From NCBI GenBank assembly GCA_026004195.1, contig BPIQ01000001.1:1540311-1604310 (forward strand): DNA of 64,000 nt, written 5' to 3'. The stretch comes from Candidatus Binatia bacterium (GTDB lineage Bacteria; Desulfobacterota; Binatia; HRBIN30; BPIQ01). The position numbers and the translations under genes are program-made. Below, piece after piece: positions 1 to 64,000 of the stretch (position 1 is the stretch's first letter; each line of letters starts with the position of its first letter). The notes beneath the pieces are model-generated. The model was not told the DNA's origin. It did no database searches and was given only the letters and a program-made list of their open reading frames with translations.

Positions 1-1
1 C

Positions 2-82
2 CACCTGCGCTACCGGATGTACGGCGCCGCTCCGAGTCACACGCCGCGGGGAACCACCGTGGAAGTGGAAGCCGTGACCTAG
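2..82 (+). CDS. C-terminal end of an unidentified protein (partial)
   Basis: An open frame enters from the left edge and ends at TAG 80-82, giving the last 26 residues of a protein whose body lies outside the window. The tail is polar and ends in VEVEAVT. I do not recognise the family. It lies upstream of the catabolic operon in the same orientation, so it could belong to it, but about 250 bases without an obvious gene separate it from the cytochrome gene. Coding status rests only on the open frame and matching codon style. Confidence 0.4.
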   Translation, partial: HLRYRMYGAAPSHTPRGTTVEVEAVT

Positions 83-329
83 GAACGAGAGCGGCGCGAG
101 GCTGCGGGCGGGGGTTCCGGAGCCCTGGAGCGAAGCCCGGCCGCGCGATCTCGCCCGCCGATTTTGTCGGACTGTCCGCGGGAGCTCCGGCAACCCGGCC
201 CCTCGGTCCTGGCCCCATGGCTTCCCGCGAGAATGGCCGAGATTGCGGGGGCGGCCGACCTGCCATGGGTCAGTCGAGTTGCTGCCCGGGATCATTTCCG
301 GCCTCCCGACCGGTCGGTAGACGGAAGGC

Positions 330-1709
330 ATGGCGGTCTCCTCCGTTCGCCGGCTTCCCGCGGTAGCCCTGTCCGTCGGTGTATTCCTGCTGCGGCTCGC
401 CGCTGCCGGAGAGCTCCCGGCCGAGGGTCCGAGTCTTCGGGCGCTTCACGAGAAGATCGCCGAGCCCCGCTGGCTCGTCGCGTACCTGCTCGAACCGGCG
501 CGTTTCCAGCCGGGCACGGCCATGCCCGACTTCGACCTCGAAGCCCGCGAAGCGCAGGCCCTGGCGCGGTTTCTCTACGGTAGCGAGGAGCCGCACGCAT
601 CGTCTCCCCTCGCGGGGGACGCCGAACGAGGCCGTGCGATTTTCGATCGCCGGGGTTGCGGCGCGTGTCACGCCACGACGACCCGCGAGCGGAGCTTCTC
701 CGGCCGGGTTCCCAACCTCGCCTCCGCGGGGCTCAAGCTCCACGCCGAATGGACCCTGAGCTGGCTCCGGGACCCGCGAGCGGTCGACCCCGGCGCGACC
801 ATGCCGCGATTTCCCTTGATGCAGGCGGAGGTCGAGGACGTCGTGGCGTTTCTCGCCACGCTGCGAGAAGGTACCGACGCACTCGCCGGCGCACCGCCTT
901 TCGACCCCCGAGCGGATGCGACGCTCGGAAAAACGCTCTTCGAGCAGTACGGGTGCGGGAGTTGCCATGTCCTCGGGGTGCGCACGAGAAGTTCGAGTTT
1001 TTCTCCGCGGACGCGGGAGGAGCTGGTTCGGCTCGGCGAAACCCTCGTCTCGCGCTACCACTGCCGCGCCTGCCACCGGATCGGCCCGGAGGATCCGGCT
1101 ACCGAGTTCCGCCGCGCCGACGTCGGCGCTCCGGCCCTCGACGAGGAGGCGCGGCGGGTCCGCCGCTCGTGGCTCGTCGCCTACCTCGAGAGTCCCGTGC
1201 CTCTTCGCCCTCGCCTCGAGGTGCCCATGCCGGACTACGGACTCGACGAGCAGGAAGCGAGCGCGATCACCGCCTATCTTGCCTCCCTCGCCGGCCTCGA
1301 AGAGGAGGCCGAGGAAGCGTGGAGCCCGCCGCCCGAGCTCGTCCAGGCCGGGATCGAGCGACTTGCCCACTACCGCTGCATGCAGTGCCACACGACCTCG
1401 AGCACCGTCCCGCCCGAGAACCGCGCCATCGACCTCGACCTCGCACGGTCGAGGCTCCGGGTTTCGTGGATTCGCTCGCTTTTGCGGAACCCGGAAAAAG
1501 CGCTCGGCGCAGGCACGCTCATGCCGAGCGTCTTCTACGACGCCGAAGGCAGGCCGAAGGTCGCCGGGGCCGAAAAGGAAATCGAGGCCATCACGGCCGC
1601 GCTCGTGGCGAGCGAGGCGGGGCTCGAGACGGCCGTGGCCCGGCTCGAAGCGGAGCGACACAAAGCCGCGCCCGGCGCGGACATCGACTGGACGAAGTAC
1701 GAGTACTGA
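330..1709 (+). CDS. Four-heme c-type cytochrome with repeated class-I-like domains
   Basis: This 459-residue protein starts with a basic, hydrophobic leader (about residues 1-27), so it is predicted to be exported and loaded with heme in the periplasm. Four CXXCH heme motifs are visible at residues 110-114, 209-213, 245-249 and 350-354. Each is followed by the W..(L/P)..P...MP pattern typical of small cytochrome c domains with a Met axial ligand. A further domain-like stretch at about 40-85 has the tryptophan and MPDF part but no CXXCH, so it looks like a heme-less relic. It precedes the acyl-CoA dehydrogenase by 20 bases and shares a strand with two class II molybdenum enzymes. It may carry electrons away from those dehydrogenases; that role is inferred from position only. 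Confidence 0.85.
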   Translation: MAVSSVRRLPAVALSVGVFLLRLAAAGELPAEGPSLRALHEKIAEPRWLVAYLLEPARFQPGTAMPDFDLEAREAQALARFLYGSEEPHASSPLAGDAERGRAIFDRRGCGACHATTTRERSFSGRVPNLASAGLKLHAEWTLSWLRDPRAVDPGATMPRFPLMQAEVEDVVAFLATLREGTDALAGAPPFDPRADATLGKTLFEQYGCGSCHVLGVRTRSSSFSPRTREELVRLGETLVSRYHCRACHRIGPEDPATEFRRADVGAPALDEEARRVRRSWLVAYLESPVPLRPRLEVPMPDYGLDEQEASAITAYLASLAGLEEEAEEAWSPPPELVQAGIERLAHYRCMQCHTTSSTVPPENRAIDLDLARSRLRVSWIRSLLRNPEKALGAGTLMPSVFYDAEGRPKVAGAEKEIEAITAALVASEAGLETAVARLEAERHKAAPGADIDWTKYEY

Positions 1710-1729
1710 ACACGGGGAGTACGGGGGCC

Positions 1730-2935
1730 ATGGCACTGGTCGACCTCGAGACGACGCTCACCGAACAGGAAAAGGCGATTCGGGACACGGCCAGAAGATT
1801 CGCGCGGGAAACCCTGCGTCCCGTCGGAACCCTTCTCGACAAGATGCCAGACCCTGCGACGGTGATCGCCCCCGATTCTCCCCTCTGGAAGGTCTTCGAC
1901 CGTTACCGGGAGCTCGAGCTCGGCCTTCTCGACACGGCCTCGACGGGACTCTCGCCCCTCGAGCAAGCGCGGGTGCGCTTTCTCGTCAGCGAAGAGCTCG
2001 GCTGGGGAGACGCGGGGCTCGCCATCAGCCTCGGAGTGTCGGGGTTCCACAAGATGTTCGCCTACCTTTCGGGCCGTCCTGCTCTCGTCGAACGCTTCGC
2101 CTCTCCCGGGAACCGGGACATCGGCTGCTGGGCCATCACGGAGCCCGAACACGGAAGCGACGCGCTGGCGCTCACGGAGCCCCATTTTTCCGACCCGAAG
2201 GTGAGACCCGGCTGCATCGCGCGCCGGGACGGGGATTCCTACGTCATCCGGGGCCAGAAGGCAGCCTGGGTCTCGAACGGCACCATCGCCACGGTCGCGG
2301 CGCTCTTTTGCACCGTCGAGCCCGAACACGGCTTTCAGGGAGGAGGCGTCTGCCTCGTTCCGCTCGACCTCCCGGGAGTTTCCCGCGGGAAGCCTCTCGA
2401 CAAACTCGGGCAGCGGGCGCTCAACCAGGGGGAGATCTTTTTCGACGACGTCCGTATCCCCGCCGAGTACATGGTCGTCGGGCCCGACGCCTACTCCGCG
2501 GCCCTCGAAGGCGTCCTCACGCTCGCCAACGCGGCCATGGGAGCCATTTTCGTGGGCGTCGCCCGCGCGGCACTCGAGCACGCGATCGAGTACGCGAAGC
2601 AGCGTATTCAGGGCGGCGTTCCCATCTTCCGGCACCAGAACGTTCGCTCGAAGCTCTTCCGGATGTTCATGCGCGTGGAGGCAGCCCGCTCGCTCGCCTG
2701 GCGCACGATGCTCTACAACGCGACGAACCCCCCGCAGGTCCACTACTCCATCGCTTCGAAGGTCTTCTGCACGACCACGGCCTTCGAGGTCGCGAGCGAC
2801 GCCGTGCAGATTTTCGGAGGCAACGGTCTCAGCCGGGAGTACCCGGTCGAAAAGCTCCTGAGGGACGCGAGAGCTTCGATGATCGAGGACGGGTGCAACG
2901 ACCTTCTGAGTCTCGTGGGAGGCTCGAAGCTCTGA
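1730..2935 (+). CDS. Acyl-CoA dehydrogenase family protein
   Basis: A 401-residue flavoprotein of normal family length. Family features include the WAITEPEHGSDA flavin/substrate region (about residues 140-150), a GQKAAWVSNG strand near 180, an ALNQGEIFFDDVRIP segment, and the C-terminal IFGGNGLSREYPVEKLLRDAR block. It should form the 2,3-double bond in an acyl-CoA and pass electrons to ETF. At the position where medium- and short-chain enzymes have the catalytic Glu (IYEGT), this protein reads IEDGC, so Asp387 sits at the catalytic position with Glu386 just before it. The start ATG at 1730 follows the cytochrome stop by 20 bases, and the next gene starts 11 bases after its stop, so it is part of the operon. 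Confidence 0.93.
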   Translation: MALVDLETTLTEQEKAIRDTARRFARETLRPVGTLLDKMPDPATVIAPDSPLWKVFDRYRELELGLLDTASTGLSPLEQARVRFLVSEELGWGDAGLAISLGVSGFHKMFAYLSGRPALVERFASPGNRDIGCWAITEPEHGSDALALTEPHFSDPKVRPGCIARRDGDSYVIRGQKAAWVSNGTIATVAALFCTVEPEHGFQGGGVCLVPLDLPGVSRGKPLDKLGQRALNQGEIFFDDVRIPAEYMVVGPDAYSAALEGVLTLANAAMGAIFVGVARAALEHAIEYAKQRIQGGVPIFRHQNVRSKLFRMFMRVEAARSLAWRTMLYNATNPPQVHYSIASKVFCTTTAFEVASDAVQIFGGNGLSREYPVEKLLRDARASMIEDGCNDLLSLVGGSKL

Positions 2936-2946
2936 GGGGTGGAGCC

Positions 2947-3735
2947 ATGGAACTTCGCGAAGCCATCGGTCGCCGTCGCTCCATGCGGTTCCTCCGGCCC
3001 TACAGGCCCGTGGAGCCGGACAAGATCCAGCGGATGCTCGAGGCCGCGCGACTGGCCTCGCACTGGGGCAACGTGAACAGCCTCCGCGCCGTCGTCGTCT
3101 TCCGCGACAGCGCTCCGAAAGAAGTCCTCGACGTGCTCACGGCCCCCATCGCCGGCTACCAGATCCGGCTCGCTCCGGTCGTCATCGTCTGGTACCTCGA
3201 CACGGCCGCGGTCGACGAACAGGCGGACCGCCTCCGGGAGCTCGTCGAGGTGGGGGCCCTCGGCGTGGGGGAAGGAAAACGCGAAGCGCTCGAGCGGCAG
3301 CTCCTTCCCATCTTCGAGACGATCAAAGAGCACCTCAAGCAGCCGGGTCTCGGAGAGGTCGACTGCGGCCAGGGAATCGCCCAGGCGACGCTCATGGCGT
3401 TCGAGCAGGGTCTGGGGACCTGCTGCCTTTCGTCTCCGAATCTCGAGCAGATCCGGCAGGGTCTCGGACTTCCGGAGAGCTGCCGCGTCCTTCTTCTCCA
3501 GACGGTCGGCTACCCGGCGGAAAGCCCCGAGGCCGGCGGCCAGCGCCCGCGACAACCCTTCGAGAAGCTCTTCCACCTGAACCGCTACGGGAACCCCTTC
3601 CCGCGCGATCCCGCCGTCGTCGAAGAACTCAAGCGGGACAAGATGATCCAGGATCCGGCCCCCGCACCCTGGCGGGAGGCGGAACTCGAATTCCTCAAAC
3701 GTGCCCTCGACATCAAGGGCCACGGCCTTCTCTGA
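2947..3735 (+). CDS. Nitroreductase-family protein
   Basis: A 262-residue protein whose N-terminus (ELREAIGRRRSMRFL...PV) is the standard opening of FMN-dependent nitroreductases, including the RRS/RF phosphate-binding Arg pattern. The middle has the typical helix region CGQGIAQATLMAFEQGLGTCCLSS and a VGYPAE segment near the end. An extra C-terminal stretch of roughly 50 residues (KLFHLNRYGNPFPRDP...) is longer than the basic fold. Members use NAD(P)H to reduce nitro groups, quinones or enone-type substrates; inside a beta-oxidation operon an enoate or quinone role is as likely as nitro reduction. ATG 2947 follows the dehydrogenase stop by 11 bases with a GGGGTGGAG ribosome-binding region. 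Confidence 0.85.
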   Translation: MELREAIGRRRSMRFLRPYRPVEPDKIQRMLEAARLASHWGNVNSLRAVVVFRDSAPKEVLDVLTAPIAGYQIRLAPVVIVWYLDTAAVDEQADRLRELVEVGALGVGEGKREALERQLLPIFETIKEHLKQPGLGEVDCGQGIAQATLMAFEQGLGTCCLSSPNLEQIRQGLGLPESCRVLLLQTVGYPAESPEAGGQRPRQPFEKLFHLNRYGNPFPRDPAVVEELKRDKMIQDPAPAPWREAELEFLKRALDIKGHGLL

Positions 3736-3745
3736 GGAGCGTCCG

Positions 3746-4978
3746 ATGCAACCCAGGGCGTACATCGCCGGAGTCGGCATGACTCGGTTCGGAAAGCACC
3801 TCGAAACGGGCTTGAAAGCGCTCGGCGCCGAGGCCGTGAAGCTCGCGCTCGAGGACGCGGGTCTCGAGCCGCCCCAGCTCGAGGCTGCCGTGGTGGGAAA
3901 CGCCGCGGCCGGGGTCGTGACGGGCCAGGAGAGCATCCGGGGACAGGTGATCCTCCGGAGTCTCGGGGTCGGCCGCATCCCCGTCGTGAACGTCGAGAAC
4001 GCCTGCGCGAGCGCTTCCACGGCGCTCCACCAGGCGTGCCTCTGGGTCACGGCCGGTTTCTGCGACGTCGCCCTCGCCCTCGGCGTCGAGAAGCTCTACT
4101 GCGAGGACAAACGGAGAAGTTTCGCGGCCTTCCGGGGCGCGGTCGACGTGGAGCTCCTCGAAGAGGTGATGGCCGCGCTCGCTCGCGACGCCCGGGCGCA
4201 GGGAGCCGAGGCCGCGAGCTCCGGAGCCGGAGAGAAAAGGTCGATGTTCATGGACATCTACGCGGCCGCCGCCCGGGCCCACATGAAGCGGTACGGCACG
4301 ACCGTGCGCCAATTCGCCGCCGTGGCCGCGAAAAACTCCTTTCACGGAAGCCTGAACCCGCGGGCCCAGTTCCGCGAGAGACTCACCGTGGAAGAGGTCC
4401 TGGCCGCCCCCGTGGTCGCGGAGCCCCTTACACGCCCCATGTGCTCGCCGATCGGCGACGGTGCCGCGGCTGCCGTCCTGGTGAGCGAGCGGAAAAAGCG
4501 GGAACTCGGACTGCGGGTGCCGGTCCGCGTTCTCTCCTGCGTCCTCCACTCGGGATGGGACCACGGGGCCGACGAGCCCGGAACGGTCGAGGTGTGCGCC
4601 CGCGAAGCTTACGAAGAAGCCGGAGTGAGCCCCGAGGACCTCGACGTCGTCGAGTGCCACGACGCGACCGCTCCGGCGGAAATCATGGCCTACGAGTCTC
4701 TCGGTCTCTGCGGGAAGGGCGAGGGAGGACTACTGGTGGAGAGCGGAGCCACGCAACTCGGCGGCAGGATTCCCGTCAACCCCTCCGGCGGGCTTCTCCG
4801 CAAGGGCCATCCGGTGGGAGCCACGGGGCTCGCGCAGATCGTCGAGCTCACCGAGCAACTCCAGGGCCGGGCCGGCGCCCGTCAGGTTCCCGAGGCTCGC
4901 CTGGCGCTCGCGCAGAACGGAGGGGGCGTCATCGGCGCGGACGCGGCGGCCATGTGCGTGACGATTCTCTCGCTCTGA
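3746..4978 (+). CDS. Thiolase-family protein, SCP-x / lipid-transfer type
   Basis: A 410-residue thiolase-fold protein. It begins with YIAGVGMTRFGK, the N-terminal signature of the SCP-x-like subgroup, has the nucleophile region VENACASASTAL (about residues 85-96), an HDATAPAE segment where this subgroup has its His, and the conserved PVNPSGGLLRKGHPVGATG near residue 340. It should carry out CoA-dependent cleavage or condensation of 3-oxoacyl-CoA. SCP-x-type thiolases act on branched or sterol side chains in several bacteria, which suits the steroid-dehydrogenase-like neighbours. The start at 3746 is chosen over an upstream in-frame codon at 3701 because GAGGAGC lies just upstream and 3701 would overlap the nitroreductase gene. 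Confidence 0.9.
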   Translation: MQPRAYIAGVGMTRFGKHLETGLKALGAEAVKLALEDAGLEPPQLEAAVVGNAAAGVVTGQESIRGQVILRSLGVGRIPVVNVENACASASTALHQACLWVTAGFCDVALALGVEKLYCEDKRRSFAAFRGAVDVELLEEVMAALARDARAQGAEAASSGAGEKRSMFMDIYAAAARAHMKRYGTTVRQFAAVAAKNSFHGSLNPRAQFRERLTVEEVLAAPVVAEPLTRPMCSPIGDGAAAAVLVSERKKRELGLRVPVRVLSCVLHSGWDHGADEPGTVEVCAREAYEEAGVSPEDLDVVECHDATAPAEIMAYESLGLCGKGEGGLLVESGATQLGGRIPVNPSGGLLRKGHPVGATGLAQIVELTEQLQGRAGARQVPEARLALAQNGGGVIGADAAAMCVTILSL

Positions 4979-4989
4979 GCCTGCTTCCG

Positions 4990-6600
4990 ATGACGACGAG
5001 AAACGAAGCGATTCTGGCCGATCTCCTCGCCGCGCGGGCCGAAGAGAAGCCCGACCTCGACGTGCTCACGTTCGAGAGGTGGAGTCTCGGTCTCGAGCCC
5101 GACGAGGTGCGGACTTACGCCGCTCTCTTCGAGAACGCGCACAGGATCGCCCGCGAGCTGCTGCGGCGCGGGCTCGAGCGGGGAGACAGGTTCGCCCTCA
5201 TGATGCGGAACCACCCGGAGTTCGTCGAGGCGCTCGCGGCCGCGTCGCTCACGGCCTGCGTCGCCGTGCCGGTCGACCCGCGCACCCGGGGGGAGAAGCT
5301 CGCCTACACGCTACGGCACTCGGGCTCGAGGGGGCTCCTCTGCGCGGACTACTGCCTCGGGCAGGTGCTCGAGGTCCGCGAACAGGTCCCGTCGCTCGAG
5401 TGGATTCTCGTCCTGGAGACGGGAGAAGGGGCGGAGCCGGTTTCGGTCGAAGGATTCGACCGGCTCCGGGACGTCCTCGCCGAACCTTTCCGAGCGGTCG
5501 ACTCCCGTCTCCGTTCGCCCGACGACCCGCTCCAGATCCTCTACACCTCGGGCACCACGGGCGACCCGAAAGGTGTCGTGTTCCCGAACTCGCGCTTCGG
5601 CCTTTTCGCGCTCGCGGGTCATCTTTTCGGCTACCGTCCCGACGACCGGCCTTACACGGGTCTCTCCCTCACGCACGGAAACGCGCAGGCCGTCACGCTC
5701 GCACCGTCGCTTTCGATGGGTCTCCGGGCCGTCTTCAGCCGCAAGTTTACCAAGTCGAAGCTCTGGGACGTCTGCCGCCGCTACGGATGCACGACGTTTT
5801 CCCTCCTCGGCGGAATGGCGACCGCCATCTACGCCGAGCCTCCGAGAGAAGACGACGCCCGGAATCCGGTCCGGATGGTGGTCTCCGCCGGGATGCCGGC
5901 CGCCCTCTGGGAAGCGTTCGAGCGCCGGTTCGGGGTCCGGGTCCTCGAATGGTACGGCACCGTGGAGGGCGGCCTTGCCATCAAGCCCATCGGCGAAGGG
6001 CCCATCGGGAGCTTCGGCAAGCCGGTTCCGGGGCTCGAGATGAAGATCGTGGACGAGGACGGCAACGAATGCCCGCCCGGCGTCGTGGGCGAGATCGTCT
6101 CCCGACCGGCGAGCGGAGAGCCCGCCCGCGTGGAGTACTTCGGGGACGCGGAGGCGTCGAGGCGGAAGACCGAAGGAGGGTGGCTCCGGAGCGGCGACAT
6201 GGGGCACCGGGACGCCGAGGGTTGGTTTTTCTTCGACTACCGCAAGGGGGGCGGCATCCGCCACAACGGAGAGTTCATCCACCCGAGCTTCGTCGAGAAG
6301 GTGATCGCCGAGCACCCCTCGGTCGCCGACGTCTTCGTGTACGGGGTTCCGGCGGCCTCGGGGGCGCCCGGTGAAAAAGACATCGTTGCCGCGGTCGTCC
6401 CCGCGCCCGGCGTGCCGTTCGACCCGAAGGCCATCTTCGAAGCGTGCCGCAAGGGGCTCGAGCCCAACGCCGTGCCCACCTACCTCCAGGTGGTCGACGA
6501 AATCCCGAAGACCGTCTCCGAAAAACCGCAGGAGAGAATCCTGCGGGAACGCTTCGACCCGGAAGCGGAAAACGTCTTCACGGAAACGAAATGCCGCTAG
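4990..6600 (+). CDS. AMP-dependent acyl-CoA ligase
   Basis: A 536-residue member of the ANL adenylate-forming family. The phosphate loop YTSGTTGDPKGV is at about residues 185-196, the adenine/Mg region reads EWYGTVEGG, and the hinge region includes WLRSGDMGHRDAEGWFFFDYRKGGGIRHNGEFI. The C-terminal lysine motif is the variant PKTVSEKPQERILR rather than the usual SGK form. It should activate a carboxylic acid to its acyl-CoA through an acyl-adenylate, feeding the dehydrogenase and thiolase upstream. The gene starts 11 bases after the thiolase stop, and its last 10 bases overlap the next gene, so translation is probably coupled. The native acid cannot be read from sequence. Confidence 0.92.
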   Translation: MTTRNEAILADLLAARAEEKPDLDVLTFERWSLGLEPDEVRTYAALFENAHRIARELLRRGLERGDRFALMMRNHPEFVEALAAASLTACVAVPVDPRTRGEKLAYTLRHSGSRGLLCADYCLGQVLEVREQVPSLEWILVLETGEGAEPVSVEGFDRLRDVLAEPFRAVDSRLRSPDDPLQILYTSGTTGDPKGVVFPNSRFGLFALAGHLFGYRPDDRPYTGLSLTHGNAQAVTLAPSLSMGLRAVFSRKFTKSKLWDVCRRYGCTTFSLLGGMATAIYAEPPREDDARNPVRMVVSAGMPAALWEAFERRFGVRVLEWYGTVEGGLAIKPIGEGPIGSFGKPVPGLEMKIVDEDGNECPPGVVGEIVSRPASGEPARVEYFGDAEASRRKTEGGWLRSGDMGHRDAEGWFFFDYRKGGGIRHNGEFIHPSFVEKVIAEHPSVADVFVYGVPAASGAPGEKDIVAAVVPAPGVPFDPKAIFEACRKGLEPNAVPTYLQVVDEIPKTVSEKPQERILRERFDPEAENVFTETKCR

Positions 6601-9476
6601 AGGAATCCTCCGGCCAGACGACCGCTCTCAGCCGGCGCGAATTTCTCCGCGCCAGCGGCGCCGCGGGCCTCTTTCTCGCCCTCTCGCGACTGCAACTCGC
6701 CTGCGGCGGCAGCGACGGGCAAGAGGGAAAAGAACGCTTTCTCTCGCACTTCCGCTCTTCGGCTGGACCTTCCTACCGGAGCTGGGAAGACGTCTACCGG
6801 GACCGCTGGACGTGGGACCGGGTCGTCCGCGGCACGCACACGATGACGAACTGCGTCTCGGGCTGTGCGTGGGACCTTTTCGTGAAAGACGGGCTCGTCT
6901 GGCGCGAGGAGCAAACGGCACCGTACGCGGCTTCCCGCCCGGGGCTGCCCGATTTCAACCCCCGCGGCTGCCAGAAGGGTGCGTGCGCCGCCGCCCTCGG
7001 GGTCTCGCCGACCCGCATTCTCTACCCGCTTCGCCGGCGGGGCGAGCGCGGCGAGGGAAGCTGGGAGCGCATCTCGTGGGATCGGGCGCTCGAGACGATC
7101 GCGCGCAAGGTCGTCGACACGCTCGCCGAATCGGGTCCGGAGGCCGTGGTCTGCGAGCTCGGACCCAACATCGGCGCGGGACCCAACAGCGCGGCACCGC
7201 TCCGTTTCTTCCGTCTCCTCGGATCTCCCGTGACGGACTCCATGGCCCAGATCGGCGACCTCTCGCTCGGCGCGACGATCGCGTTCGGGAACGGCCATCC
7301 TTGCGGGTCCTCGGACGACTGGTTCCGGTCTTCGTGCCTCGTGCTGTGGACTTTCAATCCCTCGGCCACGCGGATCCCCGACGCGCACTTCGTGAACGAA
7401 GCGCGGTACGGCGGAAGCTTCGTCGTGTGCGTCGCACCCGACTACAACGCATCGGCCATCCACGCGGACCTCTGGGTCCCGGTGCGCCCCGGGACCGACG
7501 CCGCGCTGGCCCTGGGCCTGGCGCATATCCTCGTCGAGGAAGGACTCTACGACCGTCGGTACGTCGCCGAGCAAACGGACCTCCCGTTTCTCGTCCGTAC
7601 CGATACCGGGCACTTTCTGCGTCCCGAGGACTTCGGGGAGTCGGGCCGCGAAGGCTTCTACTTGCGCGACGAAAAAAGCGGCGAAGTCCGCGCAGCGCCG
7701 CTCGAGACACTCGAGCTCGGGCCTCTCGTGCCCGAGCTCGAGTTCGAGGGGTCGGTGGAAACCCCGCAAGGCCCCGTCCCCGTGGCCACGGTGTTCCGGC
7801 TGCTGCGGAAAACACTCGAGCGGGAGTACGCCCCGGAGCGCGTCTCGGCGCTGACGGGCGTCTCGCCCCGCACGCTGCGGCTTTTCGCCCGCGAGTACGC
7901 GCGACGCAAGCCGGCGCTGATCCTCTCGCAGTGGGGACAGTGCAAGTTCCTGCACGGGGACCTCGCGCAGCGAGCGCAAATCCTGCTCGCGGCGCTTTCG
8001 GGAAACGTCGGGCGACCCGGGGGAGGGTGGCGCGCGGGCGGGTTCTTCGCTCCGGAGGGGTTCGCCCTTCTCGCCATGGAGGAGAGGCTCGACCTCCTCC
8101 ACCTGGCCTCCTTTGCCGTCCGGAACTTCTTCCGCCCCGAAGAAGGGGAGAAGCGGTTCCGGCAGGGCTTCGTTCCCGGAACCATCTGGCACGCGATCCA
8201 CGGGGGGCTCGCCCGGGTCTCCGGCGAGCGCGAGCACGGCGACCGGACCTCACCCCGCAGCGCCAGCGACTCCTTGCAAGAAGCCCTCGACCGAAAGTGG
8301 TTTCCCGTCCATCCTCCACCCGGGAAGCCGCCGAAAGTCCTCGTCTCGATCTTCGGAAACGTGCTTCGCCACGGACGGAACCCGGAACTTCTCCTGCGCA
8401 ACCTCTGGCCCCGGCTCGATCTCGTCGTCCACGTGGATTTCCGCATGTGCGAGACGGCCCGCTGGGCCGACATCGTGCTGCCGGCGGCCTTCTGGTACGA
8501 AAAGACGGACCTCAAGTACCTGGTCTCGTTCGTTCCCTACGTTCATCTGGGCGACCGGGCCGTCGAACCGCGAGGCGAGGCGAAGCCGGAGTGGGAAATC
8601 TTCTCTCTGCTCGCCCGCGCGGTGGCTCGGGAAGCGAGAAGGCGGAACCTTCCGCCCTACCGGGACATCGCCGGCATCGAACGGGATGCCCGCCGCCTGG
8701 ACGACGCGTTTTCCTCGGGCGGGAAGTTCCAGCCCGGCGACGAGGAGCGAGCACTCGAGTTCGTGCTCCGCGTCTCCTCGCCCACCCGCGGCATCGGCCT
8801 TGCCGAGCTCCGCGAGCGGGGAGCCGTGCGGCTACGAGGGACAGGGCCGCCGGGCGGCATGGCAGGCTACTACAGCGACTACGCGGCGAACGACACCCTC
8901 GCTCCGCACCGCTGGTTCGTCGAAAAGAAAAAGCCGTGGCCGACGCTCACGCGGCGCCAGCAGTTCTACGTCGACCACCCGTGGTTTCTCGAGTGCGGCG
9001 AAGCCCTGCCCGCCCACAAGGATCCACCGTCGGCCGGCGGGGACTATCCCCTGGTTCTGAGCGGCGGCCACACGCGCTGGAGCATCCACGCGCAGTGGCG
9101 CGACCAGGCGCTTCTGCTGCGGCTTCAAAGGGGAGAACCCGCCGCGTACGTGAACCCGGAGGAAGCACGCCGGCGCGGAATTCGGGACCACGACCGCATC
9201 CGCGTGTTCAACGACCTCGGAAGCTTCGTCGCGCGGGCGAAACTCGCCTCTTACGTCCGGCCCGGCGAGGTGATCGTCTACCACGCCTGGGAGCCCTACC
9301 AGTTCCCCCGTGGCCGCAGCCACCATTTCGTGACTCCGAGCCCCTTCAAAGCGACGAATCTGGTCGGAGACTACGGGCACCTGCGCTGGTCCTACGCGCA
9401 CTGGGAGCCCAATCAGGTCGACCGCGACACGCGCGTCGAGCTCGAGCGGCTCGAGGAGGCAGGTTCGTGGAGTTGA
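6591..9476 (+). CDS. Tat-exported molybdenum dehydrogenase catalytic subunit, class II DMSO reductase family (copy 1)
   Basis: A 961-residue protein with a twin-arginine signal (SRREFL, Arg15-Arg16) and a hydrophobic segment to about residue 38. The N-terminal Fe-S site reads His83-x4-Cys88-x3-Cys92 with Cys127 in GCQKGAC; a His as first ligand marks class II enzymes such as nitrate reductase NarG, ethylbenzene dehydrogenase EbdA and steroid C25 dehydrogenase. The segment YRSWEDVYR...WREEQTAPY resembles the EbdA branch. The Asp in QIGDLSLGATIAFG is the likely Mo ligand. Such enzymes hydroxylate C-H bonds with water and pass electrons to an Fe-S beta subunit, but no beta, heme-b gamma or chaperone gene lies in this window. 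ATG 6591 overlaps the ligase gene by 10 bases. Confidence 0.9.
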   Translation: MPLEESSGQTTALSRREFLRASGAAGLFLALSRLQLACGGSDGQEGKERFLSHFRSSAGPSYRSWEDVYRDRWTWDRVVRGTHTMTNCVSGCAWDLFVKDGLVWREEQTAPYAASRPGLPDFNPRGCQKGACAAALGVSPTRILYPLRRRGERGEGSWERISWDRALETIARKVVDTLAESGPEAVVCELGPNIGAGPNSAAPLRFFRLLGSPVTDSMAQIGDLSLGATIAFGNGHPCGSSDDWFRSSCLVLWTFNPSATRIPDAHFVNEARYGGSFVVCVAPDYNASAIHADLWVPVRPGTDAALALGLAHILVEEGLYDRRYVAEQTDLPFLVRTDTGHFLRPEDFGESGREGFYLRDEKSGEVRAAPLETLELGPLVPELEFEGSVETPQGPVPVATVFRLLRKTLEREYAPERVSALTGVSPRTLRLFAREYARRKPALILSQWGQCKFLHGDLAQRAQILLAALSGNVGRPGGGWRAGGFFAPEGFALLAMEERLDLLHLASFAVRNFFRPEEGEKRFRQGFVPGTIWHAIHGGLARVSGEREHGDRTSPRSASDSLQEALDRKWFPVHPPPGKPPKVLVSIFGNVLRHGRNPELLLRNLWPRLDLVVHVDFRMCETARWADIVLPAAFWYEKTDLKYLVSFVPYVHLGDRAVEPRGEAKPEWEIFSLLARAVAREARRRNLPPYRDIAGIERDARRLDDAFSSGGKFQPGDEERALEFVLRVSSPTRGIGLAELRERGAVRLRGTGPPGGMAGYYSDYAANDTLAPHRWFVEKKKPWPTLTRRQQFYVDHPWFLECGEALPAHKDPPSAGGDYPLVLSGGHTRWSIHAQWRDQALLLRLQRGEPAAYVNPEEARRRGIRDHDRIRVFNDLGSFVARAKLASYVRPGEVIVYHAWEPYQFPRGRSHHFVTPSPFKATNLVGDYGHLRWSYAHWEPNQVDRDTRVELERLEEAGSWS

Positions 9477-12365
9477 CCCGCAGGGATTTTCTCCGCTCGG
9501 TGGGCGCCGGTGGGCTCGTCCTGGGGCTCGGCCGGCTCGAGTTGGGCTGCACGGGAGAGCGCGGGCCGGAGCCCGCCGCCGTGCCGCGGGGCACGGGCGC
9601 CTCGTACCGGAGCTGGGAGGATGTCTACCGCCAGAAGTGGAGCTGGGACAGGGTCGTCCGGAGTTCCCACTTCGTCAACTGCTGGTACCAGGCCCACTGC
9701 GCCTGGGACGTTTACGTGAAGGACGGACTCGTCTGGCGCGAGGAGCAGGCGGCGGATTATCCCCGCGTCCGCGCCGACACGCCGGACCTGAACCCGCGGG
9801 GCTGCCAGAAAGGCGCCTGTTACAGCGCCCGGATGTACGACCCCACGCGGCTCAAGTACCCGCTCAAGCGCGTGGGGGAACGCGGGTCCGGCCGGTGGGA
9901 GCGGCTTTCCTGGGATCGAGCGCTTACGGAGATCGCCGACCACATCCTCGACACGATCGTCGAGGAGGGAACCGACCGGGTGATCTGGTCCCTCGGGCCG
10001 CTCTACACCTTCGGCACGCTCGCCGCCGGTCAGATGCGACTCGCCCATCTCCTCGACAGCTGCTCCCTCGACATGAACACGGAAATCGGCGACGGGCATC
10101 CGGGTGCGGCCGTGACCTTCGGAAAAATCGTGGCGGAGCGCTCTCTCGACGATTACTTCTTTTCCGACCTGATCCTCGTCTGGGGTTGCAACCCCCTCTA
10201 CACCCAGATCCCCAACGCCCACTTCTGGACCGAAGCCCGCTACCACGGCGCGGAGATCGTCGTGATCACGCCCGACTACAACGCGTCGGCCATCCACGCG
10301 GACCTCTGGGTGCCCGTGAACCCCGGCAGCGACGCGGCGCTCGGCCTCTCCATCGCCCAGGTGCTGCTCGCCGAGAACCTCTACGACCGCGCGTTCGTCC
10401 TCGAGCAGACCGACCTCCCCTTCCTCGTGCGCACCGACAACGGTCGCTTTCTGCGCGAAAGCGACCTCCGCGAGGGCGGCTCGACGGAGGTTCTCTACGT
10501 GTACGACCTCGCCACGGGCGCTCCGGCACCCGCGCCGCGGGAGACGCTGTCCCTCGGAAAACTCCGGCCGGCTCTCGACGGCACGTACGAAGTCCGGACG
10601 AAAACCGGGCCCGTGCGCGTGCGTCCCGTCTTTTCGCTCCTCCGGGAACTTCTCGACCGAGACTACACGCCCGAAAAGACGGCTTCCGTCACCGGCGTGC
10701 ATCCGTCTCTCGTTCGCTCCCTCGCGAGGAAAATCGGCCGGGCGCGCGCCGTCTCGAACGTCACCTCGAGCAACATCGGGAAGTTCTACCACGGGAACCT
10801 GATGGAGCGGGCGCAGATCCTCGTCTTCGCGCTCTCGGGGAACATGGGAAAAAGGGGCAGCGGCTTCAGCGCGTTTCCGTTTCTCACGCACGACGGCCTC
10901 GAGTCCTTCGCCCTCATGCGCCGAACGGGCTGGCTCGGGCGGATCGAGCTCGCCGCGAGGGTCTGGCCGCTGCTCCGGCGGCTCCGGAAACCGGGCATGA
11001 CGGACGAGATGCTCGCTTACGAAATCGGGCACGAGCAGCTGCGGCAAGGCCGCACGGTCTCGGGCGTGCTTTTCTGGAACGTGCACGGGGGGCTCCTCGA
11101 ACTGAGCGGGCGCTCCCACGAGTGGGACCCCTATCTCCGGAGACCCGTCGCCGAGTACCTCCGAGAAGCCCTCGAGAAGGGCTACCAGTTCGTGTGGCCG
11201 CCGCCGGGCAAGCCGCCGCGGGTCGTGATCGAGTACGGCGGCAACATCCTCCGCCGGCTGCGCGGCTACCCGTACGTCGTGCGCCACCTCTACCCGAAGC
11301 TCCGCGCCTTCGTCACGGTCGACTGGAGGATGACGTCGACGGCGCTCTTTTCGGACTACGTCCTGCCGGCGGCGGGCTGGTACGAAAAATACGAGCACAA
11401 GTGGGCGACGCCGCTCGTGCCCTACCTCCACGCGGGCTCGCCCGGCGACGAAACTCCACGAGGCGAAAACGGACTGGGAGATCTGCGCCCTCCTCGCGAA
11501 AAAGATCGAGGAGAGGGCGCGCGCACGGGGGCTGCGGAAATTCCGGACCCGCAGCGGCGAGGAGCGGTCTTTCGAAGGGCTCCACGACGAATTCACGATG
11601 GGTGGGCGCTTCACGGAGCGCGACGAGCGGAAGGTGGCGGCCGAGCTCGTCGCTCTCTCGACGAACCTCGAAGGCACGACTTGGCGAGAGCTCGAAAAAA
11701 AGGGCTACGCGCGCTTCACGGGCACGGGGCGCAGCGCTCTGTCGATCGGAAACGCGTGCCCCATCGAACCGGACGACACCATCCGGCCTTTCCGCGACCA
11801 CGTGGAGAAGAAAGTCCCGTACCCGACGCTCACCCGCCGCATCCAGTTCTACATCGACCATCCTTTCTACCTCGAGCTCGGGGAAGCCCTGCCGGTGCAC
11901 AAGGACCCGCCGAAGGCCGGCGGTGACTACCCGCTCGTCCTCACGGGCGGGCACACCCGGTGGTCGATCCACGCGGCCTGGCGGGACGACCGTCTCATGC
12001 TGCGGCTTCAGCGCGGGATGCCCGTGGCTTACATGAACCCCGAAGACGCCCGGCGGCGCCGCATCCGGGACGGCGACCTCGTACGGGTATGGAACGACAT
12101 CGACGGTTTCGTCATCCAGGCCAAGCTCTCGCCTTCCGTGCGCCCGGGCCAGCTCATCGTCTACCACGCCTGGGAGAACTACCAGTTCCCGGAGGGCAAG
12201 GGGTTCCAGAACCTGATCCCGAGTCCCCTGAACCCCGTCGAGCTCGCCGGCGGCGAAGGACACATCCGGCCCATCCAGATCTGTCTTCAGCCGAGCCAGA
12301 ACGACCGGGACACGCGCGTCGAGGTCGCGCCGCTCGAGGCGTCGGGGGAAACACGGGCTTCCTAG
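9467..12365 (+). CDS. Molybdenum dehydrogenase catalytic subunit, class II DMSO reductase family (copy 2), with a 1-base frameshift
   Basis: GTG 9467 overlaps the end of copy 1 by 10 bases. A Tat signal (TRRDFL) opens the product, followed by the same YRSWEDVYRQKWSWD block and a class II Fe-S site reading His68-x3-Cys72-x5-Cys78 with Cys113. The spacing differs from copy 1. The frame is broken near 11441-11443: removing one C from CCC joins HAGSP to ATKLHEAKTDWE and gives 965 residues, almost the same as copy 1. The rest runs in the other frame to TAG 12363-12365 and includes the GGHTRWSIHA and YHAWENYQFPEG cofactor-binding blocks. Either this is a sequencing error or the gene is a recent pseudogene. 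The natural substrate is unknown; a hydrocarbon or sterol side chain is inferred. Confidence 0.85.
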
Positions 12366-12455
12366 GGCGGCGATCCCCGTGGCTCGGCCGGGAGCAGCGG
12401 CGCGTCACCCCACCGGTGACGACTCGGACGCACAGCGGCCCGACGTCGGACGCAG

Positions 12456-12539
12456 TGGCCCTGGAGGGACTTGAACCCCCACCCGGTTGCCCGGAGCAGA
12501 TTTTGAGTCTGCCGTGTCTGCCAGTTCCACCACAGGGCC
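12456..12539 (-). tRNA. tRNA-Leu (anticodon CAA)
   Basis: Read on the minus strand, the acceptor arm GGCCCTG (from 12539) pairs with CAGGGCC, with A as discriminator at 12456. The D region has the leucine-type TGGTGGAACTGGCAGACAC pattern, the anticodon loop reads CTCAAAA with anticodon CAA, a long variable arm follows as in class II tRNAs, and the T loop is TTCAAGT closed by a 5-bp stem. CCA is not encoded. Length is 84 bases. It decodes TTG. No integrase or duplicated 3' end is next to it. Confidence 0.93.
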
Positions 12540-12584
12540 CGAAACCCGAAATCTACCGACGTTCTCCCCTGCGGGCAACGCGGC

Positions 12585-13253
12585 TCAACGAGGCACGCGG
12601 GGCTGCAGGAACGTCTCGGCCGGCTCTTTCGCCTCGGAAGCGACCGCAGCCTGCCGTCGCTCCACCTTGGCGAGGGCTTCGCGGGCCAGGCGGCGGAGTG
12701 TCGGGTCGTCCGAGGTCTGCGCGAACTCGCGGAGCACCGGCTCCGCTTCCGGAGCGCCGATCTCCCCGAGCGCGAAAAGCGCCGTGCCGCAGCTTTCCGG
12801 GTCGAGGTCGCGCCGGAGAAAGTCGACGATGGGCTTCGCTGCGCGCACGTCCCCGATTTCCCCGAGCGCGGCGAGAATCCTCTTTTTCATGGCACGGTCG
12901 GTGGTCCGGAGAAAAAGATACTGCACGAGGACCGGTGTGGCCTCGGTCGCGCGCATCTGCGCGAGCATGTCGAGCGCCTTGGCACGGACCCGGACGTCGG
13001 GGTCCCCGAGGGCCCCGACCAGGTACTGCACGGCGCCGGGCTCCCCGGACTCCCCGAGGCGCCGGACGGCTTCGAGCCGCTTCTCGCCCTCTTCGCTCCG
13101 AAGGTCCTTCACGATATCGTCGATGTCGACTCCTCTCGTGCGACGCTCGTAGCGTTCCCGCGGACCCGTACCGAGCTGCGCCCACGCCGCGGAAAAGACG
13201 GCACACACCCCCAGAACCGCTACGGCCCAAGCGCGAATCCCCCCGACGCGCAT
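12585..13253 (-). CDS. Exported HEAT-repeat protein
   Basis: A 222-residue protein with an N-terminal signal peptide (hydrophobic to about residue 25, ending AWA|Q). From about residue 48 it has four to five HEAT / PBS-lyase-like repeats, recognisable by the recurring pattern of Leu-rich helices with R..A...L..G and D..VR.KAL (for example GDPDVRVRAKALDML and GEIGDVRAAKPIVDFL). No catalytic residues are apparent, so a scaffold role in the periplasm is the reasonable reading. It starts 148 bases before the 3' end of the AMIN-domain lipoprotein gene on the same strand and could be cotranscribed with it. Confidence 0.8.
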   Translation of the reverse strand: MRVGGIRAWAVAVLGVCAVFSAAWAQLGTGPRERYERRTRGVDIDDIVKDLRSEEGEKRLEAVRRLGESGEPGAVQYLVGALGDPDVRVRAKALDMLAQMRATEATPVLVQYLFLRTTDRAMKKRILAALGEIGDVRAAKPIVDFLRRDLDPESCGTALFALGEIGAPEAEPVLREFAQTSDDPTLRRLAREALAKVERRQAAVASEAKEPAETFLQPRVPR

Positions 13254-13400
13254 GCCTACCGGTTACCCCCGACGGCCCGCAGTTGCAAGGGAGAACGCAG
13301 GCCGCGGCAATCGAAGCCGCAGGGCACGTGCGAAGGTCGTGCGCCGAGAGGCGGACTTCCGAGAGCGAACCGCCCGCGGGACACGGCGCGACGGAGACCT

Positions 13401-13838
13401 CTAGCGCTTCGGCACCATGCGGACCATGAGCCAGTCCGCCATTTCGTGGATCGTGTACTCGGGGAGCTCGTTCCCCCCGAGCTCGAGCAAGACGCGGAGG
13501 ATGCCGTCCTTCCTGGAAACCCGCACCGAGCGTACGACGGCGCTCGAGGGCACCAGAGTCTTTTCGGGGGCATCTCCGTCCGATGCGGGTCCCACCAGAC
13601 GCAGCTCGATCCGGGGAGGGTCGCCTTTGGCCTCGTGCTCGATGCGGTCCGGAAACCGGCTGAGGCGCAAAAAGATAGCGTGGACGTTGTTCGAAGCCGT
13701 GGCCTCGATTTCCGTCACGTCCAGCGGAGGCCGCTGCACCCTGGAAAGCCACTCCGCCGGCCCCGACTTGCGGGCACGGGTGGCGCAAGCAGCAAGCAGC
13801 AGCGAGAGCAGGGCCAGGGCGAACCGGCGAGTCGTCAC
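13401..13838 (-). CDS. AMIN-domain-like small lipoprotein
   Basis: From GTG 13838 the 145-residue product begins with a short basic N-terminus, a hydrophobic stretch and the lipobox LLAAC, so it is a predicted lipoprotein. The mature part (about residues 35-145) alternates beta strands, with VTEIEA...HAIFLRLSRFPDRIEH and VRSVRVSRKDGILRVLLELGG, the usual look of AMIN domains that bind peptidoglycan or target envelope complexes. A longer frame extends upstream to 14420, but that part overlaps the divergent lipoprotein gene and lacks a signal, so I reject it. Family assignment is moderate because the domain is short and weakly conserved. Confidence 0.65.
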   Translation of the reverse strand: MTTRRFALALLSLLLAACATRARKSGPAEWLSRVQRPPLDVTEIEATASNNVHAIFLRLSRFPDRIEHEAKGDPPRIELRLVGPASDGDAPEKTLVPSSAVVRSVRVSRKDGILRVLLELGGNELPEYTIHEMADWLMVRMVPKR

Positions 13839-13899
13839 GAGACGGGGCTTACCGAAAGCCCCCGGAGGAGACAAGACGCAGAAAATCACCCGCCTCGCG

Positions 13900-13928
13900 T
13901 TGACACCCGGCGAAGCGGCCGATAATAG
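13900..13928 (+). promoter_or_regulatory. Sigma-70-like promoter for the lipoprotein gene at 13953
   Basis: A perfect -35 hexamer TTGACA occupies 13900-13905. It is followed 15 bases later by GATAAT (13921-13926), or 17 bases later by TAATAG. The GGAGAGGAGAGGCG ribosome-binding region and ATG 13953 follow. Consensus -35 boxes are rare in this GC-rich window. Confidence 0.5.
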
Positions 13929-13952
13929 CCGCGGGACCGGAGAGGAGAGGCG

Positions 13953-14837
13953 ATGGAAGCAGGGTGGATCCGCATTCGGGCACTCGTTTGTCTCGGGGTC
14001 GCGACAGCGCTCCTCGGCTCCGCGTGCGGCCCGCTCTTCCGAAAAAAACCGGAGCGAGTCCGCGTGAGCGCCGAAAAACCGCAGCGGGGGCTCGCCGCTT
14101 CGCCGGCGCCGACCGTGCCTCCTCCGACGTCCACCGCCTGGCCCACGCCTTCCCCGAAACCCACCCTGGCCAGACCGGTCAAGCCCGGCGAGCCGATCGG
14201 ACCCGTCGTCACGTTCTTCGGTATCACCAGGGCCGACGGCACGCACGTCGACCCGGTCGGAAAAGACAAGAACGGGATTCCCATCTACGAGAACTACGTC
14301 GGCTCCGGTTTCCAGCTCGTCGTGGAAGCGAAAAAGGGACTCAGCGGCTACGACGTGGGCAGGCGAGTCTTCGCCCACGACCCGAAGGATCCCCGGGTCC
14401 GGCCGGACCTCGAGATCCAAGTGAACCGACCGCTCGGCGACGGAAGCCGCGAGATCTGCGATCGGTTTCGCCCGAACATCGGGGGGGTGCCCGCGATCGA
14501 CCCGCCGAGCTGGGCGGAAACGCAGCGAATCTCCGACACCATCAACGACCTCGCCTGTCGGTTCGAAATCCAGATCGAATCACAGAGTGCCTGCACACTG
14601 AACCGCAACGGAGAGTGGGAGTACAAGTCGAAGGACTCGGAAATTCAGTTCTGCATGATGGTGGCGAAGGCATGGAACTTCCCCCCGGGGGATACTCTCG
14701 TGAGCGTGCGGCTTCGGGACCGTGCCGGCAACCCCGGTCCCGTCGCCCGTTTCTGGCTCCGCCGCCCCGAAAGGCCGCCGACGCCACGCCCCGTACCGAC
14801 CCGTCCCCCGACACCGAAAGCCCTCCCCACGCGTTGA
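13953..14837 (+). CDS. Putative lipoprotein with Pro/Thr-rich linkers
   Basis: A 294-residue product with a signal peptide and lipobox LGSAC (Cys near residue 25). A Pro/Thr/Ser-rich linker covers about residues 45-80, and a second Pro-rich tail ends the protein. The core (about 80-265) has beta-rich segments such as GPVVTFFGITRADGTHVDP and GDTLVSVRLRDRAGNPGPVARFW, the latter like the end of an Ig-like domain. I do not recognise a named family. The linkers resemble those of the large secreted proteins at 48-55 kb. A strong ribosome-binding site and a TTGACA promoter lie upstream, and the PKD lipoprotein follows 21 bases after its stop. Confidence 0.75.
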   Translation: MEAGWIRIRALVCLGVATALLGSACGPLFRKKPERVRVSAEKPQRGLAASPAPTVPPPTSTAWPTPSPKPTLARPVKPGEPIGPVVTFFGITRADGTHVDPVGKDKNGIPIYENYVGSGFQLVVEAKKGLSGYDVGRRVFAHDPKDPRVRPDLEIQVNRPLGDGSREICDRFRPNIGGVPAIDPPSWAETQRISDTINDLACRFEIQIESQSACTLNRNGEWEYKSKDSEIQFCMMVAKAWNFPPGDTLVSVRLRDRAGNPGPVARFWLRRPERPPTPRPVPTRPPTPKALPTR

Positions 14838-14858
14838 GGGACGAGAAAGGGAGGCCCG

Positions 14859-15311
14859 ATGCGTCGCGGTGAGATCCTCGCCCCGCTCGCCCTCTTGTCG
14901 CTTTTCCTTCTCGGAGGCTGCGAGAGTTGTCGGCGAGCGACCGAGCAGCCCGAGAGGGTGCCGGCCACGGCAACCCCGCCCGCGTCACCGGTGCCCACGC
15001 GGGGCCCCGAAAGCGGCGAGGAGGCCGCTTACGAAGAGGAAGCCGACTGTATCGTGCTCGCGGATGCGAACCCCGACTTCGGTCCTCCGCCGCTCCGGGT
15101 GCAGTTCGAGGCGGAGTACGAGTGCTACGAGGACACGACCGTGCGTCTTCGCTGGGACTTCGGCGACGGTAGCAGCTCCGAAGAGCAAAATCCCGTGCAC
15201 ACCTACGAGCGAACCGGCGAGTATCTGGCGAAGGTCGTTCTCACCACTCCCGACGGCCGAAGCACCGAGGACGAGATCGACATCCTCGTCGAGGAGGAAG
15301 ATCCGCTCTAG
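14859..15311 (+). CDS. PKD-domain lipoprotein
   Basis: A 150-residue product: signal peptide with lipobox LLGGC (about residue 23), an acidic low-complexity stretch (about 45-65), then one PKD domain at about 65-150. The PKD signature is clear: DANPDFGPPPLRVQFEAE, then LRWDFGDGSSSEEQNPVHTYERTGEYLAKVVLTTPDG, with the WDFGDG core. PKD domains are extracellular binding or spacer modules. The gene sits 21 bases after the preceding lipoprotein gene, so the two probably form a surface-protein pair. Confidence 0.85.
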   Translation: MRRGEILAPLALLSLFLLGGCESCRRATEQPERVPATATPPASPVPTRGPESGEEAAYEEEADCIVLADANPDFGPPPLRVQFEAEYECYEDTTVRLRWDFGDGSSSEEQNPVHTYERTGEYLAKVVLTTPDGRSTEDEIDILVEEEDPL

Positions 15312-15424
15312 CCGACTCGATGCCCCGGTCGACGCGTTCCTTTTGCATTCCTCGCGCGGGGCTTCTACGGTTTTCGGGCAGACGATCCGGCGTCCGTCAC
15401 GGGGCGTGGCCGGACGAAAACTTC

Positions 15425-16961
15425 ATGGCCCGGGCTGTCTACACCCGCGACGTCGCATCTCCCCCCGTGCTTCGGGAGGATCCGGCGGATTCGCGAGAAA
15501 CGGCTGGTAAAAGACGACCGAAGACCCTCGGGAGGCGCATCCTCGGGATCGGCTTCGTCTTCGCGCTGGGGTCGCTTCCGGCCGCCTGCACGACGGAGCC
15601 GGACAAAGCGTCGAGCCCCCGGAGGCCCCATGTGCTGCTCGTCACGGTCGACACCCTGAGGGCGGATTACCTGAGTGCCAACGGCTATCCGCAACCGACG
15701 AGCCCCTTCGTCGACGAGCTCCTCCGCTCCGGCTACCACTTCTCCGCGGCCTTGACTCCCATCCCGAGAACGACACAGGCGCTCGCGAGCCTGCTCACGG
15801 GACTCTACCCGCACAGCCATGGCTTGAGGACGCTTTTCGGGAGGCTTCGGCGGGAGGTCCCCGTGCTCGCCGAAGAGCTCCGAGCGGCCGGTTACCGTAC
15901 CGTCGCCGTCGTGTCGAACCACCTCCTCACACGGCGGCGAGGGCTCGACCGTGGCTTCGAGGTCTACGATTTCGCCGACGACTCGAGAGATGCTCGAGCG
16001 ACGACCGACGCGGCGATCGCGCACCTGCGGCAGCGATCTCCCGACGAGCGCGTCTTCCTCTGGGTCCACTACATCGACCCGCACGTTCCGTACTACCCGC
16101 CGCGCGAGCTGGCCGAGCGGTTCGATCCCGACTACCGCGGGCGCTACCGCTTGCACTTCGGGGACGTGAAAGGCGGGATCGGAGACCGGGCCTATCCCCG
16201 AGACCTGCCCAAGGCCAAGGCGGTCTTCCAGAACGATCTGCCCGAAGCCGTCAACGCGCACATCCGCAGACTCTACGCGGCGGAGATCCGGTACACGGAC
16301 GAGCAGATCGAGCGTCTCGTCCGGTGGCTCGAAAAACGCTTCGGCAACGACTGGCTCGTCGTCTTCACCGCCGACCACGGCGAGAGCCTGGGCGAGCACG
16401 ACTACTACTACGACCACGGCGACTACGTGTACCAGGCTACCTTGCGGGTCCCCCTCGCGTTCGTCTTTCCCCCGCGGGATCCCCTGCGGGGCTCGAGGAC
16501 GATCGAGTCCTGGGTCTCGCTCGTGGACGTGAAGCCCACGCTCGAAGAACTTCTGGGGCTCCGGTCTCGTGGACGAACCGAGGGGCGATCTCTCGTCGCC
16601 TGGTTCCTCGGCAGATCTCTTCCCGAGAGAGCCGTGTTCGCCGAGTGCGGAAAGTCGTTTTTTCCCCCACCTGGTCCGGCGGCGCGTCCGATTCGACACG
16701 AGCGGCAGGTTCCGCGCCGTCGTCCTCGGGCGCTGGAAGCTCATCTGGACACCCGGGCTCGAAGAGCACCTGGCTTACGAACTCTACGACCTCCGGAACG
16801 ACCCGCACGAAGAGAAAAACGTCTACCGGGCCGACCATCCTGCGGTCCCGGAGCTGGCCTCGCACCTTTTCCGCTGGCTCTCGAACGACGGCGACGCACC
16901 CGAGCCCCCGCTCACGGAAGCCGACCGGGAGAGGCTCCGAGCGCTCGGCTATCTCGAGTGA
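15425..16961 (+). CDS. Sulfatase / alkaline-phosphatase-superfamily lipoprotein, frameshifted
   Basis: The N-terminus has a hydrophobic segment ending SLPAACTT, a plausible lipobox. The core HVLLVTVDTLRADYLSANGYPQPTSPFVDEL is the metal-binding start of arylsulfatase-like hydrolases, and TTQALASLLTGLYPHSHG follows, with Thr where true sulfatases have the Cys/Ser converted to formylglycine. FTADHGESLGEHDYYYDHG provides further metal ligands. The frame breaks in TTTTTTCCCCC (16658-16668): dropping one C joins KSFFP to HLVRRRVRFD and leads to the expected C-terminus (RWKLIW...ELYDLRNDP) and a TGA at 16959-16961 that overlaps the next GTG. The repaired product has 511 residues. An upstream start at 15320 is possible. 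The unusual active-site Thr suggests a phosphoester or phosphotransfer role. Confidence 0.8.
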
Positions 16962-18595
16962 CGGCCGTGAGGAACACGGGGAGAGCCGCACCGGATTCAG
17001 GCTCGTCGCCCGAGAGGAGGCTTTCTCGGCTCCCGGTATTCGCCTCCCGTTCGATCCCGGTCTGTGCTCTACTCGCCTCCGCCTATTTCCTCCACGAGCT
17101 CCTTTCTTTCGAGTACGGGCGCGACCAGGGCATTTACGCTGTCGTCGCGGAGGCGATTCTCCGCGGCGGAGCACCGTACAAGGATGCGTGGGACTTCAAA
17201 CCTCCGGGCATCTACTTCGTCTACGCCTTCGCTCGGGCGGTTTTCGGAAAGGGGATGGAGGCCATCCGACTCGTCGAAGCGTCGGCCCTCGCGTCGCTCC
17301 TCTGGGCTTTCGCCCTTTTCTCCCGCCGGCACGTGGGGAACGCCGCGGCCGGAATCCTGGGGGGCGCACTGGCGGTCAAAACCCTCGTCGAACTGGGCTA
17401 CTGGCACACGGGACAGCCGGAAACGTTCGGGGCCGTCGCCGTGGCTTGGGCGCTGGTTTTCGCCACGTACGAAGACCCGGTTGCAAGTCGGCCGGCGAGC
17501 CGGAGGGAGTTGCTCGCGTGGTGGCTGGCCGGGCTTCTCTACGGCCTTGCCGCCTCGATGAAACCTCCTTTTCTCGGTGCCGCGGCCGTGAGCGCCGCCT
17601 TCGCGGTCGCGACCCGCTGGCAGGCCACGCCTCGCGAGGATCGGGGCCGGCTCGCGCTGCGGGTCTCCGCCGCTTTCGCCTCCGGAGCTTTCCTTCCTTT
17701 TCTGGCCTTGGCCGCGTTTTTTCACCTCCACGACGCGTGGGCCCAACTGCACGGGGCGCTTTTCGTCTTCGCCCCGAACTACACCGCGATCGGCTTTCGG
17801 GCGGGGAACTTCCCTCTCTACCTCGGCCGGGCTTCTCTCCAGCTCGTTCTCACCTACTCGTGGCTCGTCGTCGCGGGAGTCCTGGCGTGGCTCGCGCTGC
17901 CGCCCCGAGGCAGGCGAGAGCGCATCGGGGCCGCTCACGTGGGCGGAATCCTCCTCGTCCAGCTCGCCGGCATCGCGCTCCAAGCGAAATTTTTCCACTA
18001 CCATTACGGCGGAGCCCTCCCTCTGCTCGCGCTTCTCGCAGGGTGGGGATACTGGAAACTCGTCCACGTGGACGAGACACGAGGCTTCGGTCTCGCTCTC
18101 GCGCTCCTTCTCTTCGCTTCCCTATGGGGCCTTCCCCGTCCCGGAACACCGACGGCATCCGTGGGAGACAAGTCCAAGCCCAGGTTCACTTCGGGAAAGA
18201 GATACAACACCCCGCGCAAGCAGGTGGCAGCCTGGCTTTCCCGGAATCTTCCCGAGGGATCGACGTTCTTCGTGTGGGGCTTCGAGCCCTTTCTCTACGA
18301 CCTCCTCGGCCGACTCCCTCCCACCCGATACATCTACAACGTACCCCAGAGGGCGGCCTGGTCGGCCGAGCCGAGCCGCAAGCAGCTCGTACGCGATCTG
18401 CGGCGTTCGCCCCCTGCGGCCATCGTCGTCGACACCCGAGACTCGATCCCGTGGGTGACGGGCAACGACCGCAGCAGTGCGGAGGAACTCGAGACCTTTC
18501 CCGAACTCCGGGAATTTCTCCGCCGTCGCTACTCCCGAGCGGCACGGATCGGGCGCTTCGAGATCTACCTCGAGCGCGGCCCCCGTCCCCGGTAA
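16958..18595 (+). CDS. Polytopic GT-C-like glycosyltransferase family membrane protein
   Basis: A 545-residue integral membrane protein with about ten hydrophobic segments. The first loop contains EYGRDQGIYAVVAEAILRGGAPYKDAWDFKPPGIYFVYA, which matches the acidic first-loop motif and the KPPG pattern of PMT/ArnT-type GT-C glycosyltransferases that use polyprenyl-linked sugars. The C-terminal 110 residues form a soluble domain. GTG 16958 overlaps the sulfatase stop as GTGA, so the two are translationally coupled. Together with the alkaline-phosphatase-like partner this could be a cell-envelope glycan or lipid modification pair. Confidence 0.75.
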   Translation: MTAVRNTGRAAPDSGSSPERRLSRLPVFASRSIPVCALLASAYFLHELLSFEYGRDQGIYAVVAEAILRGGAPYKDAWDFKPPGIYFVYAFARAVFGKGMEAIRLVEASALASLLWAFALFSRRHVGNAAAGILGGALAVKTLVELGYWHTGQPETFGAVAVAWALVFATYEDPVASRPASRRELLAWWLAGLLYGLAASMKPPFLGAAAVSAAFAVATRWQATPREDRGRLALRVSAAFASGAFLPFLALAAFFHLHDAWAQLHGALFVFAPNYTAIGFRAGNFPLYLGRASLQLVLTYSWLVVAGVLAWLALPPRGRRERIGAAHVGGILLVQLAGIALQAKFFHYHYGGALPLLALLAGWGYWKLVHVDETRGFGLALALLLFASLWGLPRPGTPTASVGDKSKPRFTSGKRYNTPRKQVAAWLSRNLPEGSTFFVWGFEPFLYDLLGRLPPTRYIYNVPQRAAWSAEPSRKQLVRDLRRSPPAAIVVDTRDSIPWVTGNDRSSAEELETFPELREFLRRRYSRAARIGRFEIYLERGPRPR

Positions 18596-18734
18596 GGCGA
18601 CCCGGCGGTCGTTTTGCGCCACACCTTTCTCGGGGAAAGCGGTGCAGCTCCCGGGTGACAGGGCTTCGCTCCACCCCTCGTGCAGTGCCCCTGCGCGCCC
18701 CTGGGCACGTTCGTTGCTATCTGCCAACTACGCC

Positions 18735-20984
18735 GTGTCGTTCGACTCCGAGGAACCGATCGCCCAAGAGGGCTACCGCCACCGCCTAGCCAGCTCCATC
18801 GGCCGGCTCGCGCATCGTGCGCTCGTGGGGAACTACCCGGCCGCGCGTGTCGGAGTACTCCTCCGCGAAGGCTCCGTCCTCCGGCTCCGAGGGACGAGAG
18901 GCTTCGAGGAGCAGCCCACCGGAGACGAGTCCTTGACGGTCGAGGCGTCCTTTTTCGTTCGGAGCGCTCCGCGGAGGCCACCCCGGGAGTTCCAGCGTGC
19001 GCTTGCCTTGCGGGATGCATGGCTCTTTCCCGTCGGCGACCCGGAGACTCCCCGAGGAGCCCTTCTCGTCGACCTGCCGTGCTGGGACGAAACGACGCAG
19101 CGGGAGGTCGAGGAACTCTGCCGGGATCTCGCCGAGGTTCCGGCCCGTCCCGCGGCCCCGGAAGGCGGGCCGGAGAGCGAGTTGCTCCCCACCCTGCTCG
19201 CGCTGAGCCAGCGTGTCACCGGAGGAACGGGGCTCTCGTCGATCCTCTCGGAAATTGCCGAAAGCGTCGTCCGGTTCACCGGTTGCGACCGGAGCAGCGT
19301 CCTTCTCTGGAGCCGGCGCCGCCGGGCTTACGTCCCGGCGGCGGACGTGGGAACGCCGCCGGAGGTGGCGCTCGCCTTCGTCGAGAAAGCCTTTCGCTTC
19401 GGGAACAACGTGCCCTTCGAGCAGGAGCTCCGGGAGGGACTCACGGTCTTCTTCGACCGGTCGATACCCGACCCCGTGGCGCGCGAGCTTCTCGAAACGC
19501 TCGCGGTCCATGCTCAGTGTATCGTGCCGTTGATCCACCGGGAGCGAGGGCTCGGCGCGCTCACGGCGAGCTGGACCGAGCCGCATCGCCTCACGGAATC
19601 GGAGCGTCGTCTCCTCACGCAGTTCGCCCACTACGCCGCCGTCGCCATCGACACCTCGCAGCTCGTCGAGCGCGCGACCAAAGCCGCGCAATTCCGCGAC
19701 GCCCTGACCCAGCTTTCCCTCACCGCGCACACCACCGAAGATCCCGAGGAAGTCCTCCGGTTCGTCGCCCGGCGCCTCGGGGACCTTTTCCGCGCCCGCT
19801 GGGTCGCGATCTGGACGAAGGAAGGTACCGACCTGGTCGTGCGGGCCGCTTGGGGCCCCGACACCGACTCTCTTCGGGGCAGGACCGTTTCGGTCCAGGA
19901 TCCGCGCTCTCTGCTCGCGCGCTCCTACCGCGAGGGTAGCCTCCTTTTCGTTCACGAAGCCGAGCCCGGGACGGGCCTCCCCTCTCCCTTCGAGGCCTCC
20001 TCGCTCCTGGTCGCCCCCCTGCTCGGCCGGCAGGACATTCTCGGCGTCCTGGTTCTCGCTCACCCGAAGCCGTTCCGTTTCCATCCGGACGCGGCCGAGG
20101 AAATCGGAATCGCGGCGACCATCACGGCGTCGGCTCTGGAGAACGCGACGCTGCTCACGCAACTTCGAGCGAGTTCGAATGCGCTCGCCGAGAAAACCGC
20201 CCGCCTCGAAGAGCACGCGCGGGCGCTCGAAGTCAAAACGCAGGAGCTCGAGGACCTCCTCGCCCTGGGCTCCCACGATCTCCGCGCCCCGCTCATCAAC
20301 ATCGAAGGGTTCGTCCACGAGCTCGGCGAGCTCCTCGGCGAGAGTCCCGGGGCCGGAAACGAGGTGCAGGAGGCGCTCTCGTTCATCCGAGCGAACGTGG
20401 CCCGGATGAACTCGCTCGTCCGCACGATGGTCCGGCTCTCGGATCTGGCGACGCGGCCGGACCAGCGTGCCTGGTTCGACGCGAACGAGGCGGTTCGGGA
20501 CCTCCTTGCCAGAAAAGCACCGGAGCTTCGGAGCGGGAAGGTGCACGTTACCTGCTCGCACCTGCCCGGCGTCCATGCGGATCGCCAACTTTTCCTGGAG
20601 GTCTTCGAGCACCTCCTGGACAACGCGCTCCGGGCCCTCGAGGGACGAGAAGTCCGACGGATCGAGATCGGCGCGGAGATCCACAGGGAGGAAGTCCGCT
20701 TTTTCGTCACGGATACGGGCTGTGGCATGGCGGAACGCGAGAAAGAGTCCGCGTTCCGACTCTTCCGTCGAGGGGCACGCGACCTCTCCCGCGGTTCCGG
20801 TACGGGGCTCCTGCTCGTACGGAAGATCCTCGAACGCCACGGGGGCCGTGCGTGGCTCGACTCGGTGCCCGGCGTCGGCACGACGGTCTGGATTTCGTTC
20901 CCGCGACGTCCGGACGAAACGCGGGCGGCGGAAGAGCGTCAGGAGACCGGTCGCAAGAGCTTGCTCTCCCAGGAATCCCGGTAG
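18735..20984 (+). CDS. Soluble multi-GAF sensor histidine kinase
   Basis: About 749 residues from GTG 18735, without a signal or transmembrane helix. Three GAF-like sensor regions precede the kinase: about residues 10-130 (degenerate), 145-310 (LLALSQRVTGG...YAAVAIDTSQLVERA) and 320-475. A short coiled coil (about 475-510) leads to the H box GSHDLRAPL with His514. The ATPase has an N box (EVFEHLLDNALRALEG), G1 (VTDTGCGM) and G2 (GSGTGLLLVRKILERHGG). No response regulator gene is adjacent, so it is an orphan kinase. The start is uncertain because the frame is open farther upstream into the preceding gene. Its last 46 bases overlap the convergent gene ending at 20939. Confidence 0.88.
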   Translation: MSFDSEEPIAQEGYRHRLASSIGRLAHRALVGNYPAARVGVLLREGSVLRLRGTRGFEEQPTGDESLTVEASFFVRSAPRRPPREFQRALALRDAWLFPVGDPETPRGALLVDLPCWDETTQREVEELCRDLAEVPARPAAPEGGPESELLPTLLALSQRVTGGTGLSSILSEIAESVVRFTGCDRSSVLLWSRRRRAYVPAADVGTPPEVALAFVEKAFRFGNNVPFEQELREGLTVFFDRSIPDPVARELLETLAVHAQCIVPLIHRERGLGALTASWTEPHRLTESERRLLTQFAHYAAVAIDTSQLVERATKAAQFRDALTQLSLTAHTTEDPEEVLRFVARRLGDLFRARWVAIWTKEGTDLVVRAAWGPDTDSLRGRTVSVQDPRSLLARSYREGSLLFVHEAEPGTGLPSPFEASSLLVAPLLGRQDILGVLVLAHPKPFRFHPDAAEEIGIAATITASALENATLLTQLRASSNALAEKTARLEEHARALEVKTQELEDLLALGSHDLRAPLINIEGFVHELGELLGESPGAGNEVQEALSFIRANVARMNSLVRTMVRLSDLATRPDQRAWFDANEAVRDLLARKAPELRSGKVHVTCSHLPGVHADRQLFLEVFEHLLDNALRALEGREVRRIEIGAEIHREEVRFFVTDTGCGMAEREKESAFRLFRRGARDLSRGSGTGLLLVRKILERHGGRAWLDSVPGVGTTVWISFPRRPDETRAAEERQETGRKSLLSQESR

Positions 20985-21604
20985 CGGAGCCCCACTTCCA
21001 TCCAGTCTCCGGACCGAGCGGGCCGCTCGCCGCTCGTGAGCAGACGCGAGAAAGCCTCCCAGTCGAGGATTTTCTGCAGCAGAACCACCTCGCGGCTTTT
21101 CCCCGTTCCGGGACACACCGTCCAGCAAGCTTCGACGGAAATCATCCGCGAGCGCCGCGTCTGGGGGTAGAACACCTCGCCCAGCGCATCCACGTATTCC
21201 TCGAGCTTTCCCGGAAACGGCCAGCCCGTGTCGTGAAGGTAGAGGTGGCCTCCGTGCGGCAGGGGCTCCGCCGTTCCCAACTCCGGCTCCCCGAGCGGAG
21301 ACCAGGACACGGGAAGAAGCAGCTTCGCGGTCCGCTCCCGGACGAAGGGGGCGACCGCACGGTCCCACGCCCGGAGGTCGCCACCGCGACTCCAGCGGCC
21401 GACGAGCTCCGCCCAGCTCGACCAGTCGGCCACGGCAGTCACGGAAACCGCCCGGTAGCTCGGGCCCGTGCCGTGCGCCTGTTCCCAGAGCCAGAGAACC
21501 CGCGCGTTTCCACGCGCGAAAAGCCCCCTACGGTCGCGGTACGCTTCGAGAAACTCCGCCATGCGCCCGCCGGCGATCTCGTAGGTTTCGTGGAGGTAGA
21601 TCAT
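20939..21604 (-). CDS. NIPSNAP-like (dimeric alpha/beta barrel) hypothetical protein
   Basis: A 221-residue product from ATG 21604. Both halves look like ferredoxin-like alpha/beta-barrel domains: MIYLHETYEIAGGRMAEFLEAYRDR opens the first and HLYLHDTGWPFPGKLEEYVDALGEVFYP the second, as in NIPSNAP-type proteins. WEQAHGTGPSYRAVSVTAVADWSSWAELV is the usual end of such a half. No catalytic residue is assignable. The gene converges on the histidine kinase, with 46 bases of 3' overlap, and its start is 76 bases from the divergent yqgE start. Confidence 0.65.
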   Translation of the reverse strand: MIYLHETYEIAGGRMAEFLEAYRDRRGLFARGNARVLWLWEQAHGTGPSYRAVSVTAVADWSSWAELVGRWSRGGDLRAWDRAVAPFVRERTAKLLLPVSWSPLGEPELGTAEPLPHGGHLYLHDTGWPFPGKLEEYVDALGEVFYPQTRRSRMISVEACWTVCPGTGKSREVVLLQKILDWEAFSRLLTSGERPARSGDWMEVGLRYRDSWESKLLRPVS

Positions 21605-21680
21605 ATCCCGTCCTCCGAGGCGTGCGATTTCCTTTCGGTGACGGATGTGTCTATCCTGGAACGACGACGAGGGAAAGGTC

Positions 21681-22238
21681 ATGAACGAAAAGTCTCTCGC
21701 GCCTTCGCTCCTTCTGGCCATGCCGCAGATGACCGACCCCAATTTCGCCCGCTCGGTCGTGCTCCTCTGCGAACACGGCAAAGAGGGCACGATGGGACTC
21801 GTCGTGAACCGGCCGACCACGACCCCTCTCTCCTCCGTCGTGCAGTGGGAGTCCTTGGCGGCCCGAGCCTCGGACGTTCGCGTGTGGATCGGCGGGCCCG
21901 TGGAGCCGCACAGGGGGTGGATCCTGAGCCGGTTCGACCCGGGCACCAGGGACCGGATCGAAATCGGCGAGAGCCTCTACCTTTCGGGCTCCGTCGAAGC
22001 CCTCCGCCGCTTTCTTTCCGCACCGCCGGAACTGCGGAGGCAGGGCCGGTTCCTGCTCGGCTACGCGGGGTGGGCGCCCGGACAGCTCGAGGGAGAACTC
22101 GCCGCGTCCGCGTGGCTCAACGCTCCTCTCGAACTCGACCTCGTCTTCGAAACGCCACCGGAACGCATGTGGGACGCGGCCGTGCGGAGCCTCGGGATCG
22201 ATCCGGCCTCGCTGCAGATGGGCCCGGGCGTCCACTGA
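21681..22238 (+). CDS. yqgE: YqgE/AlgH family (UPF0301) protein
   Basis: A 185-residue protein of standard family length. The family opening LLLAMPQMTDPNFARSVVLLCEHGKEGTMGLVVNRPT is very clear, as are the WIGGPVEP segment and the LLGYAGWAPGQLEGELAASAWL block. The family function is not well established. ATG 21681 is chosen over an in-frame codon at 21645 because GGGAAAGG lies immediately upstream and the homology starts there. A rhodanese gene follows 14 bases later. Confidence 0.93.
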   Translation: MNEKSLAPSLLLAMPQMTDPNFARSVVLLCEHGKEGTMGLVVNRPTTTPLSSVVQWESLAARASDVRVWIGGPVEPHRGWILSRFDPGTRDRIEIGESLYLSGSVEALRRFLSAPPELRRQGRFLLGYAGWAPGQLEGELAASAWLNAPLELDLVFETPPERMWDAAVRSLGIDPASLQMGPGVH

Positions 22239-22252
22239 GGCGAGCTCGCGCC

Positions 22253-22690
22253 ATGGAGCACTCGCCGCGCTTTTTGAAGCTCGTCGACGAGGCACGGCGG
22301 AAAGTCCGCGAGATCGGGGTCGAAGACGTGCGCCGGAAGATCGAGTCGGGCGAGTCCTTCCTTCTGCTCGACGTCCGGGAGCCCGAGGAGTGGTCGCGGG
22401 GCCACCTGCCGGAGGCTCTGCATCTCTGCAAAGGCGTGCTCGAGCGCGACATCGAACGCCTCGCGCCCGACCCGGATACCCCGATCGTCCTCTACTGTGG
22501 AGGCGGCTACCGGTCCGTTCTCGCGGCCGAAAGCCTCGCCCGGATGGGCTACCGGAACGTCGCCTCCATGGCCGGAGGGTGGAGGGCCTGGACGGCGGAG
22601 AACTATCCCGTCGAGCGGAACCGACGCGAGGTCAGGCGCGGCGCGAGGCAGGCCGCAGAAAGAACAGCGAGGCCGCGGCGCCCACGTTGA
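22253..22690 (+). CDS. Rhodanese-domain protein
   Basis: A 145-residue single-domain rhodanese. The fold landmarks are LLLDVREPEEWSRGHLPEALHL, the active-site loop LYCGGGYRS with Cys82, and NVASMAGGWRAWTAENYPVE. The loop length is that of sulfurtransferases, so it should carry a persulfide on Cys82; the physiological sulfur acceptor is unknown. A basic tail (RREVRRGARQAAERTARPRRPR) extends beyond the domain and overlaps the convergent MFS gene by 59 bases, so the true C-terminus might be variable in relatives. Confidence 0.9.
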   Translation: MEHSPRFLKLVDEARRKVREIGVEDVRRKIESGESFLLLDVREPEEWSRGHLPEALHLCKGVLERDIERLAPDPDTPIVLYCGGGYRSVLAAESLARMGYRNVASMAGGWRAWTAENYPVERNRREVRRGARQAAERTARPRRPR

Positions 22691-23897
22691 GGGTCATGAA
22701 GTAGGGGTAGAAGGGGGCGTAGCTGCCCGTCGTGTCGAAAAGGTAGGCCGCGTACCACGTGCCCGTGTGTGCCGGGAAAAGCACGAGCAGGAGCGACCCG
22801 TAGACGCGCCCCATCGAGCGCAACCCGAAGCACTCGGCCACGGCCATGGGCGTGAGCACTTGCTGGAGACCGCACGCCGCGCCGTGCAGGAAGAGAAACA
22901 CCCAGACGACGACCCCGTGCGAGCCGAAAAAGGGAAACAGAAGACTTCCCCCGGCGAGCAGAGCGAAGTTCCACCCGAGCGCGTGACGTAACCGGAGGCG
23001 GTCGACGAGGACGCCGCCGAGAAGCTTGGCGGGAATCCCCACGACCTCGAACATGCTCTTGGTGAACTCCGGAAAATCGTCCGGTGCCACGCCGAAAAAC
23101 CGCGTGAGCAGGACCGGCACGCGATGGCCGAAGCTCCCGTGGTCCCGGAAGAGAGCGATGACGTGCCGGTTCACGAAAAGGTAGTAGAAGTAGTAGGAAA
23201 AGAGCGCGAAGACGAGGATCCAGAAGCTCGCCGTCCGCACCGCGGCCCGGAGGGGAAGGCTCGGGGAGGCGGTGGATTCGGACTCGCCCGCCTCGAGGCG
23301 CTCCTCGGGCGGTACTTCGTCCGAACGCCGGTCCCGGATCACGAAAAGCGAAAAGGGGAGGACGAGAAAGGCGACGAGGAAGGCGAGCCAGCGAAGCGCG
23401 AGCCTCCAGTCGTCCCCGAAGGAACGGTAGAGCTCCTTCGCCAGAAGATTGACGACGGCAGCCCCGAGATTGGAGCCGACGAGCACGATGCCCAGCACCG
23501 TCCCGCGGTGTCGCTCGAACCAGCGGGAAGCGACCGTGGATACCGGAATGTCCCCCACGGCCACCATGGCGAAACCCAGAAGGAGCGTGACGAGCAGGTA
23601 CTGGGCGAAATTCTCCATCCGAGCGTACCCGAGGAACACGAGCCCCAACGACACGGCGCCGAGGCTCAGGACGGTACGCGCCCCGAGGCGGTCGAGAAGG
23701 TAGCCCACGGCCGGACTCGCGACGCTGTAGGAAGCCAGGAGAACCCAACCCGCGAGCTGGAAGTCCGCGCGGGTCCATCCGAGGTCCGAGACGATGTACG
23801 TCATGTACACGTCCATGGCGTCCTTGCCGAAACCGAGATCCATCTGGCAGACGACGCAGCCGAGGACGACCCACCAGCCGTAGTAGAGGCGACCCAT
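22632..23897 (-). CDS. MFS transporter, monocarboxylate/oxalate-formate antiporter-like
   Basis: A 421-residue membrane protein with 12 hydrophobic segments in two halves. The start YYGWWVVLGCVVCQMDLGFGKDAMDVYM resembles monocarboxylate or OFA-type carriers, and the loop between segments 2 and 3 has the MFS-type GYLLDRLGARTVL. The central cytoplasmic loop (about residues 195-225) is rich in charged residues. A second MFS-type motif GVLVDRLRLRHALG occurs in the C half. The substrate cannot be assigned; a small organic acid is the family-based guess. Confidence 0.85.
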   Translation of the reverse strand: MGRLYYGWWVVLGCVVCQMDLGFGKDAMDVYMTYIVSDLGWTRADFQLAGWVLLASYSVASPAVGYLLDRLGARTVLSLGAVSLGLVFLGYARMENFAQYLLVTLLLGFAMVAVGDIPVSTVASRWFERHRGTVLGIVLVGSNLGAAVVNLLAKELYRSFGDDWRLALRWLAFLVAFLVLPFSLFVIRDRRSDEVPPEERLEAGESESTASPSLPLRAAVRTASFWILVFALFSYYFYYLFVNRHVIALFRDHGSFGHRVPVLLTRFFGVAPDDFPEFTKSMFEVVGIPAKLLGGVLVDRLRLRHALGWNFALLAGGSLLFPFFGSHGVVVWVFLFLHGAACGLQQVLTPMAVAECFGLRSMGRVYGSLLLVLFPAHTGTWYAAYLFDTTGSYAPFYPYFMTLNVGAAASLFFLRPASRRA

Positions 23898-23955
23898 GGT
23901 CGGCGCGTCCTTATGGCACACGCGGTCCCCGAATTCGACCGCTCCGGGCCGCCGT

Positions 23956-25209
23956 TCAGAACGTGTGCCCGAAGGACAGGTAGACGAGGGCTCGCTCTTC
24001 TTCGCTGAACCCCACGTCGATCCGGGCGAGCAGCGCCTGCGAGAGCGCGAAGCGGAGGCCCGCTCCCGCGCTCCACTGGAAATCCGAGATGATCCTCTCG
24101 AGGATGCGTTCGTCGAGCGTGAATTCCTCCTCGAGGTCGTCCCGATCGATGAAGACCCGACCTCCGTCGCCGAAAAGGACGCCGTCGACACGCACTCTCC
24201 AGAGGTCGAAGAAATCGAACTCGTGGATCCGGAACCGGTACTCCCCGTTGAAGAGCACCCTCCCCCGCCCGACGAACCGATGGGGGAAAAACCCCCGGAG
24301 CGTGTCGGGGCCCCCGAGCTCCGAGAGCTCCCAGAAAGGCACTTCTCCCCTCGGGGCCACGCTCCACTCCCCGGCGACCCGCACTCCGAAAATCTGCCGG
24401 CCGGCGCGAAAGGAGCGGAGGTAGCTCGCGTCGACCAGAAAGCGCGTGAACTGGAAGTCCCCGAGGAGAATCGAGTCGTTGTGGATGATCTTGGCGATCA
24501 ACCGCCAGCCCCGGGTGGGCCGCACGACGTCGTCCCGCGTGTTCCAGACGACGCTCAGCGCGAAGGGGGTCACCTTGCCCCCGTGGATGCCGGGAAGTCC
24601 GGGGAATTCGTCGGGCGTGAAGGGAAAGTCCTCTTTCCTCTTCCCGCGCCGGATGTCGACGTAGCGGAGGCCGATGCCGAAATTCAGAGCGACCCTTTCG
24701 AAGGGACGCCAACCGAGGGTCAGCGCACCGGCGACTTCCTGGAACTCGTGGGTCGAGGCCGGATCCGGCCCGACCTCGTTGTTCCCGAGGCCGAAGAACT
24801 CCCGCTGGGGATCGAGGTGGAACTTCCCGCGGAAGAGCACGAGAAAGCGATTCCCCCGGAGGTTGGGGGACGCGACGGAAAACACCGCGGACGCCTGCTC
24901 TTCGAGCGAGTAGTTGGCTTCGAGGTCGAGCGAAATCCCCGAAGAAAGAAAATCCCTGTGCGCGTACTTTCCGCCGAAAAGGAATCCCGTGTCGGGACCG
25001 AAGCCGAATTCCGGCAGAAAAGCCCACATCCTCCCCGCCGTCCCTGCCTCCTCTTCGCCCGGGAACTTCGCCGGAAGGAGCTCGGCGATGTTTTCCTCCG
25101 CTTCGAGCTCCTCGATGGCCCGCCCGTCCGGCGCCGCACCGAAGACGAGGACGAGCACGAGGAGCCCGATCTGGCCAAGGCGTCCCCTTCCTGCTAGCTC
25201 AAGGGCCAT
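23956..25209 (-). CDS. Outer-membrane beta-barrel protein, surface-antigen (BamA/TamA barrel) type
   Basis: A 417-residue protein with a signal peptide (LGQIGLLVLVLVFGAAPDGRA), an acidic segment (about residues 33-52), and a 16-strand-type barrel without POTRA domains. Typical D15-like barrel features are GPDTGFLFGGKY, the VVWNTRDDVVRPTRGW turn, RGFFPHRFVGRGRVLFNGEYRFRI with the conserved RGF and EYR, and a C-terminal LVYLSFGHTF ending in Phe. Its ATG at 25209-25207 overlaps the ATG of the divergent riboflavin synthase gene (CATG), leaving no intergenic space; any promoter must lie inside the neighbour. Confidence 0.82.
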   Translation of the reverse strand: MALELAGRGRLGQIGLLVLVLVFGAAPDGRAIEELEAEENIAELLPAKFPGEEEAGTAGRMWAFLPEFGFGPDTGFLFGGKYAHRDFLSSGISLDLEANYSLEEQASAVFSVASPNLRGNRFLVLFRGKFHLDPQREFFGLGNNEVGPDPASTHEFQEVAGALTLGWRPFERVALNFGIGLRYVDIRRGKRKEDFPFTPDEFPGLPGIHGGKVTPFALSVVWNTRDDVVRPTRGWRLIAKIIHNDSILLGDFQFTRFLVDASYLRSFRAGRQIFGVRVAGEWSVAPRGEVPFWELSELGGPDTLRGFFPHRFVGRGRVLFNGEYRFRIHEFDFFDLWRVRVDGVLFGDGGRVFIDRDDLEEEFTLDERILERIISDFQWSAGAGLRFALSQALLARIDVGFSEEERALVYLSFGHTF

Positions 25210-25807
25210 GTTCACGGGGATCATCGAGGAGGTCGGCGAGGTGGTGGGTGCGGGTCGGGGAGAGCTCTCGATCCGGGCCCCGATCGTGCTGCGCGACTCG
25301 AAGCCGGGCGACTCGATCGCGGTGAACGGCGTCGACCTCACCGTCGCGGAAATCCGGGGCGACACGTTCCTCGCGCAGGTCATGCCCGAGACCTACCGCC
25401 GCAGCAACCTCGGCCGGCTCGTCCCGGGAGACCGGGTCAACCTCGAGCGCTCGGTACGTCCCCTCGACCGGCTCAGCGGGCATCTCGTTCGCGGGGTCGT
25501 CGAGGGAACGGCCGCGCTCGAATCGTTCTCGCCCGAGGGCGAGGCGATCCTCGCGTGCTACGCGACCTCGCCCGAACTCCTCCGTTTCATGGTGGTCAAG
25601 GGCCCCGTAGCCGTCGACGGCGTGAGCCTCACGGTGGTCGCGAAGACCGACCGCAGCTTCACGGTCTCCCTCGTCCAGTTCACGCAGAAGCACACGAACC
25701 TCCTCGACCGCAAACCCGGCGACCCCGTGAACATCGAAACCGACATCATCGCCCGCTACGTCCACGCCGCCGTGGAAGCCCATCTGGCCGGGATTCGTCC
25801 CTCGTGA
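25208..25807 (+). CDS. ribE: Riboflavin synthase, alpha subunit
   Basis: A 199-residue protein with two lumazine-binding domains. It starts with the invariant MFTGIIEEVGEV, which fixes the start, and has the paired motifs of each half: DSIAVNGVDLTV near residues 37-48 and VAVDGVSLTVV near 138-148, with SGHLVRGVVEG between. The first half has Asp where many orthologues have Cys in NGVCLTV. It converts two lumazine molecules to riboflavin. No other riboflavin genes flank it, so it is separated from any rib operon. Confidence 0.95.
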   Translation: MFTGIIEEVGEVVGAGRGELSIRAPIVLRDSKPGDSIAVNGVDLTVAEIRGDTFLAQVMPETYRRSNLGRLVPGDRVNLERSVRPLDRLSGHLVRGVVEGTAALESFSPEGEAILACYATSPELLRFMVVKGPVAVDGVSLTVVAKTDRSFTVSLVQFTQKHTNLLDRKPGDPVNIETDIIARYVHAAVEAHLAGIRPS

Positions 25808-25810
25808 ATC

Positions 25811-26440
25811 TCACCAGCTCGCGACGAGATCGCGGAGCTTCCGGGCGGCACCGCCCAGGACCGGCTCGCCGTCGCCCACGAGCAAGACGTCGAAGTCCAG
25901 CTCGAGAAGCGACCGCACGCTTTCCCGCAGGCGCGCCGGATCGTCCATCACGCGCTCGGGCAGGAGGCTCAACGAACCCGGAGGATGCCCGACGACGCAG
26001 TCGCCCACCAGAAGAAGCTTCCGTTCGCTCCAGTAGAGGGCGACTTCCCCCGGGGACTTTCCCGGTACGGGAACGACCTCGAAGGGACCTACCCGGCCCG
26101 GCGCGAGAAGGCTCCCGTCGACGACGCAGCCCATCGAACGGGCGTGCTCGGCGTCGGCGGGATGCACGAGCGTCCGGGCGCCGGTCGCACCCCGCACCGC
26201 GTTCGCGGCACGCGTATGGTTGCGGTTCGTGAGGAGGATCTTCGAGACCCCGCGCTCGACGAGCTCCGCGAGCGTGCGCTCGTCGGGGGGTACGGGATCG
26301 ACGCAGAGATTCCCTTCGGGAAGCGGGAAGAAGTATCCTCGGAAGTGGTAGCCGTGCGGTTCGGAAAACCAGGCCCAAGTCCAGACGCCGGGTAGGAGCT
26401 CCTGCATGGCGAACGTTTCGGAGAACCCGCACTTTGCCAC
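25811..26440 (-). CDS. Metallo-beta-lactamase-fold protein with degenerate metal motif
   Basis: A 209-residue protein from GTG 26440 (ATG 26407 is an alternative). The fold is visible: PGVWTW...GYHFRGYFFPLPEGNLCVDPVPP, then VSKILLTNRNHTRAA where active enzymes have HxHxDH, PVPGKSPGEVALYW instead of PGHSPG, and KLLLVGDCVVGHPPG. Several zinc ligands are therefore missing: only one His of the first motif remains, and the PGH histidine is Lys. Asp in VGDC is kept. It is probably not a standard hydrolase and could bind one metal or none. It lies 3 bases beyond the convergent riboflavin synthase stop. Confidence 0.75.
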   Translation of the reverse strand: MAKCGFSETFAMQELLPGVWTWAWFSEPHGYHFRGYFFPLPEGNLCVDPVPPDERTLAELVERGVSKILLTNRNHTRAANAVRGATGARTLVHPADAEHARSMGCVVDGSLLAPGRVGPFEVVPVPGKSPGEVALYWSERKLLLVGDCVVGHPPGSLSLLPERVMDDPARLRESVRSLLELDFDVLLVGDGEPVLGGAARKLRDLVASW

Positions 26441-26478
26441 AACCCGTCCCGCCTGTCACCGGAGAAGGTGAGCCGAGC

Positions 26479-27765
26479 GTGTGGCGTAGCCCCGTCGCCC
26501 GCTGGGCTCTCTACCTGGCGTTGGGAACGGCCGCGGCCTGGTCGCCGCCGGGGCGGGGATGGCCCTTCCTTTTCGACGCGTGGCTCTGGACGGGACTGCG
26601 CGACGTCGTGACCGGCGATTTCTGGAAGCTTCCGATCTCGGTGAGCGTAGCCATGGCGGCCGCCGACTTCTTGGCCCGTCACGCCCCCCGACTGGAAATT
26701 CCAGTCCGGCGGCTCGCCCTTTTCGTCCTCTCGGTCGGGGTGTGCTCGGGACTTTTTTTCTGGGTCTTCCGGGTACGCTTCTGGCTCGGGGATCTGGCCC
26801 GGCTCGAGGACTGGCCCCTTCCCTGGTGGAGGATCGAGGCCGCAGAACCCCTGGGCGCTCTCACCTGGGCGGCCGTCGAACACGGCGCGAACGCCCTCGG
26901 CATCTCCCGCACCTCGGCCCACCAGCTCGTCTCCGTCGTCGCCGGGGGCACGGCCCTCGGAGGGGCCTTTCTGTTGAGCAGGGATCTTCACCGCGAATGG
27001 CCGTATTTCCTCGCGATGTTCGCCTCCTCGGGCTTTCTCGTCCTGTTTTGCGGCTATCCGGAAAAGGGAACACCCAAGGCGCTGGCCGTTCTGGTCTGGT
27101 ACCTCTGGGCCGCTTCGCGGGCATGGCGGGAGGGAAGCCGGGCCTGGCTTTTTCTCTCGAGCCTCTTTCTTTCGGTCGCGGCCCTTCTCCACGGTTCGGC
27201 GCTTTGCGCACTCGGAGGACACCTCTACGGCGTCTGGAAACACCGCTCGCCACGGGCTGTTTTGTCGGCGGCCCTCGGGTTTTTCCTTCCGCTCGCTTGC
27301 GTCGGCGCATACGTCCTCTCGGGCGCTCCCGTTTCCGGCGGGGCGTGGGGAAACATCGCCGCGCCGTGGCAATGGTTCGACCGGTACTGTGTGACGAACT
27401 GCGGGTACGAGTTCTGGAGCCTCGACCATCTCCTCGACATCGTGAACTGCCTCCTCGTGCTCGCGCCGGTCGCCGTGCTCTTCTGGCCCCAGGCGTGGAT
27501 TCGCTCGCGCGACACGGCGAGTCGGGCGCTGGGAATCACGGCCCTCGGCGGGCTGTTTCTTTCCGTCGTGTGGTTTCCCGTCTACGGCTACTACGCCGAC
27601 TGGGACATCTTCGCGGTGACGCCCCTCCTCGTGACCGCACACGTTCTTTCCGTCGCCGCCCGGGACCTGCCGCCTTCGGCTCTCCGCCGCCTGGCGGCCG
27701 CGTGGGTCGTGGGCTCCGCCGCGCACGCGCTCTCGTGGTGGCGCTACTTCCGCCTGGGTCTCTAG
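26479..27765 (+). CDS. Polytopic membrane protein, possibly GT-C glycosyltransferase-like
   Basis: A 428-residue protein with about nine to ten hydrophobic segments. GTG 26479 is chosen because GGAGAAGG ends about ten bases upstream. Its topology resembles GT-C-fold glycosyltransferases or O-antigen polymerase-like proteins, with an aromatic first periplasmic loop (RVRFWLGDLARLEDWPLPWWRIE) and a CGYPEKGTPKALAVLVWYLW segment, but I see no decisive motif. Late segments end with YYADWDIFAVTPLLVTAH. It diverges from the MBL-like gene with 38 bases between starts. Function remains unassigned. Confidence 0.65.
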   Translation: MWRSPVARWALYLALGTAAAWSPPGRGWPFLFDAWLWTGLRDVVTGDFWKLPISVSVAMAAADFLARHAPRLEIPVRRLALFVLSVGVCSGLFFWVFRVRFWLGDLARLEDWPLPWWRIEAAEPLGALTWAAVEHGANALGISRTSAHQLVSVVAGGTALGGAFLLSRDLHREWPYFLAMFASSGFLVLFCGYPEKGTPKALAVLVWYLWAASRAWREGSRAWLFLSSLFLSVAALLHGSALCALGGHLYGVWKHRSPRAVLSAALGFFLPLACVGAYVLSGAPVSGGAWGNIAAPWQWFDRYCVTNCGYEFWSLDHLLDIVNCLLVLAPVAVLFWPQAWIRSRDTASRALGITALGGLFLSVVWFPVYGYYADWDIFAVTPLLVTAHVLSVAARDLPPSALRRLAAAWVVGSAAHALSWWRYFRLGL

Positions 27766-27820
27766 CGTTCGGTTGATTCAGGGCCGCCGTCTGATAGGAG
27801 CCCTTGCGGAGGGAGGTCGG

Positions 27821-29578
27821 ATGAACGCCGTGGTAACGCTCGGGCTGGCGGTCGCGGTCCTGCTTTCGACCTCGTACGTGTCGGCGGAGCCACCCGCCCG
27901 GGCGTCGACCGGAACACCCGCGACGACCTCGGCCGTGGCGGACGTCGAGTTGTTCGAGGAAATACCGGGTCTGCTCGGCACCTTCGCGAGCCAGTGGACC
28001 CGGAGGGACGCGCCGCGAGGTCTCGAGGACGTCCACCGCGACTGGAGCGGGTTCGGGCTTTTGCGGGAGACACGAACGCGACACGAGTTGCCCCTGGCCC
28101 TGGCCATCGAGCTCGCGCTCCGCAACAACACGGACCTGCAGATCCAACGGCTCGGACCCGTCGGTGCCAGGGCCGAAGTGCGGCGCGCGCTCTCGATCTT
28201 CGACCCTTCGTTTTTCGCCGACCTGACCGTGCAGCGGGACGTCCGCCCCTCGAGCTTCACGCTGGAGACCTCCACCGTACCGGACCAGCGAAGTTTCACG
28301 GCGACCGGCGGTCTCCGGAAGAAGTTCCTGAGCGGCGCGGACGTCACGTTCGCATGGGTCAGCACGCGGAGCAAATCGAACTCCGCGCTCGCCGGGCTCG
28401 TGCCGGAGTACCGCACGGAGTTCCAGCTCTCGCTCAACCAGCCGCTGCTCCGGGACTTCGGCCTTTCGTTCACGACGCTCCTCGTCCGGATCGCCCGGAC
28501 GGCCGAGGAGCGTGCCGTGTACGAGTACGAGGCGCTCGTGGCGGACGTCGTCGAGCGGGTCGAAGAAGCCTACTGGAGGCTCGTCGAGGCGAAAGAAAAC
28601 GTGCGCGTCGTCGAACAGGGGCTCGCGGCCGCACGCGAGCTTCTGAGGCAGAACGAGGGGAAGTACAAGGTCGGGACGCTTCCCAAGGCCGCCGTGCTCG
28701 CTGCACAGGCCGAGGTCGCACGGCGCGAAGCGGACCTGATCGCCGCACGGAACGCCGTCCGGGTAGCGCGCGACAACCTCCGCGCCCTCGTCAACGTCCG
28801 CGAGAAAGAAGGCGAGCCGCTCCTCATGATCGAGCCGGCGGACCGACCCACCGTCGAGCCTTACGAGATCGACTTCGAACGCAGCCTGGCGGCCGCCCGC
28901 GAGAAAAGGCCCGAGCTCCGTGCCGCCCAGCTCGAGGTGAAAGAACGCGCGATGCAGCTCAAGATCGCGGAAAACCAGCTCCTTCCGAGGCTCAACGCGA
29001 TCGGTAGCGTGGGAACGAACGGCCTCTCGGGAAAGGCGCAGCCGCGGCAGTTCGGCGACGTGATCGCCGTCAATCCCTTCGACGGCCCGTTCTCGGAAGC
29101 CTTGAACCGCGCGGTCGGCGGGGAATTCTACAGCTTCTCGGCCGGCGTCACCCTCGAGCTTCCGATCGGGAACGGCTTCGCCAAGGCCGACTACGCGCGA
29201 GCACGGGTGGACCTCGAGGCCGCGCGCCGTCTTTTGCGAAAACGGCAAGAAGCGGTCACGCTCGAGGTCAAAACGGCCATCACGCAACTCCAGAACGCCC
29301 TCGAGAGCATCGAGGCTCGGCGGGTTGCCCGCAAGCTCGCCGAGGAAAACCTCCGGGACCAGCAAGCGCGGTACGAGGTGGGCCTCGCGACGACGAAGGA
29401 CATCCTCGACTTCCAGGACGATCTCACGCAGGCGCGAGCGGCGGAGACGGCCGCGCTCATCGACTACCGGATCCGCCTGGCCGCGCTACGGCGTGCCGAG
29501 GGAACTCTGCTCGAAGCACGGAACATCGTCGTGGAGCGCGGCCCCGAGGAAAAACCCCCCTGGTGGGCCCGCTTCTAG
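27821..29578 (+). CDS. TolC-family outer-membrane channel protein
   Basis: A 585-residue protein with a signal peptide (to about residue 23, VSA|EP). Two OEP-type helical repeats are visible: LPLALAIELALRNNTDLQIQRLG opens the first, ERVEEAYWRLVEAKENVRVVEQGLAAARELLRQNEGKYKVG its long helices, and the C half has RPELRAAQLEVKERAMQLKIAENQLLPRL and ENLRDQQARYEVGLATTKDILDFQDDLTQARAAETAALIDYRIRLAALRRAEG. It is a trimeric periplasm-spanning channel by family. No membrane-fusion or pump gene is adjacent. ATG 27821 follows GGAGGGAGG. Its stop overlaps the convergent oxidoreductase stop by 4 bases. Confidence 0.9.
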   Translation: MNAVVTLGLAVAVLLSTSYVSAEPPARASTGTPATTSAVADVELFEEIPGLLGTFASQWTRRDAPRGLEDVHRDWSGFGLLRETRTRHELPLALAIELALRNNTDLQIQRLGPVGARAEVRRALSIFDPSFFADLTVQRDVRPSSFTLETSTVPDQRSFTATGGLRKKFLSGADVTFAWVSTRSKSNSALAGLVPEYRTEFQLSLNQPLLRDFGLSFTTLLVRIARTAEERAVYEYEALVADVVERVEEAYWRLVEAKENVRVVEQGLAAARELLRQNEGKYKVGTLPKAAVLAAQAEVARREADLIAARNAVRVARDNLRALVNVREKEGEPLLMIEPADRPTVEPYEIDFERSLAAAREKRPELRAAQLEVKERAMQLKIAENQLLPRLNAIGSVGTNGLSGKAQPRQFGDVIAVNPFDGPFSEALNRAVGGEFYSFSAGVTLELPIGNGFAKADYARARVDLEAARRLLRKRQEAVTLEVKTAITQLQNALESIEARRVARKLAEENLRDQQARYEVGLATTKDILDFQDDLTQARAAETAALIDYRIRLAALRRAEGTLLEARNIVVERGPEEKPPWWARF

Positions 29579-30573
29579 GGCCGGGGAGCGACGCGGAGCA
29601 CGATCTTCCCGAAGTGCTCGCCCGCCTGCATGGCGCGGTGTGCCTCGGCGACCCGCTCGAGCGGAAGCACACGGTCGAGGACCGGCCGGAGCCTGCCGGC
29701 CCGCAAGGCCTCGCCGAAGCGCTTTTCGAAGGCTTCGACGATCGCCGCTTTTTCTTCGTTGGAGCGGCCCCGCAGCGTGGAGCCGATCACGGAGAGTCTC
29801 CGCACCAGGAGCGCCGCGAGGGAAAGCTCGGCCTTGGCACCCCCGATGAGACCGATCACCACGAGACGGCCCCCCTCGCCGAGGGCGTCGAGGTTCTTCG
29901 AGAGGTACGCCGCCCCGACGCAGTCGAGGACGACGTCGACGCCCCGGCCTCCTGTCCGCTCGCGGGCGACCGAGACAAAGTCGCCCGTACGGTAGTTCAC
30001 GGCCGCTTCGGCTCCGTGCTCGATCGCGCGCCGGCATTTTTCGTCCGTCCCTGCCGTCACGATCACCCTCACGCCCGCCTCCCTGCAGAGGCCGATCGCA
30101 GCCGTGCCGACACCGCTGCCCCCACCGTGCACGAGGACGACCCCTCCGCGAGACGCTCCACCGAGGAGAAAGATGTTGAGAAACGCCGTGAGGAAAACCT
30201 CGGGAAATGCACCCGCCTCCTCGTCGGTCATGCCCTCGGGAACCGCGAGCACCGACCCTTCGTCCACCACGGCTTCCTCGGCGTAACCCCCTCCCGGGAG
30301 GAGCGCCATGACCCGGTCGCCGGGCTTCCACCGGCGGACCTCGCTCCCGACCTCCAAGACCTCGCCGGCGCAGTCGAGCCCCAGGACGGGCGTCACCCCG
30401 GGCGGCGGGGGATAGAGGCCCTGTCGCTGCAGAAGGTCGGCACGGTTCACGGACGTCGTCCGAACGCGGATTCTCACGTCACGGGGCCCGACGGAGGGAC
30501 GGGGGACTTCGTCGATTCGGAGAACGTCCTCTCCCCCCGGGCGGTCGAACACGACGGCACGGATGGTCGTCAT
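29575..30573 (-). CDS. Zinc-free MDR-type quinone oxidoreductase
   Basis: A 332-residue medium-chain dehydrogenase/reductase. Landmarks: TTSVNRADLLQRQGLYPPPPGVTPVLGLDCAGEVLEVG (the NRADLLQRQG form marks the quinone-oxidoreductase / PIG3-like branch), the GGGSGVGTAAIGLCREAG dinucleotide loop near residue 150, and a late GKIVLRV. The zinc-binding Cys/His set of alcohol dehydrogenases is absent. It should reduce quinones or enones with NADPH. The TetR gene starts upstream on the same strand, with 103 bases between. Confidence 0.9.
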   Translation of the reverse strand: MTTIRAVVFDRPGGEDVLRIDEVPRPSVGPRDVRIRVRTTSVNRADLLQRQGLYPPPPGVTPVLGLDCAGEVLEVGSEVRRWKPGDRVMALLPGGGYAEEAVVDEGSVLAVPEGMTDEEAGAFPEVFLTAFLNIFLLGGASRGGVVLVHGGGSGVGTAAIGLCREAGVRVIVTAGTDEKCRRAIEHGAEAAVNYRTGDFVSVARERTGGRGVDVVLDCVGAAYLSKNLDALGEGGRLVVIGLIGGAKAELSLAALLVRRLSVIGSTLRGRSNEEKAAIVEAFEKRFGEALRAGRLRPVLDRVLPLERVAEAHRAMQAGEHFGKIVLRVAPRP

Positions 30574-30676
30574 GGCTTTTGCCCTCCCCGCCTCTCGGTG
30601 CCCCGAGCCCGCGGGGGCGCCGCTTGCGCGCCGCCGGGCCCTCCGATCGGGCACGACCTCGGTGAGCCCGCGCGCC

Positions 30677-31372
30677 TCATACCGCCCCCACCCGCCGCCT
30701 CCGGACGGTCACGGCAGGCGGTTCTGCGGGCGGTGCCGCCGAAGCCCTCGGCCCGAGGAGGTAGTTTTCGAGAAGCCGCACGAGCTCGGAGCGGAACTCG
30801 GGCTTCTCGAGAAGCTCGGACTGCCGGAGCGTGAGCGCCTGGGCGATCCCCTGGAGGACCTGCACGACGAGCACGCTCGCGATTTCGGGGTGCTCCACGG
30901 CGAGCTCGGAGCTCCGCTCTTCGATGAGTTCCCGTGCCACGTCCACGCCCCGGTCGTGAAGCTCGAGAAGACGGCGGCGGAAAAGGGCGTCGGGGTGCGC
31001 GCCCTCGAAGAGGACCCGGTGGAGCGCCGGGTCGACCCGGTGGGCGTCGAGAAGCGCGTCGACGAGGGCACGCAGGAGTTCCGGCACGGGCGCGTGTCTC
31101 TTTTCCCGGACCCGCCGGAGCACGGCCCCGAAGGTCTCTTCCATGTGTCGTTCGGCGAGCGCGAGGAGGATCGCGTCCTTCGACGGAAAATACTGGTAGA
31201 GCGAACCCACCGAAACGCCGGCCTCCTCGGCGATGAGATTCGTGCTCGTCCCGGCGTAACCGCGCGCGGAAAAAACGCGAGCGGCCGCCTGCAAAATCGC
31301 TTCGACCGTCCGGCGGCTCCGTTCCTGGCGAGGCCGTTTTCTCGGCCGAAATCGTCTCGGGGTCCGCTGCAC
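30677..31372 (-). CDS. TetR-family transcriptional regulator
   Basis: A 231-residue regulator from GTG 31372. The N-terminal HTH is typical: RSRRTVEAILQAAARVFSARGYAGTSTNLIAEEAGVSVGSLYQYFPSKDAILLALAERH (about residues 18-75). The C-terminal ligand domain is helical and unassigned, and the last 20 residues are Pro/Arg-rich. It diverges from the diiron gene at 31463; a palindrome lies between the -35 and -10 boxes of that gene, so it is the natural candidate for its repressor, and for its own. Confidence 0.93.
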   Translation of the reverse strand: MQRTPRRFRPRKRPRQERSRRTVEAILQAAARVFSARGYAGTSTNLIAEEAGVSVGSLYQYFPSKDAILLALAERHMEETFGAVLRRVREKRHAPVPELLRALVDALLDAHRVDPALHRVLFEGAHPDALFRRRLLELHDRGVDVARELIEERSSELAVEHPEIASVLVVQVLQGIAQALTLRQSELLEKPEFRSELVRLLENYLLGPRASAAPPAEPPAVTVRRRRVGAV

Positions 31373-31396
31373 GAACGTGGTCCTCCGGAATGCGAG

Positions 31397-31426
31397 TTGA
31401 AGAATGCGAGCTTTTGCTCGTATAAT
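31397..31426 (+). promoter_or_regulatory. Promoter with embedded operator for the diiron gene
   Basis: TTGAAG (31397-31402) and a perfect TATAAT (31421-31426) are 18 bases apart. In the spacer lies CGAGC-TTTT-GCTCG (31407-31420), an inverted repeat covering the space up to the -10 box. GAATGCGAG also occurs twice as a direct repeat (31388-31396 and 31402-31410). A repressor bound here would block the polymerase. Confidence 0.65.
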
Positions 31427-31462
31427 ACGATCGACACGAAGTCAACGAGAGGAGGCTTCTCC

Positions 31463-32554
31463 ATGGCAGTCGCGTACAGGGACATCGAACTCCCCGCAGC
31501 GGGCCCGGTAGAAACCGTGCCGGCGAAGGTCGGCACGACCTTCAACTGGGACTACAAGGTCAAGCGCGAAGAGCTCCTGCGCCTTTACGAAAAGGGAAAG
31601 CGGGCCCAGTGGAACGCCAGCACCGACATCGACTGGTCGATCGACGTGGACCCCGAGCGGACACGCCCCGAGGCCGCCGACGTCTTCGACGAGGTTCTCC
31701 AGCCGCCCGAGAAGCTCGACCTCGCGATGCGGCGGAAGCTCAACCACCACATGGACGCGTGGATGCTCTCCCAGTTCCTGCACGGGGAGCAGGGCGCACT
31801 GCTCGCGACGGCGCGGATCGTCGAGACCGTGCCGTGGCTCGAAGCGAAACTCTACGCGTCGAACCAGGTGGCCGACGAGGCGCGCCACGTGGAGGTCTAC
31901 CGCCGCTACCTCACCGAAAAGCTCGGGCTCAGCTACCCCGTGAACCGGCACCTCGACACGTTGCTCAAGCAGATCGTCGAAGATTCGCGCTGGGACATGA
32001 CGTATCTCGGCATGCAGATCATGGTCGAGGGGCTCGCGCTCGCGGCTTTCGCGCTCATGCGGTTCACCCGCGCCGACGAGCCGCTGCTGCAACAAATCAC
32101 GACTGCCGTGATGCGTGACGAGGCGCGGCACGTCGCCTTCGGCGTCCTTTCGCTCGAGGACCTCTACACGAAAGAGCTTTCGTCCACGGAGCTGAGAGAA
32201 CGCGAGGAGTTCGTGATCGAGGCCACCGTGCTCATGCGGGACCGTCTCCTCATGGAAGAGGTGTGGGAACGGGTCGGTCTCGACCCGAAGCTCTGGCTTC
32301 CCTGGTCGCTCCGCACCCCTTTCATGGTCGGGTTCCGGCAGATGCTGTTCTCCAAGATCGTCCCGAACCTCCGCCGGCTCGGCCTTCTCACGCCCCGCGT
32401 GCGGGAGAAGTTCGCCGAGATGGATCTCCTGCAGTTCGAGAACATGCCCGACTCGACGCAGGTCGAGGAGACGGCCATGCCGCCTGCGCTGGCTGCTTTC
32501 TTCGCGTACCTGCAGAAATCCGGGGTACCGGTTCCGGGCCTTTCGTCGAACTGA
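31463..32554 (+). CDS. Ferritin-like diiron protein (putative oxygenase/oxidase)
   Basis: A 363-residue helical protein with the two-pair carboxylate/histidine set of diiron enzymes: Glu109 (LHGEQG), Glu139xxHis142 (DEARH), Glu189 (MVEG) and Glu220xxHis223 (RDEARH). An upstream element AQWNASTDIDWSID (about residues 48-61) is shared with the two proteins at 44-46.5 kb. The fold is that of ribonucleotide reductase R2-like or bacterial monooxygenase-like proteins, but there is no R2 radical-tyrosine or reductase partner visible here. GAGAGGAGG precedes ATG 31463. TetR control is suggested by the divergent gene and operator. The substrate is unknown. Confidence 0.87.
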   Translation: MAVAYRDIELPAAGPVETVPAKVGTTFNWDYKVKREELLRLYEKGKRAQWNASTDIDWSIDVDPERTRPEAADVFDEVLQPPEKLDLAMRRKLNHHMDAWMLSQFLHGEQGALLATARIVETVPWLEAKLYASNQVADEARHVEVYRRYLTEKLGLSYPVNRHLDTLLKQIVEDSRWDMTYLGMQIMVEGLALAAFALMRFTRADEPLLQQITTAVMRDEARHVAFGVLSLEDLYTKELSSTELREREEFVIEATVLMRDRLLMEEVWERVGLDPKLWLPWSLRTPFMVGFRQMLFSKIVPNLRRLGLLTPRVREKFAEMDLLQFENMPDSTQVEETAMPPALAAFFAYLQKSGVPVPGLSSN

Positions 32555-32599
32555 ACCTGGTCTCGTGCCGTCCGGTGCGCTAGGCTTCCGCCGGGCGGC

Positions 32600-33202
32600 A
32601 TGAGGACCATCGGGCTCACCGGCAGGCTCGGGAGCGGCAAGAGCACCGTGGCCCGCATCCTCGCCCGGCACGGCGCACACGTGATCGACGCCGACCGGGT
32701 GGGGCACGAGGTCTACCTTCCGGGGACGCAGGGCTGGCGCGAGGTGGTCGGCGCGTTCGGGCGGGAAATCCTGGCTCCCGACGGCACCGTCGACCGCAAG
32801 AAGCTCGGGGAGCTCGTCTTCCGGGACCCCGAAGCCCTGGCTCGGCTCAACCGCATCGTCCACCCCCTCATCGGCCGGGAAATCGAAAGGCGGCTCCGGG
32901 AGCTCCGGGAGACGGGACGCCGTTTGCCGGCGGTCGTGGAAGCGGCCGTGCTCGTCGAAGCCGGGTGGACACCGCTCGTCGACGAGGTCTGGCTCGTCAC
33001 CACGACCCCGGACCTCGCGGTTCGGCGCGTCGGGGAACAACGAGGCTGGAGCCCCGCGGAGGTCCGCGCCCGGCTCGAAGCGCAGCTTCCGGAGGAAGAC
33101 CGGCTCCCCTACGCTCGCGTCGTCATCCCGAACACGGGAAGCCTCGAGGAGCTCGAAGCCCGGGTCCTGCGGGAGTGGCGGAGGGTCGCCGAAGAAGCCT
33201 GA
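32600..33202 (+). CDS. coaE: Dephospho-CoA kinase
   Basis: A 200-residue P-loop kinase of normal CoaE length. The N-terminus GLTGRLGSGKSTVARILARHGAHVIDADRVGHEVY contains the Walker A (GRLGSGKST, residues 8-16) and the conserved DAD. LNRIVHPLIGREIERRL and the late VVIPNTGSLEELEARV (instead of the common NDG/NNG) are family blocks. It performs the last step of CoA synthesis. The start lies 45 bases after the diiron gene stop, so it may be cotranscribed with it. Confidence 0.93.
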   Translation: MRTIGLTGRLGSGKSTVARILARHGAHVIDADRVGHEVYLPGTQGWREVVGAFGREILAPDGTVDRKKLGELVFRDPEALARLNRIVHPLIGREIERRLRELRETGRRLPAVVEAAVLVEAGWTPLVDEVWLVTTTPDLAVRRVGEQRGWSPAEVRARLEAQLPEEDRLPYARVVIPNTGSLEELEARVLREWRRVAEEA

Positions 33203-33207
33203 GCCCT

Positions 33208-33498
33208 TCAGGCCGCGGCCCGCACCTCGGCGGAGCGCCGCTCGAGCTTGCGCCTGAGAGCAGCACGGACGGCCGTCGGGGAAAGGCCGAAGTGAGCGCA
33301 CACGGCGTGGAACCCGAAAGCACCTGCGTCGGGTCCGTGGAGAAAAAAGTACGCCTCGGCGTCCGCTCGCACGGCGGGGCACGGATCGTCGAGATCGGCG
33401 AGCGCTTGCTCGAAAACGGCAAGAAGGAGCCTCTCCTCGGGCGGTCGGGCCCACCTGTCTCCGAACACAGCCATCAGCGGTTCGCTCTCTCGTTTCAC
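33208..33498 (-). CDS. Small conserved hypothetical helical protein
   Basis: A 96-residue product from GTG 33498 (ATG 33474 would give 88 residues). It contains PPEERLLLAVFEQALADLDDPCPAVRADAEAYFF, an alternating helical pattern, then FGFHAVCAHFGLSPTAVRAALRRKLE, which looks like a DNA-binding helix-turn-helix. Similar two-part small proteins occur as host-encoded factors in deltaproteobacterial genomes, but I cannot name the family. It is convergent with coaE, with only 5 bases between stops. The codon style fits its neighbours. Confidence 0.6.
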   Translation of the reverse strand: MKRESEPLMAVFGDRWARPPEERLLLAVFEQALADLDDPCPAVRADAEAYFFLHGPDAGAFGFHAVCAHFGLSPTAVRAALRRKLERRSAEVRAAA

Positions 33499-33684
33499 GT
33501 CCTTTTCTTCTCCCCTGCGTGAGCCCAAGCAATCTCGATACCAGCCCCGCCGATGGCCTCGACGAAGCGAGCACGAAAGGAACCCGTCGCAAGTCGGCGA
33601 ACGAACACGCACAGCGTACATTTTTGGAGGTCCGGTCCGAGAACGTCCGGAGAACCGTTCCAAGTTTCGGCCGTGGCCGGAGTT

Positions 33685-34308
33685 TCACTTCCGAGAAAAT
33701 CGCCCGCGGTTTTTCTTTTGCGCCCGATCTGCCTTCTCGACCTCTTCCCAAAGCGCATCCAGATTCACCGTGAGGCCGGGACAGCCGGGAATGCCGACGC
33801 GCCCGCCGCCGGCAGCCAGCGCGATCGTGTATCGGCCCTCGACGCCGAGCTCGTACACCTCGAGACTCCGGAGCTGCGGGTCCAGGATGGCGTAGACGTG
33901 GACTCCTGCGCGCGCGTAATCGGCGACCTTCTCGAGGCGATCCCGGCGGATATCCCTGGGTCGGGAGGACGTGACCTCTACGACCATGTGCGGGGCGACC
34001 CGCACGAGGGTATCCGCGAGCGAGGGTAGCCGCGGCGGGAGAAAGACCGAAAGGTCCGGTTTTCGCCCGCGCCGCGGACCGACGGCGATCTTCGCCTCGG
34101 AGCCGAGGAGAAACCCCCCGCGCTTTCCCACCCACCGACGCAACACCACGGCCAGCCAGGTCACGACCAGCTCGTGCAGAACGGAGGGCACTTCCTCTTC
34201 CTCGAGGGCACCGTCTACGAGCTCGCCCTCCATGTCTTCGTCGAGGGACGCCCATTCCTCGAGAGTCCAGAGATTCGAACCCTCGGCGCGTGCCGTCGAC
34301 CTGGCCAT
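33685..34308 (-). CDS. Uma2-family (DUF820) restriction-endonuclease-like protein
   Basis: A 207-residue protein from ATG 34308. The family layout is clear: WTLEEWASLDEDMEGELVDGALEEEEVPS at the N-terminus, GRKPDLSVFLPP as the first acidic strand, then HMVVEVTSSRPRDIRRDRLEKVADYARAGVHVYAILDPQLRSLEVYE, where the Glu and later Lys form the PD-(D/E)xK-like site. These proteins are common in accessory loci and their role is not firmly known. It ends with a basic tail. A GTG nine bases upstream is an alternative start. Confidence 0.87.
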   Translation of the reverse strand: MARSTARAEGSNLWTLEEWASLDEDMEGELVDGALEEEEVPSVLHELVVTWLAVVLRRWVGKRGGFLLGSEAKIAVGPRRGRKPDLSVFLPPRLPSLADTLVRVAPHMVVEVTSSRPRDIRRDRLEKVADYARAGVHVYAILDPQLRSLEVYELGVEGRYTIALAAGGGRVGIPGCPGLTVNLDALWEEVEKADRAQKKNRGRFSRK

Positions 34309-34332
34309 GAAAACCACCCTAGCACGCTCCCT

Positions 34333-35316
34333 CTACGACGAGGAAGCTCCGCTTTCCCGTAACGCCTCGCCCACGATTTCGGCGAGCCGCACCGCGATCT
34401 CTTTCTGCAAGCCCGGAATCTCGCACCCCGCCGCCGCCGGATGTCCTCCGCCACCCAACCTGGAAGCGAGCCGAGAAAGGTCCACCTGGCAGTCCGGAGA
34501 CCGGCGCAGGCTCACCCCCAGGCTTCGCGCGTCGAAAAGAGCGAACACGGCGTTGGTGGCGCTTTTTCCCCAGGCGTCCGCGATCTCGCTCGCGTACCCG
34601 TCGCAAACCGCGGCCACGAGCGTGAGCCCGCCCTCGAGGGGGCGGTCGACCCGGGTGCGCTCGGCGATCTCGAACGTTCGCCGGAGTTCCTCCGCCAGTC
34701 GTTCGCGTGCCCGTTCCATGCGTGGCGAGTACCGGACTTCGGGCCCCATCGCGAGGAGCTCCTCGTACGCTTCGATCCCCCCGAGCGCACGCACGGTGAG
34801 CGCCAGCTCCCGCGATCCCGGGATTCTGTGGATCCAGCGGTCGTTGTCGTCGGCCATCTCGACGACCGGTCGGAAGTTCCGGAACGCCTCCGGTGCCTTC
34901 TCCCCGAGCTCGGCCGCCAGGAACTCGTAGACGAGGCGGGAAGCCGCAGCGTCGTCCCGGACCACGGATCCCGCGAACGGCACGCGGATCTCGCCCCTCT
35001 CGAACCGTTCGATGGCCGTCCGGTGGTGGTCGATCCAGTAGATTTTCACGCCCCGTTCGGCGAGCCGGCGAAGATACTCGTCGGCCCTGGGATCCGTCCA
35101 CGAGATGTCCGTGATCCACACCTCGTGCTCGGCGTCCGGAGGCTCGCACCGCAAGCTCAGAATCGCTTCGTCGATCTTCGGGTTGTTGACGAAGACGGGG
35201 ACGACCGTCGCTCCCGGACGCGCCCGCGCCACGGCCACGGCCGCGGCCACGCCGTCGAGGCAGTGGGGGCCGTGGCTCACGATGTGGACGTACTTTCGCT
35301 GGTTTCCTTCCGGCAC
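34333..35316 (-). CDS. DHH-family phosphoesterase with altered N-terminal metal motif
   Basis: A 327-residue protein from GTG 35316. The DHH signature IDHHRTA lies near residue 95, preceded by VWITDISWTDPRADE, and the C-terminal DHHA1 substrate motif is SRLGGGGHPAAAG (about 290). The N-terminal motif reads HIVSHGPHCLDGVAA, where NrnA-type enzymes have HxxPDxDxxG: the acidic residue of the first Asp is replaced, although His and one Asp remain. It could still bind Mn and hydrolyse small nucleotides such as pAp or short RNA. Its start is 47 bases from the divergent SDR gene. Confidence 0.8.
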   Translation of the reverse strand: MPEGNQRKYVHIVSHGPHCLDGVAAAVAVARARPGATVVPVFVNNPKIDEAILSLRCEPPDAEHEVWITDISWTDPRADEYLRRLAERGVKIYWIDHHRTAIERFERGEIRVPFAGSVVRDDAAASRLVYEFLAAELGEKAPEAFRNFRPVVEMADDNDRWIHRIPGSRELALTVRALGGIEAYEELLAMGPEVRYSPRMERARERLAEELRRTFEIAERTRVDRPLEGGLTLVAAVCDGYASEIADAWGKSATNAVFALFDARSLGVSLRRSPDCQVDLSRLASRLGGGGHPAAAGCEIPGLQKEIAVRLAEIVGEALRESGASSS

Positions 35317-35363
35317 GCGCCCGGTATATAGACCTTTTCTCGCGTCGCCGAAAGGAGACCAAG

Positions 35364-36179
35364 ATGAAGCTTGCCGGAAGAGTCGCGCTCGTGACAGGAG
35401 CAGGTTCGGGCCTCGGGCGCGAGATCGCGCTCGCCTTCGCCCGGGAAGGTGCCACGGTCGGGGTCAACGACGTGCGACGAGAAGCAGCCGAGCAGGTCCG
35501 GGACGAGATCTCGGGGCTCGGTGCCCGGTCCCGGGACTTTCCCGCCGACGTCTCCGACAGCGTGGAAGTGCGGGCTCTTTTCGAGGAGCTCGAGGCGGAG
35601 TGGGGCCGACTCGACATCCTGGTCAACAACGCCGGCATCGTCGTTCTCTCCGACGAAGTCCGCCGCCGCAGCGCGGAGCTTTTGCGCGAGCAGCTCGCGG
35701 GCCGGAGACCCTCCGAGACGCTCGGAGCCACGAGGACGATGACGGACGCGCAGTGGCGAAGGACCCTTTCCGTGCACCTCGACGGGACGTTCTACTGTAC
35801 GCGCGAGGCGCTCCGGATCATGGAACGGCAGGGCTCGGGCAAGATCATCAACATGGCTTCGATCGCGGGCCTCATGGGGTTCGCCGGGAGTCCGGACTAT
35901 TCGGCCGCCAAAGCGGGCATCATCGGCCTCACGAAAGCCGTGGCGCGAGAGGCGATCGTGCGCGGTATCCACGTCAACGCCATCGCCCCGGGCTTCGTCG
36001 ACACGCCGCTCCTCGACTTCCTCGACGAAGCCCAGAAGCGCCTGATCGAGCTCCAGACCCCGATCGGAAGGCTCGGTCGGCCCGAAGAAATCGCGAGCCT
36101 GGCCCTCTACCTGGCTTCGGACGAGTCCTCTTTCTTCGTGGGACAGGTGCTCTCCCCGAACGGGGGCTACTGGATCTGA
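35364..36179 (+). CDS. Short-chain dehydrogenase/reductase
   Basis: A 271-residue SDR. TGAGSGLG (residues 11-18) binds the cofactor, NNAG follows at about 90, and the catalytic pair is Tyr179 and Lys183 in SPDYSAAKAGI. The Asp in VGVNDVRR at the end of strand 2 favours NAD over NADP. An insertion of roughly 20 residues after NNAG lengthens the active-site lid. GAAAGGAGACC gives a strong ribosome-binding site. A PLP enzyme gene starts 11 bases after its stop, so the two likely act in one pathway. Confidence 0.9.
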   Translation: MKLAGRVALVTGAGSGLGREIALAFAREGATVGVNDVRREAAEQVRDEISGLGARSRDFPADVSDSVEVRALFEELEAEWGRLDILVNNAGIVVLSDEVRRRSAELLREQLAGRRPSETLGATRTMTDAQWRRTLSVHLDGTFYCTREALRIMERQGSGKIINMASIAGLMGFAGSPDYSAAKAGIIGLTKAVAREAIVRGIHVNAIAPGFVDTPLLDFLDEAQKRLIELQTPIGRLGRPEEIASLALYLASDESSFFVGQVLSPNGGYWI

Positions 36180-36190
36180 GAGGTGCCGGC

Positions 36191-37180
36191 GTGCTCACGA
36201 TCCACGACCTCCAGACCCCTGCCCTCCTCGTCGAAGTCTCCGACCTCGAGCACAACCTCGACACCATGGCGCGCGCGCTTCCGGGCCCACGGCTGCGCCC
36301 CCACGTCAAAGCCCACAAGTGCACGGCGCTCGCGAAACTCCAGGCCGCCAAGGGTCACCGGAACTTCACGTGCGCCACGGTGCGGGAAATGGAGGGGATG
36401 GCGGCCGCGGGGCTCGGCGAAGACCTGCTTCTCGCCAACGAGGTGCTCGACACGCGTCGCCTCGCGGCGCTCCGGGCCCGCGTCACCGTCGCGGTGGACT
36501 CCGAAGAGACCATCGCGGCCGCGGCTCGAGGAGGCGTGCGGGAAGTGCTCGTCGACGTGAACGTGGGGCTTCCACGTTGCGGATGTCCGCCCGAGGAGGC
36601 GGGCAGGCTCGCCGACCTCGCCCGGAAAAAGGGCCTCGTCGTGCGCGGCGTGATGGGGTACGAGGGACATGTCGTCGGGCTCGAGGACCGCGCGACGCGC
36701 GAGCGCATGACCGAGGAATGCATGGAGCTTTTGCTGCGCGCCCACCGCGAAGTCGGCGGGGAGGTCGTCTCCGCCGGGGGCACGGGCACCTACGACCTCA
36801 ACCGCTGGGCCACCGAAATCCAGGCCGGATCCTACGCGCTCATGGACACGGCTTACGCGAAGCTCGGCCTCCCCTTTCGGCAGGCTCTCTGCGTGCTCGC
36901 CACGGTGATTTCCGTTTCCCGGGACGGGTACGCCGTGGCCGACTGCGGCCTCAAGGCCCTCGGCATGGACCACGGGAACCCGACGATCGAGGGAGCGCAG
37001 GTGTGGTTCTGCTCGGACGAGCACGTGACCTTCTCGCCGGAAAAACCCGTCCGGGTGGGCGACCGAATCCGCGTCTGGCCTGCCCACATCGACCCGACCG
37101 TCGCCTACCACGAGCGCATGCACCTCGTCTCCGGAGAGGAAGTGCTCGACACCTGGCTCGTCGATCTTCGGGGCTGGTGA
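36191..37180 (+). CDS. PLP-dependent D-threonine aldolase / alanine-racemase-type protein
   Basis: A 329-residue protein from GTG 36191. The N-terminal TPALLVEVSDLEHNLDTMA and LRPHVKAHKCTALAKLQ (with the PLP-binding Lys in KAHK, near residue 42) match the low-specificity D-threonine aldolase / D-serine dehydratase branch of fold type III enzymes. VMGYEGHV, SAGGTGTYD and the C-terminal WPAHIDPTVAYHERMHLVSG, which carries metal-type His residues, agree with that branch. It likely cleaves or eliminates a D-beta-hydroxy amino acid; the SDR upstream may handle the carbonyl product. Confidence 0.87.
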   Translation: MLTIHDLQTPALLVEVSDLEHNLDTMARALPGPRLRPHVKAHKCTALAKLQAAKGHRNFTCATVREMEGMAAAGLGEDLLLANEVLDTRRLAALRARVTVAVDSEETIAAAARGGVREVLVDVNVGLPRCGCPPEEAGRLADLARKKGLVVRGVMGYEGHVVGLEDRATRERMTEECMELLLRAHREVGGEVVSAGGTGTYDLNRWATEIQAGSYALMDTAYAKLGLPFRQALCVLATVISVSRDGYAVADCGLKALGMDHGNPTIEGAQVWFCSDEHVTFSPEKPVRVGDRIRVWPAHIDPTVAYHERMHLVSGEEVLDTWLVDLRGW

Positions 37181-37382
37181 AAACCGTGCCTGGCGAGAGA
37201 CGTCGACGGCCGACTCCGCGGAAAGCAGGAACCGCCGCGAAACGGAAACACCCTGCCGACGGTCTCGGACGGACACCGCAGCCGTGCGAACCCTGGCCGC
37301 TGCCGGAAGCCCGACGTCGTAAGATCGCGGCTTTGCAGCCCCTGGCCGCTTTGCTAGGTTTCCGCCGCGGGGAGGAGACCCT

Positions 37383-37847
37383 ATGAGTTCACGCAACGTG
37401 CTCTGGATCCTGGGGATCCTGATGCTGGCTTCCGGCGTCTGGGTGCTTTTCTACCCCCAGCAGGCGATGAACTGGGTGGGACTTGCGCCGCTCGTGCCTA
37501 CGCAACCGGCGGCTGCCCTGGCGGAAGTCCGGGCGATCTACGCGGGCCCGCTCGTCGTTCTCGGCGGCTGGGCTCTTTTCGCCGGCTTCTCACCCGAGCG
37601 CCACCGGGACTCGATCCTGCTCATGGGTCTGGTCTGGCTCGGGATCGGGGCGGCACGCTTTTTCGGCTTGTCCCGGGAGGGCACCTACCAGCTTACCTCG
37701 GTCGTGTTCGGAGCGGTCGAGCTTCTCGTCGGAGCCCTGCTTCTCTGGTGTAGTTTTTCGGCGGGACGCAAACCGCCCCTGCCGTCCGTCGCGCCCCAGC
37801 CGAGCTCCGCGCAGGCGGCCGCCGGGAGCTCGCCTCCGGGCAGCTAG
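37383..37847 (+). CDS. Small four-helix membrane protein
   Basis: A 154-residue protein with four hydrophobic segments (about residues 7-25, 50-68, 78-95 and 105-125), and a Pro/Ser/Ala-rich tail. The layout and VRAIYAGPLVVLGGWALFAG resemble DUF4345-type small membrane proteins, although I am not certain. ATG 37383 follows GGGGAGGAGACC. The stretch 37181-37382 upstream holds nothing I can identify. Its stop overlaps the convergent peptidase stop by 4 bases. Confidence 0.7.
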   Translation: MSSRNVLWILGILMLASGVWVLFYPQQAMNWVGLAPLVPTQPAAALAEVRAIYAGPLVVLGGWALFAGFSPERHRDSILLMGLVWLGIGAARFFGLSREGTYQLTSVVFGAVELLVGALLLWCSFSAGRKPPLPSVAPQPSSAQAAAGSSPPGS

Positions 37848-39163
37848 CCTCCGGCGCCCAGCTCGGCGAGGAGCCGATCGGCGAGCGAGAGGACCCGCTC
37901 GGCGGCATTCCAGGAAAATTCCCGCAGCACGCGAGCGGCTTCCGCTTCCTTTCCCGAACGGCGAAGTTCCCGTGCTTCCCTTTCGGCCTTCTCCGCTCCG
38001 AGGGCGAGCTTCTCTTCTTCCTCGTCCCAGAACGCACGGACCCGCGGCGCCCGACCTTCCCAGTCTTTTTCCACCTGCTCCAGGATTTCGTGGAACGTCC
38101 ACCAGGCCGAGCCGCGCTCGAAGCTCGGTCCGCCCTTCTGCCAGGCTTCGGGCACGCCGGCTTCGAGGTAGAAGGGGACGAAGATGCCCACGCAAGGCGA
38201 TCCCAGGCTTACCCACGCGCTCACGACCTCGTCCGGTGCATCGGGAAGACGGGCCACGAGGCTCGCCGTGGTCGTGCCGACCGGTTCGGCGTGCATGCAG
38301 ACGCTGAAGTAGCGCTCGTCTTCGGGGGTGTGGCGCGGACGGAACAGGACGCCGTCCTCGTAGTGGTCACGCAGAATCCGGCGCAGGTCGCGGGCCGAGA
38401 GTTTCCCCCTGCCTTCGCCCAGGAACGCGCACGTGCGGCGGTAACGACCCGAGGAGACCTGCTCGGGAACGAGCGACTTGTCGCGATAGGACGCGGCGAA
38501 ATCGAACCGTCCGTCCGGTCCGGTGACGAGCCAACCCGACCTCCGGGCGAATTCCTCCGTGTCTTCGCCGATCCGCGTCCAGTCCGATCCCACGGTCAGG
38601 TGGTTGGACGCACTCCCCGTCTCGTCGATGCGCCGAAGCGCCCAGTGCCTGCCCGAGGTCTCGAGCAAGTATCCCTCGTGCGGGTCGGCGACGAGAAAGG
38701 AGTTGTGGTAGGGCCAGTCCTTGTCGACGTACCCCGATCCCCCTTGGCCGTACCGCTCGAGCAACGAGACCAGAACTTCGACGGCCTCCGCAGCGGTCTT
38801 CCCTCGTTCGAGGCCGAGCCGCACGAGATCCATTCCCAGGAGGCCGTAGCCTTCGAGGGTCTCTTTCGTGAACACCGTGTGGTTGCCGATGGCCACCCGG
38901 TGCTCGTTCACGCCGTGCTCGAAACCCCAGAGCCAGTAGGGCCGCGATCCGAGGACGGCCGCCGTTTCGGGAACCTGTTCGATTTCGATGTACTGGCAGC
39001 GAAGCTTCGCTCCCGCTTCGTGCCGCTCGCGCGGGACGAAAGAGAGGGGCTGGGCCTCGGTGGCCGGACGGTCGCTGTTCTTCGCGAAGAGCGTGCTTCC
39101 GTCCGCCGTGGCGCGGCCCAGAGCGACGAGCGAGTCGCAAGCGACGCGGGGTCGCACGCGCAC
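37844..39163 (-). CDS. Secernin-type C69 dipeptidase/acylase family protein
   Basis: A 439-residue Ntn-hydrolase-like protein. The N-terminal VACDSLVALGRATADGSTLFAKNSDRP has Cys9 as the probable nucleophile, as in C69 peptidases and secernins, followed by the FAKNSDR signature. GMDLVRLGLERGKTAAEAVEVL, NSFLVADPHEGYLLET and FSVCMHA...TTTASLVA are typical of the family. If processed, only eight residues would be removed before Cys9. The last 70 residues form a charged helix. It starts 10 bases downstream of the DsbA-like gene on the same strand, so they probably share a transcript. Confidence 0.87.
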   Translation of the reverse strand: MRVRPRVACDSLVALGRATADGSTLFAKNSDRPATEAQPLSFVPRERHEAGAKLRCQYIEIEQVPETAAVLGSRPYWLWGFEHGVNEHRVAIGNHTVFTKETLEGYGLLGMDLVRLGLERGKTAAEAVEVLVSLLERYGQGGSGYVDKDWPYHNSFLVADPHEGYLLETSGRHWALRRIDETGSASNHLTVGSDWTRIGEDTEEFARRSGWLVTGPDGRFDFAASYRDKSLVPEQVSSGRYRRTCAFLGEGRGKLSARDLRRILRDHYEDGVLFRPRHTPEDERYFSVCMHAEPVGTTTASLVARLPDAPDEVVSAWVSLGSPCVGIFVPFYLEAGVPEAWQKGGPSFERGSAWWTFHEILEQVEKDWEGRAPRVRAFWDEEEEKLALGAEKAEREARELRRSGKEAEAARVLREFSWNAAERVLSLADRLLAELGAGG

Positions 39164-39173
39164 CGCGTCCGGC

Positions 39174-40028
39174 TCAGTTCGCCGACTGGAGTTCGTCTTC
39201 GATGATGCTCTTGAACGTCTCGTAAGGCTGGGCGCCGCTCACGAGCCGGCCGTTGATGATGAAGCCGGGCGTTCCGCGGATACCCACGGACTGACCTTCC
39301 GCCATCTCGGCTCGGACCTGCTCGAGAGTCTCCCGGTTGTCGAAACACTTCTCGAACTTGGCCTTGTCGACGCTGTCGCCGAGCGCTTCGAGGCTTTTCT
39401 CCTTCAGGTTGGCCGGCGTGATCTCTTTCTGGTGCTCGAAGTAGAAGCTGTAGAGTTTCCAGTAAGCTTCCTCGCTCTGCCGTCCCGCGCATTCGACGGC
39501 CACCGCGGCGGGCTCCGCCCACGGGTGGAAGTTCAGCGGGAAGTGCTTGTAGACGAACCGGACCTTGTCGCCGTACTCGGGAAGCACCTGCTTTTCGATC
39601 GTATTGTAACCCCGGGCGCAGAAGGGGCACTGGAAGTCCGAGTACTCGACGATCGTCACCTTCGCCTTCTTGTTGCCCTTCATCGGCTCGCCGTCGAGCG
39701 AGATCTTTTCCATGACTTTCTTGAACGGGTCGACCGTCAGATCCTCGACCTCGCCGAAGACGACGTAGCGGCCGTCGGCGGAGACGAGAAAGGTCTCCTC
39801 GCGCGTCCGGGGCGGGTTGCCGACCTGGATGATGCCCTGTTTGGCACCGGCAATGGGGGCATCCTGGACGTTTTTCACGGACAGCGGAACGGCCGGCGAG
39901 AGATTGTTCTTCTTACGGTAGTATTTCAGGATCTGTTCGTGGTCGATCCCGCCGGCAAAGACCGGCGGCACGGCCAGCAGGGCCGCCGCGAAAAACGAGA
40001 CCAACGAAACCAGGCAACGCTTGTTCAT
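39174..40028 (-). CDS. Periplasmic DsbA/DsbG-like thioredoxin-fold protein
   Basis: A 284-residue exported protein (signal MNKRCLVSLVSFFAAALLAVPPVFA). About 75 residues precede the thioredoxin fold and resemble a DsbC/G-like dimerisation part. The active site is CPFC (Cys134-Cys137) in VEYSDFQCPFCARGY, and the cis-Pro loop is RGTPGFIING. It should be a disulfide oxidoreductase or chaperone in the periplasm; the N-terminal part favours an isomerase or cytochrome-maturation helper. GAGGAGGGC precedes the ATG. Confidence 0.9.
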   Translation of the reverse strand: MNKRCLVSLVSFFAAALLAVPPVFAGGIDHEQILKYYRKKNNLSPAVPLSVKNVQDAPIAGAKQGIIQVGNPPRTREETFLVSADGRYVVFGEVEDLTVDPFKKVMEKISLDGEPMKGNKKAKVTIVEYSDFQCPFCARGYNTIEKQVLPEYGDKVRFVYKHFPLNFHPWAEPAAVAVECAGRQSEEAYWKLYSFYFEHQKEITPANLKEKSLEALGDSVDKAKFEKCFDNRETLEQVRAEMAEGQSVGIRGTPGFIINGRLVSGAQPYETFKSIIEDELQSAN

Positions 40029-40402
40029 GCCCTCCTCCTGTTCGAGTCCGATGTCGTGATGCGCCCGGCGCGCACCGCGTGCCAGGCTGCGCCCTTTTCG
40101 AGGGTTCGTCAAGAGCGCGGGGCCACCTCGCAACCGCTCAATCCGAAAAGCTCGTCGGGCTCTGCCCGAAACACGGGTTCTTCCGCCTCCTCCCGCTCGC
40201 GTCGAAGACGTACTCGTTGAAAACGTTCTCCCCGGCGCAGAGCTCCCGGAGGCAGCGTTCGGCCGAACCGAACCAGCGGACCCCGAGCGGGAGATCGCAG
40301 TCGAAAGGAGTTCTCGGGCGGTTCACGTCGACGACCAGGGGCTCGGCCCCCACGGCGCTCGTGGCGAGAAGCAGGACGAGCGACACCAGGAAAGCACGGA
40401 CC

Positions 40403-41533
<1,131 letters not shown>

Positions 41534-41627
41534 CGGTTCTCCTCCTGGGCTCTTTCCGAACGCGAACCAGGCTAGCAGAGGCTCCGGGGTTCTTCCAGAA
41601 CCGAAAAGGTCGGCCTGGCGGCCCGGT

Positions 41628-42908
41628 TCAGTCCGACTGACGCAGGGTCTGGAGCGTGAAGTGGTTCTCGGGAAAACGGCGTTCGATGAAGTGGGAGGTG
41701 TACCGTCCCCCGAAAGCGGCACGGTCCGTCTTGTCGTTCACGCCGATCACGATGTCGTTGGCGACGGCCGTGAACGTGCCGTCGTCTTTGCGCGCGAAGT
41801 GGTGCCCGCAAGCCGCGTTGTAGAAGTACTCGCCCGCACGGTTGTACACGAGCTTCCAGTGGATCTGGAAAAGCTCCTTGTCGAAGTAGAACACCGACTT
41901 CGAGAAATTGTACTCGGGGTCGTTCGACTCTCCCTCGACGATCCAGACCTTTCTCGGGACGTACACGAGGTGCTCGGCGACGAGCCACGGGGCCCCCTTG
42001 GCTCCCGGGGTTTCGTAGACCCCTTTCATGTACGGGATGTCGACGGCAAAGCGCGTCTCCGTGACCGGACGCATGGGGAAGGCATAGGGTCCCAGTACCG
42101 GTGCCAAGACTTCGCCCTCGCCGACGAGCTTCCAGTCGTAGTATTCGACCTTGCCCGAGTAGCAGTTTCCGTCCTCGGCGAAGATGTCCATGCCTGCGAT
42201 CGGATCCGAGCGTGTGGCCGAGTTGAGCCGGCGCACGCGACGGGTCGCGGGGATGTAGCCCCAGATCTTGTCGTTGCTGTACCAGTCGTTTTTCCGGAGC
42301 GCGAGAAAACTCACGCCCTCGATGTCCTTGGGCTCGTGGAGAAAGACCATGGCCGCGCTCCGCAAGCCCTGGGGGTTGGGGATCGGGCCACCGTGGCGGC
42401 CGAGGTAGGTCATCACGTGGATCCCCACCTTGATGTGCCGGAACTCTCCCCCGCGGTCGATCCCGTTGATCGTGAAGGTGGCACCGCCACCTTCGCCCTG
42501 CATGCTCGCCGCGACGAAGTTCCAGGCGATCTTGCACCCCGCCCGGGGATCGTCCTTGGAGATCCTCGGGAACGGAAGCCCGAAGAAGAACTCGGGCATT
42601 TTCCCCGTCGCACGATCCACGAGCCCGCAGACGTCCGGCGCCAGGTCGTACTTCCCGTCGTTGGCTTCGCTCGCTTGCCAGAATCGCTCGGAGTAGTTCC
42701 GGCGGAAGCGAGCGGGGTCGACCTCGTGCACCCGGAACCAGTAGTCGCCCTTTTTCACCCGCTCGAGGACGGGAGGCGGCAAAAGCCCCTCGGCGATCTC
42801 CCAGTTGTTCTGGTCGAGAAGCCAGGTTTTGTCCGAAGCTCCTCTCGCCGTGGTTCCGGCGAGCGCCAAAAGGGACAGGGCGAAAAGGATACGCGAGCAG
42901 CGGAGCAC
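41628..42908 (-). CDS. DUF1329 outer-membrane lipid-related protein
   Basis: A 426-residue exported protein from GTG 42908; TTG 42995 is a longer but weaker start. The signal peptide is LRCSRILFALSLLALAGTTARGA. The family blocks are TWLLDQNNWEIAEGLLPPPVLERVKKGDY, GIHVMTYLGRHGGPIPNPQG (loosely), IPATRRVRRLNSATRSDPIAGMDIFAEDG and WIVEG, which match DUF1329 proteins of the outer-membrane lipoprotein-sorting (LolA/LolB-like) fold. DUF1329 genes often occur beside hydrocarbon or sterol uptake genes, and this genome encodes sterol-like catabolism at 1-12 kb. Transport of a hydrophobic compound is an inference. Confidence 0.85.
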   Translation of the reverse strand: MLRCSRILFALSLLALAGTTARGASDKTWLLDQNNWEIAEGLLPPPVLERVKKGDYWFRVHEVDPARFRRNYSERFWQASEANDGKYDLAPDVCGLVDRATGKMPEFFFGLPFPRISKDDPRAGCKIAWNFVAASMQGEGGGATFTINGIDRGGEFRHIKVGIHVMTYLGRHGGPIPNPQGLRSAAMVFLHEPKDIEGVSFLALRKNDWYSNDKIWGYIPATRRVRRLNSATRSDPIAGMDIFAEDGNCYSGKVEYYDWKLVGEGEVLAPVLGPYAFPMRPVTETRFAVDIPYMKGVYETPGAKGAPWLVAEHLVYVPRKVWIVEGESNDPEYNFSKSVFYFDKELFQIHWKLVYNRAGEYFYNAACGHHFARKDDGTFTAVANDIVIGVNDKTDRAAFGGRYTSHFIERRFPENHFTLQTLRQSD

Positions 42909-43070
42909 CGGAAAACCCGAACCGAATACCCGAGTGGAACGGTAGATCTCGAGTGGGACGCTCGAGAGCCTAACACCGGCCTGGCCTGCCGGCAACGCAG
43001 CGCCGCTCGCGTGACGTTCTTGCCGTCCGCAACGGGTCCTCCCGCGGTCCCATCGGGAAAAATCGCGGCT

Positions 43071-44051
43071 TCAAACGATCGGAGGGACCGGAACGGTTTC
43101 GCCGGCCCGGAAGGCGAGATAGCACGCTTCGGCCACGGCGACGGCCCTGAGCCCGTCCTCGAGCGGGATGGGCACGCGCTTTCCCTCGCCGACGACTCCG
43201 AGAAAGTCGCGCAACACCTCGCGCACCGTCGGCACCGGCGGCTCGACGGGCAGGGGCCGGAGCTCGGTTCCCCGAACGATGGAAGCCGTGCCGTGCACGT
43301 GGTCTCCCTGGAGAAGGCCGGCCGAGCCCACGATCTCGATCGGGCCCGTGCGACTCTTCGTGGCGCGCGAACCCGCCACCGAAGCGAGAACGCCCGACCG
43401 GAGCCGCAGCGTCGCCGAGAAGTTGTCTTCGGTGGCGCGCGTGACGACGCGCTCCATCTCGCAACTCACCCGCTCCACCTCCAGGCCCGTGAACCACCAG
43501 AGCAGGTCGAAACTGTGGACCCCCGTGTGGAGGATCATGCCCCCGCCGGCTCGCCGCGGGTCGTCGATCCAGTCGAGCGGGGAGGGCTCGAACCTCTGGC
43601 TCAGGCGAAGAGCGTGGAGCGTTCCGATCTCGGGAAGTGCCTCCCGGAGCGCCCGGACGACGGAGTTGTAGCGGAGCGTGTGCGCCACCATGACGGGAAT
43701 CCCGGCACGCCGAACGCGCTCGGCCATCTCCCGCCCCGCGGCCACGGAAGGCGCGGCAGGCTTTTCCAGAAGGAGGGGTTTGCGGGCCTCCGCCGCGGCC
43801 GCGCAAATCTCGGGAACCACGGTCGGGGGTACCACGGCCACGACGGCGTGGACACGAGGCGAACGGACGAGATCGCGGTAGTCACGATAGCCCTCGCACC
43901 CGAAGTCCGCAGCCTGACGTTCGAGGACTTCGGCGTTCCGACGAGAGATCGCGACGAGCTCGGCCCGATCGCCGAAGTCCTCCCGGATATGCCGGGCGTA
44001 GCGAAGCCCGTGCTTCCCCGTTCCCACGAGACCGATGCCGACCTTCGCCAT
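43071..44051 (-). CDS. Gfo/Idh/MocA-family oxidoreductase
   Basis: A 326-residue NAD(P)-dependent dehydrogenase. It begins GIGLVGTGKHGLRYARHI (Rossmann loop), has LLLEKPAAPSVAAG with the conserved EKP motif near residue 95, and GGGMILHTGVHSFDLLWWFTG where the His forms the active site. The family acts on sugars, inositols or bile-pigment-like compounds, and the substrate is not readable. It is separated from its neighbours by 160-200 bases on each side, so it is probably expressed alone. Confidence 0.9.
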   Translation of the reverse strand: MAKVGIGLVGTGKHGLRYARHIREDFGDRAELVAISRRNAEVLERQAADFGCEGYRDYRDLVRSPRVHAVVAVVPPTVVPEICAAAAEARKPLLLEKPAAPSVAAGREMAERVRRAGIPVMVAHTLRYNSVVRALREALPEIGTLHALRLSQRFEPSPLDWIDDPRRAGGGMILHTGVHSFDLLWWFTGLEVERVSCEMERVVTRATEDNFSATLRLRSGVLASVAGSRATKSRTGPIEIVGSAGLLQGDHVHGTASIVRGTELRPLPVEPPVPTVREVLRDFLGVVGEGKRVPIPLEDGLRAVAVAEACYLAFRAGETVPVPPIV

Positions 44052-44168
44052 CGTCGCCTCCGTACGCGAAGCCTTTAGCCGGAGAACCTCCCGGGGCGCA
44101 ACGGCCGGAGGTTCGTTTTTCGAGAGGCCGGCACGGAATCATCCGAAGCGCCGTGCGGCGAAGACCGA

Positions 44169-44188
44169 CCCCGAGGGATCGCTCGGGG
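44169..44188 (-). terminator. Possible transcription terminator hairpin after the diiron operon
   Basis: CCCCGAG (44169-44175) and CTCGGGG (44182-44188) form a perfect 7-bp stem with a 6-base loop. It lies 66 bases downstream of the minus-strand diiron-paralogue stop. There is no clear T tract, so it is a weak or factor-dependent candidate. Confidence 0.3.
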
Positions 44189-44253
44189 ACGCTCGGGGGC
44201 GAGGCCGCGAGAGTTTTCCGAAGTGCGCGCCCCGGGCCGCGAGGAGCGACGCG

Positions 44254-45357
44254 TCAGGTCGCGAGGAGAAATTCCCCGAGTCGGCTGCGCTCTCGCCTCT
44301 CGAGCCCGGCCTTGCGGAGCCGGGCAAAGAGCTCGGCGAGGACCTTTTCGTAGGTAGCGCGGACGGCCTCGACACCACGGGCCAGGCTCTCGCGGTCGAG
44401 TCCTCCGCCGGAGAGAACCACGAGGGGCTCGAAGAGCTCGGGGCTCGCCGCGACGCCGAAGAGAGCGTGCTCGGTACGGTCGAGGTATTCCTGGAGCGCT
44501 TCCGCCTCGCGGGGCTGGTGCTCGAGGTGGTAGCGGATGTGGGCCACACCGTAGGCGAGCTGCCGCGCGGTGTCCTGTGCCGCGAGGCGGAATAGCCTCT
44601 CTTCGAGCCGCCGCCGGGCTACGGCGCCCGCGTGCCGGTAGACCCCGAAGACGAGGCTCCCGAGGAGCAGGTTACAGCCGAGCGAACCTTCGGGGTACGT
44701 GTCCGAGCAAAGGAGCTCCTTGAGTGCCTGCTCCGCCGTGGGGCTCGCCCTCTTGAGGCCCTCGCCGCCGGCGAGCGCGCGCTTCCGGAAGGCGTCCACG
44801 TGACGTGCGTGGTCGAGCATCTGCGCGCAGAGGTAGCTCTTGAGCTCCAGGAACTCCTGGTTGATCGAGAAAATCCAGCGGGAGGGAAATTCGAGCAAGA
44901 CGAGCTCCACCTCCTCGAGGAACGTACAGAGCTGGCCCATCGCCGCTTCCAGCTCCCGGGGCAAGGGGTTCTCCCGAGCCTCGTTCCACGGAAGGTCGAC
45001 CGCCGGTGCCCAGCGCCGGGACTTGGCTTCTTCGTAGAGAAGGGCCACGTTCGGCGCCCAGACGTCGCTCTTGCGGTTGATCGTGTACCCCAGGTCCGGC
45101 AGGTCCGGGACGAGCTCCGAGCCCCGGGCGGCCATGCTGTACCGGTCGCGCACGAACTCGGGAGTGGAGTCGTACCCGTAGGAGCCGACGTTGCAGTCCT
45201 CGTAGGTGAAGCCCCTGCGGGGGTCGCGAGGGGTGCACCGGACTTTTTCCGTGCGGGCGTCGTACCACGAGAGCGTGAGGTCGCCCGAGAAGACGCGCTG
45301 CTGGAGCGCGAGGAGCTCCGGGTCCTCGAAGAAGTTCTTTTTTCCGAAGTACGCCAC
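44254..45357 (-). CDS. Ferritin-like paralogue with lost diiron ligands (putative partner subunit)
   Basis: A 367-residue protein from GTG 45357, alignable end to end with the upstream diiron protein: both open with a NFFEDPE/YFFEDKD-like element, then (L/D)LSW..ARTEKV.C.P..PRRG and YGY...E.VR. Of the ligands, Glu in LEEVE and His186 remain, but Glu184 of the partner is His183 (MLDHARH), Glu234 is Gly233, and the second ExxH motif (DEARH) is DTARQ, so Glu and His are Thr263 and Gln266. It cannot bind a normal diiron centre. It starts 19 bases after the partner's stop, as expected for a structural or regulatory subunit of a heteromer. Confidence 0.85.
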   Translation of the reverse strand: MAYFGKKNFFEDPELLALQQRVFSGDLTLSWYDARTEKVRCTPRDPRRGFTYEDCNVGSYGYDSTPEFVRDRYSMAARGSELVPDLPDLGYTINRKSDVWAPNVALLYEEAKSRRWAPAVDLPWNEARENPLPRELEAAMGQLCTFLEEVELVLLEFPSRWIFSINQEFLELKSYLCAQMLDHARHVDAFRKRALAGGEGLKRASPTAEQALKELLCSDTYPEGSLGCNLLLGSLVFGVYRHAGAVARRRLEERLFRLAAQDTARQLAYGVAHIRYHLEHQPREAEALQEYLDRTEHALFGVAASPELFEPLVVLSGGGLDRESLARGVEAVRATYEKVLAELFARLRKAGLERRERSRLGEFLLAT

Positions 45358-45376
45358 GCGCCGTCGGGTCGTGACC

Positions 45377-46510
45377 TCAGGCCGCGGCCGCCATGCCGGC
45401 GCGGGCCATCTCGGTCGCCATGTAGAGCTTCGACCGCTCCCGCCGCTCGGGAAGCCCGCACTTGTCGAGCCGCTCGAAGTACTCGTCGATCTGCTTGAGG
45501 TTGAACTGCGCCGTGATCCGCAGCCCCTGTTCGATGTTCTCCTTCTTGAGTCCCTTGCCCGCCAGGATGATGAAAGGTTCGAAAACCTCGGTGGCGTAGC
45601 CGCCGCCGAAGACGAAGTTCTCGGCCTCGTCGAGGTGGCGGTGGATGATCTCGCGCTTTTCGGGGAAGTGGTCGAGCACCCACTTGAGGTGCTGCATCCC
45701 GTACCCCACGTGCCGCGCCTCGTCCTGCATGACGAGGCGGAAGATTTTCTTGTCGGCTTCGGTGGGACTGATGTACTCGCTGAAGCGGAAGAGCGTGAGC
45801 ACCATCCCCTCGGCCTGGAGGTGCAGCGTGAGGGAAGTTTCCGCGAAGCTGTCGGCGTCACGGAGGAACTTCAGGTTGTGCTCGTTGGCCCAGCTCGCCT
45901 TCATGAGACCCCAACCGGTGAGCAGCGCCCGCTTGCGGAAGACCTCCGTGTGACGAGCCTCGTCCATGGCCTGGGTCGCGATGAAGTTCTTCACCTCGAA
46001 GAAGTCCGCGTTGAGCCGCCCGAGCCACTTGGCCGGGACGTCCGTCGCGATCATCTCGACCTCGGTGAGGAACGTGAGCAGCTGGGCGTACGCCTTGCCG
46101 ATTTCTTCGGGCAGCTCCTGCCGGGCGATTTCCTCCCACGGAATGTCGGTCGTCGCATTCCATTGCCGCGTCATCGCTTCCTCGTAGTAGCCCTCGATGT
46201 TGTAGGCCCAGACCTCGCTCTTCCGGTTGACTTCCGCCTGGATGTCCGGACACCCGGGCGGGATCTCCGCCCCGCGCGGCGCGAAGCTCCGGTTCTCGCG
46301 GACGAGCTCGGGCATCTGCGTGAAGCCGTAGGAGCCCACGTCGAGGTCCCGGAACGTGAGACCGCGACGCGGGTTCGAAGGCGCACAGGCGACCTTCTCG
46401 GTCCTCGCGTTCATCCACGAGAGGTCGAGCTCGCCCGTCCGCATCGTGTAGAGGTAGCGGTCGACGAAGTCCTTGTCCTCGAAAAAGTACCGGGTGCTGA
46501 GATAACTCAT
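45377..46510 (-). CDS. Ferritin-like diiron protein, catalytic candidate of the SCP2/diiron operon
   Basis: A 377-residue helical protein with a complete ligand set: Glu150/Glu152 (TEVEMI), Glu184xxHis187 (MDEARH), Glu234 (QAEG) and Glu264xxHis267 (MQDEARHVGYG). A preceding element RQWNATTDIPWEEI (about residues 115-128) is shared with the diiron protein at 31.5 kb. The first 90 residues form an extra N-terminal region found only in this protein and its paralogue. Its ATG overlaps the SCP2-like stop (ATGA), so translation is coupled. It probably activates O2 for hydroxylation or desaturation of a lipid-like substrate; that is inferred from the SCP2 partner. Confidence 0.87.
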   Translation of the reverse strand: MSYLSTRYFFEDKDFVDRYLYTMRTGELDLSWMNARTEKVACAPSNPRRGLTFRDLDVGSYGFTQMPELVRENRSFAPRGAEIPPGCPDIQAEVNRKSEVWAYNIEGYYEEAMTRQWNATTDIPWEEIARQELPEEIGKAYAQLLTFLTEVEMIATDVPAKWLGRLNADFFEVKNFIATQAMDEARHTEVFRKRALLTGWGLMKASWANEHNLKFLRDADSFAETSLTLHLQAEGMVLTLFRFSEYISPTEADKKIFRLVMQDEARHVGYGMQHLKWVLDHFPEKREIIHRHLDEAENFVFGGGYATEVFEPFIILAGKGLKKENIEQGLRITAQFNLKQIDEYFERLDKCGLPERRERSKLYMATEMARAGMAAAA

Positions 46511-46998
46511 GAGGGCCCCTCCTGCGCTGCCCTCGCCTCGGCGGGGAGCGAGGGCAGGTCGAAATCCACCGAACTCGCGAGGTCGAAGAATTCCTGCACG
46601 CTCTCGGCGAACCGGTAGAGCTTGTCGTGCCCGTCGGGGTCGTCGTAGAGGACGCGGAGTTTCTCGCCGAAGTGCGTGAGTGTGTTGATGCTGTGGGCTA
46701 CGTCGGCTCTTCCGTTTTCCTTGATGTTGCGGAACATCTCCGCCCACGCGCCGATGTCACCGGCCAGGACGAAGTCGAGGTTCTCGGAAAGAACGTCGGG
46801 AGACTCGCGTACTTCGACGCAGTCGAAGACCTCGAAGCCCAGCACGAAATCCCGCCGGCCCCCGGGCACTCTCGGGTCGAAGACGCGGATGCCGAAGCGC
46901 GTGTCGAAATACCCCAGTCGCTCGAAGCGGCTTCTCGCCTCCTGCATCTTCTGGCGCAGAGCCTCGAAAAATTCGAGCGAAGGGAAAGAAACTTTCAC
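46507..46998 (-). CDS. SCP2-like (sterol carrier) protein, first gene of the diiron operon
   Basis: A 163-residue protein from GTG 46998. The order of elements matches SCP2-like domains: a helix ([24 protein letters not shown]), strands RFGIRVFDP and [15 protein letters not shown], then [23 protein letters not shown], like the SCP2 'G..W..m..' hydrophobic turn, and a last helix [18 protein letters not shown]2 domains bind acyl-CoA or sterols in a hydrophobic tunnel. The family match is by pattern and length, so it is moderate. Its stop overlaps the ATG of the diiron protein, and its start faces nth across 45 bases. Confidence 0.65.
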
Positions 46999-47009
46999 GA
47001 GAAAACCTG

Positions 47010-47023
47010 TGAATCCGGATTCA
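47010..47023. promoter_or_regulatory. Perfect 14-bp palindrome between the diiron operon and nth
   Basis: TGAATCCGGATTCA is a perfect inverted repeat placed in the 45-base gap between two divergent start codons (46998 and 47044). A dimeric regulator bound here would reach both promoters. No dedicated regulator gene adjoins it. The length makes chance occurrence in this exact gap unlikely. Confidence 0.6.
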
Positions 47024-47043
47024 GCGTAAGTGTAGGAAAGGGC

Positions 47044-47730
47044 GTGGGAGCGGTCAAGGACGTTCGGGCCCGAGCGGGCCGGTTTCCCATCCGGAAGGTT
47101 CTTTCCATCCTGCGAAAGGAGTCGTCCCGGTGGAACGCGCCCGTCGTCACGGCCTTCGCGCGGCATCTCCGGGACCCGTACCGCGTGCTCGTCGGCTGTC
47201 TTCTGAGCCTCCGGACCAAGGACGAAACCACGGGCCCGGCCTGCGAGCGGCTTTTCGCCCTCGCCTCGACTCCGGAAGAAATGGTCCGACTTTCTCCCCG
47301 CACGATCGAAAATGCCATCTTCCCGGTGGGTTTCTACCGCACCAAGGCCCGGACCATCCTGGAGATCTCGCGCACTCTGATCGAGCGGTACGGGGGAAAG
47401 GTCCCCGACGACCTGGACGAGCTTCTTTCCTTGAAAGGCGTCGGTCGAAAGACCGCGAACCTGGTGCTGACCGAAGGTTTCCGAAAGCCGGGGATCTGCG
47501 TGGACACGCACGTGCACCGGATCTCGAACCGCTGGGGATTCGTGCGTACGAAGAACCCCGTGGAAACCGAAGCCGCCCTCCGGCGCGTTCTGCCCAAGCG
47601 GTACTGGATCGAGTACAACGCGCTGCTCGTGGCCTTCGGTCAGACGATCTGCAAGCCCACTTCGCCCCTCTGCAGCCGGTGTCCCGTCGAGCAGTACTGC
47701 GCGAAGGTGGGAGTGCGCAGGGCCCGGTGA
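47044..47730 (+). CDS. nth: Endonuclease III (DNA glycosylase/AP lyase)
   Basis: A 228-residue HhH-GPD glycosylase. [16 protein letters not shown] contains the hairpin and catalytic Lys, and [16 protein letters not shown] carries the catalytic Asp. The C-terminal [4Fe-4S] ligands follow the Cx6Cx2Cx5C pattern ([17 protein letters not shown]). It removes oxidised pyrimidines from DNA. GTG 47044, preceded by AGGAAAGG, is preferred; the frame is open farther upstream, but that part overlaps the SCP2-like gene antisense. Confidence 0.93.
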
Positions 47731-48244
47731 GTCGTTCGGGCAGCGCGGGAGCCCGGAAGGAACAAGGCACGCACCGCGAGGGAACGAAAAGGAACGAAGT
47801 GAACGCCCCGTAGATCTCGCAATCTGCCAGGACATCTTTCTGCGGGGCCGCTCCGCGCGATCGACCAGCGGGTCTCCGGCACGGGAACGAACAGGGGCCA
47901 CACCGCCTGGCCGCCCGCGCAAGAAACGAAGGGCGCCGGTAACGGCCACGCGGCCCGTGTGAGCTCCGCATGCGGGATGTCGATGCACATCGAAGAGAGC
48001 GCGCACGTGCGAGGGTCGACGGAAGCTCGCGGTCGGGTCGGGACGAGACCCGGGAAGGCGGGAAATTCCCGAGATCACCCAGCAATTCGCATGTTCCTGG
48101 AGAATCAGGCCAATTTTTTGAGATTGAAAGCCTGATAAAGTGGGATAAAATCCCAATAAAGGCTGGCACGCGTTCCGCTTGACGCTTTCGACGCCGGCAC
48201 CGGCGAACAAGCGAGTCAACGGAAAGACACGGCGGGAAGAAACC
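47731..48244 (+). other. Long non-coding region with AT-rich island and inverted repeats
   Basis: No convincing gene is present over about 514 bases. The last 150 bases become AT-rich compared with their surroundings. Two inverted repeats are visible: TCAGGC (48105-48110) with GCCTGA (48130-48135), and TGGGAT-AAA-ATCCCA (48141-48155). TTTTTTGAGA and GATAAAG elements could form a promoter for the large secreted protein starting at 48245, but exact boxes cannot be assigned. Confidence 0.4.
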
Positions 48245-51200
48245 ATGGAACACGCACCGATGACACCGAAGCGGGTTTCGTTGGGCTGGCCCGCAGCAGG
48301 GGATTCGGAGGAAAAGGCTGCGGCTCTTCCCGTTCTCGGCGTTCTTTTCCTTCTTCTCCTCCAGCTTCTCGCGCCCGGTCCCGCCCGGGCCCAGGACTGC
48401 CAGCTCGTCGAAGGCCGGCGCCTGAAGGTCGTCGACTCCGAGAACGACCTCCGCGACAGAGTCGTCTGGCGCGCCGTCGAGCGCCGGGGCGGCATCCTGA
48501 TCGACGACCCCACGCAGGGCACCACGGTCATCGAGCTCTTCGACGCCACGGGACTCGTCCTGCGCGCCCAGACCGACCCGACGAACGCCGAGGGATGGTA
48601 TTCGAACCGCCGGGGTACGCGCTGGGTCTACCGCGAAAGAAAAGACCCCGCAGGCGGAAACGGCCTGGCCCGCATCGCAAGCCGCACCACGTCTTTCTAC
48701 GTCCGCGGCAAGGGCCCTGCCCTCGACGAAGTCCGCGCTCCGCTCGTGCTCCCCGCCACGGTGCGCGTGACGACCTCGGCCGGACGCTGCCTCGAGTCCG
48801 TCTTCGTGGGCTGCAAGCGCAACGACGACGAGCGAGTCGTCTGCCGAGAATCGCTCCTGCCCCCCACTCCCACCCCCACTCCTTCGGCCACGCCCACCGC
48901 CACCGCCACCTCCACACACACCTACACGCCTCACCCACGACTCCGACCGTCCACACCCCGAGCTTCACCCCCACGCCTACCTACACCCACACGCCGACCC
49001 CCACCTGTCCCTCCGACCCACACCCCGAGCCCCACACCCGCCTCCACCCCTTCCGCCCTCCCCGCCTTCCCCGGTGCCGAAGGGTTCGGGGCCACGACCG
49101 TGGGCGGACGCGGTGGCGTGATTCTCAAGGTGACCAACCTGGCCGATTCCGGCCCCGGTTCCCTGCGCGCAGCCATGGAAGCCGAAGGGCCGCGCATCGT
49201 GGTCTTCGAGGTGGGCGGGGTAATCGACCTGAAGAAAGACATTCGGGTCGCGTCTCCGTATCTCACCGTGGCCGGCCAGACCGCCCCCGGCGATGGTGTG
49301 ATCTTACGCAATGCCGGCATCCGCATCACCAGCACCCACGATGTCATCATCCGTGGACTTACCATCCGCCCCGGCGACAATCCCGAAGGCCAACGGCCCG
49401 GCGTGCGGCGCGCCATCACCATCTGGGGTAGCCCGGAAGCTCCGTCCTACAACATCGTCGTCGACCACAACTCCCTGAGTTGGTCCACCGACGAGGTCGT
49501 CGGCGTCGGTTTCGCTCGGGATGTGACGTTCCAGTACAACATCGTGAGCGAGCCGCTGCACAACAGTCTGCACCAGGAAGGGGCACACGGCTACGCCTTC
49601 GCACTGTACGCGCAGGATCCCATGGACCGGATCAGCGTGCACCACAACCTCATCGCGCATGGATACAACCGCAATCCGCAGTACGCCAACGGCGTGGACG
49701 GCGAGGCGGTGAACAATCTGATCTACAACTGGGGGAACAACGGTCTGACGGTGAGAGCGGACGTCCTGCTCAACATCGTCGGAAACCATTTCATCGCCGG
49801 CCCGGATACGCCGGCCGAGAGCCGCGGGGTGATCATCGGTTGCCCTGACGGGGATTGCGGCACGACCCGGGTGTACGTTCGGGACAATCTCGGGCCGTTT
49901 CGTCCCACCGACAGCGGCGACGAGTGGCTGGTGGTAGATGGCGACGAGCAGTATCGCAGCGACGTTCCGGTCGGGACCCCCTCCGGCGTCACCGTGGACC
50001 CGCCGGAGGCGGTCTACGCCAAGCTCACCGGCGCCACGGGGGCAGGCAATTTCACCCTCGCTCGCGGGCGTGACGCGGTGGATCGGCGCATCCTGGCCGA
50101 ACTCGAGGCGCGTGGGGGTGGGATCCGCGACTGCGTGGATGCCGACCCGATTTACTATCCCCAGGGCCAGGTCCAGGGCGCCACGTCCACCACCGTCACC
50201 GTCGAGCACCACCCTGGCGACACCCAACAGGGGCCGAACCCACAGAACGAACACACGTACGATGGCAACAGCATCGAAATCACCAGCGGTGCGGCTAGAG
50301 GCCAAGTACGGGACGTCGCGCGCTTCGATCCCGAAACCAACGTGGTGACGGTGGACCGCCCCTGGGACGTGATCCCCGAGGTGGGAGCGGACTACCGCTT
50401 CATCATCCACTGCGACAACAACGCCGGCGGCTGGCCGACGTATACCACCACGTATGACGCGCCGGCAGACAGCGACGGCGACGGCATGCCGGACGACTGG
50501 GAGACGGCCCACGGGCTGAATCCCGACGTGTACGACGCCAACGGCAAGGACCTCAGCCCGGAGGGCTACGACAACGTCGAGGTCTACATCAACAGCCTGA
50601 TCCCCCCACCGAGCGGGACATCGACGCCGATCCCCGACCCTACGACCCCGACTGCCACGCCCACTCCCGAGGCGAGCTCCGAGCTGGATTTCCTCACCTT
50701 CTCCATCAACGTGCAGGACTTCGCTTACCCCGAAGAGAGCATCGCCGTCCTGCACGAGATCGTCGACCTGCACGAAGCGCACGACGTACCCGTGGACGTT
50801 TTCCTGACCGCGACCATGGCGGACCTGTTCGCCGATCGGGCACCGGAGCTGCTCGAGCGGCTCGTGTCGTCTCCCGTCGTCGCCGTCTCCTACCACGTGC
50901 GCCCACCCAAACCCTACTACCCCGGCTACGATTGGGCGGGGCTCGGCGAGATGTCCCCCGAAGACCAGTACGAGACCATCAGGAATTACGAAACGCACGG
51001 TCTCGATCCGGTCACCGGGCAACCGACCGCCGACCCTGGCGGATACCAGTGGCTCGCGCAGCAGCTCGGATACAGCCCCTACATCATCGGAGTTCTGGCA
51101 GGCGGGGAAGTCGGCAGGTCCGCCCGCGCGGTCTTCGGAGACCTCGGCGCTTCTTTGGCGGTCGTTCACGGCCGAGCCGTCAATCTGGGCGAAACGCTCG

Positions 51201-52363
51201 ATGGCCTCCTTCTCAAGCCGGAGCACTACGACCTGCGCCTTTTCCAGCACGTGGGACAGGATGCGGCCGACATCGTAGAAGACGCGCTCGCCCAGGCGCG
51301 CAGCGCCGGCGGTGCGCACCCCCCGTACTTCGTCGGCGTCAAAATGCACGACAACGACTTTTTTGCCGAGCGAGCGGCCTGGCTCACGGTGTACATCGAC
51401 GGCGGCCGGCGACCACCCTGGAACCCCGACCTGAAGTCGGCCCTGCTCTCCGACGAAGCGCGGGAGCAAATGTGGTCGCTCTACGAATCCACCGTCGCCT
51501 ACGCCGACTCCATCCGCGACCGCGTCGCGCCCGTCAACGCGCCCATGATCCTGGCGCTCCAAGAAGAGGCGCCACCCGAGCACACCGAGACGCTTCTTTA
51601 CATCTCCGGCACCATGCACATCGAAAACAGACGTCGCACCTGGCCCGATCCCGACGCCTTGATCGCGTTTCTCCAACGCGCGACGGCGACCGGGATGCGC
51701 TGGTCGGTCGGGGCGGACATCGACTGGCTCGAGCAGGAACCTCGTGCCGGCGAGATCATCCGCGCCACGGAAGCGCTGGGCGTCGAATGGGACGTGCACA
51801 CGCACGATCTCGCCGATCGAGCCGCGGCGGCCTCCCGAATCGCGGAGCTCGGCGGGCATCCGACGAACGTCGCGTCCGGGTTGCTCGTCTGGGAGATCGA
51901 CGTGCTGCGCGAACCGCTCGCGGCAAGCGACGGCTACGTGTGGCAGGCCGGGGTGCTCTGGGGCATTTCCGGGCTGACCGGGGACATCGGACACCAGGGG
52001 GGCAACGACGATACCTCCATCGGGCTCTGGCGGCCGGCCAGCGCGGCCGAGTACACCACACACGACCCCGACGGCGCACTGATCGCCGTCGGCAGCGGCA
52101 CGCGCGACAACCTGGCCCAGATCGAAGCGCTCGCCGAGGCCATCGCCGCGGGCGAGGACTATCCGCCCGTGCTGAGCGTGAGCATCATGGCGCAGCCGGC
52201 CACGCTCCGGACGCCGGCCTCGGGCGAAGGGATCGACGCCATCGAAGCCTGGGCCCGTCGTCTCTCGGATCTGCCGTTCGTCCGGTGGGCGACGATCGCA
52301 GAGACGGCCGCGGCCTGGGAAGCGGCGGGTGCACCGCCGAGTCGGATGGAGGTGTGGCCGTGA
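48245..52363 (+). CDS. Large secreted modular protein: pectate-lyase-like beta-helix plus a deacetylase-like C-terminal region
   Basis: A 1372-residue protein. A signal peptide (LPVLGVLFLLLLQLLAPGPARA|QD) is followed by an N-terminal module (about residues 50-210) with two pairs of cysteines, then a Thr/Pro linker (about 212-270). From AFPGAEGFGATTVGGRGG (about 272) a PL1-type right-handed beta-helix runs to about 730, with VVDHNSLSWSTDEVV as its core. A calcium-type loop DSDGDGMPDDWE lies near 742-775. The final 560 residues (from about 815) hold two stretches that resemble NodB-type deacetylase barrels (VDVFLTATMADLF; MRWSVGADIDW), a low-confidence guess. The linker carries a local frame switch. 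The C-terminal half looks different in codon choice from neighbours. Confidence 0.85.
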   Translation: MEHAPMTPKRVSLGWPAAGDSEEKAAALPVLGVLFLLLLQLLAPGPARAQDCQLVEGRRLKVVDSENDLRDRVVWRAVERRGGILIDDPTQGTTVIELFDATGLVLRAQTDPTNAEGWYSNRRGTRWVYRERKDPAGGNGLARIASRTTSFYVRGKGPALDEVRAPLVLPATVRVTTSAGRCLESVFVGCKRNDDERVVCRESLLPPTPTPTPSATPTATATSTHTYTPHPRLRPSTPRASPPRLPTPTRRPPPVPPTHTPSPTPASTPSALPAFPGAEGFGATTVGGRGGVILKVTNLADSGPGSLRAAMEAEGPRIVVFEVGGVIDLKKDIRVASPYLTVAGQTAPGDGVILRNAGIRITSTHDVIIRGLTIRPGDNPEGQRPGVRRAITIWGSPEAPSYNIVVDHNSLSWSTDEVVGVGFARDVTFQYNIVSEPLHNSLHQEGAHGYAFALYAQDPMDRISVHHNLIAHGYNRNPQYANGVDGEAVNNLIYNWGNNGLTVRADVLLNIVGNHFIAGPDTPAESRGVIIGCPDGDCGTTRVYVRDNLGPFRPTDSGDEWLVVDGDEQYRSDVPVGTPSGVTVDPPEAVYAKLTGATGAGNFTLARGRDAVDRRILAELEARGGGIRDCVDADPIYYPQGQVQGATSTTVTVEHHPGDTQQGPNPQNEHTYDGNSIEITSGAARGQVRDVARFDPETNVVTVDRPWDVIPEVGADYRFIIHCDNNAGGWPTYTTTYDAPADSDGDGMPDDWETAHGLNPDVYDANGKDLSPEGYDNVEVYINSLIPPPSGTSTPIPDPTTPTATPTPEASSELDFLTFSINVQDFAYPEESIAVLHEIVDLHEAHDVPVDVFLTATMADLFADRAPELLERLVSSPVVAVSYHVRPPKPYYPGYDWAGLGEMSPEDQYETIRNYETHGLDPVTGQPTADPGGYQWLAQQLGYSPYIIGVLAGGEVGRSARAVFGDLGASLAVVHGRAVNLGETLDGLLLKPEHYDLRLFQHVGQDAADIVEDALAQARSAGGAHPPYFVGVKMHDNDFFAERAAWLTVYIDGGRRPPWNPDLKSALLSDEAREQMWSLYESTVAYADSIRDRVAPVNAPMILALQEEAPPEHTETLLYISGTMHIENRRRTWPDPDALIAFLQRATATGMRWSVGADIDWLEQEPRAGEIIRATEALGVEWDVHTHDLADRAAAASRIAELGGHPTNVASGLLVWEIDVLREPLAASDGYVWQAGVLWGISGLTGDIGHQGGNDDTSIGLWRPASAAEYTTHDPDGALIAVGSGTRDNLAQIEALAEAIAAGEDYPPVLSVSIMAQPATLRTPASGEGIDAIEAWARRLSDLPFVRWATIAETAAAWEAAGAPPSRMEVWP
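48300..48911 (+). repeat. N-terminal cassette, copy A
   Basis: About 612 bases match 52571-53182 at a constant offset of 4271 with no indels and few substitutions, including synonymous positions. It encodes the signal peptide, the N-terminal module and the start of the Thr/Pro linker. Confidence 0.9.
49008..49140 (+). repeat. Linker-end/catalytic-start cassette, copy A
   Basis: About 133 bases are identical or nearly so to 53381-53513. They encode the last part of the linker and AFPGAEGFGATTVGGRGG plus ILKVTNL. Beyond 49140 the two genes diverge sharply. Confidence 0.9.
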
Positions 52364-52512
52364 TTCCCGTTGCTCCGGGAGAAGGTCGGTGTGGGCACGA
52401 GTCGACGAGGGCATCTGGCAACGGGGGAAAGAGTTGGCGTGCGTTCCGCTTCCGGCTCGAGGAGCCGAAAAAGTCGGGACCCAATGGAAAGCCAAGCGGG
52501 AGGAGTGACCTA

Positions 52513-54726
52513 ATGAGGGAGCACCCGGGGAACAAACGGAGAGCGAGTTTCGTGGTATCGGCCCGCAGCGGGGATTCGGAGGAAAAGGCTGCGGCTCTTC
52601 CCGTTCTCGGCGTTCTTTTCCTTCTTCTCCTCCAGCCTCTCGCGCCCGGTCCCGCCCGGGCCCAGGACTGCCAGCTCGTCGAAGGCCGGCGCCTGAAGGT
52701 CGTCGACTCCGAGAACGACCTCCGCGACAGAGTCGTCTGGCGCGCCGTCGAGAGCCGGGGCGGCATCCTGATCGACGACCCCACGCAGGGCACCACGGTC
52801 ATCGAGCTCTTCGACGCCACGGGACTCGTCCTGCGCGCCCAGACCGATCCGACCAACGCCGAGGGATGGTATCTCAACCGCCGCGGCACCCGCTGGGTCT
52901 ACCGCGAGAAAAGAGACCCCGCAGGCGGAAACGGCCTGGCCCGCATCGCAAGCCGCACCACGTCTTTCTACGTCCGCGGCAAGGGCCCCGCCCTCGACGA
53001 AGTCCGCGCTCCGCTCGTGCTCCCCGCCACGGTGCGCGTGACGACCTCGGCCGGACGCTGCCTCGAGTCCGTCTTCGTGGGCTGCAAGCGCAACGACGAC
53101 GAGCGAGTCGTCTGCCGAGAATCGCTCCTGCCCGCCACTCCCACCCCCACTCCTTCGGCCACGCCCACCGCCACCCCTACCTCCACCCACACCACACGCC
53201 TACCTGGACTCCGACCGCCACACCGACCCACACGCCAACGCACTCCCACACGCCGACCCATACCTTCACACCCACACCGAGCTTCACCCCCACGCCCCAC
53301 CTACACCCACACCCCGACTCCCACCCATACCCCCACGCTTTCTCCCACGCCCACGCACACCCACACCCCGACTCCCACCGTCCCTCCGACCCACACCCCG
53401 AGCCCCACACCCGCCTCCACCCCTTCCGCCCTCCCCGCCTTCCCCGGTGCCGAAGGGTTCGGGGCCACGACCGTGGGCGGACGCGGTGGCGTGATTCTCA
53501 AGGTGACCAACCTCGATGCCGACGGCCCGGGTAGCCTCCGCGCCGCACTCGAAGCCGAAGGGCCACGCATCGTCGTCTTCGACGTCGGCGGGACGATCGA
53601 CCTCGGCGGCGAAAGCATCATCGTGCGCAACCCGTTCCTCACGGTCGCGGGGCAGACGGCGCCGGGCGACGGCATCCTCGTCAAGAACGGCGAGATCGAC
53701 ATCCGCACCCACGACGTCGTGATCCGCGGGCTCCGCATTCGGGTGGGCGACATCCCGAACCAGAGTCCTTCTCAGATCCTCCGCGGCATCAACATCACGG
53801 GAAACAACGCGTACAACATCGTCGTCGACCACAACTCGATCTCGTGGGGGCGCGGCGGGAACCTTTACGTCCTCAACGGCGCGCGCGACGTGACGTTCTC
53901 CTGGAACATCGTGGCCGAAGCGCTCAGGATCGAAGGCTCGAAAGGCATCACGCACCACAGCACGGCCGGAGGGAACATCTCGAGCCACCACAACGTGCTC
54001 GTGAGCAACAACCAGAGAAATCCCCAGATCCGCTCCCCCCAGAACGTCGTCGCGAACAACCTGGTTTACAACTACGGCCAGCGGGCCATCGAGCTTCTCC
54101 TCATGCCGGGTGACACGGCCGATGTCCGCGCGAACGTCTTCCTGCCCGGTCCCTCCACGGCCACCTGGCCGGACTCGACCTACGTGAAGGGAATCTACGT
54201 TCTTTACGCCGAGGAGCCGGACACGGGAGAGATCGGCACGGTACCGAACTCGATCTTCCTCGAGGCGAACATCGGGCCCGGAAGGGAAGTCGTGCAAACC
54301 ACGTCGCTCGAAGAGGAGTGGCTCGCCGTCGACCACGATCCCGAAATCACGCAGGACGTCCTCGTCGCCACGCCCTTCCACGACGGCGCCGGCATCACGA
54401 TGGACCCGCCCGAAACCCTGCAAGACCTGCTCCTCGACGCAAAGGGCGCGGGCGCCATCGTGCCCTACCGTGACCCGGTGGACGAGCGTGTGATCGCCTC
54501 GATCCAAAACGGAACCGGGCAGATTCTCCTCTCGCAGGACGAGGTGGGCGGCTGGCCCGAGATGTCCGGGGGCACTCCCCCCGTCGACACCGACGGGGAC
54601 GCCATGCCCGACGACTGGGAGCTCGCTCGCGGGCTCGACCCCACGGACCCCGAGGACCGCAACGGAGACCTCGACGGCGACGGTTACACCAACGTCGAGG
54701 AGTACCTGAACGAGTTTTTCGAGTGA
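52513..54726 (+). CDS. Secreted pectate-lyase-like protein sharing the N-terminal cassette
   Basis: A 737-residue protein with a strong ribosome-binding site (GGGAGGAGTG). It has the same signal peptide and N-terminal module as the gene before it (to about residue 220), then a longer Thr/Pro/His linker (about 220-305) that contains a frame-switched stretch. From AFPGAEGFG (about 307) a PL1-like beta-helix follows with VVDHNSISWGRGG and ISSHHNVLVSNNQRNPQ, and the protein ends in a DTDGDAMPDDWE calcium-binding loop with a dockerin-like tail. Family proteins cleave pectate by beta-elimination, but whether this one is catalytic cannot be told. Its short length relative to the first gene comes from the missing C-terminal region. 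Confidence 0.88.
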   Translation: MREHPGNKRRASFVVSARSGDSEEKAAALPVLGVLFLLLLQPLAPGPARAQDCQLVEGRRLKVVDSENDLRDRVVWRAVESRGGILIDDPTQGTTVIELFDATGLVLRAQTDPTNAEGWYLNRRGTRWVYREKRDPAGGNGLARIASRTTSFYVRGKGPALDEVRAPLVLPATVRVTTSAGRCLESVFVGCKRNDDERVVCRESLLPATPTPTPSATPTATPTSTHTTRLPGLRPPHRPTRQRTPTRRPIPSHPHRASPPRPTYTHTPTPTHTPTLSPTPTHTHTPTPTVPPTHTPSPTPASTPSALPAFPGAEGFGATTVGGRGGVILKVTNLDADGPGSLRAALEAEGPRIVVFDVGGTIDLGGESIIVRNPFLTVAGQTAPGDGILVKNGEIDIRTHDVVIRGLRIRVGDIPNQSPSQILRGINITGNNAYNIVVDHNSISWGRGGNLYVLNGARDVTFSWNIVAEALRIEGSKGITHHSTAGGNISSHHNVLVSNNQRNPQIRSPQNVVANNLVYNYGQRAIELLLMPGDTADVRANVFLPGPSTATWPDSTYVKGIYVLYAEEPDTGEIGTVPNSIFLEANIGPGREVVQTTSLEEEWLAVDHDPEITQDVLVATPFHDGAGITMDPPETLQDLLLDAKGAGAIVPYRDPVDERVIASIQNGTGQILLSQDEVGGWPEMSGGTPPVDTDGDAMPDDWELARGLDPTDPEDRNGDLDGDGYTNVEEYLNEFFE
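52571..53182 (+). repeat. N-terminal cassette, copy B
   Basis: Second copy of the 612-base cassette at 48300-48911. It differs by scattered single-base changes but no gaps. Confidence 0.9.
53381..53513 (+). repeat. Linker-end/catalytic-start cassette, copy B
   Basis: Second copy of the 133-base block at 49008-49140. Confidence 0.9.
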
Positions 54727-54777
54727 GCGAGAAGAGGCTGTTTGACGGGCCTCGGGCGGGCCACTATCTTTCGGGTC

Positions 54778-55153
54778 ATGGGTCTCACGGTGCTGACCGT
54801 GGAGGTCGCCAACCCTGCAGCACCGGAGCGGCGCGAGTCGGTCGAATTTCTGGTCGACTCCGGTGCGGTCTACTCCGTCGTGCCGCGTGCGGTGCTGGAG
54901 CGACTCGGCATCGAACCCCACAGCCGGCAGACCTTTCGGCTCGCCGACGGGTCGACGATCGACCGCGATCGGGGTGACGCACTCTTTTTCTACGGTGGGC
55001 GGCAGAGGTGCGGCGCCGGTGATTTTCGGAGAAGAGGGCGATGCCACGCTGCTTGGCACCGTGTCGCTCGAAGCGCTGGGCTTCGTCCTGGACGCGATTC
55101 GGCGCGATCTCGTGCCGTTGCCGATGGTTCTCGCCGGAATCCCACGACCCTGA
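54778..55153 (+). pseudogene. Clan AA (retropepsin-like) aspartic protease, frameshifted
   Basis: ATG 54778 opens MGLTVLTVEV...VEFLVDSGAVYSVVPRAVLERLGI, which has the DSG active-site loop of single-domain, dimeric retropepsin-like proteases. The frame runs to about 55000, where it breaks: skipping one base in the GGCGGCAGAGG stretch connects GDALFFYGGR to GAAPVIFGEEGDATLLGTVSLEALGFVLD, which is the expected second half and ends at 55153. The repaired product would be about 124 residues. Whether this is a real mutation or an error is not decidable from sequence. Confidence 0.7.
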
Positions 55154-55290
55154 AGAGCAGGCTCGCGAGGTTCGGAACGGCACAAAAAGCGCCCGCCGGC
55201 CTTACCGAAAACTCCGGCCATCGTGAAAGTCGTCGAAAGTCGGCCCCGAAGAGAGCCTGGCCCGAAAGGTGAAGCGCGCCCGGAGCCGCC

Positions 55291-55689
55291 TCAGCCCAAC
55301 GTGGGCACGACCCTGGCGCGGCGGATTCTCTCGTCCTGGGTGAGCACCGTCGCGCCTTCGACCCTGGCAGTTGCGACGATGATCCGGTCGGCGGGGTCCC
55401 CGGGGAACGAGGCCGGAAGCGCAGCTGCGGCGGCCGCGACGGCGGGAGAAACGCCGAGCCTCCTCACCAGGGGAGGAGCCGTGGCGCGCTCGAGCCACTC
55501 TCGGAGGGGGAGATCCAGGCTCACGCGCCCCGACTGCACGAGAGTTGCGATTTCCCAGAGGGAAATCTCCGAAACCATCAGCGGCGAGTCCCTTCCCGCG
55601 GACTCGACGACAGCCCGCTGCCTGCGAGAGAGTCTTTTCGGGTCGCCGAACCACCAGAGCAGGATGTGCGTATCGAGAAGGACCTTCAC
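55291..55689 (-). CDS. PIN-domain toxin (VapC-like) of a Phd/PIN pair
   Basis: A 132-residue PIN protein from GTG 55689. It begins VKVLLDTHILLWWF with the first acidic residue, has SEISLWEIATLVQSGR with Glu, and DPADRIIVATARVEGATVLTQDERI with the later acids, so the metal-dependent ribonuclease site is complete. Its GTG overlaps the antitoxin stop (GTGA), so the pair is coupled. It probably cleaves RNA when freed from its partner. Confidence 0.9.
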   Translation of the reverse strand: MKVLLDTHILLWWFGDPKRLSRRQRAVVESAGRDSPLMVSEISLWEIATLVQSGRVSLDLPLREWLERATAPPLVRRLGVSPAVAAAAAALPASFPGDPADRIIVATARVEGATVLTQDERIRRARVVPTLG

Positions 55690-55928
55690 CGGGGTTTTCT
55701 GCCGGCTTCGGCTTCCCATGCGTCGGGCGGAAGCACGGGGCTCACCACGTCCCCGTGGATGTGGACCGTGCCGTGCAAGGCGTCCTGGGGCCGTACCTGC
55801 CTCGGGGGTACGAGTTCGGCGACGGGGCGTCCCCTTTTCCGAATGAGAACGGGTCCCTCCCCCGCGGCTACCCGATCCAGGATTTCGAGACAGCGCGCCT
55901 TGAATTCCGAAGCGTTGATGGTCTTCAC
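55686..55928 (-). CDS. Phd/YefM-type antitoxin of the PIN pair
   Basis: An 80-residue product from GTG 55928. The N-terminal KTINASEFKARCLEILDRVAAGEGPVLIRKRGRPVAELVPP is the classic Phd/YefM DNA-binding and dimerisation half, and the C-terminal 40 residues would wrap the PIN toxin. It should repress its own operon. The 140 bases downstream of the divergent side (55929-56068) contain nothing clear. Confidence 0.9.
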   Translation of the reverse strand: MKTINASEFKARCLEILDRVAAGEGPVLIRKRGRPVAELVPPRQVRPQDALHGTVHIHGDVVSPVLPPDAWEAEAGRKPR

Positions 55929-56068
55929 ATGACCAGTCTACGAGACCGGTCCGTTGGCCGACAGACGCCCGGGCGGGCGGCTTGCTCGAGTCTTCCTGGC
56001 GAACCTCCGCCGCTCGTCGAGTCCCGTTGGCCCGGCCGGCGGGCTTCGTCGAGTCGAACCGGAGCCCC

Positions 56069-56998
56069 TCACGCTCCCCGCCTCGCGTACGGCACGCCGA
56101 GCGCCCGCGGAGCGTCGGCCCCGCGCGCTCCCGCGACGGCGAGGACGGCCAGTGTCACGGCGTAGGGAAAGGCCAGAAGGAGGTGGTAGGGAACGTCCAG
56201 GGCGAGAGCCTGGAAGTGGAACTGGAGTGCCGTGGCCATCCCGAAAAGGAGCGCGCCGAAAAGAGCGCCCAGGGGAGACCAGCGGCCGAAGACGACGATG
56301 GCAAGAGCGAGAAATCCGCGTCCCGCCGACATGCCCTCGACGAACGTGCGCGCGTAGACGACCGAGAGGTACGACCCGGCCAGGCCTGCGAACGCGCCGC
56401 AAGCGAGGACGGCAAAAAAGCGCGTCCGCACGACGGGAACGCCTTCGGCGTCCGCGGCCTCGGGATTCTCGCCCACCGCGCGAAGCCGCAAGCCCGCTCG
56501 AGTTCGGAAAAGAAAAAACCAGACGAGAACGAGAGCGAGCGCCGTGAGATACCCGAGCACGGTCCGGGAAAAGAGAGCCGGACCGACCCAGGGAAGCTCG
56601 GAAACCCAGGGGAGAGGCCAGGCCGGAAGCGGCGGCACCGTGAGCGCGGCACCCGTCACACCGAAGGCCGCACGGTAGCCCACCCCCGTGAGCCCGAGCG
56701 CCAGGAGGTTGAGCGCGGTCCCCACGATGACCTGATCGGCCGCGAGCACGACCATGAGAAAGCCCGAGAGAACCGCGAGCAGGAGGCTCGCGGCGACCCC
56801 AGCCAGGACTCCGGCCCAGGGCGAACCCGAAAAGTACGCGACCGCCATCGCGGCGAAGGCAGCGACGAGGATCTTCCCCTCGAGCCCCACGTTGATGACC
56901 CCCGCTCTCTGCGAGACGAGCTCTCCCACCGACGCGAGAAGAAGCGGGACGGCCATCTTCACGGTCGACTGCAGGAGAGCCGAAACGAAGGCTTCCAC
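56069..56998 (-). CDS. ABC transporter permease (BMP/nucleoside type), second permease
   Basis: A 309-residue membrane protein from GTG 56998, preceded by AAGGAGGAC. The start region SALLQSTVKMAVPLLLASVGELVSQRAGVINVGLEGKILVAAFAA holds the SQRAG.NVGLEG motif of BMP-family (YufQ-like) permeases; about eight to nine hydrophobic segments follow, with GENPEAADAEGVPV as the typical cytoplasmic loop (EAA-like) and FVEGMSAGRGFLALAIVVFGRW. It forms a heterodimeric pore with the permease before it. Substrates in this family are nucleosides. Confidence 0.92.
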   Translation of the reverse strand: MEAFVSALLQSTVKMAVPLLLASVGELVSQRAGVINVGLEGKILVAAFAAMAVAYFSGSPWAGVLAGVAASLLLAVLSGFLMVVLAADQVIVGTALNLLALGLTGVGYRAAFGVTGAALTVPPLPAWPLPWVSELPWVGPALFSRTVLGYLTALALVLVWFFLFRTRAGLRLRAVGENPEAADAEGVPVVRTRFFAVLACGAFAGLAGSYLSVVYARTFVEGMSAGRGFLALAIVVFGRWSPLGALFGALLFGMATALQFHFQALALDVPYHLLLAFPYAVTLAVLAVAGARGADAPRALGVPYARRGA

Positions 56999-57027
56999 GT
57001 CCGTCCTCCTTACCTCTCCTCTTCTCC

Positions 57028-58062
57028 CTAGCCCTCCCTGCGCCTCTCGAGAGCGACGAGGAAGAGAATGACCGTGGCCTGCACGACGAAAACGAGGACC
57101 GACGACACGTCCGCGTTCCGCTGCATGGCGTTGGAACCCGCCTCGAGGACGCCGAAGAAAAGGCCTGCCAGGAGAACGCCGAAAGGGTCGAGCCTTCCGA
57201 GGAGTGCCACGGCAATGCCCGTGAAACCGTAACCGGGAGAGAAGTTCTCGTAGAGCCGGTACGTGACGGCCGAGACTTCGATTCCGCCGGCGAGGCCCGC
57301 GAGCGCACCGCTGAGAGCCATGGTCCCGAGCCAGAGTCTCTCGACGGAAATTCCCGCCACCCGGGCGGCGGTGGGATTCTCGCCCGCGGCACGCACGCCG
57401 AAGCCGAAAACCGTCCGGCGCAAGACGAGCCCGAGAAGTGCCGCGCCAAGAAGGGCGAGAAAGACACCCGCGTGAAGCCGGAGTCCCGGGAAGAGGCGTG
57501 GAAGCCGCGCCGCGGGAGGGAGGGCTTCCGTTTGGGGATACGCTCCGCCCGGTTCCATGAGAGGTCCCTGGACGACCCAACCCACGAGCGCCGCGGCGAC
57601 GAAGTTGAGCATGATGGTGCCGATGACCTCGTTCACCCCTCGCTTCACGCGGAGAAGGCCCGCGAGCCACGCCCAGAACGCACCGGCCGCCGAAGCCGCG
57701 CAAAGCGTGACAGCCACGGCCCGGAGCCCCGGCGCCCCTTTCCAGAGCGGGCCGACCCACGCAGCCGCGAGGGCACCGGCGAGGAGCTGCCCCTCGGCGC
57801 CGATGTTCCAGAGCCCCGCACGGAAGGCGAGCGCCACGGCAAGACCGCAGAGAACCAGCGGGCAGGACTTCACCGCCACCTCCGAAAGTCCGTCGAGCGA
57901 CCCCAGGGCCCCGGAGAAAAGAGCCGAGAAGGCGCGAACGGGGCTTCGGCCCGTGAGAGCGACGAAAAGGGCGCTCGTCACGAGCCCCGCGAGGAGCGCA
58001 GCCGCTGTCGAAACGGCTCGCGATTTCGCGACTCGGGCGGCCACGCTCTTGCTTCCGGTCAC
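57028..58062 (-). CDS. ABC transporter permease (BMP/nucleoside type), first permease
   Basis: A 344-residue membrane protein from GTG 58062, whose start overlaps the ATPase stop (GTGA). LCGLAVALAFRAGLWNIGAEGQLLAGALAAAWVG is the family signature (NIGAEGQ), GVNEVIGTIMLNFVAAALVGW and VRAAGENPTAARVAGISVERLW follow, and about nine hydrophobic segments are visible. It pairs with the permease downstream, which starts 30 bases after its stop. Confidence 0.92.
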   Translation of the reverse strand: MTGSKSVAARVAKSRAVSTAAALLAGLVTSALFVALTGRSPVRAFSALFSGALGSLDGLSEVAVKSCPLVLCGLAVALAFRAGLWNIGAEGQLLAGALAAAWVGPLWKGAPGLRAVAVTLCAASAAGAFWAWLAGLLRVKRGVNEVIGTIMLNFVAAALVGWVVQGPLMEPGGAYPQTEALPPAARLPRLFPGLRLHAGVFLALLGAALLGLVLRRTVFGFGVRAAGENPTAARVAGISVERLWLGTMALSGALAGLAGGIEVSAVTYRLYENFSPGYGFTGIAVALLGRLDPFGVLLAGLFFGVLEAGSNAMQRNADVSSVLVFVVQATVILFLVALERRREG

Positions 58063-59549
58063 GAGAGTCCCGCCATGAGGCGCCCCACTTCGCGAGCCTC
58101 GAAGGGACGCTCGAGGTTTCCGCGCAGCGCGTGGCGGTAGAGCACCGAGACACGATCGCTGAGCGCGAGGACCTCGTCGAGGTCGGTCGAGACCAGAAGC
58201 ACGCCGTGACCGGCCTCGGCGTGCTCGACGAGAAGGCGGTGCACGGATTGCGTCGCGGCGACGTCGAGACCACGCGTGGGGTTCACGGCCACGAGCACTT
58301 CGGGATCGGTCGCGAGCGCTCTCGCCACGACGAGCCGCTGCTGGTTGCCCCCGGAAAGCACGGAGACACGCTCTCGCACCGACGAAACCTGGATTCGGAA
58401 GCGCCGCACCTCTTCGCGGGCGAACTCGTCCACGGCTCGAAGTCGGAGCCAACCCCATCGGGCGAACCGTTCGAGAAGGACCCGATGGAGGACCAGGTTC
58501 TCGGCGACCGACATGCCGAGCACGAGCCCTTCGGTCCGCCGCTCGGGCGGAACCACCGCTATCCCGAGCCTCTGGAGCGAAGCGGGAGAGAAGGACCGAA
58601 CGGGCACCCCGCGCACGAAAAGCTCACCCGCCAAAGGTGGCGCAAGACCGGCCAGGACGGAGAAAAGCTCGCGCTGGCCGTTGCCGTCGACGCCGGCAAT
58701 CCCGAGCACCTCGCCGCGACGCACGCGAAGGTCGAACGCCTCGCCACTCGGGGAAAGCCTGAGTCCCCGGGCGCGCAGAACGTCCGTCTCTTCCGGGGGG
58801 CGGGATTTCCGGGCACGTGGAACGTCCTCTCCGACCATGAGGGCCGCGAGCTCGTCTTCGGAAGTCTCGCCCGTCTCGCGTTCGGCGACGATTCGACCCC
58901 TGCGCAGGACGGTCACCCTGTCCGCGATGGCGGAAACTTCCCGCAGCTTGTGCGTGATGAACACGATCGCCACCCCCTCCGAACGCAGCCGCCCGAGGAC
59001 GCGAAAAAGCTGTTCCACCTCGTCGGGGGTGAGCACGGCCGTGGGCTCGTCGAGGACGAGAAGCCCGGGCGAGCCCAGGAGTGCCTTCACGATCTCGATA
59101 CGCTGCTTCGTGCCCACGGAAAGGTTTTCCACGCGTTCGCCGGGCTCGCCGATCTCGAGACCGAACCGAGCTGCCACTCCCGAGGCGAGCCGGGCGGCGG
59201 AGCGCGCGTCGTAGCGGAGACCCTTGCCCGGAAGGGCAAGCACGAGGTTCTCGGCCACCGTGAGGCGTTCGACGAGCGTGAAGTGCTGGTGGACCATGGA
59301 AATGCCGAGAGCGCGGGCTTCCCGCGGGTTGCGGGGCCAGCCCTCTCGCCCCTCGAAGACCATCTTTCCCGCGTCGGGCCGCTCGAGGCCGTAGACGCAC
59401 CGCATGAGCGTCGTCTTCCCGGCTCCGTTCTCCCCGAGGAGTGCGTGCACTTCGCCCGCGCGGACCTCGAATCGCACGTCGTCGAGTGCGAGGACCTCGC
59501 CGAACGCTTTCCGTACGCCCGCAAGCTCGAGCCGTACCGGTCGCGCCAT
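58059..59549 (-). CDS. Fused two-domain ABC transporter ATPase (BMP/nucleoside type)
   Basis: A 496-residue protein with two nucleotide-binding halves, as in sugar- and nucleoside-type systems. Half 1 has Walker A GENGAGKTT (near residue 40), the variant signature LSVGTKQRIEI and LLVLDEPTAVLTPDE. Half 2 has a degenerate Walker A (GVDGNGQREL), the signature LSGGNQQRLVVARAL, and VAVNPTRGLDV. This asymmetric arrangement is normal for the family. Its gene lies between the binding-lipoprotein gene and the permeases. Confidence 0.93.
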   Translation of the reverse strand: MARPVRLELAGVRKAFGEVLALDDVRFEVRAGEVHALLGENGAGKTTLMRCVYGLERPDAGKMVFEGREGWPRNPREARALGISMVHQHFTLVERLTVAENLVLALPGKGLRYDARSAARLASGVAARFGLEIGEPGERVENLSVGTKQRIEIVKALLGSPGLLVLDEPTAVLTPDEVEQLFRVLGRLRSEGVAIVFITHKLREVSAIADRVTVLRRGRIVAERETGETSEDELAALMVGEDVPRARKSRPPEETDVLRARGLRLSPSGEAFDLRVRRGEVLGIAGVDGNGQRELFSVLAGLAPPLAGELFVRGVPVRSFSPASLQRLGIAVVPPERRTEGLVLGMSVAENLVLHRVLLERFARWGWLRLRAVDEFAREEVRRFRIQVSSVRERVSVLSGGNQQRLVVARALATDPEVLVAVNPTRGLDVAATQSVHRLLVEHAEAGHGVLLVSTDLDEVLALSDRVSVLYRHALRGNLERPFEAREVGRLMAGLS

Positions 59550-59566
59550 CTCCCGCGTGCCGGAGG

Positions 59567-60547
59567 TCAGAACTCGACCGTGGGGACTCGCAGTTCGCCG
59601 GCCACGATCCTCTGGCGTGCTTCCTCGACGCGGGCGCGGACTTCGGGCGGGATCTTGTGCTCGAGCCGGGGATTGTAGACGAGCGAGACGACGCCGTCCT
59701 TCATGCCCTTTTTCTCGACGCGGCCCACGAACCGGCCCTCCAGGACTTCGCGAGCCACCTGCACGAAGGCCGTCGGGATGTCGGCGACGGCGCTCGCGAG
59801 AACCACGTCCGGGGCCACGTCGCTCTGGTCCTTGTTCGCCCCGAACGCGTAGACCTGCTTTTCCTGCGCCGCCTGAAAGACTCCGAGCCCGGCTGCGTCC
59901 GCGTTGTGGAAAAGAAAGTCCGCACCCTGCTCGACCAGCGCCAGCGCTGCCTCCTTCGCGGCTCCCACGTCTTCCCAGTTCCCGATGTAGGACTTCGGGA
60001 CCTCGAAATCGGGGTCCACGGCTTTCGCTCCGGCCTCGAAGGCAAGGACGGTACTTTTCACGGACGGAATCTCGATGCCGCCCACGACGCCGGCTTTGCC
60101 CGTCCTGGACATGAGAGCGGCGAGCATGCCCTCGAGGTAGGTGGCCTCCTCGAGAAGGAAGCGGATAGGGGCCACGTTCTTGCGCACCGTGTTGCCCGAG
60201 GTGGTGATAAAGACCGTGTCCGGGAACTCGGCTGCCACGGTGGCGGCAGCTTCCTGGAACTCGAAACCGTGACCGAAAACGAGCTGGTAGCCCTGCTTCG
60301 CGTACGCGCGGAAGCCCTCCTCGAACTCGGCCGGTGTCTTCGTTTCCATCTGGCTCACCTCCGCCCCGAGCTCGTCGCGGATGCGGAGAAGACCCTCGTA
60401 CGCGAGCGCATTCCAGCCCGCGTCGCTCACGGGGCCCGGCGTGAGAAGCGCGACCCGGAACGGCCGCTCGCGGTCCCGGGGCTCTTCCTGCGTGCGCGTG
60501 CAGGCGGCAAGGAGGGCAAGGCCGAGGAGAGCAAGACGCCGCACCAT
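59567..60547 (-). CDS. BMP-family substrate-binding lipoprotein
   Basis: A 326-residue exported lipoprotein: signal peptide with lipobox LLAAC. RVALLTPGPVSDAGWNALAYEGL at the start and QGYQLVFGHGFEFQEAAATVAAEFPDTVFITTSG are the family (PnrA/BmpA-like) landmarks, and KAGVVGGIEIPSVKSTVLAFEAGAKAV is a typical hinge. It is the first gene of the four-gene import operon. The start follows a 385-base region without genes. Confidence 0.93.
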   Translation of the reverse strand: MVRRLALLGLALLAACTRTQEEPRDRERPFRVALLTPGPVSDAGWNALAYEGLLRIRDELGAEVSQMETKTPAEFEEGFRAYAKQGYQLVFGHGFEFQEAAATVAAEFPDTVFITTSGNTVRKNVAPIRFLLEEATYLEGMLAALMSRTGKAGVVGGIEIPSVKSTVLAFEAGAKAVDPDFEVPKSYIGNWEDVGAAKEAALALVEQGADFLFHNADAAGLGVFQAAQEKQVYAFGANKDQSDVAPDVVLASAVADIPTAFVQVAREVLEGRFVGRVEKKGMKDGVVSLVYNPRLEHKIPPEVRARVEEARQRIVAGELRVPTVEF

Positions 60548-60933
60548 CGCGCCGTGCTCATAGCCGAGCCTTCGCGGGGCGGCAAGGCAGGCTCGAAGCC
60601 TCTCCGCCGCGCCCTCCGACGCGAACCGGGAGCGGACACTTCATTTGTCGAAATGTCAAAAGGCGCCGTCATTTTCCTGCAGCACCGACAACGGACGGGA
60701 GGCGAACTCCGTCCCTTCTCGGGCCTGGTTTTGCCTGCGTGAAGAGCAAAATCGGACACTTCAGTTGCCAAACCGACGTCGACCGGGCGGTCGTAGCACC
60801 GGAAGAGAACCGTGCCCCTTCGTCCGGAAATCGGAGCGGCTCCCGGCGCTCGCTGGCGGCGAGCCTTGGCTCGCGAAGCCGCTCTGGAGCACGCGGAGAT
60901 TGACAAAGTAGCTCCTAGAAGCTACCAGGAACC
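60548..60933 (+). other. Intergenic region with two copies of an 11-base repeat
   Basis: No gene is apparent. CGGACACTTCA occurs at 60633-60643 and again at 60753-60763, exactly 120 bases apart and followed each time by a TTG-like continuation. The first copy runs into ATTTGTCGAAATGTC. These could be remnants of a mobile-element end or regulator binding sites. Confidence 0.4.
60900..60925 (+). promoter_or_regulatory. Promoter and operator of the second Phd/PIN pair
   Basis: A consensus TTGACA (60900-60905) is followed by GTAGCT (60908-60913) and AGCTAC (60920-60925), a 6-bp inverted repeat with a 6-base spacer, immediately before the antitoxin GTG 60934. A palindrome over the promoter is what an autoregulating antitoxin binds. 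A -10 box is not clear. Confidence 0.5.
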
Positions 60934-61224
60934 GTGCGCGTCGTCGGGCTCAAGGTTCTCAAGAATCGACTGAGCGAATACGTTCGCCTCGCGGCACGTG
61001 GAGAGACCGTCTTGATCACCGACCGCGACCGGGTGGTCGCGGAGTTGCGTCCCCCCGAGGATCGCAGGAGTCTTTCCGTTGCCGACGCCTTCCTTGCCGA
61101 TCTCGTCCGGCGTGGCGTCCTCCAGCCCCCTCTTTTTCCGCCCGGGCCACCGCCTCCACGCGCACCGCTGGCGCCCACGGACACCTTGCTCCGGGAACTC
61201 GAAGCGGACCGAGGCGACAGGTGA
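60934..61224 (+). CDS. Phd/YefM-type antitoxin
   Basis: A 96-residue product from GTG 60934. It reads VGLKVLKNRLSEYVRLAARGETVLITDRDRVVAELRPPE in the N-terminal half, the Phd fold, and a Pro-rich C-terminal tail (PPLFPPGPPPPRAPLAP) that would contact the PIN partner. Its stop overlaps the toxin GTG. Confidence 0.88.
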   Translation: MRVVGLKVLKNRLSEYVRLAARGETVLITDRDRVVAELRPPEDRRSLSVADAFLADLVRRGVLQPPLFPPGPPPPRAPLAPTDTLLRELEADRGDR

Positions 61225-61604
61225 TCTATCTGGACACCTCGGTAGCCCTGGCACACCTCTTCGGGGAGGACCGCGTCCCACCCGCGGGTCTCTGGGCCGA
61301 AGTGCTCGTTTCCAGTCGCCTTCTGGAGTACGAGCTCTGGATTCGGGTGAACGCGCGCGGTTTGGGCAAGAGCCACGGCGAGCACGTGCGAACGCTTCTA
61401 GGGCGTGTGGCGCTCCTCGAGCTGACACCCGAGGTGTTGGCGCGAGCGCTCGACCCGTTCCCGCTGCCGGTGCGTACGCTCGACGCCCTGCATCTGGCCT
61501 CGATCGAGCACCTCAGGGAACGCCGCCAGAAAGTGCGGCTCGCCACCTACGACGAGCGGCTCGGCCGCGCGGCGCGGGCGCTGGGAATTCCGCTCTTCGA
61601 GTAG
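61221..61604 (+). CDS. vapC: PIN-domain toxin
   Basis: A 127-residue PIN protein from GTG 61221, coupled to the antitoxin by GTGA. It starts IYLDTSVALAHLF with the first Asp, has SRLLEYELWIRV with Glu, and RTLDALHLASIEHL and ATYDERLGRAARALG with the later acids, so the four-acid site looks intact. It is the second such pair in six kilobases. Confidence 0.92.
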   Translation: MIYLDTSVALAHLFGEDRVPPAGLWAEVLVSSRLLEYELWIRVNARGLGKSHGEHVRTLLGRVALLELTPEVLARALDPFPLPVRTLDALHLASIEHLRERRQKVRLATYDERLGRAARALGIPLFE

Positions 61605-61693
61605 ACGCACCCAGCGGAGGCGAGCGGTAGGCCCTCTCCGCCGAAAGAGGTCCTGTAGCGGGGCGGGAGCGACCCCTGTCGTCCGGACGTCCT

Positions 61694-64000
61694 TTACCGC
61701 CCGGACGCAGCTACGGACGACGAGCCTCCTGCTCCCGTCTCGCCCCACACCTCCACCTCCGCCAGCGAGAGATACTCCGCCCGCCCGAGCTGCACCCGCA
61801 CGTACCTCCCCGTCCTCCCTACCGCCACGCTCGTCGGACTCCCTCCCACTCCCGCGACGAAATACGCCCCCACACCCGCCTGCCCCAGCACCTCCGAAAG
61901 CCCTCCGCCCACGAAAGGCTCGTCCGACACCAGCACGTAGAAATCCCGTAGCCTCTCCCCGCAGCAGTCCGTCCGATTCCACACGTCCACCCACTCGATC
62001 CACCCCACCGCTCCCAGATCCACCTCCCACCACGGCTCCGCCTCCCACGCCGTGTGCGTCACCGACCCGTCCCACCACATCCCGCTCTCGTTCCCGTCCA
62101 CCGCACGCGACGCCACCGCACCCTCGATCGTGCTCGACTGCCGCGCCACCTTCCCGAGCGCGAGATTCCCCGCTACCCGAACTCCCCGGTGTCGGCGTCG
62201 GCGTGGGCTCCGGCACCGCTCCCATCTCGCCCCACACCTCCACCTCCGCCAGCGAGAGATACTCCGCCCGCCCGAGCTGCACCCGCACGTACCTCCCCGT
62301 CCTCCCTACCGCCACGCTCGTCGGACTCCCTCCCACTCCCGCGACGAAATACGCCCCCACACCCGCCTGCCCCAGCACCTCCGAAAGCCCTCCGCCCACG
62401 AAAGGCTCGTCCGACACCAGCACGTAGAAATCCCGTAGCCTCTCCCCGCAGCAGTCCGTCCGATTCCACACGTCCACCCACTCGATCCACCCCACCGCTC
62501 CCAGATCCACCTCCCACCACGGCTCCGCCTCCCACGCCGTGTGCGTCACCGACCCGTCCCACCACATCCCGCTCTCGTTCCCGTCCACCGCACGCGACGC
62601 CACCGCACCCTCGATCGTGCTCGACTGCCGCGCCACCTTCCCGAGCGCGAGATTCCCCACTCCCGAACTCCCCGGTGTCGGCGTCGGCGTGGGCTCCGGC
62701 ACCGCTCCCATCTCGCCCCACACCTCCACCTCCGCCAGCGAGAGATACTCCGCCCGCCCGAGCTGCACCCGCACGTACCTCCCCGTCCTCCCTACCGCCA
62801 CGCTCGTCGGACTCCCTCCCACTCCCGCGACGAAATACGCCCCCACACCCGCCTGCCCCAGCACCTCCGAAAGCCCTCCGCCCACGAAAGGCTCGTCCGA
62901 CACCAGCACGTAAAAATCCCGTAGCCTCTCCCCGCAGCAGTCCGTCCGATTCCACACGTCCACCCACTCGATCCACCCCACCGCTCCCAGATCCACCTCC
63001 CACCACGGCTCCGCCTCCCACGCCGTGTGCGTCACCGACCCGTCCCACCACATCCCGCTCTCGTTCCCGTCCACCGCACGCGACGCCACCGCACCCTCGA
63101 TCGTGCTCGACTGCCGCGCCACCTTCCCGAGCGCGAGATTCCCCACTCCCGAACTCCCCGGTGTCGGCGTCGGCGTGGGCTCCGGCACCGCTCCCATCTC
63201 GCCCCACACCTCCACCTCCGCCAGCGAGAGATACTCCGCCCGCCCGAGCTGCACCCGCACGTACCTCCCCGTCCTCCCTACCGCCACGCTCGTCGGACTC
63301 CCTCCCACTCCCGCGACGAAATACGCCCCCACACCCGCCTGCCCCAGCACCTCCGAAAGCCCTCCGCCCACGAAAGGCTCGTCCGACACCAGCACGTAGA
63401 AATCCCGTAGCCTCTCCCCGCAGCAGTCCGTCCGATTCCACACGTCCACCCACTCGATCCACCCCACCGCTCCCAGATCCACCTCCCACCACGGCTCCGC
63501 CTCCCACGCCGTGTGCGTCACCGACCCGTCCCACCACATCCCGCTCTCGTTCCCGTCCACCGCACGCGACGCCACCGCACCCTCGATCGTGCTCGACTGC
63601 CGCGCCACCTTCCCGAGCGCGAGATTCGTCCGCGGCGTGGGGGACGCCGTGGCCGTCGACGTCGGCACGGGCGTAGGCGTCGAAGAAGGAACCGGCGTCC
63701 AGGTGCGCGTCGGCGTGCGTGTGCGCGTCGCGGTCGCCGTGAACGTGCGCGTCACCGTCGGCGTGGGCGTGTGCGTTCGCGTAGGTGTGAACGTTCGGGT
63801 CTGCGTGACCGTCGGCGTGGCGGAGGGCGTCCTGGTTCGCGTCGGAGTGGGGGTCTCGGTCGGTGTGCGGGTGCGCGTGGCCGTGTGCGTCACGGTAGGG
63901 GTGGAACTGATCGTAGGGGTCGACGTGGCCGTCGCGGTACGCGACGGGGTGAAGGTGTGAGTTCGTGTCGGCGTCACGCTCGGAGTCGGCGTACGCGTGA
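61694..64000 (-). CDS. Secreted Thr/Pro-linker protein with four tandem F-type lectin domains (partial, frameshifted)
   Basis: The minus-strand frame enters from the right edge. About 110 residues of Thr/Pro/Arg repeats lead to four tandem domains of about 145 residues separated by EPTPTPTPGSSG linkers. Each opens NLALGKVARQSSTIEGAVASR and contains THTAWEAEPWWEVDLG and WNRTDCCGERL. Counting gives His, 26 residues, Arg-x-Asp-x4-Arg, the F-type lectin fucose-binding motif HX26RXDX4(R/K). Domains 1-3 share one frame; at about 62170 an extra base shifts the frame before domain 4, whose intact reading ends at TAA 61694. The N-terminus is outside the window, so a signal peptide is not seen. Confidence 0.85.
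61741..63626 (-). repeat. Four tandem copies of a 486-bp lectin-domain unit
   Basis: Copies start at 61741, 62228, 62714 and 63200 on the plus strand, spaced 487, 486 and 486 bases. They are almost identical; one visible single-base change lies near 62931 (CACGTAAAAA against CACGTAGAAA). The copy at 61741 has the inserted base and a G/A change at its junction. Such similarity points to recent amplification. Confidence 0.93.

Follow-up and report, generated by a model that had tools for sequence, protein, structure and literature searches.

Gene organization of the locus

A cluster of three genes was identified on the minus strand of the window, the 64,000-nucleotide stretch of Candidatus Binatia DNA that was analysed as a whole. 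The genes encode a 163-aa SCP2-fold protein (P1; 46507..46998, GTG start), a 377-aa ferritin-like/R2-like dimetal protein with an intact ligand set (P2; 45377..46510, ATG start) and a 367-aa paralogue of P2 in which four of the six ligand positions are replaced (P3; 44254..45357, GTG start), respectively. P1 is the first gene of the operon. Its TGA stop codon overlaps the ATG of P2 in the sequence ATGA (46507..46510, minus strand), and a 19-nt spacer (45358..45376, minus strand) separates the P2 stop from the P3 start. All three open reading frames and their junctions are as described in the original prediction, and the start sites are consistent with those of homologues. A promoter-like site, TTGACC-17-TACACT (47029..47057, minus strand), lies about 30 bases upstream of P1; it is a match to the consensus only, and one such site was found in the region compared with 0.1 expected from shuffles.

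P2 and P3 share 41% identity, in agreement with the paralogy proposed for them. The diiron ligand set claimed for P2 is complete (E152, E184, H187, E234, E264 and H267), and the two helix-4 ligands (E264 and H267) lie in an EARH motif (45710..45721, minus strand). P3 carries E, H, H, G, T and Q at the same columns, with the replacements E184H, E234G, E264T and H267Q (P2 numbering), as expected of a paralogue without a usable site.

The window also contains two tandem gene pairs on the plus strand. One pair encodes secreted proteins (48245-52360 and 52552-54723) with nearly identical N-terminal parts, different remaining parts, proline/threonine-rich linkers and no Pfam match, and looks like a recent partial duplication. 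The other pair (6591-9473 and 9467-11923) consists of overlapping open reading frames encoding molybdopterin oxidoreductase-like proteins with twin-arginine-type signals.

Distribution and gene neighbourhoods

Relatives of P2 with 71-85% identity were found in Binatia/'Deltaproteobacteria' MAGs. A P2 match at E <= 1e-20 is present in 67 of 148 genomes of the class, six of which contain only a relative of ~30% identity, and the remaining 61 genomes are exactly the 61 that have a P1 match. Co-occurrence in other genomes, as asked for in the original prediction, is strongly borne out for P1 with the core P2 family. Fisher's test gave p about 4e-35 when the six genomes with distant relatives were scored as discordant, a value that overstates independence because the genomes are related to one another. 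The module is seldom found beyond the class. It was detected in two of 297 genomes of the class of a Mycobacterium relative, one of which is the Mycobacterium MAG itself, and sampling of the other parts of that phylum yielded no members. In the Mycobacterium MAG (L057, 4411-10337) the module lies directly downstream of NiFe-hydrogenase-like genes. Public databases give Klebsiella pneumoniae as the organism of a Binatota-like contig (L045), which is apparently a mislabelled MAG.

P1 and P2 are side by side in the retrieved loci; the exceptions are loci at the ends of contigs and a small number of others (G012/L050, L058 and L059). No other genes are conserved throughout the neighbourhoods: P2 was kept at 38 loci and P1 at 31, and the next family at just 10. 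Several gene orders are found. Most modules have the order active > SCP2. The order of the window, SCP2 > active > dead, occurs in about 35 of the 37 genomes with a linked P3, while SCP2 > dead > active was found at L053-L055 and active > dead > SCP2 at L061, L066, L114 and L116. Across the neighbourhoods compared, no lipid-pathway gene was consistently linked to the modules, no biosynthetic genes were conserved around them and no reductase gene was conserved beside them, a ferredoxin gene being present in one clade only. DUF1329 and SDR genes were considered as conserved pathway partners and rejected, as they occur at few loci only. DUF1329 genes lie near the module at three loci, namely the window (41631-42908, minus strand), L051 and L102, the last of which was recognised by eye and directly follows a ferredoxin gene.

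The ferredoxin clade comprises 12 rows of the P2 tree. A gene encoding a 2x[4Fe-4S] ferredoxin (Pfam Fer4) directly follows P1 in 11 of the 12 loci, and in the twelfth genome P1 and the same ferredoxin are located together on another contig (L118). A further locus (L119) is arranged in the same way, active > SCP2 > ferredoxin, and a biotin carboxylase gene comes next. Of all the observations, the presence of a ferredoxin within the module hints most clearly that the enzyme depends on an electron supply, in the way that oxygenases do. An extra open reading frame of 135-138 aa, SCP2-like by eye and without a Pfam match, is located beside the module in L057 and L118 (1214-2396).

Evolution of the modules

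The P1 tree recovers the groups defined by P2 in five changes, which is the minimum possible. Two genomes (G019 and G034) each contain four modules of different groups, which indicates co-inheritance of cognate P1/P2 pairs and not just the species tree. A functional partnership of P1 and P2 is strongly supported. Chance neighbourhood of the trio is excluded by the recurrence of the same gene order in ~35 genomes of the class, by dN/dS of ~0.02-0.14 for all three genes, and by the co-occurrence and co-diversification of P1 and P2.

As judged from the P2/P3 tree, dead paralogues have arisen repeatedly within the P2 family, the dead label requiring four changes, all of which are forced by supported branches. 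Among the dead copies, those of the window type group in a single clade, and the active copies from these modules form its sister group. Other dead copies are those of L061/L115, those of L066/L114/L116 and the lone L065; owing to long branches, L061 and L066 cannot be placed exactly with certainty. The L065 module (6441-7529) contains two genes, and its sole diiron-type protein has K for E234 and Q for E264. This protein is either a lone dead copy or one with a different metal site.

The SCP2-fold protein P1

The AlphaFold model of P1, which was built from 17 sequences, has a pLDDT of 89 and shows the SCP2 alpha/beta fold. The best nine Foldseek matches of the model are all SCP2 structures, with 2cx7/1wfr at E about 1e-5. 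VIA-align superposed 126 residues on the Thermus SCP2 structure 2cx7 with Z 14.2 and an rmsd of 2.4, and further matches include the SCP2-type domains of alkylsulphatases, animal SCP2 and UbiJ. The entries 2cx7 and 1wfr also rank first when the P1 family profile is compared with PDB sequences, albeit weakly (2cx7, E 0.0023). With the Pfam SCP2 profile (PF02036), P1 and 27 family members all remained without a match, even at E values as high as 1, and hhalign of the P1 profile against two SCP2-type sequences gave nothing above an unrelated control. P1 is thus assigned to the SCP2 fold with a very divergent sequence, so that the SCP2-like nature first proposed for it holds at the level of the predicted fold and, weakly, of the PDB profile search, but not for the Pfam profile.

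P1 would bind a hydrophobic substrate of the fatty-acyl, alkane or isoprenoid type and present it to P2. The main rival explanation, which is considered rather unlikely, is that P1 uses the SCP2 fold without lipid, as a coupling, regulatory or scaffold protein comparable to component B of methane/phenol monooxygenases or a docking factor. The polar character of the most conserved P1 residues (D120, D125, R129, Q135, N105 and H102), which are clustered in the C-terminal part, would fit a docking or coupling role, and the strict pairing and co-diversification with P2 are what one would expect of an obligate subunit more than of a general carrier. However, the well-matched structures are all SCP2 or SCP2-type domains that line a hydrophobic cavity, and substrate presentation by P1 is preferred.

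The dimetal protein P2

The P2 model (pLDDT 88) is nearest to the structures of VlmB (Z 23.9), a Kitasatospora VlmB homologue (Z 23.8), cyanobacterial ADO (cADO; Z 23) and R2lox (Z 23), and the scores of VlmB, cADO and R2lox are tied within about 1 Z. In the profile search against PDB, a VlmB homologue (E 4e-11) ranks ahead of R2lox (E 8e-7). The six ligands are kept in 77 aligned active members. E152 was chosen as the first ligand in preference to E150 because E152 alone is invariant in the active members; in the alignment with R2lox it lands one residue off the ligand Glu of R2lox. The two columns of the R2lox cross-link (Val and Tyr; criteria taken from PMC3824934) are occupied in the active members by Ala in 75 of 77 and by His in 56 of 77, with no Tyr (A155 and H230 in most members). 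P2 is therefore not filed as R2lox, and its NCBIfam R2lox score of 27.8 bits is below the cut-off of 194. When an annotated relative was sought on plasmids, with the Mycobacterium P2 homologue as the query, a single weak match was obtained.

The other diiron proteins of the source genome are more distant from P2 and are not accompanied by P1. A distant AurF-like diiron protein (PF11583, E 5e-7, just under the cut-off) is encoded 12 kb from the trio at 31460-32551 (plus strand), inside the open reading frame 30563-32551. In L042 the trio is followed by an AurF-like relative with a broken frame (4961-5656). Far from the trio, at about 436-438 kb of G000:C1, the source genome encodes two tandem short diiron-like proteins (L007, 1231-2148 and 2162-2926), both of which contain EARH and ERRH motifs.

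VlmB, cADO and R2lox are O2-activating enzymes with hydrophobic or long-chain ligands, which supports the reading of P2 as part of an oxygenase with a hydrophobic substrate. P2 is presumably the O2-activating catalytic subunit, with O2 activation at a putative Fe/Fe or Mn/Fe site. The first rank of VlmB homologues in both profile and structure would also suit a natural-product tailoring oxygenase that carries out VlmB/AurF-like N-oxygenation or a similar reaction on a small hydrophobic amine or a carrier-bound substrate, not on bulk lipid. This explanation is improbable, as the neighbourhoods hold no conserved biosynthetic genes, the scores of the three enzymes are nearly tied, and the wide spread of the modules over families of one class, where a genome may contain several, is suggestive of a role in catabolism or core metabolism. 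Slightly less probable still is a P2 that acts as an oxidase, peroxidase or metal-handling protein of the rubrerythrin or RNR R2 type without oxygenating an organic substrate, P3 being a regulatory dummy. The single-sequence Pfam matches of P2 do include rubrerythrin and RNR R2, but they are weak, and profile and fold rank VlmB, cADO and R2lox first. A strict SCP2-fold partner would moreover be out of place in iron storage or ribonucleotide reduction, both of which were rejected because fold, partner and profile ranking disagree with them, and the ferredoxin suits an oxygenase. Oxygenation of a hydrophobic substrate by P2 is favoured.

The dead paralogue P3

In the three-gene modules of the window lineage, the helix-3 Glu and the helix-4 Glu are always lost, and the helix-4 His is nearly always lost too. 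The dN/dS values obtained from ten pairs of related loci were 0.055-0.127 for P3, 0.016-0.059 for P2 and 0.038-0.141 for P1, which places all three genes of the window lineage under purifying selection. P3 is not required in general, since most relatives are two-gene modules without a dead subunit. That P3 is a functionless decaying duplicate, with P1 and P2 alone of importance, is very improbable: type II modules do consist of P2 and P1 alone and P3 evolves faster than P2, but its dN/dS argues against decay, it is intact beside P2 in about 35 of 37 genomes of its type, and dead partners have repeatedly arisen beside such modules. The most likely role of P3 is that of a structural half in a pair with P2, a part that non-catalytic subunits play in yeast ribonucleotide reductase and in the bacterial multicomponent monooxygenases.

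Proposed function and significance

The trio points to an undescribed oxygenase, which probably acts on oily molecules. On balance, even chances are given to a multicomponent dimetal oxygenase in which P1 holds and presents the hydrophobic substrate, P3 serves as the structural half and electrons are fed by a ferredoxin. The small Fe-S ferredoxin that would reduce P2 is encoded in the module in one clade and would be encoded elsewhere in the genome in the case of the window's trio. Whereas the genes, ligands, predicted folds, conserved linkage, co-diversification, constraint and repeated loss of the site in the partner are established, a physical complex, bound metal, use of O2, binding of lipid and the kind of substrate are inferred. 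The substrate may be a lipid or sterol that is handed from P1 to P2, as suggested in the original prediction. As a whole, that first interpretation is partly supported, the partnership being far better grounded than could be known from the sequence alone, unlike the substrate. Its heteromeric diiron enzyme is favoured by the conserved dead subunit and by the ferredoxin gene of one clade, but the dead paralogue is not a system-wide component.

No description of a module composed of an SCP2 protein and a diiron enzyme was found in the open-access literature. A broader proposal, which falls somewhat short of even chances, is that the modules represent an undescribed class of dimetal oxygenases with its centre in the candidate phylum Binatota. 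An obligate subunit with the SCP2 fold would feed the hydrophobic substrate to the active site of such an enzyme, and inactive partners would have evolved several times independently. The Binatota are uncultured and are inferred alkane degraders, and the published inventory of their alkane genes lists CuMMO, prmABC, alkB, CYP153 and ladA without mention of a system of the P1-P2 type (PMC8262859). If the proposal is true, a soluble oxygenase equipped with a subunit that holds its substrate would be an added route for oily substrates, and would put the SCP2 fold to a dedicated catalytic use that is rare in bacteria. The P3-type copies provide repeated cases for the study of why dimetal enzymes gain dead partners, and the two-gene module forms are small enough for direct expression and testing.

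Comparison with known systems

The R2lox proteins (for example Geobacillus GkR2loxI and M. tuberculosis Rv0233) resemble P2 in the ferritin-like dimetal fold, in six ligands with Glu first, in an N-terminal 'LYEEA..W' motif and in a Z of about 23. They differ in the cross-link Val and Tyr, which P2 lacks, and in the NCBIfam R2lox cut-off, which P2 falls far under; no SCP2-fold or dead partner of R2lox is reported in the cited literature. One R2lox has been reported as a C10-C24 alkane monooxygenase (PMC10867098), and both alkane oxidation and a bound fatty acid have been described (PMC10867098, PMC6399176).

The best profile and structure matches of P2 are the azoxy synthase VlmB and a homologue of it from Kitasatospora that shows aldehyde-deformylating activity (8wvr, 6d9f). 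An identity of about 20% indicates distant kinship, and the genomic setting is different. To our knowledge, no SCP2-fold or dead partner is associated with VlmB-type enzymes.

Soluble methane monooxygenase and phenol hydroxylase show fold similarity to P2 at Z 21-22. Bacterial multicomponent monooxygenases combine active and dead ferritin-like subunits with a small partner protein and an iron-sulphur electron supply. The likeness in active and dead subunits is analogous, because the P3-type dead copies arose separately inside the P2 family. In contrast to these monooxygenases, the small partner here has an SCP2 fold and no reductase gene is linked to the modules. The structural matches of P1 are SCP2 structures, with no component B among the matches listed.

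Active and dead halves are also combined in yeast Rnr2/Rnr4, in which Rnr4 is the dead half. In apicomplexan R2_e2, an active R2-type subunit is paired with a divergent non-canonical paralogue (PMC3824934). Unlike the trio, both are ribonucleotide reductases of eukaryotes without an SCP2-fold partner.

A precedent on the side of P1 is UbiJ, with which it aligns at Z 8.6 (UbiJ-SCP2). The SCP2 domain of UbiJ in the ubiquinone biosynthesis complex has been proposed to serve hydroxylases by binding the hydrophobic tail (PMC9499169, PMC6747719). UbiJ has a C-terminal coiled coil and serves a membrane-linked multi-enzyme complex, whereas P1 consists of the domain alone and has a single putative oxygenase as its partner.
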